Shown here: one piece after another, positions 1-64,000 of the stretch
Numbering within the stretch: the first letter of the stretch is position 1
How the letters are laid out: each line of letters opens with the position of its first letter
DNA from: Streptomyces collinus Tu 365
Lineage (GTDB): Bacteria > Actinomycetota > Actinomycetes > Streptomycetales > Streptomycetaceae
DNA: 64,000 nt
Assembly: GCF_000444875.1 (NCBI RefSeq)
Contig: NC_021985.1
Location: 7,274,170-7,338,169, forward strand
Direction: 5' to 3'
The notes under the pieces: generated by a model
Database searches by the model: none
What the model saw: the letters and a program-made list of their open reading frames with translations, nothing else
Told to the model about the DNA's origin: nothing
Position numbers and translations under genes: made by a program

Positions 1-121
1 CGAGGAAGGTCTCGGAGCCTCCTCTGACCCGGACCAGGATCTCGCCGGGCCCCGCGGGACCCCGCGTTCCGATGAGTACCGTCCCCGTGCGGCCGACCAC
101 GGCCTCGTCCTGTGGCGTCAA
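1..121 (-). CDS. NfeD-like small protein, partial (5' end only)
   Basis: This is the first 40 codons of a minus-strand gene that runs off the left edge of the window. The readable peptide contains the stretch GTRGPAGPGEILVRVRGGSE. Proteins with this kind of glycine-rich beta segment in Streptomyces are NfeD-like OB-fold partners of SPFH/flotillin-type membrane proteins; I assign the family from memory and with limited sequence. The TTG start at 121-119 is chosen because an AGGAGG sits 7 bases upstream. An in-frame ATG at 151-149 is the alternative. The gene is divergent from the phosphatase gene that begins at 249. Its partner gene, if present, would lie outside the window. Confidence 0.5.
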   Translation of the reverse strand, partial: MTPQDEAVVGRTGTVLIGTRGPAGPGEILVRVRGGSETFL

Positions 122-248
122 GGGCCGACCTCCTCGTCCTGCCCCCGTCATTCCGACGATAGACCCAGCCCCCCCGGGGACGTTCGGACCAGAGCGCCGG
201 GGGTGCAAATTACTTAGGGTATGAGAGCAGATTCCGTTTTTTGTCCAC

Positions 249-2750
249 ATGAGCGAGTGTCCGGTGGCGAGAGAGCGGACCGCCGAGGTGTCTGACGCAC
301 TCGGAGCAGGGCAGGCCGCGGACTTGCCGTATCAGCAGTCCGCCCTGGACGCTGCCCGCCTGGTGGCGCGGGGTGCCGCCCTGCTGGCCGCTGTGGTGGG
401 GGCCGCGGGCCTCTCCGGGTGGGTCTTCGGCCTGGAACTCCTCAGGCGTGGGCCCGGCAGCGACGCGGCCATGAGCGCGAACACGGCCGTGGCTCTGCTG
501 GCGCTCGGCGTGTCCCTGCTTCTGGTGACTCGCCGCCCCCTCACTCCGGGGATGACCGTCGTGGCGCGCGCGGGCGGTGCGCTGGCCGCGGTGCTCGGTG
601 GACTCACCGCCGTGGAGTACGTGACCGGGGTGGCTTTGGGCATCGATGAACTCCTCTTCAAGGACGACACCGCCCGGATGGCGTCGGAGGTACCCGGCCG
701 GATGGCTCCGAACACGGCCGCGGCCCTGGTCATCGGGGGCGTGGCGGTCCTGTGCGCGAGCGCGGCCCGGCTGCCCGCATGGACGAGCCAGATCCCCGGC
801 CTGGCCGTCCTCACCCTGGGAATGCTGCGGATCTACGGATTCGCGTACGCCGTGCCCGAACTCGAGCGGTTCGGTGCGTACAAGGGGATGGCCCTGTACA
901 CCGGGATGGCTCTCGTGCTGCTGGGCATCGCCGCCTTCCTGGCCCGGCCCGACCGTGGTCCCGCCGGGCTGCTGATGAACGCGGGCACCACGGGAGCACT
1001 CGGGCGCCGGCTGTTCGTCACCGTCCTGGTGGTACCGCCGCTGCTGGGCGGGCTCGTCCTGGCCGGTGAGGACGCGGGACTGTTCGGGGCGCGTCTGGGG
1101 ACCGCGCTGCTGGTGTGCGGGCACGTGGCCGTGTTCACCACGGTCGTCTTCGCGGCGCTGGTCGTGGGCCGCCGTGTCGAGCTGGCGCACGCACGTGCCG
1201 CATGGCAGGTGCGGCAGAACGAACTGCTGCAGGCGTTCATGGACCACACCCCCGCGGTGATGTTCGTCAAGGATCTGGACGGTCGCTTCCTGGCTGTCAA
1301 CACCACCTTCGAGGAGAGCCTCGGCCTGCCGCGCGCACGGGTACTGGGCCGCCGCGACCGGGACGTCATGCCGCCCGACCTCGCGCGTCAGGCGCGCGCC
1401 GCCGACCTCGCCATGCTGGCCGAGGGCGAGCCCACGCAGCACGAGGAGCTGATCGCCCTGCCCGGGGGGTCGCGGTCCTTCCTCACCAGCCTGTTCCCGC
1501 TCAAGAACGCTTCCGGCGCCCCCTACGCCGTATGCGGTGTCGTCACCGACATCACCGACCGGGTCGCGGCCCAGCGCGAAGTGCGACGGGCCAACCGGCG
1601 CTTCCTCGCGCTGCTGGAGTCGGCTCCCGACGCCCTGCTGATCACGGACGGCCAAGGTGTCATCGTCCTGGCCAACGCCCAGGTGCAGAAGCTGCTCGGC
1701 CGTTCACCGGCCGACCTCGTGGGCACCCCGGTCGTCGACCTGGTGCCCGCCCCGCGGCGGCGCAGGCACGACGCGCTGCTGCGCGCCTACCTGCGACAGG
1801 TGGATCCGAGGCCGGTCGTCGTGGACCAGGGCCTCTACGGGCTGTCCGGCGACGGCGCGGAGTTCCCCGTGGAGGTGAGCGTGAGCAGTCTCCGGGCGGA
1901 CGAGGAGACACGGGTGTTCCTGTCCGTGCGGGACATCACCGAACGCAGACTCCTCGAGGCCGAACGCGCCGAGCGCTTCGAGGAGCACCGGCGTATCGCC
2001 TACACCCTCCAGCACAGCCTCATGGGCGAGCCGTCCTCCCTGCCGTACCTGCCCGCCGCCCACCGGTACCTGGCGTCCGTCCAGGACCCGGGAGTGGGCG
2101 GCGACTGGTTCGACATCATTCCGCTGGACGCCCACCGCACCGGCATCGTCGTGGGTGACGTGATGGGGCGCGGCCTGGAGGCGGCGGCCGTCATGGGCCA
2201 GATGCGCGCCGCCTCCCACGCCCTGGCCCGCACGGACGTACCGCCGAGCCGGCTGATGACCGGGCTGGACGCGTTCGTGGCCGACCTGGCGGACCAGCTC
2301 GTCACCTGCGTCTACCTGGTGGTGGACCAGAGCACCCACGAGGTCACCCTCTGCTCGGCGGGCCACCTCCCGGTCATCGCCCTGCCCCCCGACGGGCCCG
2401 CCCGCACGCTCAGGACGCCGGTCGGGGTACCGCTGGGCGTCAACGACCCGCGCGCCGCGGGGGTGCCGTTCGAGCAGGCGACCCAGCCGGTGGCGCCGGG
2501 CACCACGCTGGCCCTCTACACCGACGGGCTCGTCGAAAGGCCCGGCACCGACATCGAGACCCAGATCGACACCCTGGCCCGCACGCTCGGCACGGCGCTG
2601 GAAGGAGTACCCGCGGACAGGGAAGGCCTCGACCAGACCGCGGACCTGCTCGTCAAGACCCTCCTGCCGGACACGGCCGCGCACGACGACGACGTGACGC
2701 TGCTCCTGGTCCGGCTGCCCGTGCCGAAGGGGGAGGGCCACCGTGCCTGA
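249..2750 (+). CDS. membrane-anchored PAS-PAS-PP2C (SpoIIE-type) serine phosphatase
   Basis: This 833-residue protein is a predicted membrane sensor phosphatase of the SpoIIE/RsbU class, which dephosphorylates anti-anti-sigma factors. Residues about 30-310 form around eight hydrophobic segments. Two PAS domains follow (about 320-445, with the line VMFVKDLDGRFLAVN, and 450-575, with ALLITDGQGVIVLAN), then a PP2C domain (about 580-829). The metal-binding PP2C motifs are intact: GVGGDWFDIIPLD, VVGDVMGRG and the final HDDDVTLLL. No anti-sigma kinase domain is present. The ATG at 249 lacks a clear ribosome binding site, so the exact start is uncertain. The next gene, 123 bases downstream on the same strand, encodes a second PP2C protein, which suggests a linked signalling pair. 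Confidence 0.88.
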   Translation: MSECPVARERTAEVSDALGAGQAADLPYQQSALDAARLVARGAALLAAVVGAAGLSGWVFGLELLRRGPGSDAAMSANTAVALLALGVSLLLVTRRPLTPGMTVVARAGGALAAVLGGLTAVEYVTGVALGIDELLFKDDTARMASEVPGRMAPNTAAALVIGGVAVLCASAARLPAWTSQIPGLAVLTLGMLRIYGFAYAVPELERFGAYKGMALYTGMALVLLGIAAFLARPDRGPAGLLMNAGTTGALGRRLFVTVLVVPPLLGGLVLAGEDAGLFGARLGTALLVCGHVAVFTTVVFAALVVGRRVELAHARAAWQVRQNELLQAFMDHTPAVMFVKDLDGRFLAVNTTFEESLGLPRARVLGRRDRDVMPPDLARQARAADLAMLAEGEPTQHEELIALPGGSRSFLTSLFPLKNASGAPYAVCGVVTDITDRVAAQREVRRANRRFLALLESAPDALLITDGQGVIVLANAQVQKLLGRSPADLVGTPVVDLVPAPRRRRHDALLRAYLRQVDPRPVVVDQGLYGLSGDGAEFPVEVSVSSLRADEETRVFLSVRDITERRLLEAERAERFEEHRRIAYTLQHSLMGEPSSLPYLPAAHRYLASVQDPGVGGDWFDIIPLDAHRTGIVVGDVMGRGLEAAAVMGQMRAASHALARTDVPPSRLMTGLDAFVADLADQLVTCVYLVVDQSTHEVTLCSAGHLPVIALPPDGPARTLRTPVGVPLGVNDPRAAGVPFEQATQPVAPGTTLALYTDGLVERPGTDIETQIDTLARTLGTALEGVPADREGLDQTADLLVKTLLPDTAAHDDDVTLLLVRLPVPKGEGHRA

Positions 2751-2873
2751 GTGCCGCGCCGACGGCACGGGCCGCCGAGGGCGGCCGGTCTCGGTACATT
2801 GGTGCAGCAGGGATCACGACTCCCCGTCGTGCGGTCGCAGGCCCGTGCTCATGAACCTCGCAGGCGAGGCAGT

Positions 2874-5800
2874 ATGTCCGACTTGAGTGCGCCGATCGTG
2901 GCCACGTTCCTCGTGTACGTGGCCGTCATGATCGGAACAGGTGTCTGGGCCTACCGCCGTACGCACACCTTCGCCGACTTCGCCCTGGGCGGCCGCAGGC
3001 TCCCCGCGTTCGTCGCGGCCCTGTCCGCGGGGGCCAGCGACATGTCCGGCTGGCTGTTCCTCGCCTTTCCCGGAGCGGTGTACGCGGCCGGCCTCGGCGC
3101 CGGCTGGCTCGCCGTCGGCCTGGTGCTCGGGACGTACCTCAACTGGCTGTTCGTCGCGCCGAGGCTGCGTACCTACACCGAGCGCGCGGGCAACGCGGTG
3201 AGCCTGTCGGCCTACCTGGAGGAGCGGTTCGAGGACCGCACCCGGATGCTCCGCATGGTCTCGGCGGCGGTGACCCTCGTGTTCTTCACCGTGTACGTCG
3301 CCAGTGGGCTGGTGGCCGGCGGACTGCTCTTCGGGCACATCTTCGGCGCCGGCTTCCGCCTCGGGGTGGCCCTGACCGCCCTGGTGATCGTCGTCTACTC
3401 GTGCCTGGGCGGCTTCCTGGCCGTGAGCCTCACGCACGTCATGCAGGCCACGCTGATGTTCCTCGCCCTGCTCGTGCTGCCCGTCGTCGGTATCGCGACG
3501 CTCGGCGGCTTCGGTGCGCTCCGTGCCTCCCTCGACAGCAGGACGCCCGGTCTCCTGGACATGGGCGCCAAGGTCGACTTCGCGCACGGACGGTGGACGG
3601 GAGGCGGTGGGTCGCTCGGCGCCGTCGCGATCGTCTCACTGCTCTCCTGGGGCCTGGGCTATTTCGGGCAGCCGCACATCCTGGCCCGCTTCATGGGCAT
3701 CCGCAGCACCGGTGCCGTCCCCGCGGCCCGCCGTATCGAGACCGGGTGGGTGATCGTGGTGCTGGCCGGTGCCACCGCGGTCGGCCTCCTGGGCATCGCG
3801 CGGTTCGGCGCACCGCTCCATGACCCGCAGACGGTCTACATCGCACTGAGCCGGACACTGTTCAGTCCGTGGGGCGCCGGCGTGATGCTCATCGCGGTAC
3901 TCGCCGCGATCATCTCGACGGCCGACAGCCAGCTCCTCGTGTCGTCCGTCGCCCTCACGGAGGACTTCTACCACGCGTTCCTCAAGCGGCGTGCCTCGGA
4001 CCGCGCGCTGGTGTGGGTGGGGCGCGCCGCCGTCGTCACCGTGACGCTGGTGGCCTCCCTGATCGCGCTCAGGGGCGGCGGGCTGCTGGGCATCGTGGGC
4101 TACGCCTGGGCGGGCTTCGGCGCCGCCTTCGGCCCGGTCGTCCTGCTCTCGCTCTACTGGCCCCGCATGACCTGGGCGGGGGCCATGGCCGGGATCGTCT
4201 CCGGCGCGGTCACGGTGCTCCTGTGGCGTGTGGTCAGACCGTTGCACGGCCCCTTCTGGTCCGGCGTCTACGAGATGATCCCGGGGGTCCTGATCGCGAC
4301 GCTCGCGGCACTGGTCTTCGGCAGGTTCGCGGGCCGGCCGCCGAAACGGGCCTTCTGGCGGATGCCGGGCGGCGGGGTGAGCCAGCTGATGCTCACTCCG
4401 TTCCTCAGCCACGCGCCGGTCGGCATCGCCGTCCTCGACACGGATCTGCGGTACGTCTGGGTGAACGAGCCGCTGAACCGCCAGATCCCGCTGAAGCGGC
4501 GGCTGGGCCGGCGGATGTCGGAGGTGCTGCCGCAGGCCGAGGCCGACGCCTTCGAGGAGCAGATGCGCGCGGTGCTGCGGACCGGCGCGCCGGTGATGGA
4601 CTTCGAGTACCGCGGTGCCGGCTACACGGTGCACGACCGGAGCCGCGCGATCTCCGCCTCCTTCTTCGCGATGAAGGACCGCCACGACCGGAGCGTCGGC
4701 GTCTGGTACATGATCATCGACGTCACCGAGCGATGGCGGGCGCAGGAACGCCTGGCCCTGCTCAACGACGCCGCCGCGCGCATCGGCAGCACCCTGGACG
4801 TGACCCGGACCGCGCAGGAACTGGCCGACGACGCGGTGCCGGCCGTCGCGGACTTCGTCGCCGTCGACCTGCTGGACTCGGTCATGAGAGGCGAGGAGCC
4901 GGCCCCGGGACCGGTCGGCATGGCGCCGGTCCTGCGCCGTGCGGCACAGCGGTCGGTCCGTGCGGGCTGCCCCGAGGCGTCACTGGCCGTGGGGGAGACG
5001 GTCCGGCGCGCGCCCGAGACGCCCGTGACCCGCTGCCTGCTCGAGAGCAGGACCCTGGTCGAACGGGTCCTGGACCCCGCCACCAGTCCGTGGGTGACCG
5101 TGGACGAGACACTGGGCGCCTCGTTCCTGGACCACGACTTCCGCTCGGTCATGGTGGTCCCCGTGCGGGCGCGCGGGGTCACCATGGGGGTGGCGACGTT
5201 CGCCCGGTCCCGGAGGCTGGGCCCCTTCGAGGACGACGACGTCCGCCTCGCCGAGGAGCTCGTCTCGCGTGCGGCGGTGTGCGTCGACAACGCACGCCGT
5301 TTCACCCGTGAGCGCACCGCGGCCCGCTCCATGCAGCGCTACCTGCTGCCGCAGGACCTGACGGGAGGCTCCGCCCTCGACGTGGCGTCGTGGTACCTGC
5401 CGGCGGACGCCCCGAGCGGTGTGGGCGGCGACTGGTTCGACGTGATCCCGCTCTCCGGAGCACGTGTGGCCCTGGTCGTCGGGGACGTCGCCGGGCACGG
5501 CATCAACGCGGCGGCGACCATGGGGCGCCTGCGCGTCGCGGTGCGTACGCTCGCCAACCTGGACCTGTCTCCGGACGAACTGCTGGCTCATCTGGACGAC
5601 CTGGTCATCGGCCTCATGGGGGCGCACGACATCGACGCGCCGTCGGCGGCCGAGGGCGCGGCGACCGGCACCGCGTTCCTCGGCGCCACCTGCCTGTACG
5701 CCGTCTACGACCCGGTCAGCAGGCGGTGCACCATGGCCCGGGCCGGTCACCTGCCCCCGATGATCGTCGCTCCCGACGGCACCGCCGACATCCTGGACCT

Positions 5801-6455
5801 GCCTGCCGGACCACCGCTCGGCCTCGGCTACCTCCCCTTCGAGTCGATCGAGACGGAGCTGGCGGACGGCAGCCTCATCGCCCTCTACACCGACGGCCTC
5901 ATCGAGTCCGTCGACCGGGACGTCGACGTCGGGCTCACCCGGCTGGGCGATGCCCTGGCGGCGCCCCTGCCCACCCTGGCGGAGACCGGCCGGCGAGTGA
6001 TCGACAGCCTGCTGACGGGCCCGCCCGCCGACGACGCGGCCCTGCTCCTCGCCCGTACCCGTGTCCTGGCCCCGGACCGCGTCGCCTCCTGGGACCTGCC
6101 CAGTGATCCGGCCGCCGTGGCGCACGCCCGCGACCTGGCCACTCGCAAGCTGACGGAATGGGGCGTCCCCGAGCTGACGTTCACCACGGAGCTCATCGTC
6201 AGCGAACTGGTGACCAACGCGATCCGCCATGCCACCGGGCCGGTCTGCCTGCGCCTGATCCGGGACCGCGGTCTGATCTGCGAAGTCTCCGACGCCAGCA
6301 GCACCTCGCCCCGCCTGCGTCACGCGCGGACCACGGACGAGGGGGGACGGGGCCTGCTGATCGTCGCCCAGCTGGCCCGCCGGTGGGGCACCCGGTACAC
6401 GAAGACCGGCAAGATCATCTGGACGGAGCAGGTCATCGCGGCCGACGCGGCCTGA
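2874..6455 (+). CDS. PutP-type sodium/solute symporter fused to PAS-GAF-PP2C-HATPase signalling module
   Basis: This 1193-residue protein joins a complete transporter to a complete sigma-regulatory module. Residues 1 to about 485 are a sodium/solute symporter closest to the proline carrier PutP. They keep the hallmark sequences LSAGASDMSGWLFL, GYFGQPHILARFM and ISTADSQLLVSSVALTEDFY, the last of which covers the sodium-site region of PutP. Then come PAS (about 510-620), GAF (about 623-815), PP2C (about 820-1060; GVGGDWFDVIPL, VVGDVAGHG, DDAALLL) and an RsbW-like HATPase (about 1070-1192; ELIVSELVTNAIRH, GGRGLLIV). The ATG at 2874 is chosen because the symporter begins directly after it; the upstream in-frame stretch is arginine-rich and not credible. 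By inference, substrate binding or flux could set phosphatase or kinase output. The substrate is unknown. Confidence 0.9.
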   Translation: MSDLSAPIVATFLVYVAVMIGTGVWAYRRTHTFADFALGGRRLPAFVAALSAGASDMSGWLFLAFPGAVYAAGLGAGWLAVGLVLGTYLNWLFVAPRLRTYTERAGNAVSLSAYLEERFEDRTRMLRMVSAAVTLVFFTVYVASGLVAGGLLFGHIFGAGFRLGVALTALVIVVYSCLGGFLAVSLTHVMQATLMFLALLVLPVVGIATLGGFGALRASLDSRTPGLLDMGAKVDFAHGRWTGGGGSLGAVAIVSLLSWGLGYFGQPHILARFMGIRSTGAVPAARRIETGWVIVVLAGATAVGLLGIARFGAPLHDPQTVYIALSRTLFSPWGAGVMLIAVLAAIISTADSQLLVSSVALTEDFYHAFLKRRASDRALVWVGRAAVVTVTLVASLIALRGGGLLGIVGYAWAGFGAAFGPVVLLSLYWPRMTWAGAMAGIVSGAVTVLLWRVVRPLHGPFWSGVYEMIPGVLIATLAALVFGRFAGRPPKRAFWRMPGGGVSQLMLTPFLSHAPVGIAVLDTDLRYVWVNEPLNRQIPLKRRLGRRMSEVLPQAEADAFEEQMRAVLRTGAPVMDFEYRGAGYTVHDRSRAISASFFAMKDRHDRSVGVWYMIIDVTERWRAQERLALLNDAAARIGSTLDVTRTAQELADDAVPAVADFVAVDLLDSVMRGEEPAPGPVGMAPVLRRAAQRSVRAGCPEASLAVGETVRRAPETPVTRCLLESRTLVERVLDPATSPWVTVDETLGASFLDHDFRSVMVVPVRARGVTMGVATFARSRRLGPFEDDDVRLAEELVSRAAVCVDNARRFTRERTAARSMQRYLLPQDLTGGSALDVASWYLPADAPSGVGGDWFDVIPLSGARVALVVGDVAGHGINAAATMGRLRVAVRTLANLDLSPDELLAHLDDLVIGLMGAHDIDAPSAAEGAATGTAFLGATCLYAVYDPVSRRCTMARAGHLPPMIVAPDGTADILDLPAGPPLGLGYLPFESIETELADGSLIALYTDGLIESVDRDVDVGLTRLGDALAAPLPTLAETGRRVIDSLLTGPPADDAALLLARTRVLAPDRVASWDLPSDPAAVAHARDLATRKLTEWGVPELTFTTELIVSELVTNAIRHATGPVCLRLIRDRGLICEVSDASSTSPRLRHARTTDEGGRGLLIVAQLARRWGTRYTKTGKIIWTEQVIAADAA

Positions 6456-6484
6456 GCCCGGCGGGCGGGTCCGCCGTCGCCGCA

Positions 6485-6518
6485 CCGGGCGGATCCGACG
6501 GCAGGGGCGTCCGCCCGG
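6485..6518. terminator. bidirectional hairpin between convergent genes
   Basis: CCGGGCGGA at 6485-6493 pairs perfectly with TCCGCCCGG at 6510-6518 across a 16-base loop. It lies between the stop of the symporter-phosphatase gene (6455) and the stop of the aldolase-like gene (6541), which converge. There is no T-run, as is usual in Streptomyces. Confidence 0.5.
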
Positions 6519-6540
6519 CCTCCCGGGCTTCTGTCGCCGG

Positions 6541-7740
6541 CTACTTCGCCTTGCGGTTCGCGGAGGAGACGGGCTCCTTCCCCAGCCTCTCGATCGTCTC
6601 TTCCATCTCGCTCACCCTGCGGCGCAGTCGCACCAGTTCCTCGCGCTCGGCCGTGGTCAGAGCGCCCGCCGGTCCCTGGCCTCGCTCCACCGCCAGCTCC
6701 TGCGCGATCGCCGCCGCGAACGCGTCCACGTCGGCTTCGGTGGTGTCGAAGGAGGTCATCCAGCGGACCTCGCCGGCCTGCTCGTCCCAGGTGTAGAAGC
6801 GGAAACGCTTCTGGAGACGCTCGGTGACGGCCGGCGGCAGGACGGCGAAGATCTGGTTGGCCTGCACCGGGCGGCGGATCTCCAGGCCCGGCAGGTGGCG
6901 CACCGCCTCGTACAGCCGCTGGGTCATCGCGTTCGAGCCGGCCGCCGAGCGCAGCCAGAGGTCGCCGCCCAGCAGCGCTTCGAACTGCACCGACATGAAA
7001 CGCATCTTGGAGCCCAGCTGCATGCTCGTCTTGCGCAGGTGAGCCATGCCGCGCACCGCGTCCTCGTTGAGCACGATCACCGCCTCGCCAAAGAGCAGCC
7101 CGTTCTTGGTGCCGCCGAGCGAGAGCACGTCCACGCCGACGTCGGTGGTCATCTCACGCAGGGACACGCCGAGGGTGGCGGCGGCGTTGGCGAGCCGGGC
7201 GCCGTCCAGGTAGACGAGCATGCCGCGGTCGTGCGCGTGGTCGCAGATCGCACGGATCTCGTCCGGGGTGTAACAGGTGCCGAGCTCGGTGGACTGGGCG
7301 ATCGAGACGACCCTGGGCCGGGCCCGGTGCTCGTCCTCGAAGCCCCATGCCTGACGGTCGATCAGCTCAGGGGTGAGCTTGCCGTCCCACGCGGGCACCG
7401 TCAGCAGTTTGATCCCGGCGACCTTCTCGGGGGCCCCGCCCTCGTCGACGTTGATGTGGGCCGACTCGGCGCAGATCACGGCGTCCCATCGGTCGAGCAT
7501 GGTCTGCAGCGCGACCACGTTCGCGCCGGTGCCGTTGAAGACCGGGTAGGTGTGCGCGGTGGGGCCGAAGTGGCCGCGCACCACTTCCTGGAGGCGCTCG
7601 GTGTAGACGTCGGCGCCGTAGCTGACCTGGTGGCCGCCGTTGGCCAGGGCGATCGCCGCGAGGACCTCGGGGTGCGCCCCGGCGTAGTTGTCGCTGGCGA
7701 AGCCGCGCTCGTCCGGGTCGTGTCGTCGCTGTATGGTCAT
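6541..7740 (-). CDS. threonine aldolase-like PLP enzyme (beta-eliminating lyase fold)
   Basis: This 399-residue protein belongs to the fold-type I PLP family that includes low-specificity L-threonine aldolases, which cleave or form beta-hydroxy-alpha-amino acids using glycine and an aldehyde. The PLP lysine is Lys212 in LSLGGTKNG, and LDGAR (Asp179, Arg182) supplies the cofactor-binding aspartate. The N-terminus reads FASDNYAGAHPEVL, and residues about 355-390 are charged and look coiled-coil, longer than in housekeeping aldolases. Its start overlaps the stop of the MFS gene by an ATGA, so it is the last gene of the eight-gene operon. In that setting it may process glycine or an aldehyde in the pathway. 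That role is inference; it could also be an ordinary aldolase. Confidence 0.85.
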   Translation of the reverse strand: MTIQRRHDPDERGFASDNYAGAHPEVLAAIALANGGHQVSYGADVYTERLQEVVRGHFGPTAHTYPVFNGTGANVVALQTMLDRWDAVICAESAHINVDEGGAPEKVAGIKLLTVPAWDGKLTPELIDRQAWGFEDEHRARPRVVSIAQSTELGTCYTPDEIRAICDHAHDRGMLVYLDGARLANAAATLGVSLREMTTDVGVDVLSLGGTKNGLLFGEAVIVLNEDAVRGMAHLRKTSMQLGSKMRFMSVQFEALLGGDLWLRSAAGSNAMTQRLYEAVRHLPGLEIRRPVQANQIFAVLPPAVTERLQKRFRFYTWDEQAGEVRWMTSFDTTEADVDAFAAAIAQELAVERGQGPAGALTTAEREELVRLRRRVSEMEETIERLGKEPVSSANRKAK

Positions 7741-9074
7741 GGTGCTGGCCTACTCGTCTCGGTCGTACGGGTGTGACACATGTGGTCCGGACGGGCGCCG
7801 GCCGGCGCCGGCTCCGTCCGCGCGCGGGCCTTCTCCAGGCCGCGCACCAACGGTGGTGCGGCGAGCCCGAGCAGGGCGAAGACCGCCGCGAGGACCAGCC
7901 AGCCGGTCGCCGCCGTGCCGACGACCAGGGAGGTCATCAGCCACGGCCCGGCGAACTGCTGGAGCCCGCGCCCCAGGGAGAACACCGCCTGGTACTCACC
8001 CTGCCGGCCCGCGGGGGCGAGCCCGAAGGACAGGCCCCAGCTCGCCGACGCCTGGTACAGCTCGCCGATGACGAGCACCAGCGCACCAGCCACCAGGGCC
8101 GCGCTGTCCAGGAGCACACCGTGCCCCGCGCTCACCGCGAAGACCAGGCAGGACGCCCCCAGCGCCCACCCCGCCCAGCGCAGCATACGTGCCGCTCCGG
8201 CCGGAGTACGCGCGCCCCCGCTGACCGCGACCTGGAACAGCAGCACCAGGACGGTGTCCAGGATCAGCAGCCCCGACACCAGCAGCGCGGGCGCGTCGGT
8301 GCAGGTGACGATCCACAGCGGCAGACCGACCGTCAGCAGCGGCTGGTACAGCTCCAGAGCACCGCACACCAGCGAGACCGCCACATAGCGCACGTCCCGC
8401 AGCGCGGCGCTGCGCAGCACCCCGCCCGGCGCCTCGGCGGCGGCACGGGGGCCGGCGCCCGCGGGCAGCCGCATCCCGAGCAGCACGGCGACGGAGACCA
8501 ACTGGAGGGCGGCGTTGGCGAGGACCGTGGCGTACAGGGCGGTCGCGGTGCCCGCCGCGATGGCGGCTCCGGCCAGCGCGGCGCCGCCGAGGAAGCCCAG
8601 GTTGAACAGGCTGCGCATCTGCGCGCTCACCCTGACCCGCGCCGCCTCGCCCACCAGCGCGTCGGTGAGTGATGCCTGCAGCGCGCCCGCCGAGGTCTCC
8701 AGGACCGCGAGGGCGCACGCGACCGCGAGGAATGCGGCGAAGCCGTCCACCAGGCAGTAGGCGGTGAAGCCGGCGGCCGCGAGCAGGAAGTTGCCGGCGA
8801 GCACCCGGCCCGCGCCGAGCCGGTCCGCGAGCCGGCCGATGGGCACGGTGCAGAGCAGACCGCAGAGCCCGGCGACCGACAGGGCGAGGCCCACTCGGTG
8901 GGCGGGGATGCCGAGGGTCCGGGTGAAGAACACGGCGCTGGAGGTGAGGAACACCCCGAGCCCCAGGGACTGGATGAGCGTGAGGACGCCGAGTCTGCGC
9001 GCGTTCCCGGCGGCCGGCAGGGACTCCCGGAACCAGGCGCGCAGCACGTCGGCGTGTCCGCGGGCGTCAGCCAT
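7737..9074 (-). CDS. MFS transporter, probable exporter of the pathway product
   Basis: This 445-residue protein has about twelve hydrophobic segments and a typical MFS loop with PIGRLADRLGAGRVLAG between segments two and three. Members of this family act as drug or small-molecule/H+ antiporters in the cytoplasmic membrane. The ATG at 9074 overlaps the end of the ATP-grasp gene by 8 bases, and its stop overlaps the next start by ATGA, so it is co-translated with the biosynthetic genes. The context suggests export of, or self-protection against, the operon's product; the substrate cannot be read from sequence. Confidence 0.85.
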   Translation of the reverse strand: MADARGHADVLRAWFRESLPAAGNARRLGVLTLIQSLGLGVFLTSSAVFFTRTLGIPAHRVGLALSVAGLCGLLCTVPIGRLADRLGAGRVLAGNFLLAAAGFTAYCLVDGFAAFLAVACALAVLETSAGALQASLTDALVGEAARVRVSAQMRSLFNLGFLGGAALAGAAIAAGTATALYATVLANAALQLVSVAVLLGMRLPAGAGPRAAAEAPGGVLRSAALRDVRYVAVSLVCGALELYQPLLTVGLPLWIVTCTDAPALLVSGLLILDTVLVLLFQVAVSGGARTPAGAARMLRWAGWALGASCLVFAVSAGHGVLLDSAALVAGALVLVIGELYQASASWGLSFGLAPAGRQGEYQAVFSLGRGLQQFAGPWLMTSLVVGTAATGWLVLAAVFALLGLAAPPLVRGLEKARARTEPAPAGARPDHMCHTRTTETSRPAP

Positions 9075-10314
9075 GCGGCTCAGCCCCCTCGGCCCGCTCG
9101 GTCCGCAGCCCGTACACCTCCATCGCGGTGTGCACGGCGGCGCGCACCGCGGCGGCGCTCCGCCCCCGGAACCGGAAGATCCCGCAGCCCTCGTCGTAAC
9201 TGCCGGGCCCGGTCAGGATCCGGCCGACGGCGGGCAGTTCCTCGTGGTAGACCTCGGGGACGGCCGACAGGAGCGAGGTACGCGCGACGACCCGGCCGGG
9301 CAGCTCGCGCGGAACGGGGTAGATGAGCCAGCCGCCGGCCCGGGGCCCGACCGGTTCGGACGGCTGCCACAGCGGGGGCAGGTCCAGCGCCGCCCGGAAC
9401 GCCTCGGCGAACAGGTCGATGCCGTAGAGGTCGACGTGCAGGAACGGCACCTGAGCGCCGCCCGGCCGCAGCCCGACCTCCAGGAACACCAGCTCGCCCC
9501 CCGGCCGCCGGATCGCCTCCAGGTGGAACGCGCCGTCGCGCAGCCCGAGCGCCCGCAGACAGTGGTCGGCGAACGTGGTGAGCTCGTCGCGCTCGGGGCC
9601 GGGGTCGAGCAGGACCGAGCCGAGCGGGCGGCCGTGCGCGTAGTCCAGACAGGTGTGGACGTACTGGGAAGCGGTGACGAAGTGGAGGCGGCCGGAGCGG
9701 CGGACGCCGTCGACGTGGAAGATGTCCCCGTCGACGTACTCCTCGCACTCGTACGCCTCGGGGTCGACGCCCTCGAGCGCGTCGCGCAGTTCGTCGGTGC
9801 TGTGGACGACCGTGACTCCCTGGGAGCCCGCCGCCGCGCGCGGCTTGAGGACCAGGGGCGGACCGCCGAGGGCGTCGACGACCGCTTCCGCCGAGGGCGC
9901 GTCGTCGAGCCGCCGGAACCGGGGAACCCGCAGTCCGGCCGCGCCCACCGCGCTCTTCATGGCCGGCTTGTCCTTGAACCGCTCGACGAGGTCGACACCG
10001 TAGCCGCCGGGGACGCCGAGCGCGGCCGAGAGCCGGGCGGCGGTCAGGACGTCGTACTCGGACTGGCCGAAGACCGCCTCGGGCGTACCGTGCCGGTCCG
10101 CGATCTCCCGTACGAGGGGCAGCAGGTCGTCGTGGGCCAGGCTGTCGCGCACATGGACCTCGGTCGCCCCGTCCCGGTCGAGCGCGGGCAGCCCGCCGGG
10201 CGTGGTGAGGTACACCGTCCGGCATGGATGGCCGTCGAGGAAGCGGTGGTATTCGCCGAACTCGTCGCCGGAGCGGTTGAGGACGACGTACAGCGGGGTG
10301 GTCCGGTCGGTCAC
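9067..10314 (-). CDS. ATP-grasp carboxylate-amine ligase (first of two)
   Basis: This 415-residue enzyme has the ATP-grasp layout: an N-terminal Rossmann-like half, then PLVLKPRAAAGSQGVTVV (nucleotide-binding lysine and glycine-rich loop), YECEEYVDGDIFHVDG, and a metal-binding C-terminal LVFLEVGLRPGGAQVP. Such enzymes activate a carboxylate as acyl phosphate and join it to an amine, forming peptide-like bonds without carrier proteins. The GTG at 10314 is chosen because it overlaps the stop of the MetRS-like gene as GTGA; longer in-frame sequence upstream is a shadow of that gene. It is only distantly similar to the other ATP-grasp enzyme of the operon, so two different condensations are likely. 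Substrates are unknown. Confidence 0.85.
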   Translation of the reverse strand: MTDRTTPLYVVLNRSGDEFGEYHRFLDGHPCRTVYLTTPGGLPALDRDGATEVHVRDSLAHDDLLPLVREIADRHGTPEAVFGQSEYDVLTAARLSAALGVPGGYGVDLVERFKDKPAMKSAVGAAGLRVPRFRRLDDAPSAEAVVDALGGPPLVLKPRAAAGSQGVTVVHSTDELRDALEGVDPEAYECEEYVDGDIFHVDGVRRSGRLHFVTASQYVHTCLDYAHGRPLGSVLLDPGPERDELTTFADHCLRALGLRDGAFHLEAIRRPGGELVFLEVGLRPGGAQVPFLHVDLYGIDLFAEAFRAALDLPPLWQPSEPVGPRAGGWLIYPVPRELPGRVVARTSLLSAVPEVYHEELPAVGRILTGPGSYDEGCGIFRFRGRSAAAVRAAVHTAMEVYGLRTERAEGAEPHG

Positions 10315-11942
10315 GTGTCCGCTCCCGGTCGCAGGGTGCCGGGCAGGCAGGCGTCCAGATCGGCGGCGCTCACCCGGCCGAAGCCGGGCGCGGGCCGGTC
10401 CCGCAGGGCCGGGGTCCTGGCGAGGAAGGCCCTCGCGCGAGGCTCTCCGGTGCCCCCGAGGCGCTGCCAGAGGAGCTCGGCGAGGTCCGGCATCACCGGG
10501 AACGCCAGCAGGGACAAGCCCTTGAGCCACCAGTAGGCGCCGTCCTCGGCCGCGTGGGCGACCGCGTCGTCGGCACACCAGCGGTCGAGTGCCGCGACCG
10601 CGCGCCGGGTCGACACACGGGCGCCGTCGAGCGCCGCGGACTGCTCGGCGAGCAGGGATTCCAGGAGGTCGGCGACGGCCGGGGCGGGCGCCTGCGGTGG
10701 CCCGTCCGGCAGCCGGCTCCAGGCGGCGTCGATCCGCTTGCCGAGGCCGTCGGCGAGCGTGGTGTTCGCGGTCCGGAGGAAGTCGGCCGTCTCGAAGCTC
10801 GCCGCCCCGGACTCCAGATCGGCCCCGGCCAGGTGGTACCGGACGGTGTCCACGCCGATGGCGGGCGAGGCGGCGATGTCCGCCGCCCAGATGGCGTGCT
10901 GGGCGCTGGTGGAGAACTTCCGCCCGGCCAGCCGGTAGAAGTTGTTGATCAGGCACCGGTCGTACGGCTTCATGGCGCCGTGCAGCAGGCTGGTGCCGAC
11001 GATCGAGACCAGGGTGGGGATCACGTTGTCGATCCCCAGGGTGGTGATGGTGGTGACCTGGGAGTCCGGGTCGAAGGCGTTCACGCCGGTACCGGACAGC
11101 CGGCCGTGGACGGCGCCGGCGAGGCGGGCGAACATGAAGATCCCGGCGTACGGGAAGAGGGCGCGCGGGACGTCCGGCTCGGATCCGGGCAGCGGAACTC
11201 CCCACGTCTGCGGGGCGCTCAGCCGTACGGTCAGGCCGTCGCGCTCCAGGAAGCGCGCCACGGTCGCCCGGTAGCGGTCGGCGACGCCCAGGTCCGCGAG
11301 GGTGGTGTCCAGGAGGTCGCGGTCGGGCAGCCGCAGGAAGAGGCTGGAGATCTCGCGCCAGGTCAGCGGCCCCTCGTCGAGCAGGGGGCGCGGCTCGACG
11401 ACCGACTCGGGCAGGAAGTGCGCGCTGCACTCCTCGCAGAAGTAACTCGCGATGCCCGCACCGCACTCGGGGCAGCTGCCCTGGAGCCAGCCGCCCACCA
11501 CCCAGCGGTCCGACGCCGCGCAGTGGGGCACGCGCTCGGTACGCGTCAGCACCGCGCCCCGGGCCGTCAGCCGCTCGATCGAGTCGGCCACCTCCTGCTC
11601 GAACTGCTCCCGCCAGGGCTGCTGGTCGGGGACGATGAAAGCGTCGACGCCGATGCGCATCGCGGCCAGGTCGTCCTGGATGCGCCGACCGTAGCGGGCG
11701 GCGACCTCGCCGGGCGTGGAGTCCTCGGCGTGCGCCTTGAGCGTCACGTACGACTCGTACACATCGCTGCCGGTGATCACCAACGGCAGGTCGCCCCGGA
11801 CCCGCAGATGCCGCGCGATCATGTCCGACCACAGGAAGGGGCCGCCGATGTGGCCGAGGTGCAGGGGGCCGTTGGGCGTGGCCTCGGGCGGCACCAGGAG
11901 GTAGTGCCGGGGGGTGTGGGTCTCCCCGGTCAGCAGGCTCAT
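10311..11942 (-). CDS. MetRS-like amino-acid activating enzyme, probable hydrazine synthetase catalytic half
   Basis: This 543-residue protein is a class I methionyl-tRNA synthetase paralogue. It keeps the HIGH-type motif as HLGH (residues 28-31, in PNGPLHLGHIGG) and a zinc knuckle with paired cysteines (CPECGAG...CEECSAH). The KMSKS loop is altered to KFSTS (lysine near residue 342). Known hydrazine synthetases (for example Spb40 of s56-p1, recalled from literature) are fusions of a cupin and a MetRS-like domain. The MetRS part activates an amino acid and esterifies it onto an N-hydroxylated lysine, and the cupin drives N-N bond formation. Here the cupin is a separate gene two positions upstream. 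The ATG at 11942 is chosen by its ATGA overlap with the flavoenzyme gene. A resistance-type MetRS is the main alternative. Confidence 0.85.
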   Translation of the reverse strand: MSLLTGETHTPRHYLLVPPEATPNGPLHLGHIGGPFLWSDMIARHLRVRGDLPLVITGSDVYESYVTLKAHAEDSTPGEVAARYGRRIQDDLAAMRIGVDAFIVPDQQPWREQFEQEVADSIERLTARGAVLTRTERVPHCAASDRWVVGGWLQGSCPECGAGIASYFCEECSAHFLPESVVEPRPLLDEGPLTWREISSLFLRLPDRDLLDTTLADLGVADRYRATVARFLERDGLTVRLSAPQTWGVPLPGSEPDVPRALFPYAGIFMFARLAGAVHGRLSGTGVNAFDPDSQVTTITTLGIDNVIPTLVSIVGTSLLHGAMKPYDRCLINNFYRLAGRKFSTSAQHAIWAADIAASPAIGVDTVRYHLAGADLESGAASFETADFLRTANTTLADGLGKRIDAAWSRLPDGPPQAPAPAVADLLESLLAEQSAALDGARVSTRRAVAALDRWCADDAVAHAAEDGAYWWLKGLSLLAFPVMPDLAELLWQRLGGTGEPRARAFLARTPALRDRPAPGFGRVSAADLDACLPGTLRPGADT

Positions 11943-13042
11943 GTTCGCGTTCTCCTGTCGAGCAGGTCCAGTGCGTCCTCGGCCATGGCCGGGGCGAGTC
12001 GGTAGCCGGATCCGGAACCGCCGATGGCCATGACGACGTCGTCGTCGCCGGCCGTGTCCACGATCGGCACATGGCCGGCGGTGAAGCAGTCGCTGAAGAC
12101 CCGGCCGCCGAGCAGGTGCGGCAGGAAGCCCGGTACGTGCCGGGCGAGCAGGGCCCGGGCGACTTCCCGGTCGCGGGGGTCGATGGCGAGTGGTTCGTCG
12201 GGGCCGCGGTCCCAGTCGGGCGAGGTGATGCTGAGGATCCAGTGGCCGCCGCCGTGGTGGGGCAGCAGGAAGGCGTCGGCGTCCTCCAGGACCAGTGCCG
12301 GGGCGCCCGGCGGGGGCGCCGTCATGAGGTGGAACGCCACCACCTTCTTCACCCGGGCCCCGCGCGCGCGGGCCGCCGCCGCCACCGGGCCGTCGAGGAC
12401 CCAGGGGCCGGGCGCGAGGACCGCCTTGGCGGCGGTGAGCCGGCTGCCGTCGGCGGCGACCAGCTCGACGCACCCGCCCGTACGCCGTACCCGGGTCACC
12501 CGGAATCCCTCCAGGAGGGTGTTGGCCGGGCGGCCGAGGACCTCGTCGAGCAGCCGGTCGGTGAGCCACTGCGGCCGGCCCATGGTCATGGGGCCGCTCG
12601 CCAGCAGGACTTGGTCGCCGCCGTGGGCGAACCCGGGGAACGTCCGCTCGAGCAGGGATCGCTCCTCCCCGCTGACCGGGCGCGTACGGCCGCCGTCGGC
12701 CATGGTCGCGTCGAGCGCGGCCGTGTTCTCGCGCGCCACCAGCCAGCGGACGTCGACCGGCGCGCGTCCGGCGTCGCCGAGTCCGGCGGCGAGCTCGTCG
12801 AAGAGCGCGGTGCTGCGGGCGGCCAGCGCACGCTGGGCCGGGTTGTGCCCCGTGGGCGTGTCGAATCCGGCCGACAGACGGGTCGCGCCCGTCCCCCGTC
12901 CGGCGTGCGTGATCACGGCGACGCGCCGGCCCGGGTCCCGGCGCACGGCGTAGTACGCGGTGAGGGCGCCGACCACGCCCGCACCGACGACGGCGAGGTC
13001 GTAGTGGGGCGCCTCACCGGTCCCGGTGATGCGCTCACTCAT
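11939..13042 (-). CDS. FAD-dependent DAO-family oxidoreductase
   Basis: This 367-residue protein belongs to the D-amino acid/glycine oxidase (DAO) superfamily. It starts with the dinucleotide motif DLAVVGAGVVGALTAYYAV and has a late GGSGSGYRLAPAMAEDAL segment typical of the family's C-terminal FAD contact. DAO-type enzymes oxidise secondary or primary amines. In hydrazine pathways, homologues oxidatively cleave the lysine-hydrazino-acid conjugate to release a free hydrazino acid. The gene overlaps the cupin gene by 8 bases and the MetRS-like gene by 4, fixing the ATG at 13042. The assigned step is inferred from this gene order. Confidence 0.85.
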   Translation of the reverse strand: MSERITGTGEAPHYDLAVVGAGVVGALTAYYAVRRDPGRRVAVITHAGRGTGATRLSAGFDTPTGHNPAQRALAARSTALFDELAAGLGDAGRAPVDVRWLVARENTAALDATMADGGRTRPVSGEERSLLERTFPGFAHGGDQVLLASGPMTMGRPQWLTDRLLDEVLGRPANTLLEGFRVTRVRRTGGCVELVAADGSRLTAAKAVLAPGPWVLDGPVAAAARARGARVKKVVAFHLMTAPPPGAPALVLEDADAFLLPHHGGGHWILSITSPDWDRGPDEPLAIDPRDREVARALLARHVPGFLPHLLGGRVFSDCFTAGHVPIVDTAGDDDVVMAIGGSGSGYRLAPAMAEDALDLLDRRTRT

Positions 13043-13412
13043 GGGGCGCCGACCACCAGAAGGAGTAGACGACCAGTTCCTCGCCCTGGTCGGCGAAGAT
13101 CTCGTGGACGGCCTGTGAGGCGAAGCCCACCAGGGAGCCGGGCCCGACGAGCGACCGCTCGCCGTCCACCTCCAGGGTGCCGGAGCCGGCGTGGACCACC
13201 CAGATCTCCTGGACCGCGTGCTGGTCCGGCGAGCTGCTCCCGCCCGCCGGCACGGTGAAGCGGGCCGCCTCGAACGGCACGTGGGGGAAGACCGAACGGG
13301 CGAAGTCCGCCTCGGCGACGGTCACTCCGTCGGGTTCCTCCTCGGTCGGGCCGAAGGGAACCAGGGCGCCGACCGCCTCCGCCTGGAACTGCGCCACCTG
13401 ACGCGCGGTCAT
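13035..13412 (-). CDS. stand-alone cupin, probable N-N bond-forming partner of the MetRS-like enzyme
   Basis: This 125-residue single-domain cupin carries a metal-site signature: DQHAVQEIWVVHAGSG supplies His and Glu, and SQAVHEIFADQG supplies the second His. The barrel is complete and ends in YSFWWSAPHE. In characterised hydrazine synthetases a zinc cupin of this type is fused to the MetRS-like domain; here it is encoded alone, two genes from the MetRS-like gene. Its ATG overlaps the hydroxylase stop (ATGA). The C-terminus overlaps the DAO gene by 8 bases. Taken alone it could be any small metal cupin; the neighbourhood is what suggests the function. Confidence 0.82.
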   Translation of the reverse strand: MTARQVAQFQAEAVGALVPFGPTEEEPDGVTVAEADFARSVFPHVPFEAARFTVPAGGSSSPDQHAVQEIWVVHAGSGTLEVDGERSLVGPGSLVGFASQAVHEIFADQGEELVVYSFWWSAPHE

Positions 13413-14638
13413 ACCGGATACCTCGTCTCACCGAGCATGCTGTTGAGGATGACCGCGCTGCGCCACGCGAGCAGGCTGAGATTGGGATCGGCGACGCCCC
13501 AGGCGTGCCGGGCGCCGTTCTGGAGGTAGATCCGGTTCTCCGCGGGCCCGTCCCAGGCGACCGAGAAGTCGTCGCCCACGACGAGCATCCCGCCGTCCCG
13601 CCGCAGTCGCGCGTCCAGCGGCGCCATGAAGTCCGGCAGCGCGTAGGCGTATCCGGTGCTCAGGATCACGAGGTCGGCCGCGAGCACGGCGGGTGCCTCC
13701 GGGCCGGAGGACTCGACGACGAGCTTGAAGTCGCCGGGGCCGCCCTCGACCGCGGTGACCGCGCAGTCCGCCATGAAGCGCAGCCGGCCGGGGTTGTCCT
13801 CGATGAACTCGTCGCGGTAGCTCAACCGGTAGATGTCCTGCAGGACTTGGAGGTCGATGCCGTCGCTGGTGTACTTCTGCCGCTCCAGGAGCCGGGACTT
13901 GTGGTCGGCGGGCAGCGCGTGGAAGCGGCGTACGTAGTCGGGCGTGTAGAGGTCGTTGGCGAAGGGCGAGTCGTCCATCGGCAGGAACGACGAGCGCCGG
14001 CTGACCCAGGTGATGCTCTCGGCAGCCGCGCCGGCCGCCAGGTGGCGCACGATCTCCGCGCCGCTCTGGCCGCCGCCGACCACGACGACTCGCCGTCCGG
14101 TCACCTCGGGGGACCGCAGCAGGAACTCCCCGGAGTGGAAGACGGTGGGGCCGATGAAGGGGCGGAACGGCTCGGGGACGGACGGCGTGAGCCCGGTGCC
14201 CAGCACGAGGTGACGTGCCGTCACCTCCCGTTCGGCGGTGCGGAGGTGGAAGGCTCCGTCGTGGAAGTCCACGCTGTGGACGTCCGCGCCGAACGTCAGG
14301 CTCGGCAGCCGCCCGGCGACCCACTGGAGGTACTGGTTGAACTCGGCGCGCAGGACGGCCGGGAAGTCGGCGGCCAGGAACCGGTAGAGCCGGCCCTCAC
14401 TCGCCAGGAACGACAGGAACGAGAAGGGGCTGGTCGGATCGACCAGCGTCACCAAATCCTTGAGCAGCGAGACCTGGAGGGTGGCCTCGGGCAGCAGCAG
14501 CCCGGGGTGCCAGGAGAAGCTCTCACGGCGCTCCAGGTGGGCGCCGCGCAGTCCTTCGACCGGATGCGCGAGCGCGGCGAGGCTCATGTTCGCGGGGCCG
14601 ATGCCGACGGCCGCGTAGTCGAGTATGTGTGCGTTCAT
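13409..14638 (-). CDS. lysine/ornithine N-monooxygenase (IucD/SidA family)
   Basis: This 409-residue flavoenzyme is predicted to N-hydroxylate the side-chain amine of lysine or ornithine using FAD, NADPH and oxygen. It has the FAD motif GIGPANMSLAALA, the family sequence LPEATLQVSLLKDLVTLVDP, an NADPH-binding VVVVGGGQSGAEIVRHL and the late substrate-side motif LSTGYAYALPDF. Siderophore pathways use this family, but no siderophore synthetase, acyltransferase or siderophore uptake gene is near. Its fellow operon genes (cupin, MetRS-like, DAO-like) instead match hydrazine formation, where the hydroxylated lysine is the first intermediate. The ATG at 14638 has GGGGG about 8 bases upstream and follows the previous stop by 16 bases. 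Confidence 0.88.
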   Translation of the reverse strand: MNAHILDYAAVGIGPANMSLAALAHPVEGLRGAHLERRESFSWHPGLLLPEATLQVSLLKDLVTLVDPTSPFSFLSFLASEGRLYRFLAADFPAVLRAEFNQYLQWVAGRLPSLTFGADVHSVDFHDGAFHLRTAEREVTARHLVLGTGLTPSVPEPFRPFIGPTVFHSGEFLLRSPEVTGRRVVVVGGGQSGAEIVRHLAAGAAAESITWVSRRSSFLPMDDSPFANDLYTPDYVRRFHALPADHKSRLLERQKYTSDGIDLQVLQDIYRLSYRDEFIEDNPGRLRFMADCAVTAVEGGPGDFKLVVESSGPEAPAVLAADLVILSTGYAYALPDFMAPLDARLRRDGGMLVVGDDFSVAWDGPAENRIYLQNGARHAWGVADPNLSLLAWRSAVILNSMLGETRYPV

Positions 14639-14654
14639 GGTGGCAACCCCCGGG

Positions 14655-15917
14655 TCAGGCCGGGACGACGAGGTCGCCGAGCGCCTGCCAGCGGTCCAGG
14701 GCGTCCTGCGGCGAGTCGGCGGTGAACAGGGCGTGGCCGAGGCGCGAGCGGCAGTCCTCGACGCCGGGGATGGTCTCGCCCGGCGCGAAGTAGACGGCGG
14801 TCTCGGTGACTTCCGGCAGTGCCTCCAGTTCCGGCCACCCGGTGAGCTCCCGGTACGAGGAGCGGCCCGCGGCGGAGAAGAAGCGGATGCCGGCACTCCT
14901 GGCCTGCGGCCGTGCGAAGGCGCCCGCCGCCTCCAGGCCGACGCCGAGCGCGGTGGCGACGGCCACCCTGGGCAGGCTGACGCCGGTCACGAGCCGCAGC
15001 AGCTCCACGATCCGGTCGCCCGGCAGCCGGGCGCCGATCTCGATGAGCACCGGACCGTCGGCGCTCAGGCGTAGTTCGCAGTGGAAGGGGCCGCTGGTGA
15101 TGCCGACGGCGCGGACGACGTCGCCGACGTACGCCTCGATGCCGCGCAGGGTGGCGTCGTCGACGAGCGCCGGGGTGAGGTGGCCGAGCTCCACGAAGTC
15201 GGGCTCGGGGCCGAGCAGGGTGCGGCTGAGGGCGACGACGGTGACCTCGCCGCTCTCCAGGACGTAGCCGTCGGCGCTGAACTCGGGGCCCTGGACGTAC
15301 TCTTCGACGAGTACCCGGTGCTCGTGCAGCTTGCCCATGTCGGGCTCCGGATCGGTCACGAGCCGCTGGAACGCGGCGGTGAGCTGGTCGAGGTCGTCGG
15401 CGCGGCTGACGTGGATGCTGCCGGAACAGGCGACCGGCTTCAGCACGCAGGGGAAGCCGACCCGTTCGGCCGCGGCGCGCAGTTCGGCGTCGGTGGTCGC
15501 CTGGGCGAAGCGCGGGGTGCGCAAGCCGGCCTCCGCCACGGCGGCCCGCATGACGCTCTTGTCCCGGACCCTGTCGACGGTCGCCACGGGCAGGCCGGGC
15601 AGGTCCAGTGCCGCGGCGACGCGCGCGGTCGCCGTCACGTAGATGTCGGAGCCCGGCAGCACCGCCTCGAACGGCTCGGCTCGGTGCAGTTCGAGCACGG
15701 CCGCTTCGAGGTCGGCCTGGTCGTTGGTCTCCACCGTCAGCACCGAGTCGGCCGCCGCGCGCACGGCGTCGGAGAGCCGGCGGTCGCCGGAGTCGGCGGT
15801 GGCGACGACGACCCGCAGTCCCATCTCGGCCGCGACACCGATCAGGGTGGCGCCTCCGGAGGAGGCGGGTTCGACCACCAGGACGCGGGCAGGGCGAAGT
15901 ACATCTGTGTGCGGCAA
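14655..15917 (-). CDS. ATP-grasp carboxylate-amine ligase (second), first gene of the operon
   Basis: This 420-residue enzyme shows the ATP-grasp core: PCVLKPVACSGSIHVS (ATP loop with lysine), VLVEEYVQGPEFSADG, and LIEIGARLPGDRIVELL, which carries the metal-binding glutamate. Its C-terminal part (IRFFSAAGR to the end) resembles the LAL/BacD-type dipeptide ligases. It would condense an amino acid or hydrazino acid with another carboxylate. The start is a TTG at 15917-15915 with GGGGGA seven bases upstream; no better in-frame ATG or GTG exists nearby. It leads the operon, and a palindromic candidate operator lies about 40 bases upstream. Confidence 0.85.
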   Translation of the reverse strand: MPHTDVLRPARVLVVEPASSGGATLIGVAAEMGLRVVVATADSGDRRLSDAVRAAADSVLTVETNDQADLEAAVLELHRAEPFEAVLPGSDIYVTATARVAAALDLPGLPVATVDRVRDKSVMRAAVAEAGLRTPRFAQATTDAELRAAAERVGFPCVLKPVACSGSIHVSRADDLDQLTAAFQRLVTDPEPDMGKLHEHRVLVEEYVQGPEFSADGYVLESGEVTVVALSRTLLGPEPDFVELGHLTPALVDDATLRGIEAYVGDVVRAVGITSGPFHCELRLSADGPVLIEIGARLPGDRIVELLRLVTGVSLPRVAVATALGVGLEAAGAFARPQARSAGIRFFSAAGRSSYRELTGWPELEALPEVTETAVYFAPGETIPGVEDCRSRLGHALFTADSPQDALDRWQALGDLVVPA

Positions 15918-16330
15918 AGCGAGATCCCCCGTGCAGAGCTGTATGGACCGGACGCGCGATCACGGTCCTGATCGTGATCTTTCTATCCGGGCGCCTGGGA
16001 CCCGGTCAATGGATCACCGCAAAATCCTCTGCGAGAGCCAACCTCGGCCGCACGATTTCCGGAACAGGGCCGCCATGGACGCCTGTTCGGCCCCGGAGGT
16101 GAAGATCATCCGCATTGCGCCATATGTCGAAGCGTGTGCTACGGCAGCATGTCGACCTCATGACACCACCAGGCAAGACCTGGTGCCGCGGCGGAGTACG
16201 GACCAGGCTGACGTGTACATCTCCAGTCCGCCGTTCCGTCCCCGCAGAAAGCTTCACCGCGCATGCATGCGACCTGTCTCCCCGGTGCCCGAGAAGCACA
16301 CACCTCGTGTGGGGCGAGGAGGTGCCGCGC
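15918..16330. other. divergent intergenic region between the pathway operon and the ABC transporter
   Basis: About 410 bases without a credible gene separate the two divergent operons. They hold the palindrome at 15958-15979 and a tight hairpin at 16167-16185 (CACCAGG, loop CAAGA, CCTGGTG). AGGAGG at 16317-16322 is the ribosome binding site of the permease. The reading frame open through 16115-16330 is continuous with the permease but has poor composition and no support as coding. Confidence 0.6.
15958..15979. promoter_or_regulatory. 22-bp palindrome, candidate operator of the pathway operon
   Basis: GATCACG and CGTGATC form a perfect inverted repeat with an 8-base spacer. It lies 41 bases upstream of the TTG start of the first pathway gene, where an operator or promoter element would be expected. 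No regulator gene for it is encoded next to the operon inside the window. Binding protein unknown. Confidence 0.45.
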
Positions 16331-17314
16331 GTGGCGCGCTATGTGATGCGCAAGGCGGCCGGCTGGCTTCTGATGATCGTGGTCGCGACGAACGCCACCT
16401 ATTTCCTGGCCAGTTGGTTCCTCGACCCGCGGTCGAACTTCAAGGAGCTGCGGCCCGTCCGCACCGAGGCGCAGATCGACCGGGCCCTCGCGCCGTACAA
16501 CCTGGATCCCACGGTGCCGTTGGCGCACCGCTGGTGGGACTGGCTGACCTCGGTGATCCTGCGCTTCGACTGGGGAAAGTCCCCCACCGGGGTCTCCGTC
16601 AACGGCGAAGTCGGCTACCGGGCGCTGATCAGCGCGGAGTTGGTCCTCGTCGCGACCGTGCTGTCCGTCGTGATCGGTGTCGCGCTCGGCGTCCACACCG
16701 CCGCACGGCAGTACGGCTGGGCCGACCGGGTCTCGCAGGCCGTGTCCATCGTGGTGTTCAACGTCCCCACCTCCGTCGCCGCCCTCGCCGTGGTCTTCGG
16801 CGCCATCTGGCTGAACCAGCACGCCGGGCTGCACTTCCTCTACGTCGCGGGGGAGGACTCGCCGGGCGTCGAAGGACTGCTCCCCACGATCGGTGACCGT
16901 CTCCTGCACCTGATCCTGCCGACTCTGACGCTCACGCTGATGGGTTACGTCGGCTATCACCTGACGCAGCGTTCGCTGTTGCTCGACACGCTGCACGCCG
17001 ACTTCGTGCGGACCGCCCGGGCCACCGGGCTCACCCGCACCCAGGCCATCCGCAGGCACGCTCTGAGGGCCGCGCTCATCCCGACGGCTGCTTCCGTGGC
17101 GTTCAGTGTCCCGGCCGTCTTCACCGGTGCCGTCATCACGGAGACGATCTTCGGCTGGAACGGCATGGGCCGCTACTTCATCCAGACCATCGGCAAGAAC
17201 GACGTACACGGCGTGGTCGCGACGGCCGCCTTCGCCGCGGCCCTGACCGCGATCGGTGCGATCCTCGCGGACATCGCCACGGTCTTCCTCGACCCGAGAG
17301 TGCGGGTGAGCTGA
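16331..17314 (+). CDS. ABC transporter permease, DppB/OppB type
   Basis: This 327-residue protein is the first permease of a peptide/nickel-type ABC importer. It has a hydrophobic N-terminal helix (MRKAAGWLLMIVVATNATYF), a long periplasmic-side loop and the permease coupling region around DFVRTARATGLTRTQAIRRH, which docks on the ATPase. The GTG at 16331 is chosen because AGGAGG lies 8 bases upstream and the family N-terminus begins here; the longer open frame upstream looks non-coding. One base separates its stop from the next start, so the genes form an operon. Substrate unknown. Confidence 0.88.
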   Translation: MARYVMRKAAGWLLMIVVATNATYFLASWFLDPRSNFKELRPVRTEAQIDRALAPYNLDPTVPLAHRWWDWLTSVILRFDWGKSPTGVSVNGEVGYRALISAELVLVATVLSVVIGVALGVHTAARQYGWADRVSQAVSIVVFNVPTSVAALAVVFGAIWLNQHAGLHFLYVAGEDSPGVEGLLPTIGDRLLHLILPTLTLTLMGYVGYHLTQRSLLLDTLHADFVRTARATGLTRTQAIRRHALRAALIPTAASVAFSVPAVFTGAVITETIFGWNGMGRYFIQTIGKNDVHGVVATAAFAAALTAIGAILADIATVFLDPRVRVS

Positions 17315-17315
17315 C

Positions 17316-18254
17316 GTGACCACCGACGCGCCCTCCCGGCCGGCCGAGGAACAGGTGTCACAAGCGGCAACCATCGTGCGAAAGCACGCGAACCCCGGCC
17401 TCGGCCGGCTCTACCTGCGGCGGTTCCTGCGCAACCGCATCGCCGTCGTCGGAGTGGTGATCTTCGTGCTGCTGGTGCTGTTCGGAGCCTTCGGCGGCCG
17501 GTTCACCTCCTACGCGTACACCGACGCCGACTTCACCGCGCTCACCCAGCCTCCGAGCGGCCGGCACTGGTTCGGCACCAACCAGGGCGGCAACGACATC
17601 TATGCCTGCGCCGTCCACGGGCTCCAGCGCTCCCTGATGATCGCCGTGAGCGTGTCGGTACTGACGATCGTCCTGGCCGCGATCATCGGCTCGGGCGCCG
17701 CGTACTTCGGCGGCCGGGTCGAGCGGGCGACCCTCGCCGTCATCCACTTCCTGCTGATCGTCCCCTCGTTCCTCATCCTCGCCCTGGTCTCCCACCGGCT
17801 GGCCGGCGACTGGCGCGTCCTCATCGCCGTGCTGACCGTGTTCGGCTGGATGTCCACCGCGCGGGTGATCTGGTCCGTCTCGACCTCACTGCGCGAACGG
17901 GACTACGTGAAGGCGGCCGAGTTCATGGGAGTCGGTCCGCTGCGAATCGTCCTGCGCCACATCATCCCCAACCTCGGGTCCCTGCTGATCGTCAACCTGA
18001 CGCTCGGAGTCGTGGCGACCGTGCTCAGCGAAACCGCCCTTTCGTTCCTCGGGTTCGGTGTCCAGACCCCGGACGTCTCCCTCGGCACGATGCTCGCGGA
18101 CGGCGCGAACACCGTCACGAGCGCCCCCTGGCTCTTCGCCTTCCCCGCCGGACTGGTCGTCCTGCTCACCGTGTCGATGACCTTCATCGGCGACGGCCTG
18201 CGCGACGCCCTCGACCCCACGTCGGTGACCGGCTCGGCGGGAGGCCGGCGATGA
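17316..18254 (+). CDS. ABC transporter permease, DppC/OppC type
   Basis: This 312-residue second permease has a cytoplasmic N-terminal tail, a membrane helix (FLRNRIAVVGVVIFVLLVLF), the family's GTNQGGNDIYACAVHG segment after the first helix, and the coupling motif RDYVKAAEFMGVGPLRIVLR. The GTG start at 17316 lies one base after the previous stop. The 3' end overlaps the ATPase gene by ATGA. It would form the membrane channel together with the preceding protein. Confidence 0.88.
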   Translation: MTTDAPSRPAEEQVSQAATIVRKHANPGLGRLYLRRFLRNRIAVVGVVIFVLLVLFGAFGGRFTSYAYTDADFTALTQPPSGRHWFGTNQGGNDIYACAVHGLQRSLMIAVSVSVLTIVLAAIIGSGAAYFGGRVERATLAVIHFLLIVPSFLILALVSHRLAGDWRVLIAVLTVFGWMSTARVIWSVSTSLRERDYVKAAEFMGVGPLRIVLRHIIPNLGSLLIVNLTLGVVATVLSETALSFLGFGVQTPDVSLGTMLADGANTVTSAPWLFAFPAGLVVLLTVSMTFIGDGLRDALDPTSVTGSAGGRR

Positions 18255-20335
18255 CCCTCGCGACCCCGCTGCCCGCCCCGGCACCCTCCACCGACACCGA
18301 TCCCGTCCTCTCCGTGCGTGACCTGCGGATCTCGTTCCCCTCCGAGGCGGGCACCGTCGAGGCGGTACGCGGCGTGAGCTTCGACCTGCTGCCCGGCCGG
18401 ACCCTCTGCGTCGTCGGCGAGTCGGGCTCGGGCAAGTCGGCCACCGCGATGGGCATCATGGGCCTGCTGCCGCCCACCGCCGACCTGCGCGGCCAGGTGC
18501 TGCTCGGCGGACAGGACCTCATCGGCCTCGACGACCGGGCACTGTCGAAGATCCGCGGCAACTCCATCGGCATGGTCTTCCAGGACCCCTTGTCCGCCCT
18601 CACACCGATCTTCTCGGTGGGCAGGCTGCTCTCCGACGCCCTGCGGGTCCACCAGGACCTGACGAAGCGGGCAGCCTGGGAACAGGCCGTGGAACTGCTC
18701 GACCTCGTCGGCATTCCCGACCCGCGCAACCGGGCCGCCGCCTTCCCGCACGAGTTCTCCGGCGGCATGCGCCAGCGCGTGGTCATCGCCATGGCCATCG
18801 CCAACAGACCGTCCGTGCTGGTGGCCGACGAACCCACCACCGCACTCGACGTCACCGTGCAGGCCCAGATCCTCGACGTGCTGCGGCTGGCACAGCAGGA
18901 GACCGGCGCCGGTCTCGTCCTGATCACGCACGACCTCGGGGTCGTGGCGGGCCACGCGGACGACGTCGCCGTCATGTACGCGGGCCGGATCGTGGAACAC
19001 GCGGGCGCCGGGGAACTCTTCCGCCGGCCGACGATGCCGTACACCGCGCGGCTGCTCGCCGCCGTGCCCACCGTGGACGGCGGGACCCACCGGCCCCTGG
19101 TCCCGATCGGTGGGGAGCCACCCGCCCCGGTGGGCCTCCCGGACGGCTGCCCCTTCGCACCCCGCTGTGCCGTCGCCCTCGACGTGTGCCGCTCCGGCGA
19201 GCCGCAGCTGCGCCACGTCACCGGGCACGGACACGTGGCCTGCCTTCGCGCCACCGAGATCGCCGACGGATCCCTGGACCCGACGGGCGATGCCGCGCCC
19301 GTCGACCCACCGGCGCCCTCGAGTCGTGCCGCGGCCGGCGAGGTGGTGCTCCGTGTCGAGGACCTCGTCAAGACCTACCCGGTCACCAAGGGCGTCCTCC
19401 TCAAGCGCCGAGTCGGTACCCTGCGCGCCGTCAACCGGGTCAGCTTCGAGCTGCGTGCCGGCGAGACGCTCGGCCTGGTCGGTGAGTCCGGCAGCGGCAA
19501 GACCACGACCCTGATGGAGATCCTTCGGCTCGGACGGCCCGAAGGCGGCCGGATCGAGGTCTCCGGCGTCGACGTCGGCACGGTCCTGTCCGGCGCGCGC
19601 CCACGGCAGCTGCGGCAGGACGTACAGATCGTCATGCAGGACCCCCTGGGGGCTCTGGACCCCCGGATGCCCGTATTCCACTCGCTGGCCGAACCCCTGC
19701 GGGCGATCGGGCGTGATCGCGAGTCGATCCGCGCACGGGTCCGCGAACTGCTGACCCTGGTGGGTCTGGACGACTCGGTGAGCGACCGCTTCCCGGCCGC
19801 ACTCTCCGGAGGCCAGCGCCAACGGGTCGCCATCGCCCGTGCCCTGGCGACGGAGCCGAAGCTGCTCGCGCTCGACGAGCCGCTCTCCGCGCTCGACGTC
19901 TCGGTACAGGCCGGGGTGATCAACCTGCTGGCGCGGCTCAAGCGGGAACTCGGCCTCGCCTACCTCGTGGTCGCCCACGACCTGGCCGTGGTCCGGTACA
20001 TCTCCGATCGCATCGCGGTGATGTACCTGGGACACATCGTCGAGACCGGGGACACCGAGGCGATCTTCTCCGATCCGAGGCACCCCTACACGCGGGCGCT
20101 GCTGTCGGCGATCCCGATACCCGACCCCGAGCGGGAACGCACCCGCGAACGCGTCGTGCTGGAGGGCGAGCAGCCGACCGCCGCCCGGGTGCCCGCGGGA
20201 TGTGTCTTCGTCGACCGCTGCCCGCTGTACCACCTTGCCGACGAGGAACTGCGGCACCGCTGTCGCACCCAGCCCCCCGCGCCGGCCTCGGCAGCCGGAC
20301 TCCCCGGCCATCGGTACGCCTGCCACGGAGTCTGA
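18251..20335 (+). CDS. fused dual ABC ATPase (OppD-OppF type)
   Basis: This 694-residue protein contains both nucleotide-binding subunits of an oligopeptide-type importer in one chain. Module 1 (about residues 20-340) has Walker A GESGSGKSATA, signature FSGGMRQRVVIAMA and the family C-terminal cysteine motif GCPFAPRCA. Module 2 (about 360-694) has GESGSGKTTTL, LSGGQRQRVAIARA and GCVFVDRCPLY. The cysteine-containing tails may bind an iron-sulfur cluster, as reported for some relatives. ATP hydrolysis here would power the two permeases upstream. The start overlaps the permease stop by ATGA. Confidence 0.9.
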   Translation: MTLATPLPAPAPSTDTDPVLSVRDLRISFPSEAGTVEAVRGVSFDLLPGRTLCVVGESGSGKSATAMGIMGLLPPTADLRGQVLLGGQDLIGLDDRALSKIRGNSIGMVFQDPLSALTPIFSVGRLLSDALRVHQDLTKRAAWEQAVELLDLVGIPDPRNRAAAFPHEFSGGMRQRVVIAMAIANRPSVLVADEPTTALDVTVQAQILDVLRLAQQETGAGLVLITHDLGVVAGHADDVAVMYAGRIVEHAGAGELFRRPTMPYTARLLAAVPTVDGGTHRPLVPIGGEPPAPVGLPDGCPFAPRCAVALDVCRSGEPQLRHVTGHGHVACLRATEIADGSLDPTGDAAPVDPPAPSSRAAAGEVVLRVEDLVKTYPVTKGVLLKRRVGTLRAVNRVSFELRAGETLGLVGESGSGKTTTLMEILRLGRPEGGRIEVSGVDVGTVLSGARPRQLRQDVQIVMQDPLGALDPRMPVFHSLAEPLRAIGRDRESIRARVRELLTLVGLDDSVSDRFPAALSGGQRQRVAIARALATEPKLLALDEPLSALDVSVQAGVINLLARLKRELGLAYLVVAHDLAVVRYISDRIAVMYLGHIVETGDTEAIFSDPRHPYTRALLSAIPIPDPERERTRERVVLEGEQPTAARVPAGCVFVDRCPLYHLADEELRHRCRTQPPAPASAAGLPGHRYACHGV

Positions 20336-20386
20336 ACACGGTCCGTCGATGCTGTCCCCTCACCGACCCCTAAGGAACCCTCCACC

Positions 20387-22069
20387 ATGCGCACGAGACT
20401 GGCCCTGCCCGTCGCTCTGATCGCTGCCGTCTCCGTCACCGCCACCGCGTGCCAGTCCTCGCCGGGGAAGGACTCCGCGCGGCCGGACGCGAAGAACGCT
20501 CCGTCGGCCGCGTCGTCCGCCGCCGACTACAACCCCACGCCGTACGACCGGATCAAGGAGGGGGGCACGTACACCACGGTCGGGACCTTCGACGACCAGG
20601 GCAATCCGTTCAACGTCAATGCCACGCTGACCGCCTCCCGTATCTGGGCCTGGTACAACGCCGACGCGATCACCTACGCGCCGACCGGCGAGGTGCAGTA
20701 CAACCCGGACTACTTCAGCGACGTGAAGGTCTCCGTGGAAGGCGGCAACCAGAAAGTCACGTTGACCATCAACCCCAAGGCCGTCTTCAACGACGGCACA
20801 CCGGTCGACTGGACCGCGATCAGGGCCACGTGGAAGGCCAACAACGGCTCCGACAAGGCCTACGCCGCCTCCTCCACGGACGGTTACGACCAGATCACCT
20901 CGGTCGAGCAGGGCGGCAACGCCAAGCAGGCCGTGATCACCTTCAGGGGAGTGAACGCTTCCTGGTCCGGCCTGTTCACCACCTTCCTGCACCCCAAGGC
21001 CGCGACGGTCCGGAATTTCAACGACGCCTACGTCAAGAAGGCCCACCCGGAGTGGGGCGTGGGGCCGTACACCGTGGGCAAGTGGGACGCCCACTCGGGC
21101 GACATCACCTTCGTCCGCAATCCGAAGTGGTGGGGCAGGAAGGGCAAGCTCGACAAGCGCGTCTACGTCAACCTTGAATCGACCGCGGCGATCAACGCCT
21201 TCAAGAACGGGCAGCTCGACTACGCCTCCGCGGCCGACGCGGAGAGCCTCAAGCAGGTCAAGGGGATCCGAGGCACGGAGATCCGCAGTGGCGGAAGCCC
21301 CTTCGAGTACTCGCTGTACTTCAACACGAAGTCCTCCGTCCTCGCCGACAGGACGGTGCGCAAGGCCATCGAGGAGAGCATCGATCGCACCCAGATCGCG
21401 AAGATCCGGTTCCAGGGCCTCGACTACCGGGAGCCCCTCCCGGGTTCCGCCATCCTGTACAGCTTCCAGAAGGGCTACGAGGACAATGTCTCGGCCGTGT
21501 TGAAGTACGCGCCGGACGAGGCGCGGAAGGCACTCGACGCGGCGGGCTGGAAGCCCGGGGGCGACGGTGTCCGGGCCAAGAACGGCAAGAAGCTCGAAGT
21601 CGGCTACACGCTCCTGGGCGACGACCCGCTGGACAAGGCGACCGCCGGCGCCTTCGCGGCGATGCTGAAATCGGTGGGCGTCCGCCTCGACATCGGAAAG
21701 GCCGACGAGGCGGACTTTTCCAAGATCCTCAGCGACCGCAAGTTCGATCTGTTCCTCTCCGGAAACCGCTCGATGGACCCGTTCGGCGCCCGCTACCTGT
21801 GCGACTTCTACTGCTCCGACCGCGACTCCAACATCACCGGTGCCGGCTCGCCCGCGCTGGACACGGACATCCGTGCCACCGGCAGGATCGCCGACCTCGG
21901 CAAGCAGGCCGCGGCGGCCAACGAGGTCGAGCGGAAGGCGCTCCAGGAGTACGCCTTCCTCCCGCTGTTCAGCGGACCCTCGACCTACGGCGTGAAAAAG
22001 GGCCTCGCCAACGTCGGCGCGACCATCTTCTACAACCCGCTCCCGGAGACGGTCGGCTGGGAGAAGTGA
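20387..22069 (+). CDS. solute-binding lipoprotein of the peptide/nickel type (SBP_bac_5)
   Basis: This 560-residue extracellular protein is the substrate-binding partner of the ABC transporter. It begins with a lipoprotein signal (positively charged start, hydrophobic core, lipobox ending TATAC near residue 22) followed by a Ser/Ala-rich linker. The mature protein has the family's early sequence EGGTYTTVGTFDDQ and later VSVEGGNQKVTLTINPKAVF. AAGGAACCC precedes the ATG. It sits last in the operon, after the ATPase, rather than first as in classical opp operons. The ligand could be a peptide, sugar, metal chelate or the neighbouring pathway's product. Confidence 0.88.
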   Translation: MRTRLALPVALIAAVSVTATACQSSPGKDSARPDAKNAPSAASSAADYNPTPYDRIKEGGTYTTVGTFDDQGNPFNVNATLTASRIWAWYNADAITYAPTGEVQYNPDYFSDVKVSVEGGNQKVTLTINPKAVFNDGTPVDWTAIRATWKANNGSDKAYAASSTDGYDQITSVEQGGNAKQAVITFRGVNASWSGLFTTFLHPKAATVRNFNDAYVKKAHPEWGVGPYTVGKWDAHSGDITFVRNPKWWGRKGKLDKRVYVNLESTAAINAFKNGQLDYASAADAESLKQVKGIRGTEIRSGGSPFEYSLYFNTKSSVLADRTVRKAIEESIDRTQIAKIRFQGLDYREPLPGSAILYSFQKGYEDNVSAVLKYAPDEARKALDAAGWKPGGDGVRAKNGKKLEVGYTLLGDDPLDKATAGAFAAMLKSVGVRLDIGKADEADFSKILSDRKFDLFLSGNRSMDPFGARYLCDFYCSDRDSNITGAGSPALDTDIRATGRIADLGKQAAAANEVERKALQEYAFLPLFSGPSTYGVKKGLANVGATIFYNPLPETVGWEK

Positions 22070-22073
22070 CCAC

Positions 22074-22129
22074 CCCGCAGGACCGTGCCGGAGGGCAGGC
22101 GCCCGCGGTCCGCTGAACCGTCCTGCGGG
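22074..22129. terminator. long-stem hairpin between convergent genes
   Basis: CCCGCAGGAC at 22074-22083 pairs exactly with GTCCTGCGGG at 22120-22129. The 36-base interior can fold further. It lies 5 bases after the binding-protein stop and just before the end of the convergent FUSC gene, so it may serve both. Confidence 0.6.
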
Positions 22130-22135
22130 CGCGCG

Positions 22136-24313
22136 TCACCCATCCCGGTGCGCGGGCCCTGATCCGTCACCTTCCGCGGCCAGGGTCGCCCGCACCCGCT
22201 GTTCTTCGCGAGCGGAGTCGACGTCCCGTTCCAGGGGTGTGCGGCTCACGGCTGTCGCGAGGTCTTCCAAGGCCCGTCTTTGCAGTTGCGCTTCGCGCCG
22301 CACGGCCGGGCTCCCGTTGCCGGCGGCGGTGTCCTCCCACGCGTGAAGGGCCTCCTCCACGCGCCCCCAGTCCGGATTCCTGTGCTCGCGCACGGCGGCC
22401 GCCGCCTTCGCGGTGTCCGTCTCCAGGGCCTCGGCGAACCGCTCCGCCTCGGGGACGAACCGGCTGTCGGCCCGTGGGACGTGGCTCTCCATGAGCATCG
22501 CCGCCCGGCCCAGCCCCTTGATCGCCTCCTGCGCCTCCCGCGCCTCCCGCGACGTCAGACCCCTGGGGCGGACCGGTTCCCGCCGTGCCCGGTCGTACGC
22601 CTCCTGCCAGGCGGCACGTGCCTGCCTGCTCTCCAGCAGGGCCCGGCGCATGTCGGCGTGATGCTCCGGGGTCGGTTCGGCGTAGTCGCGGAGCACCGCG
22701 GCCGCGTAGCGGCCGTTGGCGGCGAGCCAGTCCGCGAGCCGGCCCGGCAGCCGGGGTGTCTCCCATGCGGGGAACACCACGTACGCCAGCATCGCCAGGG
22801 CTCCGCCGAGCAGGGTGAGCACCACCCGTTCCGGGACCGTCTGCTCCCATGCCTGGCCTCCCATGCCGAGCAGGAAGACGACGTACGCGACGGTGAAGCA
22901 CTGTGAGTAGGCGTAGCCGGTACGGTTCAGCGTGTACGACAGGCCCGCCGAGACCACCGCCAGCGCGCCGGAGACATGGGCGTCCGGGCCCAGGGCCCGC
23001 ACCACGCCGGTGGCGAGCGCGACCCCCGCCAGGGTCCCGGCGAGACGGGCCACCGCACGCGCGTACGTCCGGTGGAAGTCCGGCCGCATCACCATCACCG
23101 AGGCGAGGGGCGCCCAGTAGCCGTGGCCGAGGGGCAGCCGGGCGGCGATCAGATAGCCGAGCGTGGCCACCGCCGCCAGGCGGACGGCGTGCCGGAAGAC
23201 GGGTGAGTCCCGGCGGGTCTCACGACGGACCGCCCGGACGACGACCGGGACCAGCCGGAGCATCGTCGGGCGCACCAGGAACGGGGCGCCCGCGGGGCCG
23301 GGCGGCGCGGGCGTCGTCTCGCGCGCGCAGCCGCTCCGGGCGATCTCCAGCACCTCCCCGAGCAGTTCCACGAGCCGCTCGGCGGCTTGCCGCGCGGGGC
23401 CCTCCAGCACCTCGTGCTCCTCGTCGACGCGCAGGACGTCCATGCTCTCGGGCCGCACCTGGGCGGGAGTGCCGCGGCGGATCGAACGGGCGGCCGCGTC
23501 CAGGACGTCGGCGGCCGCGTCGAGCAACTCCCGTGCGCGGTCCCGCCCCGGCCCCTCCGCCGGGGCGCCGACGTCCGGGTCGGCGAGCGCGGCCACGACC
23601 GGCCGGATGCGCTCGGCGAGTCCCCGGGGGCCGTGCAGGACGGGGGGACGGGTGCGGGCCTGTGACGGCGTCACGGCAGCCGCGTCCCGGGCCGTCATCA
23701 ACGGCTCCGGGTCGAACGGGGCGGTCGGGTCGTGCCGCAACCGGCGGGCGTAGTCCGCCACGGCGGCCAGCGCGTCGGCGAGCGCGTCACGATGCGCTCC
23801 CCAACGCCGGATCGGGAACAGCAGGATCAGCACGGCCTGGGTCACGCCTCCGAGTGCGATGACTCCGGCGTGCTCCAGGGCTCGCCCGGTGCTCGTGGGC
23901 AAGGTGATGGTCACGAGCATGCTGCCCACGGTCGTCGCCGCGACGATCCCGGCGGTCGAACCGACGGCCCACGCCATTCCCGCGGCGAACGCCCATACGG
24001 CCAGCAGCGGCAGGAACGTCACGAGTCGCCCCGCCGCCAGGTAGCCCACGAAGGTGCTGAGCGCCAGACCCGCGCCCGTGCCGAGCGCGACCACCTTGCG
24101 TGGACGCCAGCTGCGCTGGAAGGTCGCCCCACCCGCGGAGTAGGCGCCGAGGGCGGCGGACGCCGCGTACGCGGGGGAGACCAGCCACAGCGCCGGCCCG
24201 ACGACGATCGCCACCCCGGCGGCCGCGCGCAGCGCGAGCAGGGGCTCCAGCCGCGTCTCCTCGATCGTGAGCCCGGATCGCACGACCTCCCCGAAGGCCC
24301 GCAGCCACGTCAC
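22136..24313 (-). CDS. FUSC-family membrane protein (aromatic-acid exporter-like)
   Basis: This 725-residue protein has two blocks of about six membrane helices, one near residues 25-165 and one near 365-500. Cytoplasmic regions rich in charged residues separate and follow them. That arrangement is typical of the FUSC/YccS/AaeB class. The second block carries GHGYWAPLASVMVMRPDFHRTY, which resembles the family core. Relatives export aromatic carboxylic acids or are uncharacterised. The GTG start at 24313 has GGAGG six bases upstream. It appears monocistronic. Confidence 0.85.
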   Translation of the reverse strand: MTWLRAFGEVVRSGLTIEETRLEPLLALRAAAGVAIVVGPALWLVSPAYAASAALGAYSAGGATFQRSWRPRKVVALGTGAGLALSTFVGYLAAGRLVTFLPLLAVWAFAAGMAWAVGSTAGIVAATTVGSMLVTITLPTSTGRALEHAGVIALGGVTQAVLILLFPIRRWGAHRDALADALAAVADYARRLRHDPTAPFDPEPLMTARDAAAVTPSQARTRPPVLHGPRGLAERIRPVVAALADPDVGAPAEGPGRDRARELLDAAADVLDAAARSIRRGTPAQVRPESMDVLRVDEEHEVLEGPARQAAERLVELLGEVLEIARSGCARETTPAPPGPAGAPFLVRPTMLRLVPVVVRAVRRETRRDSPVFRHAVRLAAVATLGYLIAARLPLGHGYWAPLASVMVMRPDFHRTYARAVARLAGTLAGVALATGVVRALGPDAHVSGALAVVSAGLSYTLNRTGYAYSQCFTVAYVVFLLGMGGQAWEQTVPERVVLTLLGGALAMLAYVVFPAWETPRLPGRLADWLAANGRYAAAVLRDYAEPTPEHHADMRRALLESRQARAAWQEAYDRARREPVRPRGLTSREAREAQEAIKGLGRAAMLMESHVPRADSRFVPEAERFAEALETDTAKAAAAVREHRNPDWGRVEEALHAWEDTAAGNGSPAVRREAQLQRRALEDLATAVSRTPLERDVDSAREEQRVRATLAAEGDGSGPAHRDG

Positions 24314-24391
24314 GGGTGTCCTCCAGGCCGGAGCGCGGGCAGTCGTCGCTGGGTCGGGTCCGGCCGGAGCACGGCGATTGCCCCCAGCCCC

Positions 24392-24429
24392 GTCCGGGGG
24401 ACGGGCGGATCGCCACCCGTCCCCCGGAC
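24392..24429 (-). terminator. strong hairpin terminator after the alcohol dehydrogenase gene
   Basis: A perfect 14-bp stem (24392-24405 with 24416-24429; arms GTCCGGGGGACGGG and its complement) closes a 10-base loop. It is 40 bases downstream of the dehydrogenase stop on the minus strand and separates it from the FUSC gene. This is one of the best hairpins in the window. Confidence 0.65.
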
Positions 24430-24469
24430 CGGGCCAGGGGAGACAGGGGGCACGGCGGCCCCGGGTCTC

Positions 24470-25645
24470 CTACCGCTTGTGGCCGTTGCCGTGTCCGTCG
24501 GGGTGCAGGACCACCTTGGTCCAGCCGTCGTCACGGGCGTCGAAGTGCTCGTAGGCGGTGGGGGCCTCGTCCAGGCCGAGTTCGTGGGAGACGACGAAGC
24601 TCGGCTTCGCCTTCCCGCCGGCGATCAGGTCCCGCAGGGCCCGGTTGTACCTCTTCACCGGCGCCTGCCCGGTCCCCATGTGCTGGCCCTTGAACCACAT
24701 CATGCCGAAGTCGATGGGGACCTTGCCCTGCGCCTCCAGCTCGCCCTGGGCCTCCGCGCCGCCGGGGTCCTGGGGCAGGAACACGCCCACCACGCCGATG
24801 TGGCCGGTGAACCTGACCGAGTCGATCAGGCCGTTGAGCGTGAGACTGGCGTCCTCGTGGCCCTGGGGGTCGTGGGCCTGGTAGCCGACGCACTCGCAGC
24901 CGTTGTCGGCGCCCAGACCGAGGGTGGCCTCCTTGACGACCTGCGCCGGGTCCTGCTCGGCGGTGTTGATGGGGATGGCCCCGATCTCCTCCGCCTTGCG
25001 CAGCCGGTCGGGCTGGTGATCGGCCGTCCAGACGCGGCCGGCGCCCCGCAGGAGGGCGGAGTACGTCGCCATCAGCCCGACCGGACCGGCCCCGAAGACG
25101 ATGGTCTGGTCACCCGGCTTGACGTGGGCCATCTCGGTGGCGTGATAGCCGGTGGGGAAGATGTCGGCGAGCATCACGTAGTCGGTCTGCCGCTCGGCGG
25201 CGTCCTCACCCAGACGCAGCGCGTTGAAGTCGCCGTAAGGCACGCGCAGCAGCTCCGCCTGGCCACCCTGGTAGGGGCCCATGTCGGCGAAACCGTAGGC
25301 CGCTCCGGCGAGGGCGGGTTCCGGCTGCATGGTCAGGCAGTAGTTGGTCAGGCCCTGCTCGCACTGCTTGCAGAAGCCGCAGGCGATGTTGAAGGGCAGG
25401 ACCACGTACTCGCCGACCTGCACCTTGCGCACCGCCGAGCCGACCTCCACCACCTGGCCCAGGTTCTCGTGCCCCAGGGTGCGGCCGGACTCGAACGAGG
25501 TGCGGCCCTCGTACATGTGCAGGTCCGAACCGCAGATGTTGGTCGTGGTGATCTTGACGATGATGTCGCAGGGATGCTCGATCTTCGCGTCCGGTACGTC
25601 CTTCACAGCGACCGTCCGCGGTCCTTCGTATACCGCAGCCTTCAT
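24470..25645 (-). CDS. zinc-dependent alcohol dehydrogenase, glutathione-independent formaldehyde dehydrogenase-like
   Basis: This 391-residue medium-chain dehydrogenase has the catalytic zinc motif CGSDLHMYEGR, the GHENLG glutamate region, a structural zinc cluster (CGFCKQCEQGLTNYC) and an NAD-binding TIVFGAGPVGLMA. The insertion around DPQGHEDASLTLNGLIDSV and the overall length match the formaldehyde dehydrogenase (dismutating, NAD-bound) subgroup. The ATG at 25645 with GAGGGA upstream is chosen because the family N-terminus MKAAVYEG starts there. It likely detoxifies formaldehyde or another aldehyde. Confidence 0.88.
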   Translation of the reverse strand: MKAAVYEGPRTVAVKDVPDAKIEHPCDIIVKITTTNICGSDLHMYEGRTSFESGRTLGHENLGQVVEVGSAVRKVQVGEYVVLPFNIACGFCKQCEQGLTNYCLTMQPEPALAGAAYGFADMGPYQGGQAELLRVPYGDFNALRLGEDAAERQTDYVMLADIFPTGYHATEMAHVKPGDQTIVFGAGPVGLMATYSALLRGAGRVWTADHQPDRLRKAEEIGAIPINTAEQDPAQVVKEATLGLGADNGCECVGYQAHDPQGHEDASLTLNGLIDSVRFTGHIGVVGVFLPQDPGGAEAQGELEAQGKVPIDFGMMWFKGQHMGTGQAPVKRYNRALRDLIAGGKAKPSFVVSHELGLDEAPTAYEHFDARDDGWTKVVLHPDGHGNGHKR

Positions 25646-25939
25646 GATGACTTCCCTCGATGTCGCGGCATGGCGGGATGGGGAAGGCGTGAGGAGCACG
25701 CCTCTCCTGGCGTTCACCTCGGTCAGGGGGGAACGACGATCCGCCGCCGGCCCGCTCGCCGGAGCGGAGCTTCAGCACTCGACGGCGTGCCGTGCGGGTC
25801 CCCGCCCCCCACGACGCGAAACAGCCCCCACCGATCGATCGGCGGATTCCCCGGACCCAGGGCCCCGCACGACCGGCGGGAGCGGGGCGGTGACGGCGTC
25901 TGTCGCGCGGTTCGCGGCGGGATCGGGTAATCAGGAACG

Positions 25940-28408
25940 GTGAACAAGGACGCGAACGACTCCTTCGTGCATGTCCGGGGCGCAGGTGAGAACAACCTGC
26001 GGAACATCGATGTCGACGTCCCGCGGGACGCGATGGTCGCCTTCACCGGCGTCTCCGGTTCGGGCAAGTCCTCGCTCGCGTTCGGCACGCTCTACGCGGA
26101 GGCCCAGCGGCGCTATTTCGAGTCCGTGGCACCCTACGCCCGCAGACTGTTGCAGCAGGTCGGCGCACCGCACGTGCAGGAGATCACCGGACTGCCACCG
26201 GCCGTGGCCCTGCAGCAGCGACGCGGTGCGCCCAGCTCGCGCTCGACGGTCGGCACCCTCACCACCCTGTCCAATCTGCTGCGCATCCTGTACTCCCGCG
26301 CCGGCACCTATCCGCCCGGGGCCGCACGGCTGGACGCCGAGTCGTTCTCTCCCAACACCGCGGCCGGCGCCTGCCCGGAGTGCCACGGACTGGGCGTCGT
26401 GCACGACGTCGCCGAGGACCTGCTCGTCCCGGACCCCTCGCTGAGCATCCGCGAGGGGGCGATCGCCGCCTGGCCGGGCGCCTGGCAGGGCGCCAACCTG
26501 CGCAGTGTCGTGAACGGCCTGGGCATCGACATCGACCGGCCGTGGCGCCGGCTCAGGAAGAAGGACCGGGACTGGCTGCTGTACACGGACGAACAGCCCT
26601 CCGTGTACATCGAGCCGGAGGAGGACCGCGTCGACTACGGCTACCAGGGCAAGTTCTGGAGCGCACGCAAGCACGTCATGCACGTCCTCGCCGACTCCAA
26701 GAGCGAGAAGATGCGCGAACGGGCGCTCCGGTTCGTCCGGAGTGTGCCCTGCCCCGCTTGTCACGGCAGCGGGCTGCGGCCCGAGGCGCTCGCCGTGACC
26801 TTCGCCGGACGTTCCATCGCCGAGATCAACGCGATGCCGCTCGCCGAGGTCGTGGCGCTGCTGCGGCCCGTCGCGGGGCGGTCCGAGGCCGACGCCACCA
26901 CGTCGACCGCCCGATCCGGGGAGACGACCGAGGTCGCGGTCCGCATCTGCGGCGATCTGGTCGCGCGGATCGACGTCCTGCTCGACCTGGGCCTTGGATA
27001 TCTCAGCCTCGGGCGCCGCTCGACGACCCTGTCGCCGGGCGAGGCGCAGCGCCTGCGGATCGCCACCCAGCTGCGCTCGGGGCTGTTCGGCGTCGTCTAC
27101 GTCCTCGACGAACCCTCCGCGGGCCTGCACCCGGCCGACGCGGAACCGCTGCTGGACGTGCTGGACCGTCTCAAGGCGGCGGGCAACTCGCTGTTCGTCG
27201 TGGAGCACGACATGGACGTCGTACGGCGGGCGGACTGGGTGGTCGACATCGGCCCCGGTGCGGGCGAGGGCGGCGGACGCGTGCTGTACAGCGGCCCGGT
27301 CGCCGGTCTTGAGCGGGTCGGGGAGTCGGCCACGAGCCGGTACCTGTTCGGGCGCGCCGAGCCGCTCGATCACCGCCCGCGCGCACCGCACGGCTGGCTG
27401 CATCTGCGCGGCGTCTCCCGCCACAATCTGCACGACGTGTCCGTCGACGTGCCGCTCTGCGTACTGACGGCGGTGACGGGCGTGTCCGGTTCGGGGAAGT
27501 CGACGCTGGTGACGCAGGTGCTCGCCGAGGTCGTCCGCGGCCACCTGGGGCTCGTACCCGAGGAGCCCGACGAGGCGCAGCTGGAGGTCGACGTCCAGGA
27601 CGCGTCGGGGGTCGAGTCGTTCGACCGGCTGGTCCTGGTCGACCAACGGCCCATCGGCCGGACGCCCCGGTCCAACCTGGCCACGTACACCGGGATGTTC
27701 GACGCGGTGCGCAAGCTGTACGCGGCGACGGACGAGGCCAGGGCGCGCGGCTACCCGGCCGGTCGGTTCTCCTTCAACGTGCCCGAAGGGCGGTGCGAGA
27801 CCTGCCAGGGCGAAGGATTCGTCGCGGTGGAACTGCTGTTCCTGCCCGGCACCTACGCGCCGTGCCCGACCTGCGAAGGCGCCCGGTACAACGCCGAAAC
27901 GCTGGAGGTCACCTACCGCGGCAAGAACATCGCGGAGGTACTGGCGCTGTCCGTCGACGCCGCCGCCGAGTTCCTGTCCTGCGTCCCGGCCGCCTCCCGC
28001 AGTCTGGAGACGCTGCGCGAGGTGGGGCTGGGGTATCTGCGGCTGGGCCAGCCCGCGACGGAACTCAGCGGCGGTGAGGCGCAACGCATCAAACTGGCGA
28101 CCGAACTGCAGCGGGCCCGGCGCGGGCACGCGCTGTACCTGCTCGACGAGCCGACGGCGGGGCTGCACCCCTCGGACATCGCGCTGCTGCTGCGACAGCT
28201 GCACCGGCTCGTCGACGCCGGCAACACGGTCGTCCTCGTCGAGCACGACCTGGACACGATCGCCACCGCCGACTGGGTCATCGATCTCGGGCCGGGCGGC
28301 GGCGACGCGGGCGGCCGGGTCGTCGCGGCGGGCCCGCCGGCCAAGGTGGCCAAAGCCCGCCGCAGCGCCACCGCGCCCTATCTCGCGGCCCGGCTCGCGC
28401 ACTCCTGA
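25940..28408 (+). CDS. UvrA2-like excinuclease-type ABC ATPase
   Basis: This 822-residue protein is a UvrA paralogue with two ATPase heads. Walker A motifs GVSGSGKSSLAFGTLYAEA and GVSGSGKSTLVTQVLAEV, signatures LSPGEAQRLRIA and LSGGEAQRIKLA, and three zinc-type cysteine pairs (CPECHGLG, CPACHGSG, CETCQGEG/CPTCEG) are all present. It is about 130 residues shorter than housekeeping UvrA, consistent with the UvrA2 class that lacks the UvrB-binding domain and is linked to DNA-damage tolerance or drug resistance. The start is a GTG at 25940 with AGGAAC close upstream; the UvrA core begins within 10 residues. Confidence 0.9.
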   Translation: MNKDANDSFVHVRGAGENNLRNIDVDVPRDAMVAFTGVSGSGKSSLAFGTLYAEAQRRYFESVAPYARRLLQQVGAPHVQEITGLPPAVALQQRRGAPSSRSTVGTLTTLSNLLRILYSRAGTYPPGAARLDAESFSPNTAAGACPECHGLGVVHDVAEDLLVPDPSLSIREGAIAAWPGAWQGANLRSVVNGLGIDIDRPWRRLRKKDRDWLLYTDEQPSVYIEPEEDRVDYGYQGKFWSARKHVMHVLADSKSEKMRERALRFVRSVPCPACHGSGLRPEALAVTFAGRSIAEINAMPLAEVVALLRPVAGRSEADATTSTARSGETTEVAVRICGDLVARIDVLLDLGLGYLSLGRRSTTLSPGEAQRLRIATQLRSGLFGVVYVLDEPSAGLHPADAEPLLDVLDRLKAAGNSLFVVEHDMDVVRRADWVVDIGPGAGEGGGRVLYSGPVAGLERVGESATSRYLFGRAEPLDHRPRAPHGWLHLRGVSRHNLHDVSVDVPLCVLTAVTGVSGSGKSTLVTQVLAEVVRGHLGLVPEEPDEAQLEVDVQDASGVESFDRLVLVDQRPIGRTPRSNLATYTGMFDAVRKLYAATDEARARGYPAGRFSFNVPEGRCETCQGEGFVAVELLFLPGTYAPCPTCEGARYNAETLEVTYRGKNIAEVLALSVDAAAEFLSCVPAASRSLETLREVGLGYLRLGQPATELSGGEAQRIKLATELQRARRGHALYLLDEPTAGLHPSDIALLLRQLHRLVDAGNTVVLVEHDLDTIATADWVIDLGPGGGDAGGRVVAAGPPAKVAKARRSATAPYLAARLAHS

Positions 28409-28583
28409 CGACGCGATCGCGAGGGCGGATCCCCGGGCGCCTGCGGCGCGACCCGGTGGCCGGGTGGTCCCGCACACCGGCGCGGTGCGCGAGTACGCCG
28501 ACCTTGCGGCAACCGGGGGACCCGGCCTGCCGCGGCAGTCCCGCAGTCCGGCATGAGCGGTTGCCTGTGGCAAGAATGACCCT

Positions 28584-29246
28584 ATGCACATGGTGATCGC
28601 GGGTGGACACGGAAAGATCGCGCGCCGGCTGACCCGGCTGCTCTCGGCGCGCGGCGACAACGTCACCGGGCTGATCCGCAACCCGGACCACGCCGACGAC
28701 CTGCGCGCGGACGGTGCGGAACCGGTGGTGTGCGATCTGGAGCACGCCTCGGTGGAGGAGGTGGCCGGCCACCTCCGCGGCGCCGACGCGGCACTGTTCG
28801 CCGCGGGCGCCGGACCGGGCAGCGGCGCGGCCCGCAAGCAGACGGTGGACAGGAACGCGGCCGTCCTCCTCGCCGACGCGGCCGAGCGCGCCGGGACGCG
28901 CCGCTTCCTGGTGATCTCCGCGATGGGCGTGGACAGCCCGCCGCCGCCCGGCACCGACCCGGTGTTCGCCGCCTACCTGAAGGCCAAGGGCGAGGCGGAC
29001 GCCGACATCAGCTCCCGTCCGGGACTGGACTGGACGATTCTGCGCCCGGGGATGCTGACCGACGACCCCGGTAGCGGCCGCGTCACGCTCGCCGAGCACA
29101 CCGACCGCGGCCAAGTGCCGCGCGACGACGTGGCTGCGGTGCTCGCCGCCCTGCTCCACGAGCCCAGGACCGCCGGACGCATTCTCGAACTGGTCAGCGG
29201 GTCCACCCCGGTCGAGGAGGCGGTGCGCGCCGTGGCCGGCGGCTGA
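28584..29246 (+). CDS. NAD(P)-binding atypical short-chain dehydrogenase-like protein
   Basis: This 220-residue protein has a Rossmann start MHMVIAGGHGKIARRL, the mid-chain RRFLVISAMGVDSP, and a C-terminal DDVAAVLAALLHEPRTAG. These match the YwnB/YhfK-like atypical SDR group (NAD(P)H-binding, often without a classical YxxxK pair). An AYLKAKGEAD segment supplies a possible Tyr-x-x-x-Lys-like site. Substrate unknown; relatives are often general redox or stress proteins. It lies 175 bases after the UvrA2-like gene and may be transcribed separately. Confidence 0.82.
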   Translation: MHMVIAGGHGKIARRLTRLLSARGDNVTGLIRNPDHADDLRADGAEPVVCDLEHASVEEVAGHLRGADAALFAAGAGPGSGAARKQTVDRNAAVLLADAAERAGTRRFLVISAMGVDSPPPPGTDPVFAAYLKAKGEADADISSRPGLDWTILRPGMLTDDPGSGRVTLAEHTDRGQVPRDDVAAVLAALLHEPRTAGRILELVSGSTPVEEAVRAVAGG

Positions 29247-29611
29247 CGCCTCGGCGTGTGTGCCGCCCACGCCACCACACGCGGACGTGCTGCCCACGGC
29301 CCAGCAGGTGCCCCACTTCGGACGCACCGGCCCCTGCGCCTCGCGGCATGCAGCGGCCGGGTGGCAGGCCGCCCGCGCCAGCCACCTCGCCGCCCCCGGC
29401 CCCGGGTGCACCCTCCAGGCGCACCGCAACAGCCACAATCCGGCGGCGCCGCGTCCCGCCGGGCTTCGGGGTCCCGGGGCCCCTCCGCGCGCTCGCCCGC
29501 GTACTCCCGTCCGGCGCGAGTCTCCGGCACGCGCGGGTACCGGCTCCGGCCGCCTGCCCCCACCCCACGGCGTGAGTACCGTCCGCGCCGTCGGAGCCAG
29601 AAAGAGAGTCC
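29247..29611. other. gene-free region upstream of cydA
   Basis: These 365 bases carry no convincing gene on either strand. No Rex-type TGTGAA...TTCACA site is seen, although cyd operons are often Rex-regulated. GGGTAC at 29535-29540 resembles the -10 element of stress sigma factors of the SigB type, but a matching -35 is weak. The cydA ribosome binding site is AAAGAGAG just before 29612. Confidence 0.4.
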
Positions 29612-31027
29612 ATGCTGCTGTCTGCCCTGCCAACAGCCGCCGACCCGCCACAGCTCCTGCCCGCGCGTGAGCAGATGGCGTTCACCCTGGGCTTCCACAT
29701 CATCCTGGTGCCCTTCGGCCTCGCGTTCACCTTCATGATGCTGGTCTGCCACTACCGGGCGCTGCGGCGCGGCGATCAGCAGGCGCTGGTCCTGGCGCAG
29801 CGATGGTCCAAGGTGGCCGCCGTGCTGTTCGCGGTGGGGGCCGTGTCCGGCACCGTGCTGACGTTCGAGCTGGGGCTGCTCTGGCCCGGGCTCATGGGCA
29901 CATACGGGCCGGCCTTCGGGTTTCCGTTCGCCGTCGAGGGTCTCTTCTTCTTCCTGGAAGCGATCTTCGTGGCCATCTACATCTACGGCTGGAGGAGGCT
30001 GCCCCCGTGGCCGCACTTCTTCACCGGTGTCGTGGTCACCCTGGCGGGCGTCGGCGGAACGGCCTCCGTCATCGCGGCCAACAGCTGGATGAACCAGCCC
30101 GCCGGAATCGAGGTGCGGAACGGGCGTGTGGTGGGCGTGGTCCCCTCCCAGGTCTTCTTCAACGGCGCGTTCTGGTGGGAGATGGTGCACATGCTCCTCG
30201 CGGCGTACATCGTCGCGGGGTTCATGGTCGCGGGCGTGTACGCGTGGGGCCTGCTCAAGGGGCGCCGGGACCACTACCACCGGCTGGGGTTCGCCGTTCC
30301 GTTCACGGTCGCCGCGATCGCCATGCCGCTGCAGTTCCTCGTCGGGGACACGATCGCCCGCCAGGTGTACGACAGGGAGCCGGCGAAGTTCTCCGCCATC
30401 GAACTCCTGCCGACCACCGGTGATCACGTCCCGGAGACCCTCGGCGGCATCTTCGCCGACGGCAAGGTGCGCTACGGCGTCCAGCTTCCCGACGTGGCCT
30501 CGATCCTCGCCGGTTTCACCCCGTCCACCACGATCAAGGGCCTCGACGCGATCCCCGCAGCGGTACGCCCCACGGACTCGGCCGTCAGCATCGTGCACCT
30601 CGCCTTCGACGTCATGGTCGCCACCGCATCGCTCCTGCTCCTGCTGGCACTCTGGTTCGCCTGGCTGTGGTGGCGGCGGCGCGAGGTGCCGACCGACCGC
30701 TGGTTCCTGCGAAGCTCCGCGGTCTCCGGGCTGGTCGCGCTCGTCTGCCTGGAGAGCGGCTGGGTGGTCACCGAGGTCGGCCGCCAGCCCTGGACGGTCG
30801 TGGGGCTGCTGCTGACGGAGAACGCCGTCGCCACGCAGGGGAACCTGTGGCCCCTGTTCGCCACGGTCCTCGTGATCTACGCGTGCGTCGCCGTCGGCGC
30901 CTTGTACGTCCTGCGAACCTTGCGCCGCCGCTGGTCGGAGCAGGGCACGGAGGCCGCCGTGGTCCCGTACGGCCCCTGGGCGGCGCCGGCGACGAACGGG
31001 CCCCCCTTCGCAGGAGGCGACGCATGA
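29612..31027 (+). CDS. cydA: cytochrome bd ubiquinol oxidase subunit I
   Basis: This 471-residue membrane protein is the catalytic haem subunit of a bd-type quinol oxidase, a high-affinity terminal oxidase used under low oxygen or respiratory stress. The N-terminus has the conserved QMAFTLGFHIILVPFG with the haem-ligand histidine region, and VTEVGRQPWTVVG near residue 388 is the CydA signature. The periplasmic Q-loop region is short, as in the CIO-like group. Its stop overlaps the cydB start (ATGA). Confidence 0.92.
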   Translation: MLLSALPTAADPPQLLPAREQMAFTLGFHIILVPFGLAFTFMMLVCHYRALRRGDQQALVLAQRWSKVAAVLFAVGAVSGTVLTFELGLLWPGLMGTYGPAFGFPFAVEGLFFFLEAIFVAIYIYGWRRLPPWPHFFTGVVVTLAGVGGTASVIAANSWMNQPAGIEVRNGRVVGVVPSQVFFNGAFWWEMVHMLLAAYIVAGFMVAGVYAWGLLKGRRDHYHRLGFAVPFTVAAIAMPLQFLVGDTIARQVYDREPAKFSAIELLPTTGDHVPETLGGIFADGKVRYGVQLPDVASILAGFTPSTTIKGLDAIPAAVRPTDSAVSIVHLAFDVMVATASLLLLLALWFAWLWWRRREVPTDRWFLRSSAVSGLVALVCLESGWVVTEVGRQPWTVVGLLLTENAVATQGNLWPLFATVLVIYACVAVGALYVLRTLRRRWSEQGTEAAVVPYGPWAAPATNGPPFAGGDA

Positions 31028-32013
31028 CCGATCTCATCGCCGTGGTCCTGTTCATCGGGGTCATCGCCTACGCCCTCTTCGGCGGCGCCGACTACGGGGC
31101 CGGCTTCTGGGACCTGACAGCCGGCGGCGCCGCGCGGGGACGTCCCGTACGGGAGCTGGTCAACGTCTCCGTCAGCCCGGTGTGGGAGGCCAACCACACA
31201 TGGCTGATCTTCTGCTTCGTCACGATCTGGACGGCCTTCCCCCAGGCGTTCACCGCCATGACCACCACGCTGTACATCCCCCTGGGCCTGGCGGCGCTGG
31301 GGATCGTGGCCAGGGGCTCGGGCTTCGCCTTCCGGCACGCGCTGGCCCAAGGGCGGGGAGAGCTGGTCAGCGGGGTCGCGTTCGCCTGCTCGTCGGTGCT
31401 GACCCCGTTCTTCTTCGGCGCCGTCGCGGGCGGGATCGCCTCCGGTCGCGTCCCCTCGGCCGGGCACGGCGACGCGCTGTCCAGCTGGCTCAATCCGACC
31501 TCCGTTCTCGGTGGCGTCCTCGCGGTCACCGTCTGCGCCTACCTCGCCGCCGTGTTCCTCACCGGACAGGCCCGGCGCCGAGCGGACACTCCCCTAGAGG
31601 AGGCGTTCAGGCACCGGGCCTTCGCGGCGGGCATCGTCGCGGGACTGGTGGCGCTCGTGGGCGTGTTCGTACTGCGTGCGGACTCTCCGCGCCTGTTCCA
31701 CCAGCTGAGCACGGTGGGTGCACCGCTCCTGGCCGTCTCGGGCCTGTGCGGCCTGGCCGCGCTGCTCCTGCTGCGCAAGGGCGGCCCCCCTGTCGTGCGC
31801 ACCCTGGCGGCCATCGCGATCACCACCGTCGTCGCGGGATGGGGAGTGGCTCAGTACCCGTACCTCCTGGGCACCCACCTGACGATCCAGCAGGCGGCGG
31901 CTCCGCCGGCCACCCTGTGGGTGCTGATCGCGGTGTCCTTCGTCGCGGTCGTCCTGATCGTGCCCTCGCTCCTTCTGCTGTACGGCCTGCAACTGCGACG
32001 CAAGCTCGGCTGA
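31024..32013 (+). CDS. cydB: cytochrome bd ubiquinol oxidase subunit II
   Basis: This 329-residue protein has eight or nine hydrophobic helices and the CydB sequences FGGADYGAGFWDL at the N-terminus and PVWEANHTWLIF near residue 52. It pairs with CydA to hold the haems. The ATG at 31024 overlaps the cydA stop, so expression is coupled. The cydC/cydD exporter genes that usually follow in actinobacteria are absent here; the next gene is on the opposite strand. Confidence 0.92.
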   Translation: MTDLIAVVLFIGVIAYALFGGADYGAGFWDLTAGGAARGRPVRELVNVSVSPVWEANHTWLIFCFVTIWTAFPQAFTAMTTTLYIPLGLAALGIVARGSGFAFRHALAQGRGELVSGVAFACSSVLTPFFFGAVAGGIASGRVPSAGHGDALSSWLNPTSVLGGVLAVTVCAYLAAVFLTGQARRRADTPLEEAFRHRAFAAGIVAGLVALVGVFVLRADSPRLFHQLSTVGAPLLAVSGLCGLAALLLLRKGGPPVVRTLAAIAITTVVAGWGVAQYPYLLGTHLTIQQAAAPPATLWVLIAVSFVAVVLIVPSLLLLYGLQLRRKLG

Positions 32014-32073
32014 CGAGGGACTTCCGTCACCGGGATCCCGCCGGACGCGCCTCGGCGTCGCCGGCGCAGCGGC

Positions 32074-32619
32074 TCAGCCGACCGGGGTGGCCAGTGCCTC
32101 CTCGGCTTGGCGGACGCGCCACTGCTCGATCCTTTCCTGCTGCCGCAGGGCTCGTTCGAGCAGCGTGTCGAGCCGGGCAGGGTCCAGGCGCTCGTCGGCG
32201 GCGCTGAGGCGGCGCAGGAGCTGCCACCCGGCCGCCTTTCCCTCGACCCCCAGCCGTAGGGCCTCCAGATCCAGCATGATGCCGAGCGGGGACGGGCGCA
32301 GCAGGTGGCCGTTGGGCTTCAGCCGGCCCAGCTTCTCGCCCGCCCAGCCCGCGCACACCTTGTAGCGGCGAACGGGAACGCCGAGATCCCCCATGATGTC
32401 CAGCAGCGCTGCACGGTCCTGGGCGATCTCGGCGGCTACGGGCCCGATCGCGCGGCCGAGCGCGGATTCGCCGGCGGCGCGCGCCAGGCGGGTGGCGCGT
32501 TCGGTCCCGGCGGTGGCGCCGCCGAGGTGGTCGTTGAGATAGATGCCGAGCAGCCTCATGTCGAGACCTGGCCCCGTCGGGCGGCTCTGGGTCGCGGTGG
32601 CATGCGGAAGGGTGTTCAT
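32074..32619 (-). CDS. conserved hypothetical protein, helical
   Basis: I do not recognise a named family. The 181-residue product is mostly helical and charged, without signal peptide or membrane segment. The core includes LDMRLLGIYLNDHLGGATAG and ends in an Arg/Glu-rich helix (LERALRQQERIEQWRVRQAE). The pattern of several long helices with scattered acidic residues would suit a ferritin-like or four-helix bundle fold, but no metal-ligand pattern is certain. The ATG at 32619 follows an AAGGAGGCC box. It converges with cydB and is divergent from the small gene at 32956. Confidence 0.7.
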   Translation of the reverse strand: MNTLPHATATQSRPTGPGLDMRLLGIYLNDHLGGATAGTERATRLARAAGESALGRAIGPVAAEIAQDRAALLDIMGDLGVPVRRYKVCAGWAGEKLGRLKPNGHLLRPSPLGIMLDLEALRLGVEGKAAGWQLLRRLSAADERLDPARLDTLLERALRQQERIEQWRVRQAEEALATPVG

Positions 32620-32955
32620 CTGTGGCCTCCTTCGGTTCCCGGGGATTCGGCTCGCGGGTGAGCGAGCGCACTGGCCCAGCCCGGACCCCGGACGAGCGGA
32701 TCCTCTCGGAGGCGGGGGTGGAGCGGGTGTCCGGCCTCATCCAACGCCGGAGTTTCCTCGTGATCCGCGCCCAACCCTCGGATCGCACCATTTCTCAGGG
32801 CCGGCGCATCGCAGCCGGCTCCCGGGCTCGGGGGAGCCGATCTCGGCAGCGTGGACCTACTGTAGGAGGTGCCGATCCATTCTCATGGGCCCTTCGGGAA
32901 GCCGATCCGAGTGACTCCACAGCCGCACTCAGCGGCCGGATCCAGGGGAGATCAC
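32620..32955. other. divergent promoter region, no gene seen
   Basis: These 336 bases separate the helical hypothetical gene (minus) from the small gene at 32956 (plus). Open frames here are short or poor in codon bias. TGTAGGAGG near 32861-32869 resembles a ribosome binding site, but no credible start and frame follow it. GGGGAG precedes the ATG at 32956. Confidence 0.4.
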
Positions 32956-33171
32956 ATGCCCGGCAACAAGGAACGTGCGACCCTGCGCGCCGCGGCTCAC
33001 GCCGCCGAACAAGTCCTGGCGGACATTGCCGAGCGGACCGCGCACGCCGAGCACCCGCACGACCCGTACGCCCAGCGCGTCGCCGAGGTCGGCATGCTCA
33101 CCGGTGCGTTGAGGGCCCTGGTGGACGCGGTACGCCCCTTCACCGAGGAAAGGGAGGAGGGCGGGCGGTGA
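32956..33171 (+). CDS. small helical hypothetical protein (71 aa)
   Basis: The 71-residue product is alanine-rich and entirely helical (RATLRAAAHAAEQVLADIAE; later MLTGALRALVDAVRPF). I recognise no family. A GGGGAG box lies 7 bases before the ATG, and GC-rich third positions support coding. Its stop overlaps a GTG that begins a possible second small gene (GTGA at 33168). It precedes the PucR-type regulator on the same strand and may be co-transcribed with it. Confidence 0.65.
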   Translation: MPGNKERATLRAAAHAAEQVLADIAERTAHAEHPHDPYAQRVAEVGMLTGALRALVDAVRPFTEEREEGGR

Positions 33172-33309
33172 CCGGCGCTTTCGACACCTGCCGCGAGGTG
33201 GGCGCCGGCATTGCGTTCACTCCTTCGCAAGCGCTTCTCCGACGCCCACCTGCCGGTCCATGCCGACCTCGACCTCGTCCAGGAGAAACAATCCGTACAT
33301 CTCGGGTGA
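33168..33309 (+). pseudogene. possible frameshifted small gene
   Basis: A GTG at 33168 overlaps the preceding stop as GTGA and has AGGAGGGCGG upstream, a typical start for a coupled gene. The first 14 codons look coding. After about 33207 the good codon bias jumps by one base into another frame reading KRFSDAHLPVHADLDLVQEK, which ends at TGA 33307-33309. A single inserted or lost base would restore one frame of about 47 codons. It may be a decayed gene, a sequencing error or chance. No family recognised. Confidence 0.3.
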
Positions 33310-33377
33310 GCCTTCCCGGGAGTGGGTACACGACATCCCGCTCGGCTCCTGAAGGCTTCGAGGGACGGAGTGATCCC

Positions 33378-35126
33378 ATGGTCGGCAGTCGGGCGCACAG
33401 CCTGTATCACCACAGCGCCGGGCGGCACCCCACGGTCTCGCGCAGCGGGCCCCGCCGGCCCGCCCACACCCCGGCCGACCATGCCCTGCACGAACTGGCC
33501 GCGCTCTCCTGCGCCCTGTTCGGCACTCCGGACGAAGTCGAGATCCTGCGCCTGGCGATGGACCACATAGCCGCCGCGGGGCCCTACAGCGCGGAGGCCG
33601 GATACCTGAAGGTGGGCGGCGACCTGGTCCCCAGGCCGAGGGACGGGCAGATGCCTGCCTCGACCGTGAGCCGGAGGGTGCGGGAGCTGGCCGGGCAGGA
33701 CGGCAACGTGACCGTACCCGGCAGGCGCTGGGGCCGGGCCCTGGGGTTGCGCGGACTCGAGGGACTCCACGGCTATCTTGTCGTGACGTCACGCTCCCGG
33801 CCCACCGAGGCCGAACGGTCCTTGCTCGCCACGCTCGTCCGGTACACCGCTGCTGCACTCTCAGTCGCTTGCGCACACCGCCGCCGATGCGAGGACGCGC
33901 TGGAGCTGCGCCGACTGAAGGCCGAACGTACGTCCCTCCAGCGGCAGTTGATCTCCGTGGTGGCTGAGCTGGGCTATGAGCGAGCCGTTCACGCGCTCAT
34001 GGCCGACGTCGCCGCGTCGGGTGGCGGCGAGGAAGCCGTCACCCGTGCACTGCACAGACTCACCGGACTTCCCGCGCTGGTCGAGGACCGCTTCGGCCGG
34101 CTGAGGACGTGGACCGGCCCCGGGCGCCCCGACCCCTATCCCGAACCGGACCCCTTCCGCCAGGACGAGATGCTGCACGCCGCAGCGAGAGAGGCCGGGG
34201 CGGTGCGGATCAAGGACCGGCTGATCACCCTGATCCGCCCGCACGGCGACATCCTGGGCGTGCTGGCTCTGGTCGACACCCGGGACGAGGCCGACGAGCA
34301 CACCGTGCTCGCCCTGGAACACGCCGCCACGTCGCTCGCCCGGGAGCTGGCGCACCTGCGCAACCTGGCCGAGGTCGAGCTGAGACTGCACCGTGAACTG
34401 GCCGACGACCTCCTGGCGGGGACGGACGAGGCGAGCGCCTTCAAACGGTCCGAGGCGGTCGGACACGACCTGCACCGCAGCCACTACGTCGTCGTGGTGC
34501 AGTGGTCGAACCGGACCGCCGACGATTCCTTCGCGCAGACCGTGGGGCGGGCGGCCGCCGCGGTGGGCATGCGCTCGCTGCTGACCCGACGCTCCGACCA
34601 CGTCGTCCTGGTCGCCGGCGACAGGCCGCACGCCCGAGCGCTGTACGAGGCGCTCGCCCGGGAGACCGGAACAAGGTCGGGGACGATCGGGGTGAGCGGC
34701 CCTTGTGACTCCGTGGGCGAGATCCCCCACCGCTACCAGGAGGCGCAGCGCGCCCTGGAGGCGCGCCACCATTCCCGCGATCGCTACGGCACGACGTTCT
34801 TCGACGAGCTCGGCCTCTACCGCATCCTGGGACCCGGCAACGATTACCGGGAACTGGAGTCGTTCGTCCGGGAGTGGCTCGGGCAGCTCATCGACTACGA
34901 CTCCCGGCACCGCGCGACCATGGTGGAGACCCTGTCCGGATACTTCGACTGCGGCGGCAACTACGACGAGACCGCCGACTCCCTCGCCATCCACCGCAGC
35001 ACGCTGCGCTATCGGCTCCAACGCATCCGCGAGATCAGCGGCCACGACCTCGCCGACGTCGAGGACCGGCTGAACCTGCAGGTGGCGACCCGCGTGTGGA
35101 AGATCATGCTGGGCGGGACCGGCTGA
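33378..35126 (+). CDS. PucR/CdaR-type transcriptional regulator with GAF-like region
   Basis: This 582-residue protein ends in a PucR-type helix-turn-helix (YFDCGGNYDETADSLAIHRS, then TLRYRLQRI), the hallmark of the PucR/CdaR family. The middle (about residues 190-340) looks GAF-like, and the N-terminal 170 residues may form another sensory domain (VEILRLAMDHIAAAGPYSAE). Such proteins respond to metabolites or redox state and usually activate neighbouring catabolic genes. The ATG at 33378 with GGAG seven bases upstream is chosen; the open frame continues further upstream but with poor codon composition. The convergent aldehyde dehydrogenase gene is a plausible target. Confidence 0.82.
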   Translation: MVGSRAHSLYHHSAGRHPTVSRSGPRRPAHTPADHALHELAALSCALFGTPDEVEILRLAMDHIAAAGPYSAEAGYLKVGGDLVPRPRDGQMPASTVSRRVRELAGQDGNVTVPGRRWGRALGLRGLEGLHGYLVVTSRSRPTEAERSLLATLVRYTAAALSVACAHRRRCEDALELRRLKAERTSLQRQLISVVAELGYERAVHALMADVAASGGGEEAVTRALHRLTGLPALVEDRFGRLRTWTGPGRPDPYPEPDPFRQDEMLHAAAREAGAVRIKDRLITLIRPHGDILGVLALVDTRDEADEHTVLALEHAATSLARELAHLRNLAEVELRLHRELADDLLAGTDEASAFKRSEAVGHDLHRSHYVVVVQWSNRTADDSFAQTVGRAAAAVGMRSLLTRRSDHVVLVAGDRPHARALYEALARETGTRSGTIGVSGPCDSVGEIPHRYQEAQRALEARHHSRDRYGTTFFDELGLYRILGPGNDYRELESFVREWLGQLIDYDSRHRATMVETLSGYFDCGGNYDETADSLAIHRSTLRYRLQRIREISGHDLADVEDRLNLQVATRVWKIMLGGTG

Positions 35127-35211
35127 CGTTGCGCGCGGCAGCGGTGCACACCGATGCGGCGGTGCACCACCGGCTCGGGCAGGGAAGAGCGCGGTCGGCC
35201 GGACCCGTAGG

Positions 35212-36636
35212 TCAGCCCAGCACTTCTTCGATCGCGGCGTCGGCGTCCACGTATCGCACGAGCTTGCGGTTCGCGAATTCCATGATGCCCGCGTCGCCGA
35301 GTTCGCGCCCGTAGCCGGAGCGCTTGATGCCGCCGAAGGGCAGCTCCGGTCGGGACGCGGTCGGGTGGTTGATCCACACCATGCCCGCCTCCAGCCGGTC
35401 CGCGACCCCACGAGCACGTTCGGTGTCGGCGGCGAAGACCGCGCCTCCCAGACCGTAGGGGGAGGTGTTGGCCAGTGCCACGGCCTCGTCCTCGTCGGCG
35501 ACCCGGTAGACCGTGGCGACGGGGCCGAAGAGCTCTTCCCGGTAGGCCCGCATGTCCGGTGTGACGTCGGTGAGAAGGGTCGGCTCGACGAAGGCCCCCG
35601 GCAGGTCGGGCCGCCCGCCGCCCAGCACCACCGTGGCTCCCTTGTCCACCGCGTCACGAACCTGCTCCATCAGGAGTTCGGCCGCGGCCTCGGAGGACAG
35701 CGGGCCGAGCGTGGTGGCGGGGTCGGCCGGATCTCCCGGCCGCACCGCGCTCATCCGGTCACGCAGCCCGGTGAGGAAGGCGTCGTAGACGTCGGCAAGG
35801 ACGATGAAGCGCTTGGCCGCCACGCAGCACTGGCCGGTGTTGCCCATCCGGCCGAGGAACGCGGCATACACGGTGCGCTCGATGTGGTGACCGTCCAGCA
35901 CGACGAAGGGATCACTGCCACCCAGTTCGAGCACGGACTTCTTGACATTGCGGCCGGCGATCTCGCCCACGCTCACGCCCGCCCGCTCGCTTCCGGTCAG
36001 TGAGGCTCCCTGCACCCGAGAATCGTCGATGATCTTCCCGACGTCTCTGCCCCGCACGAAGAGATTGGTGTAGACCCCGGTCGGCACACCGGCGTCCGTG
36101 AACAGTTGCTCGAGTGCCAGTGCGGACTGGGGGCAGTTACTCGCGTGCTTGAGCAGGATGGTGTTGCCGAGGACGAGGTTCGGACCCGCGAATCGGACGA
36201 CCTGGTACAGGGGGAAGTTCCACGGCATCACGCCGAGAAGGACGCCGAGCGGCTCGTTCACCAGCACGGCCGTGCCCCCGGGCACCGGCAGGGGCCGTTC
36301 TTCCAGCAGCTCGGGGCCGTGCTCGCCGTAGTAGGTGAGGATGTCGGACGCGAGGTCGACCTCCGCGCGGCTCGAGTCGATCAGCTTGCCGACCTCGAGG
36401 GTCAGGAGGTGGGCCAGTTCCTCCTTGCGCTCCCTCATGAGCCGGCCGGCGCGTTGCACGAGGCTCCCGCGGTCGGCCGTCGACCGGGCACGCCAGTGTG
36501 GGTAGCCACGGTGCGCCGAATCGATCGCGCGCCCTACGTCCTCCGCGCTCAGCGCGGGGAACTCACGAACTCTCTCACCGGTGTACGGGTTGACCGTGGC
36601 GATGGGGCTTGCCTGGGCAGTGACATGGGCGTCCAT
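35212..36636 (-). CDS. NAD(P)-dependent aldehyde dehydrogenase, succinate-semialdehyde type
   Basis: This 474-residue enzyme is a full-length aldehyde dehydrogenase. The catalytic cysteine lies in [13 protein letters not shown], the general-base glutamate in [13 protein letters not shown], and the cofactor-binding segment is [14 protein letters not shown]. The sequence pattern matches the succinate-semialdehyde dehydrogenase (GabD/Sad) branch, though substrate preference cannot be fixed. The ATG at 36636 has AGGGAGG upstream; the family N-terminus begins about 13 residues in. Confidence 0.9.
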
Positions 36637-36874
36637 GACGCCTCCCTGGAGTCGGGCACCTCGAGTTTCCACGCCCGGACCCGCTCACACCTGCCGACTG
36701 GCAAGGCGACAAGCTCACCCCGGCCGGCGAGGGCCTGCGCACCACGGCGCACGAAGGCGTCAGGGTGTGGGTTGTCGTGGTCACCGCCGCGTGGGCGCGG
36801 GCCGGGGCGGCGTGGCAGGCTTGCAGGGGGATCCGCGCGGTTCATCGCAACACAGCAGCGGAGGAGGACGACGC

Positions 36875-37255
36875 ATGAACGAGCAGGAATTCGTACGTAC
36901 CGTCGCCGAGCGCACCGGACTGAGCCGGCAGGAGGCGGCAGACCTGACCCGGGCCACGCTCGAGACGCTGGCCCACAGGCTGAGCGCCGGGGAGGCCAGG
37001 GACCTGATCACCGAGCTCCCCGAGGGCCTCGCGGAGGCGGTGCGCCGGGGAACCACGGACCGCATCGAGCGCTTCGGTCACCTCGACAGCGTCCGGCGCG
37101 TGGCGCAACGCACCATGCTCAAGGAGGAGGAAGCCGACCGGGGTGTGCGGGCCGTACTGGCCTTGCTCCGAGAGGCGATCAGCGAGAAGGAGTTCAACGA
37201 CCTGATGTCGCAGCTCGGAACGGACTTCTCACAGGCCCTCGAATCCGCCGGGTGA
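36875..37255 (+). CDS. DUF2267 protein (first of two)
   Basis: This 126-residue helical protein matches DUF2267, a family with repeats related to the pattern FVRTVAERTGLSRQEAADLT, LETLAHRLSAGEARDLITEL and a second copy-like half (VRRVAQRTMLKEEEADRGVR). Function is unknown; members are common in stress-linked regions of actinobacteria. GGAGGAGG precedes the ATG at 36875. It lies divergent from the aldehyde dehydrogenase. A paralogue is encoded at 42407-42784. Confidence 0.82.
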   Translation: MNEQEFVRTVAERTGLSRQEAADLTRATLETLAHRLSAGEARDLITELPEGLAEAVRRGTTDRIERFGHLDSVRRVAQRTMLKEEEADRGVRAVLALLREAISEKEFNDLMSQLGTDFSQALESAG

Positions 37256-37300
37256 CCCCGGGGTCGCCGACCTCGGCCCGTCGTCGCAGACGCCCGGCCG

Positions 37301-38191
37301 TCACAGGGCGATGACGTGCAGGTCCACCAGGTCGAGCAGGGCCTTCAGGGCCGAGGTGGGCCGCCGGGTCGATGACGTGCCGAGATGCATGCTCCAGCGG
37401 AGCAGGGTGTCGTGGACGTCCAGGACGTGCAGGCCGGGGGTGCGGGCGACGGCGAACGCGGGCAGGAAGGCGATGCCCAGTCCGTGCCGGACCAGTGCCG
37501 CCCCCATGTCGATGTCGGGCACTTCCAGTGCCACCCGGCGTACGACGCCCGCCGCCGCGAACGCCCGGTCGACCACCTCTCGGTTGCCGTAGCCCGGTGG
37601 GAAGTCCACGAAGGGCTCCCCCGCGAGGTCCGCAAGCGCCACCTCGCCCCGTTGCGCGAGCGGATGGGCGGCGCTGACCGCCAGGACGAGCGGCACCGTG
37701 GCCAGCTCCCGTGCGTCGATCCCGGCGGGCTTGCGCTCGGGCAGCGACAGGAAGGCCACGTCGAGGTCCCCGCTGAGCAGCGCCTGCGCCAGTCCCGCAG
37801 ACCCGGCCGTCGCCAGCCGCAGCCGGACGTCGATCGCCGGGTGCCGCGCGTGCAGCTGCCCGAGGAGCGCAGGCAGGTCCACCACCTCGACCGAGGCCAT
37901 GGCGCCCACGTTCACCGTGCCGCGCAGCGTGTCCTGTGCGGCGCCCACGGCGTCCTGGGCGGCCTGGGCGGCGTTCAGGGTGGCCCGAGCCTCCGGCAGC
38001 AGCGCGGCGCCCGCCCCGGTGAGCCGGACCTGCTGCGACGTGCGCTCGAACAGCGCGCAGCCGAGCTCGCGCTCCAGTGAGCGGATCGCGGCGGACACCC
38101 CTGACTGCACCACGTGCAGCCGACGGGCGGCACGCGTGAAACTCAGTTCCTCGGCGACCGCGATGAAGTGCTCCAGCTGACGTAGCTCCAC
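37301..38191 (-). CDS. LysR-family transcriptional regulator
   Basis: This 296-residue regulator has the LysR winged helix at the N-terminus (LRQLEHFIAVAEELSFTRAA, then VVQSGVSAAIRSLERELG) and a substrate-binding-like effector domain. The GTG at 38191 places the helix-turn-helix at the usual distance; upstream codons in the same frame give no better start. It is divergent from the MFS gene at 38305, and a perfect palindrome (38211-38227) lies in the shared gap, so it very likely controls that transporter and its own transcription. Confidence 0.9.
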   Translation of the reverse strand: MELRQLEHFIAVAEELSFTRAARRLHVVQSGVSAAIRSLERELGCALFERTSQQVRLTGAGAALLPEARATLNAAQAAQDAVGAAQDTLRGTVNVGAMASVEVVDLPALLGQLHARHPAIDVRLRLATAGSAGLAQALLSGDLDVAFLSLPERKPAGIDARELATVPLVLAVSAAHPLAQRGEVALADLAGEPFVDFPPGYGNREVVDRAFAAAGVVRRVALEVPDIDMGAALVRHGLGIAFLPAFAVARTPGLHVLDVHDTLLRWSMHLGTSSTRRPTSALKALLDLVDLHVIAL

Positions 38192-38210
38192 ACGTGAAGT
38201 ATCACTCGCG

Positions 38211-38227
38211 TTGCTGGAGCCCAGCAA
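38211..38227. promoter_or_regulatory. palindromic operator candidate between lysR and MFS genes
   Basis: TTGCTGG-AGC-CCAGCAA is a perfect 7-bp inverted repeat with a 3-base spacer, 20 bases upstream of the LysR start. LysR proteins bind interrupted palindromes in divergent promoters, so this is the likely site of the adjacent regulator. Confidence 0.6.
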
Positions 38228-38304
38228 AAACATTCGTTGGCATTGATTCTGGCTGGTGAGGAGGATGGAAAGCGCCATCCACTTCCGCCTGAGGAGGGGT
38301 ACCC

Positions 38305-39645
38305 CTGCCTGCCGTTCCGACGCCGCTGAGCCGTCCCACAGCCGACGCTCCCGACGACCCGATCCACCGGATCCCAGCACCCGCTCCCGCCGACCTGCCG
38401 CCCCGCGCCCCCGTCCGGCGCCGTGCCTCGCACACGACCGGCTTCTGGTTCGTGGCGGTGGCCTTCACCGTGCTGATGGCCTTCGGTACCGCGCCGACTC
38501 CGCTGTGGCCGTTGTACGAGGCCCGGGACCACTTCGGCGCGACCACGGTCACGGTGGCGTACGCCTCGATGGTCGTGGGCGCGGCGGCCGCCTTCCTGGG
38601 GCTGGGACACTTGTCGGACCGGCTCGGCCGGCGGCGCATCATCGTTCCGGCGCTGCTGGTCGGCATCGTCGCGTCGGTCGTACTGATCGTGTGGCGGGAC
38701 CTGCCGGGGCTGATCGCGGGCAGGATCCTGAACGGTGTCGGACTGGGGCTGATGGCCTCGACCGCGACGACGTACCTGCACGACCTCCACCACGAGGTCC
38801 GTCCGGAACGGACGGGTTCGGTGCTGCCCGGCATCGTGGCCACCGCCGCCAACCTCGGCGGTCTGGCCTCGGGGCCCCTGGTCGCCGGAGCCGCCGCCGA
38901 GTGGCTTCCCATGCCCCTGATCACGGCCCAGGCGATCTTCACGCTCGCCATGGCAGTGTGCCTGGCGCTGGTGCTGTGCACCCCGGAGACCGTGGACCTG
39001 GAGCTGCCCGCGGCCCAACCGCCCAGCAGGTTCGTCCTGCGCCCCGGCGGCCGGCGGGCGTTCGGCGCGGCCGGCGCGCTGGGCGCCTTCGCCTTCGCGA
39101 TCCTGGGCCTGATCTCCTCCCTCGGGGCGAGCGTGCTCCACGGCACCCTGCACACCGACTCGCACCTCGTGGTCGGCCTGGCGGCCTTCCTCATGTTCGG
39201 TTCCGCGGCGGCCGCCCAGCTGGTGCTGGGACGCCTTCCGCTGCCCCGGCTCCTGACCGTGGGGGCAGTGGTGTTTCCGGTCGGCCTCGTCCTGTGCGCC
39301 GTCGCCCTCTACCACCCGGCGCTCTGGCTCTACCTCGTCGCCGTGTCCCTGTCAGGAGCCGGCTCCGGGCTCCTCTTCAAGGGAGGAGTCGAACGTGCCG
39401 GTTCAGTGGCCGAGCCCGCCTCACGCGCGGGGGTCCTCGCCGTGTTCTTCGTCGTCGCCTACCTGGGCATGGGCCTGCCCTCCGTCCTGTTCAGCATCGC
39501 CCTGCGGCACTTCGCCGTGCAGAGCGCGATGATCGGTTTCGCGACCGTCCTCTCCTGCGGCGCCGTGGTCTCCGTGGTCGTCGCGTTGCGGGACCGCGCA
39601 CCCGGTGCCGGCGAGCTCTCGGCGCGGTCCGCTCGCCCCTCCTGA
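38305..39645 (+). CDS. MFS transporter controlled by the adjacent LysR regulator
   Basis: This 446-residue transporter has twelve hydrophobic segments and the MFS loop LGHLSDRLGRRRIIVPALLV. The start is unusual: no ATG, GTG or TTG precedes the first helix (GFWFVAVAFTVLMAFGTAPT) in frame, and a GTG at 38452 would cut into that helix. A CTG at 38305 lies 7 bases after GAGGAGG and gives a normal soluble N-terminal tail, so I prefer it. The in-frame stop at 38290-38292 excludes earlier starts. Substrate unknown; drug or metabolite efflux is likely. Confidence 0.82.
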   Translation: MPAVPTPLSRPTADAPDDPIHRIPAPAPADLPPRAPVRRRASHTTGFWFVAVAFTVLMAFGTAPTPLWPLYEARDHFGATTVTVAYASMVVGAAAAFLGLGHLSDRLGRRRIIVPALLVGIVASVVLIVWRDLPGLIAGRILNGVGLGLMASTATTYLHDLHHEVRPERTGSVLPGIVATAANLGGLASGPLVAGAAAEWLPMPLITAQAIFTLAMAVCLALVLCTPETVDLELPAAQPPSRFVLRPGGRRAFGAAGALGAFAFAILGLISSLGASVLHGTLHTDSHLVVGLAAFLMFGSAAAAQLVLGRLPLPRLLTVGAVVFPVGLVLCAVALYHPALWLYLVAVSLSGAGSGLLFKGGVERAGSVAEPASRAGVLAVFFVVAYLGMGLPSVLFSIALRHFAVQSAMIGFATVLSCGAVVSVVVALRDRAPGAGELSARSARPS

Positions 39646-39747
39646 CCCTTCTGCGGCGCATACGGGAGCGGTTGTCTGGGAGGCGCGGACCTGGGCACTC
39701 GGTGCGCGTGCGCGTGACACGGATTCGCGGCGGACGGGAGGCCCGGG

Positions 39748-40593
39748 ATGTGTGCGGAATCCGGCAGAACGATCGCGCTCCCCGCCGGTGAGGAGATCGC
39801 GGCGCTCGGGCAGGGCACCTGGTACCTGGGCGAGGACCCGGCCCGGCGTGAACAGGAGATCGCCGCGCTGCGGCTGGGCGTGGACCTCGGCATGACCGTC
39901 GTCGACACGGCGGAGATGTACGGCGACGGCGCAGCCGAGGAGCTCGTGGGGGAGGCTCTCGGGGGACGCCGGGAGGAGGTCTTCCTCGTCAGCAAGGTGC
40001 TGCCCCGCCACGCCGACCGGAAGGGCACCGTCGCCTCCTGCGAGAACAGCCTGCGGCGGCTCCGTACCGAACGGCTGGACCTCTACCTGCTGCACTGGCG
40101 GGGACGGTGGCCGCTGGAGGAGACCCTTGCGGGATTCTTCGACCTGATGGACGCGGGGAAGATCCGTCACTGGGGGGTGAGCAATCTCGACGTCGCCGAC
40201 ATGGCCGGGCTGACGGCTCTCCCCGGCGGCGACGCCGTGGCCGTCGACCAGGTGTTGTACAACCTCTCCCGGCGCGGCATCGAGTGGGATCTTCTCCCCT
40301 GGTGCCGTGAGGCCGGGGTGACGGTCATGTCCTACTCGCCGATCGAGCAGGGGCGGCTGCTGAAGGCCGGGGCCTTGGGTGCCGTGGCCCGGGCGCTCGG
40401 AGCGACGCCGGCCCAGGTGGCACTCGCCTGGGTGCTGGAACAGGGGGTGGCCGCGATCCCGCGCTCCGGATCACCCGGCCACGTGCGCGAGAACCACGGC
40501 GCGTCGGACCTCCGCCTTCCCGCCGAGGCGCTCGACGCCCTCGACGCGGCGTTCCCGCCGCCCAGCGGGCCCACGCCCCTGGAGATGCTCTGA
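39748..40593 (+). CDS. aldo/keto reductase
   Basis: This 281-residue NADPH-dependent reductase has the family's catalytic set: Asp and Tyr in VVDTAEMYGDGAAEELVGE, Lys in VFLVSKVLPRH, and His in LYLLHWRG. C-terminal NADPH-binding residues are present (AIPRSGSPGHVREN). Twelve bases separate it from the flavin reductase gene, so the two form an operon. Substrate unknown. Confidence 0.88.
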   Translation: MCAESGRTIALPAGEEIAALGQGTWYLGEDPARREQEIAALRLGVDLGMTVVDTAEMYGDGAAEELVGEALGGRREEVFLVSKVLPRHADRKGTVASCENSLRRLRTERLDLYLLHWRGRWPLEETLAGFFDLMDAGKIRHWGVSNLDVADMAGLTALPGGDAVAVDQVLYNLSRRGIEWDLLPWCREAGVTVMSYSPIEQGRLLKAGALGAVARALGATPAQVALAWVLEQGVAAIPRSGSPGHVRENHGASDLRLPAEALDALDAAFPPPSGPTPLEML

Positions 40594-40605
40594 GGAGTTG
40601 ACAGG

Positions 40606-41214
40606 ATGGCGCGCCCGCTCGTCGTCGCAATGGGAGGTTCGCTGCGCACTCCGTCGACCAGCCTCACCGCACTGTGTGTGGCGGTCGAGGGGGCGGCCGA
40701 CGCGGGCGCCGACACCCGGGTGATCGATCTCAAGCGGCTGGACCTCCCGTTCTACACGTCCGAGCACGGGGTCCCCGCGTCCGCCCGCCGGCTCGCGGAC
40801 GCCGTTCAGGCCGCCGACGCCCTGCTGTGGAGCAGCCCGACGTACCACGGTTCGGTCAGCGGCGCGTTCAAGAACGCGGTGGACTGGCTCGCCCTCCTGG
40901 CCGACCACGACCCGCCCTACCTCAGCAACAAACCCGTGGGGATGCTGACGACCGCCGGTGGAGTGCAGGGCCTGCAGGCGATCAACGCGATGGAGTTCAT
41001 CGTCCGGTCGTTGCGCGGCTGGGCCGTGCCGCTGGTGCTCGCCGTCCCGCGGTCCTCCCGGGTCTTCGACGGCGACGGACGCCTCACCGACCAGGCGGTC
41101 GCCGGCCAGTTGCGTGGCCTCGGCGCGGAGGTGACCAGGGCGGCTCTGCAGTTCCGGGCGGAAGGGACGTGCGACTACGCGCAGGAGCGGCCGTCCGGGG
41201 CCGTCCGGGACTGA
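40606..41214 (+). CDS. NADPH-dependent FMN reductase (SsuE/MsuE-like)
   Basis: This 202-residue flavodoxin-fold protein has the FMN phosphate loop MGGSLRTPSTSLTAL and the family motif SSPTYHGSVSGAFKNAVDWL. Enzymes of this type supply reduced FMN to two-component monooxygenases. The convergent gene directly downstream (41255-42310) encodes a luciferase-like monooxygenase and is a likely client. GAGGAG precedes the ATG. Confidence 0.85.
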   Translation: MARPLVVAMGGSLRTPSTSLTALCVAVEGAADAGADTRVIDLKRLDLPFYTSEHGVPASARRLADAVQAADALLWSSPTYHGSVSGAFKNAVDWLALLADHDPPYLSNKPVGMLTTAGGVQGLQAINAMEFIVRSLRGWAVPLVLAVPRSSRVFDGDGRLTDQAVAGQLRGLGAEVTRAALQFRAEGTCDYAQERPSGAVRD

Positions 41215-41254
41215 GCCCGGCCCTGTCACGCGGGGTGCGCCGGGGCGTGCCGCC

Positions 41255-42310
41255 TCAGGGCCCGGTCCGCCCCACGGGCCGCCGGTGCTCGTCGCGCGCC
41301 CCGGAGCGCCCGGGCGGGAAGTGCGGCAGCACGTGCTCGGCCAGTTCGTCGATCACTTCGGCGACCGGACGGCGGCTGTGCTTGAAGTTGATCATCAGCT
41401 GATCGACGCCGATGTCCTGCCAGGCCCGCATCATCGCCAGGAACGAGACCCGGCCGACCGAGAAGCCCTGGTGGATGCGCCGGGGCAGGGCCAGCGGGTC
41501 CTCCGTCAGATCCAGATAGGTGGCCTGCGCGTACGGCTTGAAGCCACCGCCGTCGTCCCGGGTCAGCTCCCGCCACCGCTCGATGTTCTCGGCCTGCTGC
41601 TGGAGCGGCGGGGTGTAGTACAGCCAGCCGTCCGTGTTGCCGGCGATCCACCGGACGTCCTGCCTGCCGTGTCCCGTCATCAGAACGGGGATCCGCTGGT
41701 ACACCGGCTTGGGCAGCACATCGGTGCCGCGCATCCGGCCGAGCGGCGACTCCACGTGCGGAAAACGGTGCTCGAGGACGCCACGGAAGTACTCCAGCGC
41801 CTGCCGGAACCTCTCGGCGCGGCTGCCCAGGTCCTGACCGAAGGCCGGGAACTCCACGGGCCGGTCACCGGTGGCCACTCCGAGCAGGAGGCGTCCGCCC
41901 GACAGCTGGTCCACCGAGGCGGCCGCCTTGGCGGTGTGCAAGGGGTGCCGCAGCGGCATGACGATGCTGGCGGTCCCCAGGGTGATCGAGGTGGTGCTGG
42001 CGGTGAGCCGCCCCAGGTACACCCACGGGTCGAAGACCTGCCCGGTGTCCCCGAAGCTCGGGTCCAGCAGCGGGACGTCACGGACCCACACCGAGGCGAA
42101 GCCGGCCCGCTCGGCCTGCTGGATCCGCTCGATGTGCCCGGCCAGGGACGGCACGGGCCCGTCGAAGCCCTCCAGGGGGGTGATGGCGCCCACGGTCATC
42201 CTGCCGCCGGGATACGCCCTGGCCATGGCCGCGTGCTCGGAGAACGGGCGCTGCGCCCCGCCTTCGACGTCCACGGGTGCGCCGGCTGAGGGAACTGTCG
42301 GTTGTGTCAT
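41255..42310 (-). CDS. luciferase-like (LLM) flavin-dependent oxidoreductase
   Basis: This 351-residue protein belongs to the bacterial luciferase-like monooxygenases, which use reduced FMN from a separate reductase. Family features include GFASVWVRDVPLLDPSFGDT, the conserved ATGDRPVEFPAFGQD and VLMTGHGRQDVRWIAGNTDG. The ATG at 42310 has GGAGG five bases upstream; a longer start at 42331 is possible but lacks a site. Substrate unknown. It converges with the FMN reductase gene. Confidence 0.85.
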   Translation of the reverse strand: MTQPTVPSAGAPVDVEGGAQRPFSEHAAMARAYPGGRMTVGAITPLEGFDGPVPSLAGHIERIQQAERAGFASVWVRDVPLLDPSFGDTGQVFDPWVYLGRLTASTTSITLGTASIVMPLRHPLHTAKAAASVDQLSGGRLLLGVATGDRPVEFPAFGQDLGSRAERFRQALEYFRGVLEHRFPHVESPLGRMRGTDVLPKPVYQRIPVLMTGHGRQDVRWIAGNTDGWLYYTPPLQQQAENIERWRELTRDDGGGFKPYAQATYLDLTEDPLALPRRIHQGFSVGRVSFLAMMRAWQDIGVDQLMINFKHSRRPVAEVIDELAEHVLPHFPPGRSGARDEHRRPVGRTGP

Positions 42311-42406
42311 GCGGTCCTCCGGCGATTTCATGCCGAGTCCGGGCGCATCGGACGCCTGCTGAGGTCGCGCAACCGGAGGTCCTCGCGCATCCCGACCTGG
42401 CTCCTT

Positions 42407-42784
42407 CTAGCCCGGGGCGCCGACGAGGGCTTCGAAGTCCCGGGGCAACTGGGACAGCACGTGGCGGAACTCGCCCTCACTGACCGCGTCCCTCAGGGTG
42501 CTCAGCTCCGCCCGTACGCCCTCGCGGGCCTCGTCCGGGCTCACCCCTGCTCGCCTGCTCACCCGACTGACGAACTCGTCGAGTCCGAAGGGCTCGGCCT
42601 CCGGAGTGGGAGAGACCAGCGGTTCCTTCAGCGGCTTGGGCAGTTCGGACGCGAGGTCCTCCGCCTCACCCCTGGTGAGCCGCTCGGCCAGTGTTTCCAG
42701 GGTGGCACGGGTGAGGGGCTCCGCCTTCTCCGGGGGGACGGGGGCGCGCCGGGTGACGGTGTCGAGGAAGGTCTTGTAGTCCAT
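42407..42784 (-). CDS. DUF2267 protein (second paralogue)
   Basis: This 125-residue protein shares the DUF2267 pattern of the gene at 36875 (both contain LTRATLETLA). Its halves are FLDTVTRRAPVPPEKAEPLT and FVSRVSRRAGVSPDEAREGV, joined by a proline-rich linker. No function is known. It ends with a TAG. It is divergent from the DUF1931 gene. Confidence 0.8.
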   Translation of the reverse strand: MDYKTFLDTVTRRAPVPPEKAEPLTRATLETLAERLTRGEAEDLASELPKPLKEPLVSPTPEAEPFGLDEFVSRVSRRAGVSPDEAREGVRAELSTLRDAVSEGEFRHVLSQLPRDFEALVGAPG

Positions 42785-43125
42785 GAGCCGTTCCCTTTCT
42801 GGCAGAGGCCACTTCCATGCTCCGGACGTGGGCCCCACCCTGCCTGCTCCCGGCGGGCGGAAAAGCGGCAGGCTCCATAGACCTCCGAGAACAAGTGCAG
42901 GCGGCCTCCGCCACGGCGAAGGGGACACCGGCGCCGGTCCGCCGGATGTGCGGTCGGTTCAGGTGCTCATGCTGCTCTGCCAGGGTGGGAGCGGGTGTTC
43001 TTTTTCGGCCTGGGGTGCGGAGGCGCTGAACAGGCGGGCTCTGCGAATCTCGACCGGTAACAGCCGATGGCGGCGCCGGCGGGAGAGAACGACGCCGTCC
43101 GGTTCCCGCTGAGGAGGCGAGAGGC
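42785..43125. other. divergent promoter region between DUF2267 and DUF1931 genes
   Basis: These 341 bases carry no convincing gene. The only AT-rich element is TTCTTTTTC at 42998-43006, about 120 bases before the DUF1931 start, in a place suited to a promoter. No SigB-type GGGTAT or known operator is seen. GAGGAGGCGAGAGG is the ribosome binding site for the gene at 43126. Confidence 0.4.
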
Positions 43126-43575
43126 ATGACCGTGATGGGTGTGTCGAAGTTCGAGAGGTTCTTCCGCGCCGCCGCAGGCCTCGACGTGGACAAGAACGAC
43201 CTGAAGCGGTACGGCGACTTCGTCGACGCCAAGCTCTACGACCTCCTGGTCGTCGGCCAGGCGTCGGCCAAGGCCAACGGCCGGGACACCGTCGAACCGT
43301 GGGACCTACCGATCACCAAGGGCCTCCAGGAGAGCATCCACCGGTTCCGGCGGCTCGACGAGGAGGTCGAGCTGAAGCCGATCCTGGAACGGCTCGCCGC
43401 GCACCCTCCCCTCGACAGGACACCCACCCAGGAGACCGAAGAGCGCTACCCCGAGATCATCGGCGGTCTCAGCGTCGCCCTCTCCGAGACGTTCAAAATC
43501 GTGTATCCGGATGTCAAGAACCCGCAGACCAGTCACTGGGACGGCGTGACCGCGGTGTTCGACCGGCTGCTGTAG
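43126..43575 (+). CDS. DUF1931 histone-fold protein
   Basis: This 149-residue protein matches DUF1931, a bacterial family whose structural member from Aquifex contains paired histone folds in one chain (established, recalled). The sequence starts MGVSKFERFFRAAAGLDVDK, continues with AKANGRDTVEPWDLPITKGL (typical histone-fold loop with a buried acidic/Trp turn), and ends in a second helical half (IIGGLSVALSETFKIVYPDV). It could bind DNA or act as a scaffold; no function is proven for streptomycete members. GAGGCGAGAGG precedes the ATG. Confidence 0.82.
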   Translation: MTVMGVSKFERFFRAAAGLDVDKNDLKRYGDFVDAKLYDLLVVGQASAKANGRDTVEPWDLPITKGLQESIHRFRRLDEEVELKPILERLAAHPPLDRTPTQETEERYPEIIGGLSVALSETFKIVYPDVKNPQTSHWDGVTAVFDRLL

Positions 43576-43656
43576 GAAACGGGATCCGGACGGGCCCCGC
43601 GGGGTGTCCCTGCCGCTCGCGTCGCACAACCGACGACTCGTGAAGGGAGCCGTACC

Positions 43657-44220
43657 ATGACACAGGAATTGCAAGGGATGCGGGTGGCGATTCTGGCCAC
43701 CGACGGCGTCGAGCGCGTGGAACTCGACCAGCCGCGCGGTGCGCTGCAGGGCGCAGGGGCGAAGACCGAGATCGTCTCGCTCCATCCCGGCGAGATCCAG
43801 GCCCGCCAGTTCGACCTCAACGCGGCAGGAACCTTCCCCGTGGACCGCTTGGTCGCCGACGCCTCTGTCGACGATTACCACGCCCTGCTCCTGCCCGGCG
43901 GCACCATGAACCCCGACCAACTGCGCATGGACCGCGACGCGGTGCGGTTCGTCCGGGACTTCATGGCCAGCGGGAAACCGGTCGCGTCGATCTGCCACGG
44001 CCCGTGGACCCTGGTGGAAGCCGACGCCGTGCGCGGCCGCCGCCTGACGTCCTGGCCCAGCATCCGCACCGACCTGCGCAACGCCGGCGCGGAGGTCGTC
44101 GATCAGGAGGTGGTCGTCGACGGGCAGCTGGTCACCAGCCGCAGCCCGGCCGACCTGCCTGCCTTCTGCGCCGCCATCGTGGAGCAGTTCGCCCGGGCGC
44201 ACCATCCCATGCCCGGCTGA
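43657..44220 (+). CDS. DJ-1/PfpI family stress protein (type 1 glutamine amidotransferase fold)
   Basis: This 187-residue protein has the family's nucleophile elbow with cysteine in VASICHGPWTLVEA and the acidic partner region at the N-terminus (ILATDGVERVELDQPRGAL). Members act as glyoxalase III, deglycase-like or chaperone/protease-like stress proteins. GAAGGGAG precedes the ATG. A tight hairpin directly follows its stop, so it appears to end a transcription unit that may include the DUF1931 gene. Confidence 0.88.
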   Translation: MTQELQGMRVAILATDGVERVELDQPRGALQGAGAKTEIVSLHPGEIQARQFDLNAAGTFPVDRLVADASVDDYHALLLPGGTMNPDQLRMDRDAVRFVRDFMASGKPVASICHGPWTLVEADAVRGRRLTSWPSIRTDLRNAGAEVVDQEVVVDGQLVTSRSPADLPAFCAAIVEQFARAHHPMPG

Positions 44221-44222
44221 AC

Positions 44223-44239
44223 CGACGGCCAGGCCGTCG
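44223..44239 (+). terminator. compact hairpin after the PfpI gene
   Basis: CGACGGC, a 3-base loop (CAG) and GCCGTCG form a perfect 7-bp stem starting 3 bases after the stop codon. It separates the PfpI gene from the downstream chaperone operon. Confidence 0.55.
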
Positions 44240-44534
44240 CGGAGAGAGCGGGCGGTGCACGGTGGCCGTGCGCTCGCTCTTCACCCCACGGGCCGGTCAT
44301 CCGTGGCGGTCGCCTCCGTACGGCCCGCCGGTCCGTGGCGTGGCGCGGCCGAGTCGAACGTCGCGCAGAACCCTGAGGTAGCCCGCCGCGAGCCGCGAAC
44401 GCCGCCTCCTGTCCTCGCAGACCGACCGTCGCTGTCGCTTTTCGACCCGGTGGGCGCAGGCGGGGCGGCCGGGCGAGGAGCCACTCTGGGGCCTGTCGGG
44501 ACCGCACGGCGGTCCGTCGGCGGAAGGAGTGGCG
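44240..44534. other. upstream region of the chaperone operon
   Basis: No gene is supported here. The HspR operator (HAIR, CTTGAGT-N7-ACTCAAG), which controls the primary dnaK and clpB operons of Streptomyces, was searched for by eye through 44221-44771 and not found. No CIRCE element is present either. The promoter of the operon should lie here or just after. Confidence 0.5.
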
Positions 44535-44690
44535 ATGACCGGGCAGGTCCGCGGAACGTTGCCGTACGCGACGGCCGCCCTTCACGGCGCAGCCACGGGA
44601 GCGCTGCCCGGCGTACTCGCCTCCGGTCTGCCCCTCGCCCCGTACGGGCCCCGGGGCGGCCGCCCGCGCAGCGGCCCCGCCCTCAGCTGA
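44535..44690 (+). CDS. possible small protein upstream of dnaK (51 aa)
   Basis: An ATG with GGAAGGAG seven bases upstream opens 51 codons ending in TGA at 44688-44690. The peptide is neutral, with an Ala/Gly/Leu stretch (TAALHGAATGALPGVLASGL) followed by a basic Pro/Arg/Gly tail. Nearly all third positions are G or C, as in real genes here. The same type of box (GGAAGGAG) precedes dnaK 81 bases later. No family is recognised; it could be a small membrane-associated protein, a translated leader or chance. Confidence 0.4.
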   Translation: MTGQVRGTLPYATAALHGAATGALPGVLASGLPLAPYGPRGGRPRSGPALS

Positions 44691-44771
44691 ACGAGTTTCG
44701 AAGCCGGGCGGACAGGGCCCGGAGGATGAGCGGTCGCCGACGGACGTCGACCGCCGCGGAAGGAGTTCCTC

Positions 44772-46676
<1,905 letters not shown>

Positions 46677-46686
46677 GGTATCCGCC

Positions 46687-47271
46687 ATGCCGATCCCTCC
46701 CCAGGACCGATCGTCCGACCTACCGCCCGAAGGCGCCGGACAACCGCCGCAGGGCAACCTGCCCGAGCCCGCGCCGCCGACCGCGGAGGCCGAACCGGGG
46801 CCCGACGCGGCCACCGGTCCGGCCGGGGGCGAGGACGAGTACACGGCCGCGCTGAAAGAGCTCGAGGACCGCTGGCGGCGTGCTCTCGCCGATCTGGACA
46901 ACCTGCGCAAGCGACATGCCAGGGAACTGGACCGGGAGCGCGCGGTCGAACGCGCCCGCACGGCGGCGGCCTTCCTTCCCGTCATCGACAACCTCGAACT
47001 GGCCCTGCACCACGCGGGCTCCGACCCCGGGGCGATCGTCGAGGGGGTGCGCGCCGTACGCGACCAGGCCGTGTCCCTCCTTGAACGCCTCGGTTACGAG
47101 CGTCACGCCGAGACCGGCGTCCCGTTCGACCCCTCCCGGCACGAGGTCGTCGGCGTGGTCCAGGACCCCGACGCCGAACCGAACACCGTGGCGCAGGTGC
47201 TGCGCCCCGGCTACGGCGAGGCCGAGCGGCAGCTGAGGCCGGCCGCCGTGACCGTGGCCAAGCGGGAGTGA
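46687..47271 (+). CDS. grpE: nucleotide exchange factor GrpE
   Basis: This 194-residue protein has a Pro/Glu-rich disordered N-terminus, a long helix with RWRRALADLDNLRKRHAREL, the family core LPVIDNLELALHH and the C-terminal beta domain ending RPAAVTVAKRE. It releases ADP from DnaK. The ATG at 46687 (MPIPPQ) is chosen over an earlier in-frame start inside dnaK. It lies 10 bases after dnaK and 6 bases before dnaJ. Confidence 0.92.
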   Translation: MPIPPQDRSSDLPPEGAGQPPQGNLPEPAPPTAEAEPGPDAATGPAGGEDEYTAALKELEDRWRRALADLDNLRKRHARELDRERAVERARTAAAFLPVIDNLELALHHAGSDPGAIVEGVRAVRDQAVSLLERLGYERHAETGVPFDPSRHEVVGVVQDPDAEPNTVAQVLRPGYGEAERQLRPAAVTVAKRE

Positions 47272-47277
47272 GCGGCC

Positions 47278-48216
47278 ATGGCACGCGACTTCTACGAGGT
47301 TCTCGGGGTCCCGCGGGACGCCGACAAGGACGAGATCCAGCGGGCGTACCGCAAGCTGGCCCGCAAATACCACCCCGACGTCAACAAGGACCCCGCGGCG
47401 GAGGAGCGGTTCAAGGAGATCAACGAGGCCTTCAGCGTCCTGTCCGACCCGAACCAGCGGGGCCGTTACGACCGCTTCGGCGAGGACTTCCGGCAGGTCC
47501 CCGAGGACTGGGAGGAGCGGGTAGGTGCCGGCGCGGGACCCGGCGGCGGCTTCCGCTGGTCCACCGGGGGCGGCCCCCGGGGCCGGTACGCCACCAGTGG
47601 CTTCGGCGCGGAGGGTGTCGACATCGACGACCTGTTCGGCTCGTTCTTCGGGGGCGCCGGACGGATGCGGGTCCCCGGAGCTGACCAGGAGGCCGAACTG
47701 CCGCTCACCGTCGAGGAGGCCTACCGCGGAGGCCGCCGCACCATCACGCTCGCCGATTCCACGGGGCAGCCGCGGCGGTACGAGGTCGATGTGCCACCGG
47801 GTGTCACCGACGGGCAGCGTATCCGCCTGGCGGGCGAGGGCGGCCGGGGCAACGGTGACGCCCCCGCGGGAGACCTGTACCTGCGGGTGCGGATCCAGCC
47901 GCACCCCCAGTTCCGCCTCGACGGCCGGAACGTGTACGTGCAGCTTCCGGTCACCCCCTGGGAGGCCGCGCTGGGCGGGACGGTTCCGGTGCCCACGCCG
48001 AGCGGGGCGACGGCGAAGGTGGGCGTGCCCGCGGGCTCGTCCAGCGGCCGGCGGCTGCGGCTGCGCGGTGAGGGCATGCCGAACCCGCGAGGCACGAACG
48101 GCGACCTCTACGCCGAGCTCCGGATCATGGTGCCGTCCAGGCTCAGCGACCGGGAGCGGGCCCTTTTCGAGGAGCTCGCCGCCGTCTCCTCGTTCGACCC
48201 CAGGAGGACACGATGA
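47278..48216 (+). CDS. dnaJ: DnaJ-family co-chaperone, CbpA type (no zinc domain)
   Basis: This 312-residue J-protein starts with a J domain (FYEVLGVPRDADKDEIQRAY; HPD in KYHPDVNKDP), followed by a Gly/Phe/Arg-rich linker (GAGAGPGGGFRW) and two C-terminal beta domains. The four-repeat CxxCxGxG zinc region of classic DnaJ is absent, so it is a class B/CbpA protein. The next gene encodes a CbpM-like partner, which supports this. Its stop overlaps that gene by ATGA. Confidence 0.9.
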   Translation: MARDFYEVLGVPRDADKDEIQRAYRKLARKYHPDVNKDPAAEERFKEINEAFSVLSDPNQRGRYDRFGEDFRQVPEDWEERVGAGAGPGGGFRWSTGGGPRGRYATSGFGAEGVDIDDLFGSFFGGAGRMRVPGADQEAELPLTVEEAYRGGRRTITLADSTGQPRRYEVDVPPGVTDGQRIRLAGEGGRGNGDAPAGDLYLRVRIQPHPQFRLDGRNVYVQLPVTPWEAALGGTVPVPTPSGATAKVGVPAGSSSGRRLRLRGEGMPNPRGTNGDLYAELRIMVPSRLSDRERALFEELAAVSSFDPRRTR

Positions 48217-48577
48217 GTGACCCACACGCCGAGGCGCGCCAAGCGTCCCGGCTGACGGCTCCCGCGCCGGCCCGCGTCCGGTACGCGATCGTGCCGGTGC
48301 CCAGGCTCTCTCTGCAGACCGTGGCCCGCCGCTCCGGGGTCCATCCCGACCTCATCCGCCGGTTCGTCGCCCTCGGCCTGGTCGACGCGGAACGCGATTC
48401 CGCGGGGCGGCTGGTGTTCGACCCCACGGCCCCGGCGGTTCTCGCCCGTATCCAGCGGCTGCGCACCGGACTGTGCCTCAACTACGCATCCATCGGCCTG
48501 GTGCTCGACCTGCTCGACCGCATCAGCCTGCTCGAAGCCGCCCTGCGCGGCCGCGGCACGAGGAGTGAAACACCCCC

Positions 48578-48587
<10 letters not shown>
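48213..48587 (+). CDS. CbpM/MerR-like chaperone modulator
   Basis: This 124-residue protein has a MerR-type helix-turn-helix ([20 protein letters not shown], then [13 protein letters not shown]) and a C-terminal helix pair ([20 protein letters not shown]). CbpM proteins have this fold and inhibit CbpA; HspR, the heat-shock repressor, is a close relative and occupies the same place in the standard dnaK operon. Without the HspR operator upstream, the CbpM role is preferred, but a DNA-binding repressor role is possible. It overlaps dnaJ by 4 and clpB by 10 bases. Confidence 0.75.
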
Positions 48588-51213
<2,626 letters not shown>

Positions 51214-51217
<4 letters not shown>

Positions 51218-51660
51218 GTACGATGCAGGCGACGACCGTCCGTTGTCCCCACTGCGGGCGCACCAACCGGGTGCCCGTGGCCGCGGAGGGCCGCCCCAAG
51301 TGCGGCCACTGCAAGCAGCCCCTACCGTGGATGGTGGACGCGGGCGACGACGACTTCACCGAGGTCGCCGAGCGGGCCGACGTCCCCGTCGTGGTCGACC
51401 TGTGGGCCACCTGGTGCGGCCCCTGCCGCATGGTCAGCCCCGCACTGGAGAAGGTCGCCACCGATCTCGCGGGCCGCATCAAACTCGTCAAGGTCGACGT
51501 CGACAAGAACCCGCGACTGTCGCGGCGTTTCGAGGTCCAGGCCGTACCGACCCTGCTGATCCTCGACCGGGGCGAGACGGTCGCCCGGCAGGCGGGGGCG
51601 GCGCCCGCCCCCGCTCTGCGCCGGTGGGTGGAACAGTCGATCACCACCCGGAAAGGGTGA
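51214..51660 (+). CDS. thioredoxin 2 (zinc-ribbon, TrxC type)
   Basis: This 148-residue thioredoxin has the active site WATWCGPC (Cys68 and Cys71) and an N-terminal zinc ribbon with two cysteine pairs (CPHC at 11-14; CGHC at 30-33), as in E. coli TrxC. Such thioredoxins keep cytosolic thiols reduced during oxidative stress. Its start overlaps the clpB stop (ATGA), so it is made with the disaggregase, which suggests coupling of refolding and disulfide repair. Confidence 0.9.
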
Positions 51661-51665
51661 TTGGG

Positions 51666-51929
51666 ATGACCCTGCACGCAGACCCCCACCTCGCGCTCGT
51701 CCGGCCGGTCCAGCCGCTGACTCCAGAAGGGTGTCAGGAGTGTCTGATGCTCGGCTCCCCGTGGGTCCACCTCAGGCTCTGCCTGACGTGCGGGCACGTG
51801 GGCTGCTGCGACTCCTCGCCGAACAAGCACGCGCGCAAGCACGCGGCCGCCGTCGCCCATCCGATCGTGCAGTCGTTCCAGCCCGGCGAGGATTGGCGCT
51901 GGTGCTTCGTTCACGAGGCGTTCGTCTGA
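51666..51929 (+). CDS. UBP-type zinc-finger protein
   Basis: This 87-residue protein is a stand-alone UBP (ZnF-UBP) domain. It has the characteristic Cys/His spacing: CQEC (23-26), CLTCGHVGCCD (39-49), and several histidines in NKHARKHAAAVAHP. Bacterial members are widespread in actinobacteria, but their role is unknown; the eukaryotic domain binds ubiquitin tails, which does not apply directly here. It lies 5 bases after thioredoxin and overlaps the next gene by one base (TGATG). Confidence 0.85.
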   Translation: MTLHADPHLALVRPVQPLTPEGCQECLMLGSPWVHLRLCLTCGHVGCCDSSPNKHARKHAAAVAHPIVQSFQPGEDWRWCFVHEAFV

Positions 51930-53740
51930 TGTCCGGCGACCGGTCGCTGCCGGGCGAAGAACCCGTGCCGGAGAAAACGGACGAGGCCGCCTTCTGGGAG
52001 ACCCCGGACATCCACGGCGCGTACCCGCGCCTCACGGAGGACCAGATAGCACGGCTGGCGGAGCACGGGGAACGCCGGACCACGGCTCCGAACGACGTGC
52101 TGATCCGGGAGGGGGAGCGCTGCGAGACGTTCTTCGTCGTCCTCAGCGGTACCGTCGCCGTCGTCGAGGACCACGGCACTCCCCAGGAGCACGTGCTGCG
52201 CGTGCACGGCCCCGGTCGCTTCATCGGCGAACTCGGCCTGCTGTACGGCCAAGTGGCCTTCTACACCGCTGTCGCCAGGGACCCGGGCGAGGTCCTTGTC
52301 ATCTCCCTGGACCAGTTGCGCCACCTGGTGTCCCAGGACTCCACCCTCGGGGACGTCGTGCTGCGCGCCTGTCTGTGCCGTCGCGCGCTGCTCGTCGGAC
52401 AGGGCGCCGGCTTCCGCATCATCGGCTCGCGCTACTCGCCCGACACCAGACGTCTGCGCGAGTTCGCCGTGCGCAACCGGCTGCCGCACCGCTGGATCGA
52501 TCTGGAGACCGACGAGGAGGCCGAGGAGCTGCTGCGCCGCTTCGGGGTCGGCCCGGAGGAGACACCGCTCGTCATCTGGCGGGACACCACCTTGTTGCGC
52601 AACCCCAGCAACGCGGAACTGGCCCGGCTCATCGGCCTGCCGTCACTGCCCGCCGGAAACCGGCACGGCGACGTCCTCATCGTGGGCTCCGGACCCGCCG
52701 GCCTCGCCGCCGCGGTGTACGCCGCCTCCGAGGGCCTGAGCACCACGGTGGTGGAGGCCATGGCGGCCGGCGGCCAGGCCGGCACGTCGTCCCGCATCGA
52801 GAACCTGCTCGGCTTCCCGTCCGGCATCTCCGGCGCCGAACTCACCGAACGGGCTGTGCTCCAGGCCGAGAAGTTCGGCGCCGGGATCAGCCTTCCCCTG
52901 GAGGCGACCGGTCTCCATCCCAAGGACGACGACCACTACGTCGTGGCCTTCGCCGACGGCGGTGAGATCGCCGCCCGCGCCGTCGTCCTGGCCATGGGTG
53001 CCCGCTACCGCCGGCTCCAGGTGCCCGGCATCGAACGCCTGGAGGGAACGAGCGTGCACTACTCGGCGACCGTCTACGAGGCCCAGCAGTGCGGCGCGGA
53101 CCCGGTGGCCGTCGTCGGCGGAGGCAACTCGGCGGGCCAGGCGGTGCTGTTCCTCGCCGGGTACGCGCCGAAGGTGCACCTGCTGGTCCGAGGAGCCAGC
53201 CTCGAGGCCAACATGTCCCGCTACCTGATCGACCAGGTCGAGCGCCATCCGCGGGTGGAGGTCATGCTGCACACCGAGGTCACCGAGGTCATCGGCCAGG
53301 AAGTGCTGGAGGAGCTCGACGTGGTCGACAACCGCACGGGCGGCCACCGCCGGCTCGCGGTACGGAGCCTGTTCGTCTTCACCGGCGCCGACCCTCACAC
53401 CGAGTGGCTCGCCGGCACCCTCGCCCTGGACTCCCGCGGCTTCGTCCTCACCGGGCCGGAGGCCCAGGAAGCCTGTGCCACCCCCGAGGTGTGGCACGGC
53501 CGCGGGCGCTCGTGCATGACCCTGGAGACCAGCCTGCCCGGGGTCTTCGCGGTGGGGGACGTCCGTAGCGGCTCGGTGAAGCGGGTGGCCTCCGCGGCCG
53601 GTGAGGGCGCGATGGCCATCCACTTCGTGCACCGGCACCTCGGGCACTCGGCCGTACCCGGCACCGGCACGCCGGCTGTCACGGGCCACTCGGACGTCTC
53701 CCCACGCCTACGTCACAAGGAGTCCGCCTGGCTCGCGTGA
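51929..53740 (+). CDS. cNMP-binding domain fused to thioredoxin-reductase-like flavoprotein
   Basis: This 603-residue protein has an N-terminal cyclic-nucleotide-binding domain (about 30-150; FFVVLSGTVAVVEDH, FIGELGLLYGQ), a linker domain (about 160-240) and a thioredoxin-reductase-like flavoprotein (about 245-560). The FAD motif VLIVGSGPAGLAAAVYA (near 249) and NADPH motif VAVVGGGNSAGQAVLF (near 393) are intact. The usual CATC redox disulfide before the NADPH motif is replaced by SATV (near 378), so it cannot reduce thioredoxin by the standard route. It may use another acceptor or act as an NADPH/redox sensor gated by a nucleotide. It is the last gene of the chaperone-redox operon. Confidence 0.85.
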   Translation: MSGDRSLPGEEPVPEKTDEAAFWETPDIHGAYPRLTEDQIARLAEHGERRTTAPNDVLIREGERCETFFVVLSGTVAVVEDHGTPQEHVLRVHGPGRFIGELGLLYGQVAFYTAVARDPGEVLVISLDQLRHLVSQDSTLGDVVLRACLCRRALLVGQGAGFRIIGSRYSPDTRRLREFAVRNRLPHRWIDLETDEEAEELLRRFGVGPEETPLVIWRDTTLLRNPSNAELARLIGLPSLPAGNRHGDVLIVGSGPAGLAAAVYAASEGLSTTVVEAMAAGGQAGTSSRIENLLGFPSGISGAELTERAVLQAEKFGAGISLPLEATGLHPKDDDHYVVAFADGGEIAARAVVLAMGARYRRLQVPGIERLEGTSVHYSATVYEAQQCGADPVAVVGGGNSAGQAVLFLAGYAPKVHLLVRGASLEANMSRYLIDQVERHPRVEVMLHTEVTEVIGQEVLEELDVVDNRTGGHRRLAVRSLFVFTGADPHTEWLAGTLALDSRGFVLTGPEAQEACATPEVWHGRGRSCMTLETSLPGVFAVGDVRSGSVKRVASAAGEGAMAIHFVHRHLGHSAVPGTGTPAVTGHSDVSPRLRHKESAWLA

Positions 53741-53811
53741 CGAATGGCGGACGATGAGAGGAGGCGGAGACGTTCTCCGTGTCCGCAATGCAAGACCTGC
53801 CCGGGAACTTC

Positions 53812-53849
53812 TTGACCAGCCTGGTGGACATCTGCTGAACTCCCGAACC
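53812..53849 (+). promoter_or_regulatory. promoter of the first sulfur unit, -35 TTGACC
   Basis: TTGACC at 53812-53817 lies 38 bases before the leader-peptide ATG. TGAACT (53836-53841) is a weak -10 candidate at 18-base spacing. This would put transcription start at the ATG itself, giving a leaderless message. The second sulfur unit has the same arrangement, including CTTGACC and a nearby CCGGG. Confidence 0.5.
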
Positions 53850-53927
53850 ATGAACCCGCGCGTGGACCTGACCCGGCGGCGCCACATCGATCTGGCGCAC
53901 GTCTCCAGCGCGTTCTGTTGTCGCTGA
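53850..53927 (+). CDS. cysteine-ending leader peptide of the first organosulfur operon
   Basis: A 25-codon gene encodes a peptide containing DLTRRRHIDLAHVSSAFCCR. Short peptides with the LTRRxHxDLxxVSSAxC pattern are annotated as putative leader peptides before sulfur genes in Streptomyces (recalled, not searched). The tandem Cys codons near the end could stall ribosomes when cysteine is scarce and so control downstream transcription. No Shine-Dalgarno sequence precedes it, which fits a leaderless transcript. The near-identical peptide at 60391 supports that it is real. Confidence 0.8.
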   Translation: MNPRVDLTRRRHIDLAHVSSAFCCR

Positions 53928-54279
53928 CCCGGGAAGTGCTCCCCGGCGGCGGCCGGTGTGCGCCCATGGCGCGTGCCTGGCAGCGGCGGTGCGAAGCCGC
54001 CGGCACTGCGATGCCTCCCCGGGGGATCGGCGTCTCCACCTTCTGAGGGCTCTTCCTCTCCTCTCCTTCTCGCCGAGCCGGCAGCCTGTTCGCGCACGCC
54101 GACGCGGTCGCTGAGAACGCGGCCGTAGCGGTCCTGCGGCCAGGTGCTCTCCTCTGCGCCGCCCGGCCCAGCGTTCCGCACGTGGTCGAGCAGTCCCGCA
54201 CGGTGCCGGCCCCCTTCACCCGACGTCCTGTTCTCCAGCACCCCTTGGCGTGCCCCATCTGCCCGGGAGGGACCCCCTC
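53928..54279 (+). promoter_or_regulatory. leader region between the leader peptide and the dioxygenase gene, possible attenuator
   Basis: These 352 bases carry no gene. A compound hairpin at 53973-54006 pairs GTGCC with GGCAC around CGGCGG/CCGCCG, starting 46 bases after the leader stop. Downstream, about 54050-54072 is a nearly purine-free C/T tract (CTCTTCCTCTCC...), of the type Rho can load on. Either feature could cause premature termination set by leader translation. GGGAGG precedes the dioxygenase ATG at 54280. Confidence 0.4.
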
Positions 54280-55176
54280 ATGCCTCCGTCCATCCGCAAA
54301 CTCACCGGCCGCATCGGCGCGGTCGTCGAGGGTGTCGACCTCACGGCGCCGCCCGACCCCCTGACGGTCACGGCGCTGCGTGACGCCCTCAACCAGCACA
54401 AGGCGATCGTGTTCGACGACGTGAACCTCGACCATGCCGGTCAGGAACGGGTGGCCGGCTGGTTCGGCGAGCTCACCACCGCGCACCCGAACGTGCCGGC
54501 CGCCGACGGTACGACGAACGTGCTCGCCGTCGACAGCGAGACGTCCAAGGCCAACGAGTGGCACACGGACGTCTCCTTCGTGGTCAATCCACCGCAGGCC
54601 ACCACGCTGCGGTCGGTCGTGACCACGCCGTACGGCGGCGAGACGCTCATCGCGAACGCTGCCGCGGCCTATCGCGACCTGCCCGAACCGCTGCGGGCCC
54701 TCGCGGACTCGCTGCGCGTCGTACACACCAACCGGTACGACTACGCGCGTCCTTCGGCCACGACGGCACAGCGACAGGAGTACGACCGGATATTCGCCTC
54801 GACGCCGTACGAAGCGGAGCACCCGGTCGTGCGGGTACATCCGCTGACGGGCGAACGCGGTTTGTTCATTGGCGGGTTCGCCCAGCACATCGTCGGCCTG
54901 TCGCGCAGTGAGTCGGCCGGACTGCTGCGCCTCTTCCAGTCGTACGTGACCCGCCCGGAGAACATCTTGCGCTGGACCTGGGCGCCCGGCCAACTGCTGA
55001 TCTTCGACAACCGCATCACCCAGCACTACGGGGTGGACAACTACGACGACCACCCCCGCCGCCTGAACCGGGTGACGATCGCCGGAGACGTTCCGGTCGG
55101 CGTCGACGGACGCCGCAGCGAACAACTCGTCGGCGACGCCTCGCACTACAGCAGGGTGCTGGAGGTGGCGGCATGA
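54280..55176 (+). CDS. TauD/TfdA-family Fe(II)/2-oxoglutarate dioxygenase
   Basis: This 298-residue enzyme has the TauD fold: the iron ligands WHTDVSF (His94, Asp96) and the distal His in RITQHYGVDNY (about 248), with the 2-oxoglutarate arginine in RRLNRVTI. TauD-type enzymes hydroxylate taurine or alkyl sulfonates/sulfates to release sulfite or sulfate. The ATG at 54280 with GGGAGG upstream is chosen over an in-frame ATG 30 bases earlier. The transporter genes follow with overlap, so it belongs to a sulfonate or sulfate-ester use operon. Confidence 0.9.
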   Translation: MPPSIRKLTGRIGAVVEGVDLTAPPDPLTVTALRDALNQHKAIVFDDVNLDHAGQERVAGWFGELTTAHPNVPAADGTTNVLAVDSETSKANEWHTDVSFVVNPPQATTLRSVVTTPYGGETLIANAAAAYRDLPEPLRALADSLRVVHTNRYDYARPSATTAQRQEYDRIFASTPYEAEHPVVRVHPLTGERGLFIGGFAQHIVGLSRSESAGLLRLFQSYVTRPENILRWTWAPGQLLIFDNRITQHYGVDNYDDHPRRLNRVTIAGDVPVGVDGRRSEQLVGDASHYSRVLEVAA

Positions 55177-56066
55177 CCGAGCTCAGCCTCAAGGCGCCCG
55201 CCGTCGGCGAGAGCCCGGACACCCGGCCGACGAGCACGCGGGAACGCGAGGTGTTCCTGCCGCGCGACGCCCGCCGTCGAACGCCGATCAGCACACTCCG
55301 CGAACGCCTGCGCTGGCCGCTGGGCATCCACACGACTCCCGTCGTGATCCTCATCGCCTGGGAGGTGCTCGCCCGGGCCGGAGTGCTGGCGAAGACCTAC
55401 GCTCCGGCACCGACCTCCATCGTGAAGTCCGCCGCCGATCTGTGGCAGCAGGGCGTTCTCGGGCCCGACCTGGCCATCTCGCTGCAGCGGGCCGGCACCG
55501 GTCTCGCCATCGGGCTGACGGTGGGCGTCATCACCGGCGTGCTCGGCGGGCTGCTGCGCAGCGGTGAGTACCTGTTCAACGGCCTGGTGCAGGTGCTCAA
55601 CACGATCCCTCTCCTCGCGGTGCTGCCGCTGATGATCGTGTGGTTCGGCATCGACGAGCTCACCAAGGTGCTGCTGATCTCCTTCGGCGCCGGCGTCCCG
55701 ATGTACCTCAACCTGTTCGCCGCGATCCGGGGGGTCGACCAGCGACTGATCGAGATGGCACGCACGACGGGCGCGGGCACCTGGCGCCTGGTGACGCGGG
55801 TGCTGGTACCCGGAGCCCTGCCGGGCTTCCTGGTCGGTCTGAGGTTCTCCCTGGCGTACAGCGTGCTGGGCCTCGTCGCCGCCGAAACGGTCAACGCCGA
55901 CCAGGGACTCGGCTTCCTCATCACTCAGGGGCAGACCTACCTCCAGACCAACCAGGTCTTCGTGGGGCTGGTGATCTACTCGCTCCTCGGTCTGCTCGCC
56001 GACCAGTTCGTCCGGGCTCTCGAGCGGGTGCTGCTGCGGTGGCGACCCAGTTATGAGGCGTCATGA
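55173..56066 (+). CDS. ssuC: ABC transporter permease, SsuC type
   Basis: This 297-residue permease has a long hydrophilic N-terminal extension (about 50 residues) and six membrane helices. The coupling segment is DQRLIEMARTTGAGTWRLVT, typical of the sulfonate/nitrate/taurine group. It overlaps the dioxygenase by ATGA and the ATPase by ATGA. Confidence 0.88.
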   Translation: MTELSLKAPAVGESPDTRPTSTREREVFLPRDARRRTPISTLRERLRWPLGIHTTPVVILIAWEVLARAGVLAKTYAPAPTSIVKSAADLWQQGVLGPDLAISLQRAGTGLAIGLTVGVITGVLGGLLRSGEYLFNGLVQVLNTIPLLAVLPLMIVWFGIDELTKVLLISFGAGVPMYLNLFAAIRGVDQRLIEMARTTGAGTWRLVTRVLVPGALPGFLVGLRFSLAYSVLGLVAAETVNADQGLGFLITQGQTYLQTNQVFVGLVIYSLLGLLADQFVRALERVLLRWRPSYEAS

Positions 56067-56794
56067 GCAGCGCAGTCGCGACCGGGCCCCGCCGGCAGAC
56101 CGGGGTCGCCGTCGAGCAGGTGGTCCGTCGGTTCGGTGACCGGGTGGTGCTCGACCACCTCGACCTCACGATCGCCGACGAGGAGTTGGTGATCCTGCTC
56201 GGCCCGTCCGGCTGCGGCAAGAGCACTCTTCTGCGTCTGCTCGCCGGACTGGACCGGCCCGACGGAGGGCGCGTGGAGGTCCCGGCGCGGCGTGCGATCG
56301 TCTTCCAGGCCGACCGGCTGCTGCCGTGGCAACGGGTCCTGCGCAACGTCACGCTCGGCCTGCACGGACCCGACGCCGACCGACGGGCCCGCGACGTGCT
56401 CGCCGAGGTCGGACTCTCCGGCCGTGAGAAGGCATGGCCCAAGGAGCTCTCCGGGGGCGAGGCCCAGCGGGTGTCGCTCGCGCGAGCACTGGTCTCCGAA
56501 CCCGAACTGGTGTTGCTCGACGAGCCGTTCGCGGCCCTCGACGCCATCACGCGGCTGCGCATGCACGACCTCGTACGCGCGCTGCGGACCAGGCACCACG
56601 CCGCCATGCTGCTCGTCACCCACGACGTCGACGAGGCGATCGCCCTGGCGGACCGCATCGTCGTCATGAGCGACGGCCGCATCGGCACCTCACACGACGT
56701 GCACCTGTCTGCCGCGGACCGTGAGGCGAGCATCGCACGCGAGGAACTCCGCGCCAGGCTCCTGGAAGACCTCGGCCTCGCCGGCCAGCACTGA
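56063..56794 (+). CDS. ssuB: ABC transporter ATPase, SsuB type
   Basis: This 243-residue ATPase has Walker A GPSGCGKSTLLRLLAG, signature LSGGEAQRVSLARAL, Walker B LVLLDEPFAALDAI and the H-loop LVTHDVDEAI. It belongs to the nitrate/sulfonate/taurine ATPases and would power import through the SsuC-type permease. Its start overlaps the permease gene. Confidence 0.9.
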   Translation: MSSAVATGPRRQTGVAVEQVVRRFGDRVVLDHLDLTIADEELVILLGPSGCGKSTLLRLLAGLDRPDGGRVEVPARRAIVFQADRLLPWQRVLRNVTLGLHGPDADRRARDVLAEVGLSGREKAWPKELSGGEAQRVSLARALVSEPELVLLDEPFAALDAITRLRMHDLVRALRTRHHAAMLLVTHDVDEAIALADRIVVMSDGRIGTSHDVHLSAADREASIAREELRARLLEDLGLAGQH

Positions 56795-56837
56795 CCTTCC
56801 CGAACACCCTCACCCAGCACAGAAAGCACGACAACCC

Positions 56838-57896
56838 ATGCGAAAGAGCACCACCAGACTCATCGGCGCCGTCGGCTCGCTCGCCCTGGCGGGCACCCTG
56901 GTCGGCTGCGGATCGTCGTCGTCGCACACCGACGCGCCGCTGAGCAACGCCGCCGACACGAGCGACGCCAAGCACCCCGAGTGGAGCAAGTACGCCTTCA
57001 CCATCGGCGACAACGGCGGTGACGGCAGCCAGGAGCTGGCGAAGCTGACCGGCGTGTTCGACAAAGCGCCCTACAAGGTGAAGTTCGCCCGGTTCACCTA
57101 CGGCCCGCCGCTCGTGCAGGCCGCCGCCTCGGGCGACATCGACCTCGGCAGCGTCGGTGACGTTCCGCCGATCACGGGTGCCGCGAAGGAGTACGGCTTC
57201 AAGGTCGTCGCCGTCAACCGCTCGCTCACGCCCGACCAGGCCGTGGAGAACATCATCGTGCCGAAGGGCTCGAAGCTGAGGACGGCAGCCGACCTCAAGG
57301 ACAAGAAGATCGCTGTCCCGCAGGGCAGTTCGGCCCACGGTCTGGCCCTGAACGCGCTGAAGAGCGTCGGTCTCACCCCCAAGGACGCCAAGCTGGTCTT
57401 CCTCGACCCGGCGGCAGGCGCGACGGCGTTCAACACCGGCAAGGTGGACGCCTGGGCGATCTGGAACCCGCAGTCGGCCATCGCGGTCAAGAACGGCGCG
57501 CGGATCCTGGTGAAGGGCCTGCCGCCGATCGACCAGACGAGCAGCTACTACGTCGCCAGTGCCGCGTCCCTGAAGGACAGGACCAGACGCGCGGCTCTCA
57601 CGGACGTCCTGAAGAGGCTCTCGCGGGAGTTCGCCTGGGCCGTCAAGAATCCCGACAAGTACGCGCAGGCGCTCTCGAAGGAGCAGGGCATCCCGCTGGA
57701 CGACGCCAAGGCGTCCCTGGCCGCTTACTCGAACCGGGTGACCCCGGTGGACCAGCCGGACATCGAGCTGGAGCAGAAGCTCGCCGACGCCTTCCTGGAG
57801 GCGGGCCAGATCACCAGGAAGGTCGACGTCAAGTCGATCACCGACAACCTCCTCCCGGCGGGCTACGACAGCTCCAAGCTGAAGGTCACCTCATGA
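56838..57896 (+). CDS. ssuA: sulfonate-type substrate-binding lipoprotein, SsuA/TauA type
   Basis: This 352-residue protein begins with a lipoprotein signal (RKSTTRLIGAV..., lipobox LVGCGS) and continues with the NMT1/SsuA-like fold (RFTYGPPLVQAAASGDIDLG, IAVPQGSSAHGLALNALKSV). It would capture an alkylsulfonate or sulfate ester outside the cell. The ATG at 56838 is chosen because it begins the signal peptide; the earlier open frame overlaps the ATPase gene. It overlaps the downstream monooxygenase by ATGA. Confidence 0.9.
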   Translation: MRKSTTRLIGAVGSLALAGTLVGCGSSSSHTDAPLSNAADTSDAKHPEWSKYAFTIGDNGGDGSQELAKLTGVFDKAPYKVKFARFTYGPPLVQAAASGDIDLGSVGDVPPITGAAKEYGFKVVAVNRSLTPDQAVENIIVPKGSKLRTAADLKDKKIAVPQGSSAHGLALNALKSVGLTPKDAKLVFLDPAAGATAFNTGKVDAWAIWNPQSAIAVKNGARILVKGLPPIDQTSSYYVASAASLKDRTRRAALTDVLKRLSREFAWAVKNPDKYAQALSKEQGIPLDDAKASLAAYSNRVTPVDQPDIELEQKLADAFLEAGQITRKVDVKSITDNLLPAGYDSSKLKVTS

Positions 57897-59218
57897 GCGC
57901 AGGACGGCGGCTCCACCTCAACGCCTTCCTCATGGAGGCCGGTCACCACGAAGCAGCATGGCGGCTCCCTGAGAGCAACCCGCGGGCCGACTTCGACCTC
58001 CGGCACTGGATCGAACTGGCCCGGCTCGCCGAGAGCGCCAAGTTCGACTCGCTGTTCCTCGCGGACGGCCCCGCCCTCATCGGAACCGGCGAGTTCCGGC
58101 CGCCGGGCCAGCTCGAACCGCTGACCCTGCTCACCGCCCTGTCCCAGGCGACCAGCAGGATCGGCCTTATCGCGACCGTGTCCTCGACCTACAACGAGCC
58201 GTACAACCTCGCCCGCCGGCTCGCGTCCGTCGACCACGTCAGCGCGGGCCGCGCCGGCTGGAACATCGTTACCTCGGCCGGAGCCGACGAGGCCGCCAAC
58301 TTCGGCCTCGACGCCCGCCCGGGCCACGCCGAGCGCTACGCCCGCGCCGACGAGTTCCTGAAGGTCGCCAAGGCGCTGTGGGACAGCTGGGAGGTCGAGG
58401 CCGTCCTCGCGGACAAGGCCACGGGACGCTACGCCGACCCCGCGCGGCTGCACCGGCTCGGCCACCACGGCCGGTACTTCAAGGTGGCCGGGCCGCTCAA
58501 CGTGGCGCGTCCACCGCAGGGTTACCCGCTGCTCGTCCAGGCCGGCTCCTCCGAGGACGGCAAGGACTTCGCGGCCCGCCACGCCGAGGCGATCTTCACC
58601 GCCCACACGACGTACGAACGCGCCGCCGCCTTCTACGCCGACATCAAGGCCCGCACCAGGGCCGCGGGGCGCGACCCGGACGGTGTGATCGTCCTGCCGG
58701 GCATCGTCCCGTACATCGGGTCGACCGAGAAGGAGGCCCGGGCGCTTGCACGGGAGTTCGACGAGCTGCGCGTGCCGGAGTACGGACTGCGCCAGCTGGC
58801 CGCCGTGTTCGAGACCGAGCCGTCGGCCTTCGCACTCGACGACCCTCTGCCGGACTCCATCCTCGCCAGGCCGAAGCTGGAAGGCTCGCAGAGCCGTGCC
58901 GACCTGATCATCGATCTCGCGGTGCGCGAGCAGCTGACGGTGCGCCAGATCATCTCCCGGCTCGGCGGCGGGCGCGGCCACTTCGAGTTCGTCGGCACTC
59001 CCGAACAGATCGCTGACACGATCATCGCCTGGTTCGAGGGCGGTGCCGCGGACGGGTTCAACATCATGGCGCCCGCCCTGCCGTCCGGCCTTGCGGCCTT
59101 CGTGGAGCATGTGCTGCCGATCCTGCGCGGCAAGGGCCTGTTCCGCGAGGAGTACGAGGGCACGACCCTGCGCGAGCACTACGGCCTTCCGGCCCCGGCG
59201 AACCAGTTCCATCGCTGA
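57893..59218 (+). CDS. LLM monooxygenase of the NtaA/SnaA/DszA family
   Basis: This 441-residue protein belongs to the larger flavin-dependent monooxygenases of the NtaA/DszA/DmoA branch. Marker sequences are FLMEAGHHEAAWRLPES, the family's GRAGWNIVTSAGADEAANFG and HGRYFKVAGPLNVARPPQGY. These enzymes use reduced FMN to break C-S or C-N bonds; here the neighbouring transporter and dioxygenase point to sulfur compounds (for example dimethyl sulfide or thiophene-like). A strong hairpin follows 28 bases after its stop. Confidence 0.88.
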   Translation: MSAGRRLHLNAFLMEAGHHEAAWRLPESNPRADFDLRHWIELARLAESAKFDSLFLADGPALIGTGEFRPPGQLEPLTLLTALSQATSRIGLIATVSSTYNEPYNLARRLASVDHVSAGRAGWNIVTSAGADEAANFGLDARPGHAERYARADEFLKVAKALWDSWEVEAVLADKATGRYADPARLHRLGHHGRYFKVAGPLNVARPPQGYPLLVQAGSSEDGKDFAARHAEAIFTAHTTYERAAAFYADIKARTRAAGRDPDGVIVLPGIVPYIGSTEKEARALAREFDELRVPEYGLRQLAAVFETEPSAFALDDPLPDSILARPKLEGSQSRADLIIDLAVREQLTVRQIISRLGGGRGHFEFVGTPEQIADTIIAWFEGGAADGFNIMAPALPSGLAAFVEHVLPILRGKGLFREEYEGTTLREHYGLPAPANQFHR

Positions 59219-59245
59219 ACCGCTTCCCGGGGACGGTCCGCTCGC

Positions 59246-59283
59246 GACTCCCGCCGCTGCCCCTTGCCGAAGCGGCGGGAGTC
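59246..59283. terminator. strong bidirectional hairpin between convergent genes
   Basis: GACTCCCGCCGCT (59246-59258) pairs perfectly with AGCGGCGGGAGTC (59271-59283) across a 12-base loop: a 13-bp stem. It separates the first sulfur operon from the convergent LysR gene. Confidence 0.7.
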
Positions 59284-59338
59284 CGCACGGCGCCGGGAGG
59301 ACCGGGCCGCCCGTGACGAGCACGGGATCATCCCTCCG

Positions 59339-60247
59339 TCAGACGTCGCGGAGAGGCGCCGTACGCCCGGCGTTGCGCACGAAGAGCTCGTGGAGGTCGC
59401 GGACCGCCCGCGGAACGGAGCCGGAGTGGCGGCGCTGCAGTACCAGCAGCACGTCGGTCGCATCCCCCGCGAGCGGCCGCACAGTGATCGCGCCGCGCCG
59501 CTCCAGAGGGTCGCCGACGACGCTGAAGTCCGGCAGCACCGTGGCCCCCAGCCCCTCGGCCACCATCAGCTTGCCCATCTCCGCGCCGTCGGTGGAGTAC
59601 GAGAAGGACGGAGCCCGGCCGCGGAGCAGCCGGTGCACGAAACGGTGCATCACATAGCCGGACCGCATCACGACCAGCGGTTCGGCCAGGAGGCTGTCCG
59701 CGTCCACCGCATCCAGGGCCGCCAGCGGACTGTCCGGACGCACGCAGACCACCGGCCGGCCGCAGAGCAACTCCGTCGTCTCGAAGCCGGGCGGCATGTC
59801 GTCGCCCCGGAGGTAGTTCACCAGTCCCAGGTCGAAGGCGCCCTCCAACAGCCCGCGGTGGATGTCGGCCTCCTGCGCGCCGACCAACTCCACCTGGGTG
59901 ACGGGGTGCGAGGCCCGGAACTCGCGCACGGTCGGGATGACCAGCGGCACGGTAGCCGTGTTCACCGTGCCGAGGCGGACCATGCGGCTGATGCGGTGCT
60001 GGTCGCCGGCCGCGCCGCGCAGCCGGTCGACCGCTTCCAGCACGCTCATGATGTGCGGCAGCAGCTCGCGACCCTCGTCGCTGATCTTCGCCCCGGACCG
60101 CTTGCGTTCCAGCAGGTCCACGCCGAGCTCGCGCTCCAGATTGCGTACGGTCTCGCTGAGCGCGGGCTGGGACAGATGCAGCTCCTCGGCGGCCCGCCGC
60201 AGCGAACCGAGCCGTGTGACGGCAGCGATGTATTCGAGCTGTTCCAT
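59339..60247 (-). CDS. LysR-family regulator of the second sulfur unit
   Basis: This 302-residue regulator has the LysR N-terminus (MEQLEYIAAVTRLGSLRRAA, then LHLSQPALSETVRNLERELG) and an effector domain. The ATG at 60247 is preferred; a GTG two codons earlier is possible. It is divergent from the second leader peptide, and a palindrome (60330-60343) lies upstream of that leader's -35, the usual activating site of LysR proteins. A CysB/Cbl-like role in sulfur starvation is inferred. Confidence 0.88.
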   Translation of the reverse strand: MEQLEYIAAVTRLGSLRRAAEELHLSQPALSETVRNLERELGVDLLERKRSGAKISDEGRELLPHIMSVLEAVDRLRGAAGDQHRISRMVRLGTVNTATVPLVIPTVREFRASHPVTQVELVGAQEADIHRGLLEGAFDLGLVNYLRGDDMPPGFETTELLCGRPVVCVRPDSPLAALDAVDADSLLAEPLVVMRSGYVMHRFVHRLLRGRAPSFSYSTDGAEMGKLMVAEGLGATVLPDFSVVGDPLERRGAITVRPLAGDATDVLLVLQRRHSGSVPRAVRDLHELFVRNAGRTAPLRDV

Positions 60248-60329
60248 ACGCACGAACAGGAGACTGCGCCCTCCCGAGGACCGGTTCAAGGGAATCCCTG
60301 TCACAACCTCGTGAATACCGACTCTCAGC

Positions 60330-60343
60330 ATGTGGAATCACAT
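60330..60343. promoter_or_regulatory. LysR-type operator candidate, ATGTG-N4-CACAT
   Basis: A perfect 5-bp inverted repeat with a 4-base spacer is centred about 54 bases before the leader ATG (and likely start site) and 11 bases before the -35. Position and form fit a LysR recognition site in the divergent promoter. Confidence 0.5.
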
Positions 60344-60353
60344 CCGGGCATTC

Positions 60354-60390
60354 TTGACCGCCCGGACTCCCTCCTGGTTCGATCGATGGC
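60354..60390 (+). promoter_or_regulatory. promoter of the second sulfur unit, -35 TTGACC
   Basis: TTGACC at 60354-60359 lies 37 bases before the leader ATG at 60391. TTCGAT (60378-60383) is a -10 candidate at 18-base spacing, placing the start site at or next to the ATG. The same TTCTTGACC sequence occurs before the first leader peptide. Confidence 0.5.
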
Positions 60391-60471
60391 ATGAAGCGAC
60401 AGGACCTCACGCGGCGACGCCACGTCGACCTTGAGCGTGTTTCCAGCGCCTTCTGTCGCTGCCTGGTCTGA
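60391..60471 (+). CDS. cysteine-containing leader peptide of the second organosulfur operon
   Basis: A 26-codon gene encodes a peptide containing QDLTRRRHVDLERVSSAFCR, ending Cys-Leu-Val. It shares 16 of 20 aligned residues with the leader at 53850 over the LTRRRH to AFC stretch. Two Cys codons near the end would sense cysteine supply. No Shine-Dalgarno sequence is present upstream. About 185 bases separate it from sfnG; they contain GAGGGA/TCCCTC, a weak hairpin. Confidence 0.82.
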   Translation: MKRQDLTRRRHVDLERVSSAFCRCLV

Positions 60472-60656
60472 GCACACCCGAGGGAAACCCTCCCACCTGC
60501 TCCCTCTGTGACTTCCCGCCGTGCATTTCGTTTGCGGCTCGTTTCCGTCGTGACGACGGCGTTCTCGTGCAATGCCGTGCAATGCCGCTCCAGCGTGCCT
60601 GCATTCCGCGGAGCGCATTCGCCCTGCCCGCGCAGCATTCCCTGCCAGGAGTTCCC

Positions 60657-61793
60657 ATGCCCGCATCCTCCGCACACCCCGGACCCGATCCCGTCCGCTT
60701 CGCCTACTGGGTGCCGAACGTCAGTGGCGGTCTGGTCACCAGCAAGATCGAGCAGCGCACCGACTGGGGCTACGACTACAACCGCGAACTCGCCGTCCTC
60801 GCCGAGAACAACGGCTTCGACTACGCGCTCAGCCAGGTCCGCTACATGGCCAGCTACGGCGCCGAGTACCAGCACGAGTCGACCAGTTTCAGCCTCGCCC
60901 TGCTGCTCGCCACGCAGCGGCTGAAGGTCATCGCCGCCGTGCATCCCGGCCTGTGGCACCCGGGGGTACTCGCCAAGCTCGGGGCCACCGCCGACCACTT
61001 GTCGAACGGCCGCTTCGCCGTCAACGTCGTCAGCGGCTGGTTCAAGGGCGAGTTCACCGCGCTGGGCGAGCCCTGGCTGGAACACGACGAGCGCTACCGG
61101 CGCTCCGAGGAGTTCATCCGCGCCCTGCGGAAGATCTGGACCGAGGACCACGCCGAGCTCGCCGGTGACTTCTACCGGTTGCGCGACTTCTCGCTCAAGC
61201 CCAAGCCACTCAACACCCCCGAGCGCCCGCACCCGGAGATCTTCCAGGGCGGCAACTCCACCGCCGCGCGCGCCATGGCCGGCCGCGTCTCCGACTGGTA
61301 CTTCTCCAACGGCAAGGACTTCAAAGGCGTCACCGAGCAGATCGCCGACGTCCGCTCCTCCGCCGCCCGAGCGGGCCGTACCGCACCCAGGTTCGGCCTC
61401 AACGGCTTCCTCATCGCCCGCGACACCGAGGCCGAGGCCCGCGAGACGCTCCGCGAGATCGTCGCCAAGGCCGACGCCCAGGCCGTGCACGGCTTCCGCG
61501 ACGCCGTCCAGCAGGCCGGTCCGTCCACCGGCGACGGCAAGGGGATGTGGCAGGACTCCACGTTCGAGGACCTCGTCCAGTACAACGACGGCTTCCGCAC
61601 GGGTCTGATCGGCACCCCCGAGCAGATCGCCGAGCGGATCGTCGCCTACAAGAGGCTCGGCGTCGACCTCTTCCTCCTCGGCTTCCTGCACTACCTGGAG
61701 GAGGTGGAGTACTTCGGCAAGCGGGTGCTGCCCCTGGTGCGCGAACTGGAGGCACAGGAAGCCGCGTCCGAGCCCACCGCCGCCCACGCCTGA
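60657..61793 (+). CDS. sfnG: dimethylsulfone monooxygenase SfnG
   Basis: This 378-residue FMNH2-dependent monooxygenase matches SfnG almost motif by motif: RFAYWVPNVSGGLVTSKIEQ, YGAEYQHESTSFSLALL, VNVVSGWFKGEFTALGEPWL. SfnG oxidises dimethylsulfone to methanesulfinate. The ATG at 60657 with CCAGGAG upstream is chosen; earlier in-frame codons are atypical. A flavin reductase gene follows 41 bases downstream, completing the two-component system. Confidence 0.92.
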   Translation: MPASSAHPGPDPVRFAYWVPNVSGGLVTSKIEQRTDWGYDYNRELAVLAENNGFDYALSQVRYMASYGAEYQHESTSFSLALLLATQRLKVIAAVHPGLWHPGVLAKLGATADHLSNGRFAVNVVSGWFKGEFTALGEPWLEHDERYRRSEEFIRALRKIWTEDHAELAGDFYRLRDFSLKPKPLNTPERPHPEIFQGGNSTAARAMAGRVSDWYFSNGKDFKGVTEQIADVRSSAARAGRTAPRFGLNGFLIARDTEAEARETLREIVAKADAQAVHGFRDAVQQAGPSTGDGKGMWQDSTFEDLVQYNDGFRTGLIGTPEQIAERIVAYKRLGVDLFLLGFLHYLEEVEYFGKRVLPLVRELEAQEAASEPTAAHA

Positions 61794-61834
61794 CCGCGGC
61801 CCGCACACGAAACGACCAACCGAAAGGTCCTCCC

Positions 61835-62392
61835 ATGGCCACTGTCCTGTCCGTCTCCGGAAGTCCCTCCGCCACCTCCCGCACCGCTCGGCTGCTGCGC
61901 CACCTGGACGAGCGGCTCGTCGCGCAGGGGCACGAGGTGATTGCGCTGGATGCTCGTACCCTGCCCGCCGAGGCGCTGCTCGGGGCCGACTTCGGTCACC
62001 CGGCGATCGTCCGGGCCACCGCCCTGTTCGAGCAGGCGGACGGGGTGGTGATCGGTACCCCTGTCTACAAGGCCGCCTACTCCGGACTGCTGAAGTCGCT
62101 GCTGGACCTGCTCCCGCAGTACGCGCTGGTGGGCAAGACGGTCCTCCCGCTGGCCACCGGCGGCTCCACCGCCCACGTCCTGGCCATCGACTACGCGCTG
62201 CGCCCGGTGCTGGCCTCCATGAGCCCTGCGCACATCACGCCGGGATGGTTCACGCTCGACAAGGACATCACGGTGGGCGAGGACGGAACACTGACCGTCG
62301 CGCCGGGATCGGCCGAGGCTCTCGCACAGGTGACGGACCAGTTCTCGGCCGCGCTCGGCGGGCGGACGACGCTGCTGGCGGCCGCCGGATGA
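61835..62392 (+). CDS. ssuE: NADPH-dependent FMN reductase, SsuE/MsuE type
   Basis: This 185-residue reductase has the phosphate loop SVSGSPSATSRTARLLRHL and the SsuE-type GTPVYKAAYSGLLKSLLDLL. It supplies reduced FMN to the monooxygenases around it. AAAGG precedes the ATG by ten bases. Its stop overlaps the next start (ATGA). Confidence 0.9.
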   Translation: MATVLSVSGSPSATSRTARLLRHLDERLVAQGHEVIALDARTLPAEALLGADFGHPAIVRATALFEQADGVVIGTPVYKAAYSGLLKSLLDLLPQYALVGKTVLPLATGGSTAHVLAIDYALRPVLASMSPAHITPGWFTLDKDITVGEDGTLTVAPGSAEALAQVTDQFSAALGGRTTLLAAAG

Positions 62393-63585
62393 GCGTCGCG
62401 CACGTCATCGCGGACGACGCCGAGGCCCTTGCCGTGGCCGCGGAGCTGGCCGCGGACTTCCGCAAGGGCGCCGCCGAGCGGGACGCGCGGCGCAGGCTCC
62501 CGCACGCGGAGTTGGAACGGCTGTCCGCCTCCGGGCTGCTCGGCGTGACCGTGCCCGCCCGGTTCGGTGGCGCGGACGTCCGGGCGGACACCCTCGCCGA
62601 GGTCTTCCGGCGGCTTGCCGCCGCCGACGCCAGCCTGGCCCAGATCCCGCAGAGCCACTTCGTGTATCTCAACGTGCTGCGTCGGCAGGGGACCGACGAG
62701 CAGCAGGAGTTCTTCTTCGGCGAGGTACTGGTCGGCAAGCGGTTCGGCAACGCTCAGTCCGAGGCCGGCACCCAGCACGTCCAGGACATCCGCACCCGCC
62801 TCGCCCGGCGCCCGGACGGGGCGTACGTCCTCGACGGCCTCAAGCACTACTCCACCGGCGCGCTGTTCGCCCACTGGATCCCCGTCCTCGCCCGCGCCGA
62901 GGACGACACGCTGCACGTGGCCTACGTCCCGCGCGACGCGCCCGGCCTCACGGTCGTGGACGACTGGGACGGCATGGGACAGCGCACCACCGCCAGCGGA
63001 ACCGTCCGCCTGGAGTCGGTGCCGGTGCCCGCCGACCGCGTCGTGCCCCACCACCTCACCTTCCAGGGCCCCCAACTACACGGCGCATGGGCTCAGTTGC
63101 TGCACACGGCCATCGACGCGGGGATCGCCTCCGGGGCCCTGGCCGAGGCGGTGGAGTTCGTCCGTACGAAGAGCCGCCCCTGGTTCGAGAGTGCCGCCGA
63201 AGGGCACGCGACCGCCGCGGAGGATCCGCTGCTGATCCAGCGGTTCGGCGAACTGGCGATCAGGGAAAGGGCCGCCGCAGCGCTGCTTCGCGAGGCCGCG
63301 CGCGCGGTCGACGACGCCCGCGCCGATGTGACCGACGACTCGGCCGCCGAGGCATCGATCGCGGTGGCCGCCGCGAAAGTGACGGCGGCCGAGGCCGCCG
63401 TGGAGGTGGCCAGCGCCCTTTTCGAGGTCTCCGGCACCCGCTCGGCGCTCGACTCCCTGGGCCTGCACCGCCATTGGCGCGACGCGCGCACCCACACCCT
63501 GCACGACCCGGCCCGCTGGAAGGTCCAGCACATCGGCCGTTACGTGCTCAACGGCACCAAGCCGCCCCGGCACGGCCTCCTCTGA
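62389..63585 (+). CDS. sfnB: SfnB-family acyl-CoA dehydrogenase-like sulfur oxidoreductase
   Basis: This 398-residue protein has the acyl-CoA dehydrogenase fold (GLLGVTVPARFGGADVRADT, LAQIPQSHFVYLNVLRRQG, LDGLKHYSTGALFAHW) and groups with the SfnB/DszC-like flavin monooxygenases linked to sulfur acquisition. It lies between the FMN reductase and an SsuD-like gene, which supports that. The reaction is not fixed; oxidation of a sulfur heterocycle or sulfone is likely. Confidence 0.86.
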   Translation: MSVAHVIADDAEALAVAAELAADFRKGAAERDARRRLPHAELERLSASGLLGVTVPARFGGADVRADTLAEVFRRLAAADASLAQIPQSHFVYLNVLRRQGTDEQQEFFFGEVLVGKRFGNAQSEAGTQHVQDIRTRLARRPDGAYVLDGLKHYSTGALFAHWIPVLARAEDDTLHVAYVPRDAPGLTVVDDWDGMGQRTTASGTVRLESVPVPADRVVPHHLTFQGPQLHGAWAQLLHTAIDAGIASGALAEAVEFVRTKSRPWFESAAEGHATAAEDPLLIQRFGELAIRERAAAALLREAARAVDDARADVTDDSAAEASIAVAAAKVTAAEAAVEVASALFEVSGTRSALDSLGLHRHWRDARTHTLHDPARWKVQHIGRYVLNGTKPPRHGLL

Positions 63586-63617
63586 CGCACGCCGACGACC
63601 ACTGATCGGAGCCCCAC

Positions 63618-64000
63618 GTGTCCCTCGCCTTCCACTGGTTCCTGCCCACCAACGGCGACAGCCGCCACGTCGTCGGCGGCGGCCACGGCACCCCCGCCAC
63701 GGAGTCCGGGCGCGACCGGCCGCCGACGGTCGCCTACCTGAGCCAGATCGCCCGCGCCGCCGAAGACCTGGGCTTCGTCGGCGCGCTCACGCCGACCGGC
63801 GCGTGGTGCGAGGACGCGTGGCTGACCACCGCCATGGTCAGCCAGAACACCGAGCGCCTGAAGTTCCTCGTCGCCTTCCGTCCCGGCTTCGTCTCGCCGA
63901 CGCTCGCGGCGCAGATGGCCTCCACCTTCCAGCGGCAGACCGGCGGACGGCTCCTGCTCAACGTGGTCACCGGTGGTGAGAGCCACGAGCAGCGGGCCTA
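63618..64000 (+). CDS. ssuD: alkanesulfonate monooxygenase SsuD, 5' part
   Basis: The first 127 codons of an LLM monooxygenase run off the right edge. The N-terminus (AFHWFLPTNGDSRHVVGGG) and LNVVTGGESHEQRA match the SsuD family, which uses FMNH2 to split alkanesulfonates into sulfite and aldehyde. The GTG at 63618 has GGAG seven bases upstream. The family is about 360-380 residues long, so roughly two thirds is missing from the window. Confidence 0.88.
   Translation, partial: MSLAFHWFLPTNGDSRHVVGGGHGTPATESGRDRPPTVAYLSQIARAAEDLGFVGALTPTGAWCEDAWLTTAMVSQNTERLKFLVAFRPGFVSPTLAAQMASTFQRQTGGRLLLNVVTGGESHEQRA

Follow-up and report, generated by a model that had tools for sequence, protein, structure and literature searches.

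Nitrogen-nitrogen bonds occur rarely in living systems and make for reactive, drug-like molecules such as azaserine, triacsin and pyrazomycin. In Rhodococcus jostii RHA1, a lysine N-hydroxylase is accompanied by a MetRS-like protein and a zinc cupin, RHS1, whose zinc/catalytic residues have been described (Zhao et al. 2021, PMC8664883). The locus examined here likewise has a separate MetRS-like protein and zinc cupin, with the same four zinc ligands. However, the RHA1 cluster uses glutamate and has a saccharopine-dehydrogenase-type gene, while our locus has a DAO-like flavoenzyme, two ATP-grasp ligases and an aldolase, and its MetRS-like protein does not have the PyrN-type Arg at position 301. 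The azaserine genes azsL-azsM-azsN (PMC10445470) are also related, since the hydroxylase, DAO and MetRS/cupin of azs-like clusters (L110 and L111) are homologous to ours, and the azs cluster also has ATP-grasp and MFS genes. But the azaserine, triacsin (Tri26-28) and s56-p1 (Spb38-40) pathways use a fused cupin-MetRS with a Gly-type pocket and NRPS/carrier assembly (the azs fusion additionally bearing a carrier domain), whereas our proteins are standalone, free of NRPS and carrier domains, and have another pocket. Actinopyridazinone (Apy9-11, PMC11705231), compared by description, has in common the hydroxylase, a MetRS/cupin hydrazine synthetase and a DAO-family enzyme, but it uses DABA and alanine and the opposite C-N cleavage. 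The L-amino acid ligases BL00235 and BacD share the ATP-grasp fold, LAL_C2 (found in our ligase 1) and a nearby MFS gene; our ligases differ in being paired and in lying beside N-N genes. What is new is the combination: the known N-N enzyme trio stands together with two ligases of the peptide-bond type and with a duplicate of a housekeeping aldolase.

The window (the whole stretch of 64,000 nucleotides from Streptomyces collinus Tu 365) carries eight minus-strand ORFs at 6541-15917, an extent that agreed with the sequence-only reading. The GC3 of 0.90-0.94 in those of the ORFs that were measured is of the coding type, and the gene families of all eight products were confirmed with Pfam and NCBIfam. 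Overlaps of 4-8 bases had been described for the hydroxylase, cupin, MetRS-like and DAO-like genes; six of the seven junctions in the operon are overlaps of 4 or 8 bases, and the first, between ligase 1 and the hydroxylase, is a 16-base gap.

Features of the eight-gene cassette and its upstream region (positions in the window)
Feature	Position	Strand	Evidence
Operon promoter	15980..16009	-	TTGACC (16009-16004), 18-base spacer, TAGAAA (15985-15980)
Operator-like inverted repeat GATCACG...CGTGATC	15958..15979	-	just downstream of the -10 box
ATP-grasp ligase 1	14655..15917	-	Pfam ATP-grasp_4 3e-27, LAL_C2 4e-10; TTG start
Flavin-dependent amino-acid N-hydroxylase	13409..14638	-	Pfam Lys_Orn_oxgnase 6e-104; tree; motif LKDLVT
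Standalone zinc cupin, predicted N-N bond-forming	13035..13412	-	RHS1 (5UQP) E 6.5e-16; four residues
DAO-like flavoenzyme, predicted to cleave a C-N bond of the hydrazine intermediate oxidatively	11939..13042	-	Pfam DAO 2e-28
Standalone MetRS-like aminoacyl-activating enzyme, predicted part of hydrazine synthetase	10311..11942	-	9L8V (PyrN domain), best phmmer match, E 1e-37
ATP-grasp ligase 2	9067..10314	-	Pfam ATP-grasp_4 1.7e-7; PDB 4WD3 1.6e-13; GTG start
MFS transporter, presumed exporter	7737..9074	-	Pfam MFS_1 1.2e-11
L-threonine-aldolase-type PLP enzyme	6541..7740	-	PDB 5VYE 2.5e-78; motif GGTKNG

We observed the identical eight genes, in identical order, in seven other Streptomyces (L011-L017). 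Each gene was under purifying selection (dN/dS 0.12-0.47), and the proposal of a real eight-gene operon was thereby borne out, as conservation of this extent is far beyond chance. In these seven genomes the flanks are unrelated, dS is low and the promoter is the same. Together with the constant gene content and order, this indicates a transferred cassette, and the eight genes are thus a horizontally transferred block in at least eight Streptomyces species. No additional gene was conserved next to the cassette in the window or the seven relatives; the peptide ABC transporter at 16115-22069, considered as a cluster member, was rejected, as it adjoins the cassette in no other genome. The cassette is a very small, complete-looking N-N cluster whose bounds come from the eight-genome comparison. 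An empty insertion site could not be demonstrated, since the neighbouring ABC transporter gene had no close homologue in near relatives, and a search of a plasmid collection gave only distant MetRS-like matches, in Burkholderia and Robbsia.

The cupin aligned with RHS1 without gaps over the key residues. D63, H65, E69 and H103 are all kept at the same numbers, and the D/H-x-H-x3-E...H motif is present with its invariant catalytic Glu. The DAO family was examined across 393 Streptomyces genomes, where all 26 of the 26 non-cassette loci adjoined hydrazine-type NMO and/or MetRS-cupin genes; they include the two azs-like clusters, whose gene order fits the published azaserine cluster (PMC10445470). 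Members of this family can nevertheless cut different bonds, as seen with Apy10 and Spb39 (PMC11705231). The AlphaFold model of the MetRS-like protein (pLDDT 87) gave with VIA-align a Z of 33.8 to 9L8V, against 30.9 for the next structure, while Foldseek alone put the true MetRS 1RQG ahead of 9L8V, which came second. In the tree the protein fell in a clade separate from true MetRS (support 100/100), grouping with PyrN and the azaserine-type hydrazine synthetases, so that the grouping with resistance-type MetRS that would have refuted the sequence-only reading did not occur; a separate housekeeping MetRS is encoded in the genome. The ATP-site motifs are retained as HLGH and KFSTS (with the HIGH/KMSKS lysine kept), and all nine residues of the methionine pocket (A12, L13, Y15, W253, A256, P257, Y260, F300 and H301) are changed. 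The anticodon-binding N391 was changed in both alignments, but the state of R395 and W461 depended on the alignment used, and loss of anticodon residues was dropped as proof of a non-tRNA enzyme.

Together, the cupin, MetRS-like protein, DAO and hydroxylase all match their reference types, and the N-N bond assignment made in the sequence-only reading is supported as far as sequence and structure can show. We put at about 0.8 the probability that the cassette makes a hydrazine-containing amino-acid conjugate without an NRPS or carrier protein, a reading that covers N-hydroxylation, N-N bond formation, release and ligation. The hydroxylase would N-hydroxylate a diamino acid, N6-hydroxylysine being the likeliest product; the MetRS-like enzyme would adenylate a second amino acid and esterify the N-hydroxyl with it; the zinc cupin would rearrange the ester to the N-N bond; and the DAO would cleave a C-N bond oxidatively, giving a free hydrazino acid. 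These four steps are predicted from homology to characterised enzymes with conserved key residues. We infer that the two ATP-grasp ligases would then join the hydrazino acid to one or two amino acids, that the aldolase would form or cleave a beta-hydroxy amino acid or be a protective duplicate, and that the MFS protein would export the product. This product is very probably a small amino-acid-derived N-N compound; no named product was matched in searches of the open-access literature, as the sequence-only reading had anticipated.

Both ligases resemble L-amino acid ligases. Ligase 1 matched 3VOT (BL00235) at 5.6e-32 and BacD at 1e-17, and ligase 2, which has the ATP-grasp_4 domain only, matched the L-amino acid ligase structure 4WD3. 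Homologues of the two were also paired at five other loci (L055-L059), so the pair is a module that also occurs elsewhere.

The aldolase retains the PLP-lysine motif and the DGAR motif of a fold-type-I PLP aldolase, but in the cassette proteins a Tyr stands where the His preceding DGAR is otherwise conserved. A core paralogue is 72% identical to it, and one such core copy was found in 16 of 16 Streptomyces genomes tested; by sequence comparison, the cassette enzyme is an extra copy of this core L-threonine aldolase. As a duplicated core gene it may be biosynthetic or protective, a directly testable question. A biosynthetic role, in which glycine and an aldehyde (perhaps released by the DAO) would give a beta-hydroxy-alpha-amino acid that the ligases attach, is a real possibility, though at somewhat less than even odds. 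Two sister clusters, L018 and L019, have AlaX-like genes and 2-oxoglutarate oxygenases in place of the aldolase (WelO5-like in L018; GntD/VioC/clavaminate-synthase-like in L019), and these oxygenases could beta-functionalise an amino acid instead. However, no common product is known, the correlation spans three clusters only, and the L017 aldolase does not have the C-terminal tail. PLP is trapped by hydrazines, and we consider it possible, but rather unlikely, that the hydrazino product acts as an inhibitor of PLP enzymes, with the cassette aldolase serving as a less sensitive self-resistance copy. The second copy was present in all three cassette-carrying genomes tested, and the cassette aldolases form one clade (100/100) with shared fixed changes that include H177Y and C329T. 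Against this, threonine aldolase is no obvious essential target, L018 and L019 have no second copy, and the retained catalytic lysine and DGAR are also compatible with biosynthesis. No reports of alanyl-tRNA-editing proteins serving as resistance genes came out of a literature search.

The expectation that lysine and a second amino acid give a hydrazino acid fits the enzyme set, but the second amino acid should not be assumed to be glycine. The cassette pocket reads P-E-T-D-G-M-F-L-D-N-P-T, whereas the azs-like proteins have T-P-T-D-W-M-S-F-D-N-Y-H, a difference at about 7-8 of 12 positions. It differs from both the azaserine/triacsin-like Gly type and the PyrN Glu type. A pathway of the kind that leads to s56-p1, triacsin and azaserine, where lysine and glycine are joined and the DAO frees hydrazinoacetic acid for ligation, seems unlikely to us despite the homology of the NMO, DAO and MetRS to those of L110 (44, 37 and 32% identity), as the pocket is unlike the azs-like one, the MetRS-like protein is in a separate clade (100/100), the proteins are not fused, and the cassette has no GNAT, acyl-CoA dehydrogenase, AMP ligase or carrier protein. 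The carrier-free conjugate reading is preferred. A more speculative extension of it, to which we give small odds, is that the cassette makes carrier-free hydrazino-peptide antimetabolites of a new class from an amino acid unused by the hydrazinoacetate and PyrN pathways, with the aldolase acting on the hydrazino acid or being a resistant version of a PLP enzyme attacked by the product. An eight-residue specificity code for hydrazine synthetases was reportedly described by Matsuda et al. in 2024 (as cited in PMC11705231). The pocket found here, a distinct sequence type, could be used to extend such a code.

The hydroxylase clustered with hydrazine-cluster hydroxylases, outside both the DesB/FbsI/DfoA and the MbtG/KtzI clades, and their LKDLVT motif is conserved in it; one of three substrate-side positions conserved in amino-acid hydroxylases seems altered. 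The placement away from siderophore enzymes agreed with what had been proposed earlier. A siderophore operon, with the hydroxylase serving hydroxamate synthesis and the MetRS being a resistance or housekeeping enzyme, is highly improbable: siderophore enzymes do match the hydroxylase at superfamily level, but the tree and motifs contradict this, the genome's own DesB-like gene is located elsewhere (L026), the cassette has no acyltransferase or IucA/C-type synthetase, and the methionine pocket is gone.

The promoter block was kept in all eight genomes (the window and L011-L017), while the DNA further upstream was unrelated. The TTG start of ligase 1, with GGGGGA upstream, was conserved across the same alignment. 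With a single promoter, the whole cassette could be expressed in a test host. No regulator gene was found within the eight-gene cassette. The inverted repeat downstream of the -10 box is perfect in the window, its right arm varies among the relatives, and it may function as an operator.

We observed eight minus-strand genes at the operon proposed by the sequence-only reading, transcribed in the order ATP-grasp ligase 1, N-hydroxylase, cupin, DAO-like flavoenzyme (DAO), MetRS-like protein, ATP-grasp ligase 2, MFS transporter and threonine aldolase. The junctions overlapped by 4 or 8 bases, close to the 4-8 bases claimed, except after gene 1, where a 16-base gap was found. A promoter (TTGACC-18-TAGAAA), an adjoining inverted repeat and a GGGGGA site were conserved 5' of gene 1, as was its TTG start. 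At the level of sequence, we consider the operon itself established. The upstream oligopeptide importer genes did not adjoin the cassette in other cassette-bearing genomes.

Coordinates of the cassette, its surroundings and related loci
Locus	Position	Feature
Window	6541-15917	Eight-gene cassette, minus strand
Window	11942	ATG start, MetRS-like gene
Window	14638	ATG start, hydroxylase gene
Window	16115-22069	Oligopeptide ABC importer genes and binding protein, immediately upstream of operon, divergent
Window	2751-6455	1234-aa fusion: sodium:solute symporter with PAS, GAF, SpoIIE-type phosphatase and HATPase domains; unusual sensor-transporter
Window	249-2750	Another PAS-SpoIIE protein, adjoining the fusion
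L018, Streptomyces sp. A 4/2	3480-14264	Variant cassette: own hydroxylase, WelO5-like oxygenase, AlaX-type editing protein, LysE exporter; no aldolase
L019	1380-13547	Sister cluster: three ATP-grasp ligases, AlaX-like protein, DUF4350-TauD fusion similar to GntD/VioC/clavaminate synthase
L030, Burkholderia arboris plasmid	9327-16234	Hydroxylase, ATP-grasp, MetRS-like, CoA-transferase-like, cupin and DAO genes
L031, Robbsia andropogonis plasmid	7577-13832	DABA transaminase-type gene, second aminotransferase-family gene, diamine-clade hydroxylase, MetRS-like and cupin genes; IS elements and XopQ effector gene near
L080, window's genome	6767-9528	Second hydroxylase, overlapping upstream gene

The cupin aligned without gaps to the zinc cupin RHS1 (5UQP; E 6.5e-16), with D63, H65, E69 and H103 kept at identical positions; RHS1 is proven to form N-N bonds (PMC8664883). 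For the MetRS-like protein, the closest solved structure by sequence was 9L8V (E 1e-37), which the structure comparison identified as the C-terminal domain of PyrN carrying a glutamyl-adenylate analogue. The predicted model (pLDDT 87) gave Z 33.8 to 9L8V; the runner-up, a true MetRS, scored 30.9. Foldseek alone placed the P. abyssi MetRS first and 9L8V second. As to whether the protein groups with MetRS, it fell among the 14 hydrazine-type proteins, split from true MetRS at 100/100, with long branches meeting at the split. A separate MetRS, 27% identical to it, is encoded elsewhere in the same genome. When 393 Streptomyces genomes were searched for DAO homologues (E 1e-14 or better, 1.5 kb flanks), 26 loci were found besides three cassette copies, and all 26 were flanked by a hydroxylase and/or MetRS-cupin homologue. 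Two of these (L110, L111) closely matched the published azaserine cluster (PMC10445470) in the part of it seen. Membership of the N-N core is established from sequence; hydrazine chemistry is predicted for the cassette.

Pocket residues were compared at 12 positions, numbered as in E. coli MetRS. They were P E T D G M F L D N P T in the window protein, T P T D W M S F D N Y H in azs-like proteins, S F T V A L A F D N L R in PyrN and A L Y D W A P Y D I/N F H in true MetRS. The L019 protein kept 11 of the 12 window residues despite 48% overall identity, suggesting that both enzymes use one shared amino acid. The window pocket is set apart from both the glycine-type (azaserine) and the glutamate-type (PyrN) pockets, and the shared amino acid is probably neither glycine nor glutamate. 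Ala, Ser and Tyr types are also known.

The hydroxylase had been queried as a siderophore enzyme; it lay outside both the diamine siderophore clade (DesB, FbsI, DfoA; 100/99) and the MbtG/KtzI clade (100/100), next to hydroxylases from other hydrazine clusters in the tree. It retained the QVSxLKDLVT lysine and the DDSPFAN segment typical of amino-acid hydroxylases and lacking in diamine hydroxylases, with a third position (TNYSVVD in MbtG/KtzI) apparently altered; we take these to be substrate-binding positions, from SidA/PvdA work. Lysine is our best guess for the substrate, with ornithine or DABA as alternatives. The L080 hydroxylase grouped with that of the Robbsia hydrazine cluster (87/79), and no MetRS or cupin gene was recognised near it. 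The Robbsia product may be a diamine-derived hydrazine.

The cassette aldolase is of the L-threonine-aldolase type (5VYE, 2.5e-78). All 16 Streptomyces genomes tested had one core copy (68-74% identical), and the three cassette-bearing ones had a second. Cassette aldolases formed a single clade (100/100) with nine fixed differences, including H177Y next to the DGAR motif and C329T. The second copy was absent from L018 and L019, which carry 2-oxoglutarate oxygenases, WelO5-like and GntD/VioC/clavaminate-synthase-like, respectively. We infer that every cluster reaches a beta-functionalised amino acid by its own route; the main alternative is that the cassette aldolase is a resistance copy. The AlaX-type genes of L018 (2.5e-42) and L019 (weak, 2.5e-7) would protect against mischarged tRNA.

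Ligase 1 matched L-amino acid ligases (3VOT, 5.6e-32; also BacD), and ligase 2 more weakly (4WD3, 1.6e-13). Homologues of both lay side by side without hydrazine genes at five loci (L055-L059), several with a transporter gene close by. This two-ligase module is apparently widespread in Streptomyces. Given such loci, we read the operon as the fusion of one module for hydrazine formation with another made up of the two ligases. ATP-grasp genes also adjoined hydrazine synthetases in L019, L020 and L030.

The eight genes occurred in identical order in seven further Streptomyces records (L011-L017), including S. paradoxus, S. indiaensis, S. massasporeus and S. tibetensis, and the flanks were unrelated in all eight loci except for one paralogous patch. 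dN/dS was 0.12-0.47 across all the cassette genes. Between genome G000 and G173/G229, the two cassette genes measured had a synonymous distance of 0.09-0.16 vs 0.42-0.50 for the core aldolase; this lower distance indicates that the cassette moved by horizontal transfer, and we regard its mobility as established from sequence. The MetRS-like gene (E 1e-60 or better) was found in 9 of the 393 Streptomyces genomes drawn, with the cassette in 3 of those 9. Among the papers open to searching, mostly from outside subscription journals, none described a cluster with these eight genes. In two Streptomyces genomes (L021, L022), large WD40-repeat proteins adjoined the MetRS-like and hydroxylase genes.

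What the first reader, a model, noticed from the sequence alone, without database searches (positions are those of the whole stretch)
10311..13412. Hydrazine synthetase split into separate cupin and MetRS-like genes
Characterised synthetases are single cupin-MetRS proteins. Here a 125-residue cupin and a 543-residue MetRS paralogue are encoded apart, with the DAO-like gene between them. The MetRS HIGH motif is kept (HLGH) and the KMSKS loop is changed to KFSTS, which suggests adenylation without normal tRNA charging. A natural split would help separate the two half-reactions.
Basis: partly seen in the sequence, partly recalled or inferred. Interest (0 to 1): 0.75.

Follow-up and report, generated by a model that had tools for sequence, protein, structure and literature searches.

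The report
Two-gene hydrazine-forming enzyme in Streptomyces
A bacterial gene cassette encodes the two halves of a known nitrogen-nitrogen bond-forming enzyme as separate proteins; that arrangement is already known and well studied, but this particular cassette and its product appear uncharacterised.

Summary
The genes are real and correctly read: a 125-aa cupin (13412-13035), a DAO-like oxidase (13042-11939) and a 543-aa MetRS-like protein (11942-10311), all on the minus strand with overlapping ends. Sequence, motif and fold evidence support a hydrazine synthetase encoded as two proteins: the cupin keeps all four zinc/catalytic residues of the proven stand-alone cupin RHS1, at the same residue numbers, and the MetRS-like model matches the PyrN MetRS-like domain best. 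But the novelty claim fails. Zhao et al. 2021 already report stand-alone pairs, test one (RHS1) and separate the half-reactions; in my sample 28 of 31 cupin-accompanied homologues are split. KFSTS is no sign of lost tRNA charging: it is in the fused homologues, in a canonical MetRS-type gene of this genome and in Pyrococcus MetRS. Worth keeping: the pair sits in a sharply bounded 9.6-kb, eight-gene cassette (two ATP-grasp ligases, hydroxylase, oxidase, MFS, threonine-aldolase homologue), about 94% identical in six named Streptomyces with unrelated flanks; a six-gene core is in Streptosporangiaceae. Its conserved amino-acid pocket fits neither the Gly-type nor the Glu-type residues I could compare. 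My searches found no published description of the cassette.

The parts
10311..11942 (-). MetRS-like protein (543 aa): predicted to adenylate an amino acid and pass it to the N-hydroxy group of an N-hydroxylated amino acid
   Evidence: best fold match: PyrN MetRS-like domain 9l8v, Z 34.0, rmsd 3.6, 500 residues aligned
13035..13412 (-). stand-alone cupin (125 aa): predicted zinc-dependent N-O to N-N rearrangement
   Evidence: (best PDB sequence match 5uqp = RHS1, E 6.5e-16); D63, H65, E69, H103 kept
11939..13042 (-). DAO-family FAD oxidase (367 aa), predicted Spb39/Tri27-like cleavage of the hydrazine adduct
   Evidence: 38% identical over 359 aa to the DAO of the azaserine-like S. lavendulae plasmid locus L059
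13409..14638 (-). flavin N-hydroxylase of the lysine/ornithine/diamine family (409 aa)
   Evidence: PF13434 E 5.8e-104; closest solved: 6xbb, 7us3 putrescine N-hydroxylase, 5o8p desferrioxamine-type lysine monooxygenase
9067..10314 (-). ATP-grasp ligase 1 (GTG start)
   Evidence: L-amino acid ligase 4wd3 E 1.6e-13
14655..15917 (-). ATP-grasp ligase 2 with LAL_C2 domain (TTG start as listed)
   Evidence: L-amino acid ligase 3vot E 5.6e-32
7737..9074 (-). MFS transporter, presumed exporter
   Evidence: PF07690 E 1.2e-11
6541..7740 (-). PLP enzyme, L-threonine aldolase homologue; accessory, not found beside the Streptosporangiaceae versions
   Evidence: (5vye E 2.5e-78)

Best explanation
A two-protein cupin/MetRS-like hydrazine synthetase inside an NRPS-free biosynthetic cassette. 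Inferred sequence of events: the flavin hydroxylase makes an N-hydroxy amino acid (most likely N6-hydroxylysine). The MetRS-like protein adenylates a second amino acid with ATP and esterifies it onto the N-OH. The zinc cupin rearranges this O-acyl hydroxylamine to an N-N bond. The DAO-like flavoenzyme oxidatively cleaves the adduct to a free hydrazino acid. One or both ATP-grasp ligases join that acid to other amino acids, and the MFS protein exports the small hydrazine-containing peptide. Shown here: gene content, co-linearity, conservation, catalytic residues, folds. Inferred from characterised homologues: the four chemical steps up to the hydrazino acid. Inferred from gene content only: ligation and export. 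The identity of the second amino acid is open. The confidence given is for the two-protein hydrazine synthetase; for the ligation and export steps it is about 0.5.
For: Cupin: best PDB sequence match is 5uqp (RHS1), E 6.5e-16 over 1-121; the four zinc-coordinating residues of RHS1 (Asp63, His65, Glu69, His103; each alanine variant inactive) sit at the same residue numbers here. H65, E69 and H103 are invariant in 16 of 16 aligned cupins. MetRS-like: HLGH and the motif lysine K342 are kept; the lysine is invariant in 21 of 21 rows of alignment A1. Model pLDDT 88.5, pTM 0.91. Best VIA-align match is the PyrN MetRS-like domain with glutamyl-sulfamoyl-adenosine (9l8v, Z 34.0, rmsd 3.6, 500 residues, 24% identity), next a tRNA-charging MetRS at Z 30.4. 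E. coli MetRS methionine-pocket positions: 2 of 14 match, so it is not a methionine enzyme. A lysine/ornithine-type hydroxylase and a Spb39/Tri27-family DAO are in the same operon. Cassette of 9.6 kb at about 94% identity in six named Streptomyces with unrelated flanks. Core order kept in 16 of 16 relatives.
Against: No activity, expression or metabolite data. The cupin model's best VIA-align rows are other cupins (5j7m Z 16.0, rmsd 2.2, 111 residues); 5uqp is not among the 50 rows shown, so the RHS1 link rests on sequence and catalytic residues. The hydroxylase's nearest solved relatives include diamine hydroxylases, so the N-hydroxy partner may not be lysine. Authors of the azaserine study judged their ATP-grasp gene probably dispensable, so ligation by ATP-grasp enzymes is not assured. 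In L010 the adjacent hydroxylase is replaced by a distant one further upstream.
Confidence: 0.87

Rival explanations
1. The MetRS-like protein is a second or variant methionyl-tRNA synthetase, for example a resistance copy, and the cupin is an unrelated neighbour.
For: NCBIfam names the best-matching model 'methionine--tRNA ligase' (NF008863, E 1.3e-144); the fold covers the whole MetRS including the C-terminal helices (model residues up to 537).
Against: Score 482.8 is below that model's cut-off of 551. 2 of 14 methionine-pocket positions match E. coli MetRS. No anticodon-binding Pfam match up to E 0.1, against E 2.4e-57 for the genome's own MetRS L002, though a fused homologue does show one (L053, E 1.1e-7). 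The genome already has two canonical MetRS-type genes side by side. Cupin and DAO accompany the gene in 16 of 16 relatives.
Confidence: 0.03
2. MetRS-like protein plus hydroxylase plus cupin make an O- or N-acyl hydroxylamine or another non-hydrazine product, the cupin having changed function.
For: [quoted passage not shown] a sister clade of MetRS-like genes has no HYS-type cupin nearby.
Against: The cupin keeps all four RHS1 zinc residues including the catalytic Glu69 and is under purifying selection; the DAO downstream has a ready role in cleaving an N-N adduct.
Confidence: 0.08
3. Variant of the best explanation: the DAO cleaves on the other side (as reported for Apy10), so the cassette hands an amino acid bearing a terminal hydrazine, not an alpha-hydrazino acid, to the ligases.
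For: Both regiochemistries are known in this DAO family (review PMC11705231, section 15); ligases that need a free alpha-amino acid would suit this product.
Against: The best DAO bit score outside the clade in my set is S. hirsutus L053 (35%, 159 bits) and the highest identity over full length is the azaserine-like L059 (38%), whose type gives hydrazinoacetic acid; no Apy10 sequence was available to compare.
Confidence: 0.3

Closest known systems
RHS1 plus stand-alone MetRS-like protein of Rhodococcus jostii RHA1 (Zhao et al. 2021; PDB 5UQP)
   Same: Separate cupin and MetRS-like genes in one cluster with a flavin N-hydroxylase, ATP-grasp genes and an MFS gene (the Rhodococcus DK17 copy with the same cupin accession); all four zinc residues
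   Different: Rhodococcus cluster has a saccharopine-dehydrogenase-type gene and an FMN luciferase-like gene rather than a DAO; uses Glu, and its pocket lacks the Asp kept here; MetRS-like identity about 25%
PyrN (pyrazomycin), fused cupin-MetRS, Glu-specific
   Same: Same two domains, HLGH and KFST motifs, best fold match
   Different: Fused; the position aligned to window Asp60 is Val in the phmmer alignment
Spb40 / Tri28 / AzsN (fused, Gly) with DAO Spb39 / Tri27 / AzsM
   Same: Hydroxylase + DAO + cupin + MetRS-like set leading to hydrazinoacetic acid; Asp pocket residue kept in the azaserine-like L059
   Different: Fused; 10 of 14 pocket positions of L059 differ; NRPS or acyl-carrier chemistry downstream rather than two ATP-grasp ligases
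Deinococcus ficus pDFI1 locus L057 (no study of it met in my searches)
   Same: Hydroxylase, separate cupin and MetRS-like genes, FAD oxidase, ATP-grasp genes, MFS
   Different: FAD oxidase lies after, not between, the halves; three ATP-grasp genes; different pocket (4 of 14 shared)

Membership tests
cupin/MetRS-like hydrazine synthetase | zinc-binding and catalytic cupin residues (RHS1 Asp63, His65, Glu69, His103) | tested here: met
   all four at the same numbers in P0002
cupin/MetRS-like hydrazine synthetase | MetRS-like adenylation fold with HIGH and the essential KMSKS-loop lysine (PyrN K458) | tested here: met
   HLGH 28-31, K342; fold best match PyrN domain Z 34.0; equating K342 with PyrN K458 is by motif alignment
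cupin/MetRS-like hydrazine synthetase | co-encoded flavin N-hydroxylase | tested here: met
   13409-14638, PF13434 E 5.8e-104
cupin/MetRS-like hydrazine synthetase | co-encoded adduct-cleaving enzyme (DAO or saccharopine dehydrogenase type) | tested here: met
   DAO 11939-13042
cupin/MetRS-like hydrazine synthetase | cupin structurally nearest to RHS1 5UQP | tested here: inconclusive
   5uqp not among the 50 rows shown for the cupin model, where the listed rows have Z 13.4-16.0
cupin/MetRS-like hydrazine synthetase | ATP-dependent N-N bond formation | not testable with these tools
   needs assay
canonical methionyl-tRNA synthetase | methionine-binding pocket | tested here: not met
   2 of 14 positions match E. 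coli MetRS; pocket positions recalled from the literature, alignment by MAFFT
canonical methionyl-tRNA synthetase | anticodon-binding domain | tested here: inconclusive
   no Pfam anticodon match for P0001 up to E 0.1, but C-terminal helices align to MetRS in the model
canonical methionyl-tRNA synthetase | NCBIfam equivalog cut-off | tested here: not met
   482.8 bits against 551

The most novel reading that the evidence does not exclude
The cassette defines a hydrazine synthetase subfamily that activates an amino acid outside the five reported (Gly, Ala, Ser, Glu, Tyr). An acidic residue (Glu20) sits where E. coli MetRS has Leu13, and the 14-position pocket is identical in the window and in 14 of 16 relatives of its clade, down to about 55% overall identity (13 of 14 positions in L014, 11 of 14 in L027). 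Two L-amino-acid-ligase-type enzymes would build the resulting hydrazino acid into peptides without an NRPS: a new route to hydrazine-containing peptides, spread as a discrete cassette.
Probability: 0.25. Interest if true: 0.55.

Novelty: new member of a known kind. Interest (0 to 1): 0.33.

Why it matters
As a split enzyme it adds little: natural pairs and separated half-reactions are published. As a cassette it is useful: compact, conserved and apparently moving as a unit, so a good genome-mining target for hydrazine-containing small peptides. It also offers a MetRS-like half with an unassigned pocket for widening the amino-acid scope of enzymatic N-N bond formation. It warns too that a 'methionine--tRNA ligase' model is the best NCBIfam match of such genes.

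Tried and rejected
Rejected: that KFSTS is a degenerate KMSKS signalling lost charging. Rejected: frameshift or assembly split, since a whole gene lies between and the order is conserved. Rejected: the peptide ABC transporter at about 16115-22069 as part of the cluster; similarity to the relatives ends near 16,100. Tried without result: substrate prediction from the published eight pocket residues (Matsuda et al. 2024, ChemBioChem; seen only as citation and summary inside the review; not in the library). Paper searches for the cassette, or for ATP-grasp with hydrazine, gave no description of it; the PDB-code search returned 17 papers, unrelated by their titles. No Ala-, Ser- or Tyr-type reference sequence could be fetched by name. 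5uqp did not appear in the 50 rows shown for the cupin model. The upstream alignment was mis-cut and was redone. An earlier count said that 10 of 15 synthetases in the review's Table 2 are pairs; on rereading only 4 of 15 carry two accessions, and six hyphenated names with one accession each are ambiguous. In the split/fused count I dropped L029: its two cupin hits lie in an 846-aa two-cupin ORF, which I judged not to be the partner; that is judgement, not a test. Loci L048, L049 and L050 were left out of the tree as near-duplicates, and L048 and L049 also out.
Full report
Observation. They lie in a run of eight minus-strand genes from 15917 to 6541: ATP-grasp 2, N-hydroxylase, cupin, DAO, MetRS-like, ATP-grasp 1, MFS, threonine-aldolase homologue. 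From the coordinates, six of the seven junctions overlap by 4 or 8 bases; the first has a 16-base gap. The genome held is 8.38 Mb in three contigs.

What the cupin is. Its best solved relative by sequence is 5uqp (E 6.5e-16). That is RHS1, the stand-alone zinc cupin of Rhodococcus jostii for which Zhao et al. 2021 showed N-N bond formation (PMC8664883; I read the abstract, sections 7, 8, 10 and 12 and passages). Asp63, His65, Glu69 and His103, each essential in RHS1, are at the same residue numbers here. In the 16 cupins aligned, H65, E69 and H103 are invariant; position 63 is Asp in 11, His in 4 and Glu in 1 by my reading, and PyrN has His there (His50). The cupin model is fair (pLDDT 82.7); VIA-align lists many cupins, led by 5j7m at Z 16.0, and 5uqp is not among the 50 rows shown.

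What the MetRS-like protein is. The model is good (pLDDT 88.5, pTM 0.91; residues 344-347, in the KFSTS loop, are the only segment under 50). VIA-align puts the PyrN MetRS-like domain with glutamyl-sulfamoyl-adenosine first (9l8v, Z 34.0, rmsd 3.6, 500 residues), above all tRNA-charging MetRS listed (best Z 30.4); Foldseek by E-value puts 1rqg first and 9l8v second. The methionine pocket is gone: 2 of 14 positions match E. coli MetRS (the list of positions is recalled). NCBIfam's best model calls it methionine--tRNA ligase, but the score is under the cut-off.

The KFSTS argument fails. Among the homologues with a HYS-type cupin (34 rows with the window, three near-duplicates included, L029 left out), all 34 have KFSTS or KFSTG, the three fused ones included. 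The genome's MetRS-type gene L002/L062, with Anticodon_3 at E 2.4e-57, also has KFSTS, and so has P. abyssi MetRS 1rqg (printed alignment). PyrN needs the lysine of its putative ATP-binding motif for activity (K458A). The motif is therefore expected in an active adenylating enzyme and says nothing about tRNA.

The split is not new. Zhao et al. state in the abstract that the enzymes sometimes exist as two stand-alone proteins, and they tested gene pairs (section 12). The review PMC11705231 (section 15 read) lists 15 further synthetases, of which 4 carry two accessions, and names Afn8/Afn9 of albofungin as separate MetRS-like and cupin proteins. In my own tree of 37 family members plus two MetRS outgroups, 28 are split, 3 fused and 6 have no HYS-type cupin nearby (L029 counted there by judgement); 17 of the 28 split rows are the window's own clade. 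The fewest changes between split and fused on that tree is one, with the three fused rows forming one clade, so on this sample fusion looks derived. The sample was chosen by similarity to the window protein and leans on plasmids, several branches are long, and the tree is a quick one.

The cassette. DNA similarity to six named Streptomyces species (L003-L008) runs from about 6505 to 16,100 of the window at 93-94% identity and stops at both ends; five of the six show no other match over 200 bases to the window, and L006 shows four short ones elsewhere. All six have the complete eight-gene set. In one search, 16 of 16 relatives keep cupin > DAO > MetRS > ATP-grasp 1, 15 of 16 also keep ATP-grasp 2 > hydroxylase ahead of them, and 8 of 16 have all eight genes in order; the Streptosporangiaceae versions and L027 show no match to the aldolase or MFS in that call, though other MFS genes lie beside three of them. 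Genome counts for the MetRS-like protein: 9 of 392 Streptomyces genomes at E <= 1e-60 (three of these, the window's own included, are 94-100% identical), 3 of 396 in a phylum-wide draw at 1e-40, 6 of 250 in the family of G778 (Sphaerisporangium) at 1e-45, 9 of 394 in the class at 1e-45. The draws overlap.

Substrate. The window's clade has 16 relatives in the tree. In 14 of them (L003-L013, L015, L044, L045) all 14 pocket positions equal the window's; L014 has 13 and L027 has 11, while overall identity falls to about 55%. They differ from the azaserine-like fused enzyme L059 at 10 of 14 and from the Rhodococcus Glu-type at 11 of 14. The Asp that in MetRS holds the substrate amine (recalled) is kept here (Asp60) but is Ala in Rhodococcus and aligns with Val in PyrN. 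So the amino acid is probably neither Glu nor, less surely, Gly. Glu20 in the pocket is unusual in this set. I cannot name the substrate.

How it most likely works. See Best explanation. The steps to the hydrazino acid follow characterised homologues; the two ATP-grasp enzymes resemble L-amino acid ligases and suggest peptide formation without an NRPS. The threonine-aldolase homologue could supply glycine or build a beta-hydroxy amino acid; this is guesswork.

Verdict. Ordinary as a split enzyme; a sound new member of a known enzyme kind; mildly interesting as an uncharacterised, apparently mobile, NRPS-free hydrazine cassette.

Noticed in passing
L030 8389-10957, L046 8979-11548, L031 8661-10619: A sister clade of MetRS-like genes has no HYS-type cupin nearby. 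Beside them sit a 2OG-Fe dioxygenase (L030, L046; PF10014 E about 1e-29) or a 120-aa protein with a weak Cupin_2 hit below cut-off (L031, E 0.0029); possibly a different way to process the same kind of ester.
   Followed up: partly
G000:C1 4508179-4511002 (loci L062, L063): The window's genome has two adjacent canonical MetRS-type genes, one with HLGN/KFSTS and one with HLGH/KMSKS.
   Followed up: no
L012 5109-5933, L014 5118-6014, L015 5166-6053: An ORF of 274-298 aa precedes the cassette core in these Streptosporangiaceae; a weak tRNA_SAD hit, below cut-off, in L012 only hints at an aminoacyl-tRNA editing protein, perhaps self-protection.
   Followed up: partly
window 15958-15979: Inverted repeat GATCACGGTCCTGATCGTGATC upstream of the first cassette gene; the region is partly conserved in L003-L008. 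Possible operator.
   Followed up: no
plasmid collection: 187 Escherichia plasmid records match the MetRS-like protein weakly; the 13 E. coli rows in the spread list are short matches (query 11-188), 12 of them annotated metG and one without annotation, so probably ordinary MetRS-type genes on plasmids rather than hydrazine clusters.
   Followed up: partly
L071 5998-7443 (Klebsiella oxytoca plasmid); L060 6653-9837 (Klebsiella variicola plasmid): L071: a MetRS-like hypothetical protein next to a KamA-family radical SAM gene on a conjugative IncFII plasmid. L060: hydroxylase, cupin and MetRS-like genes in a row.
   Followed up: no
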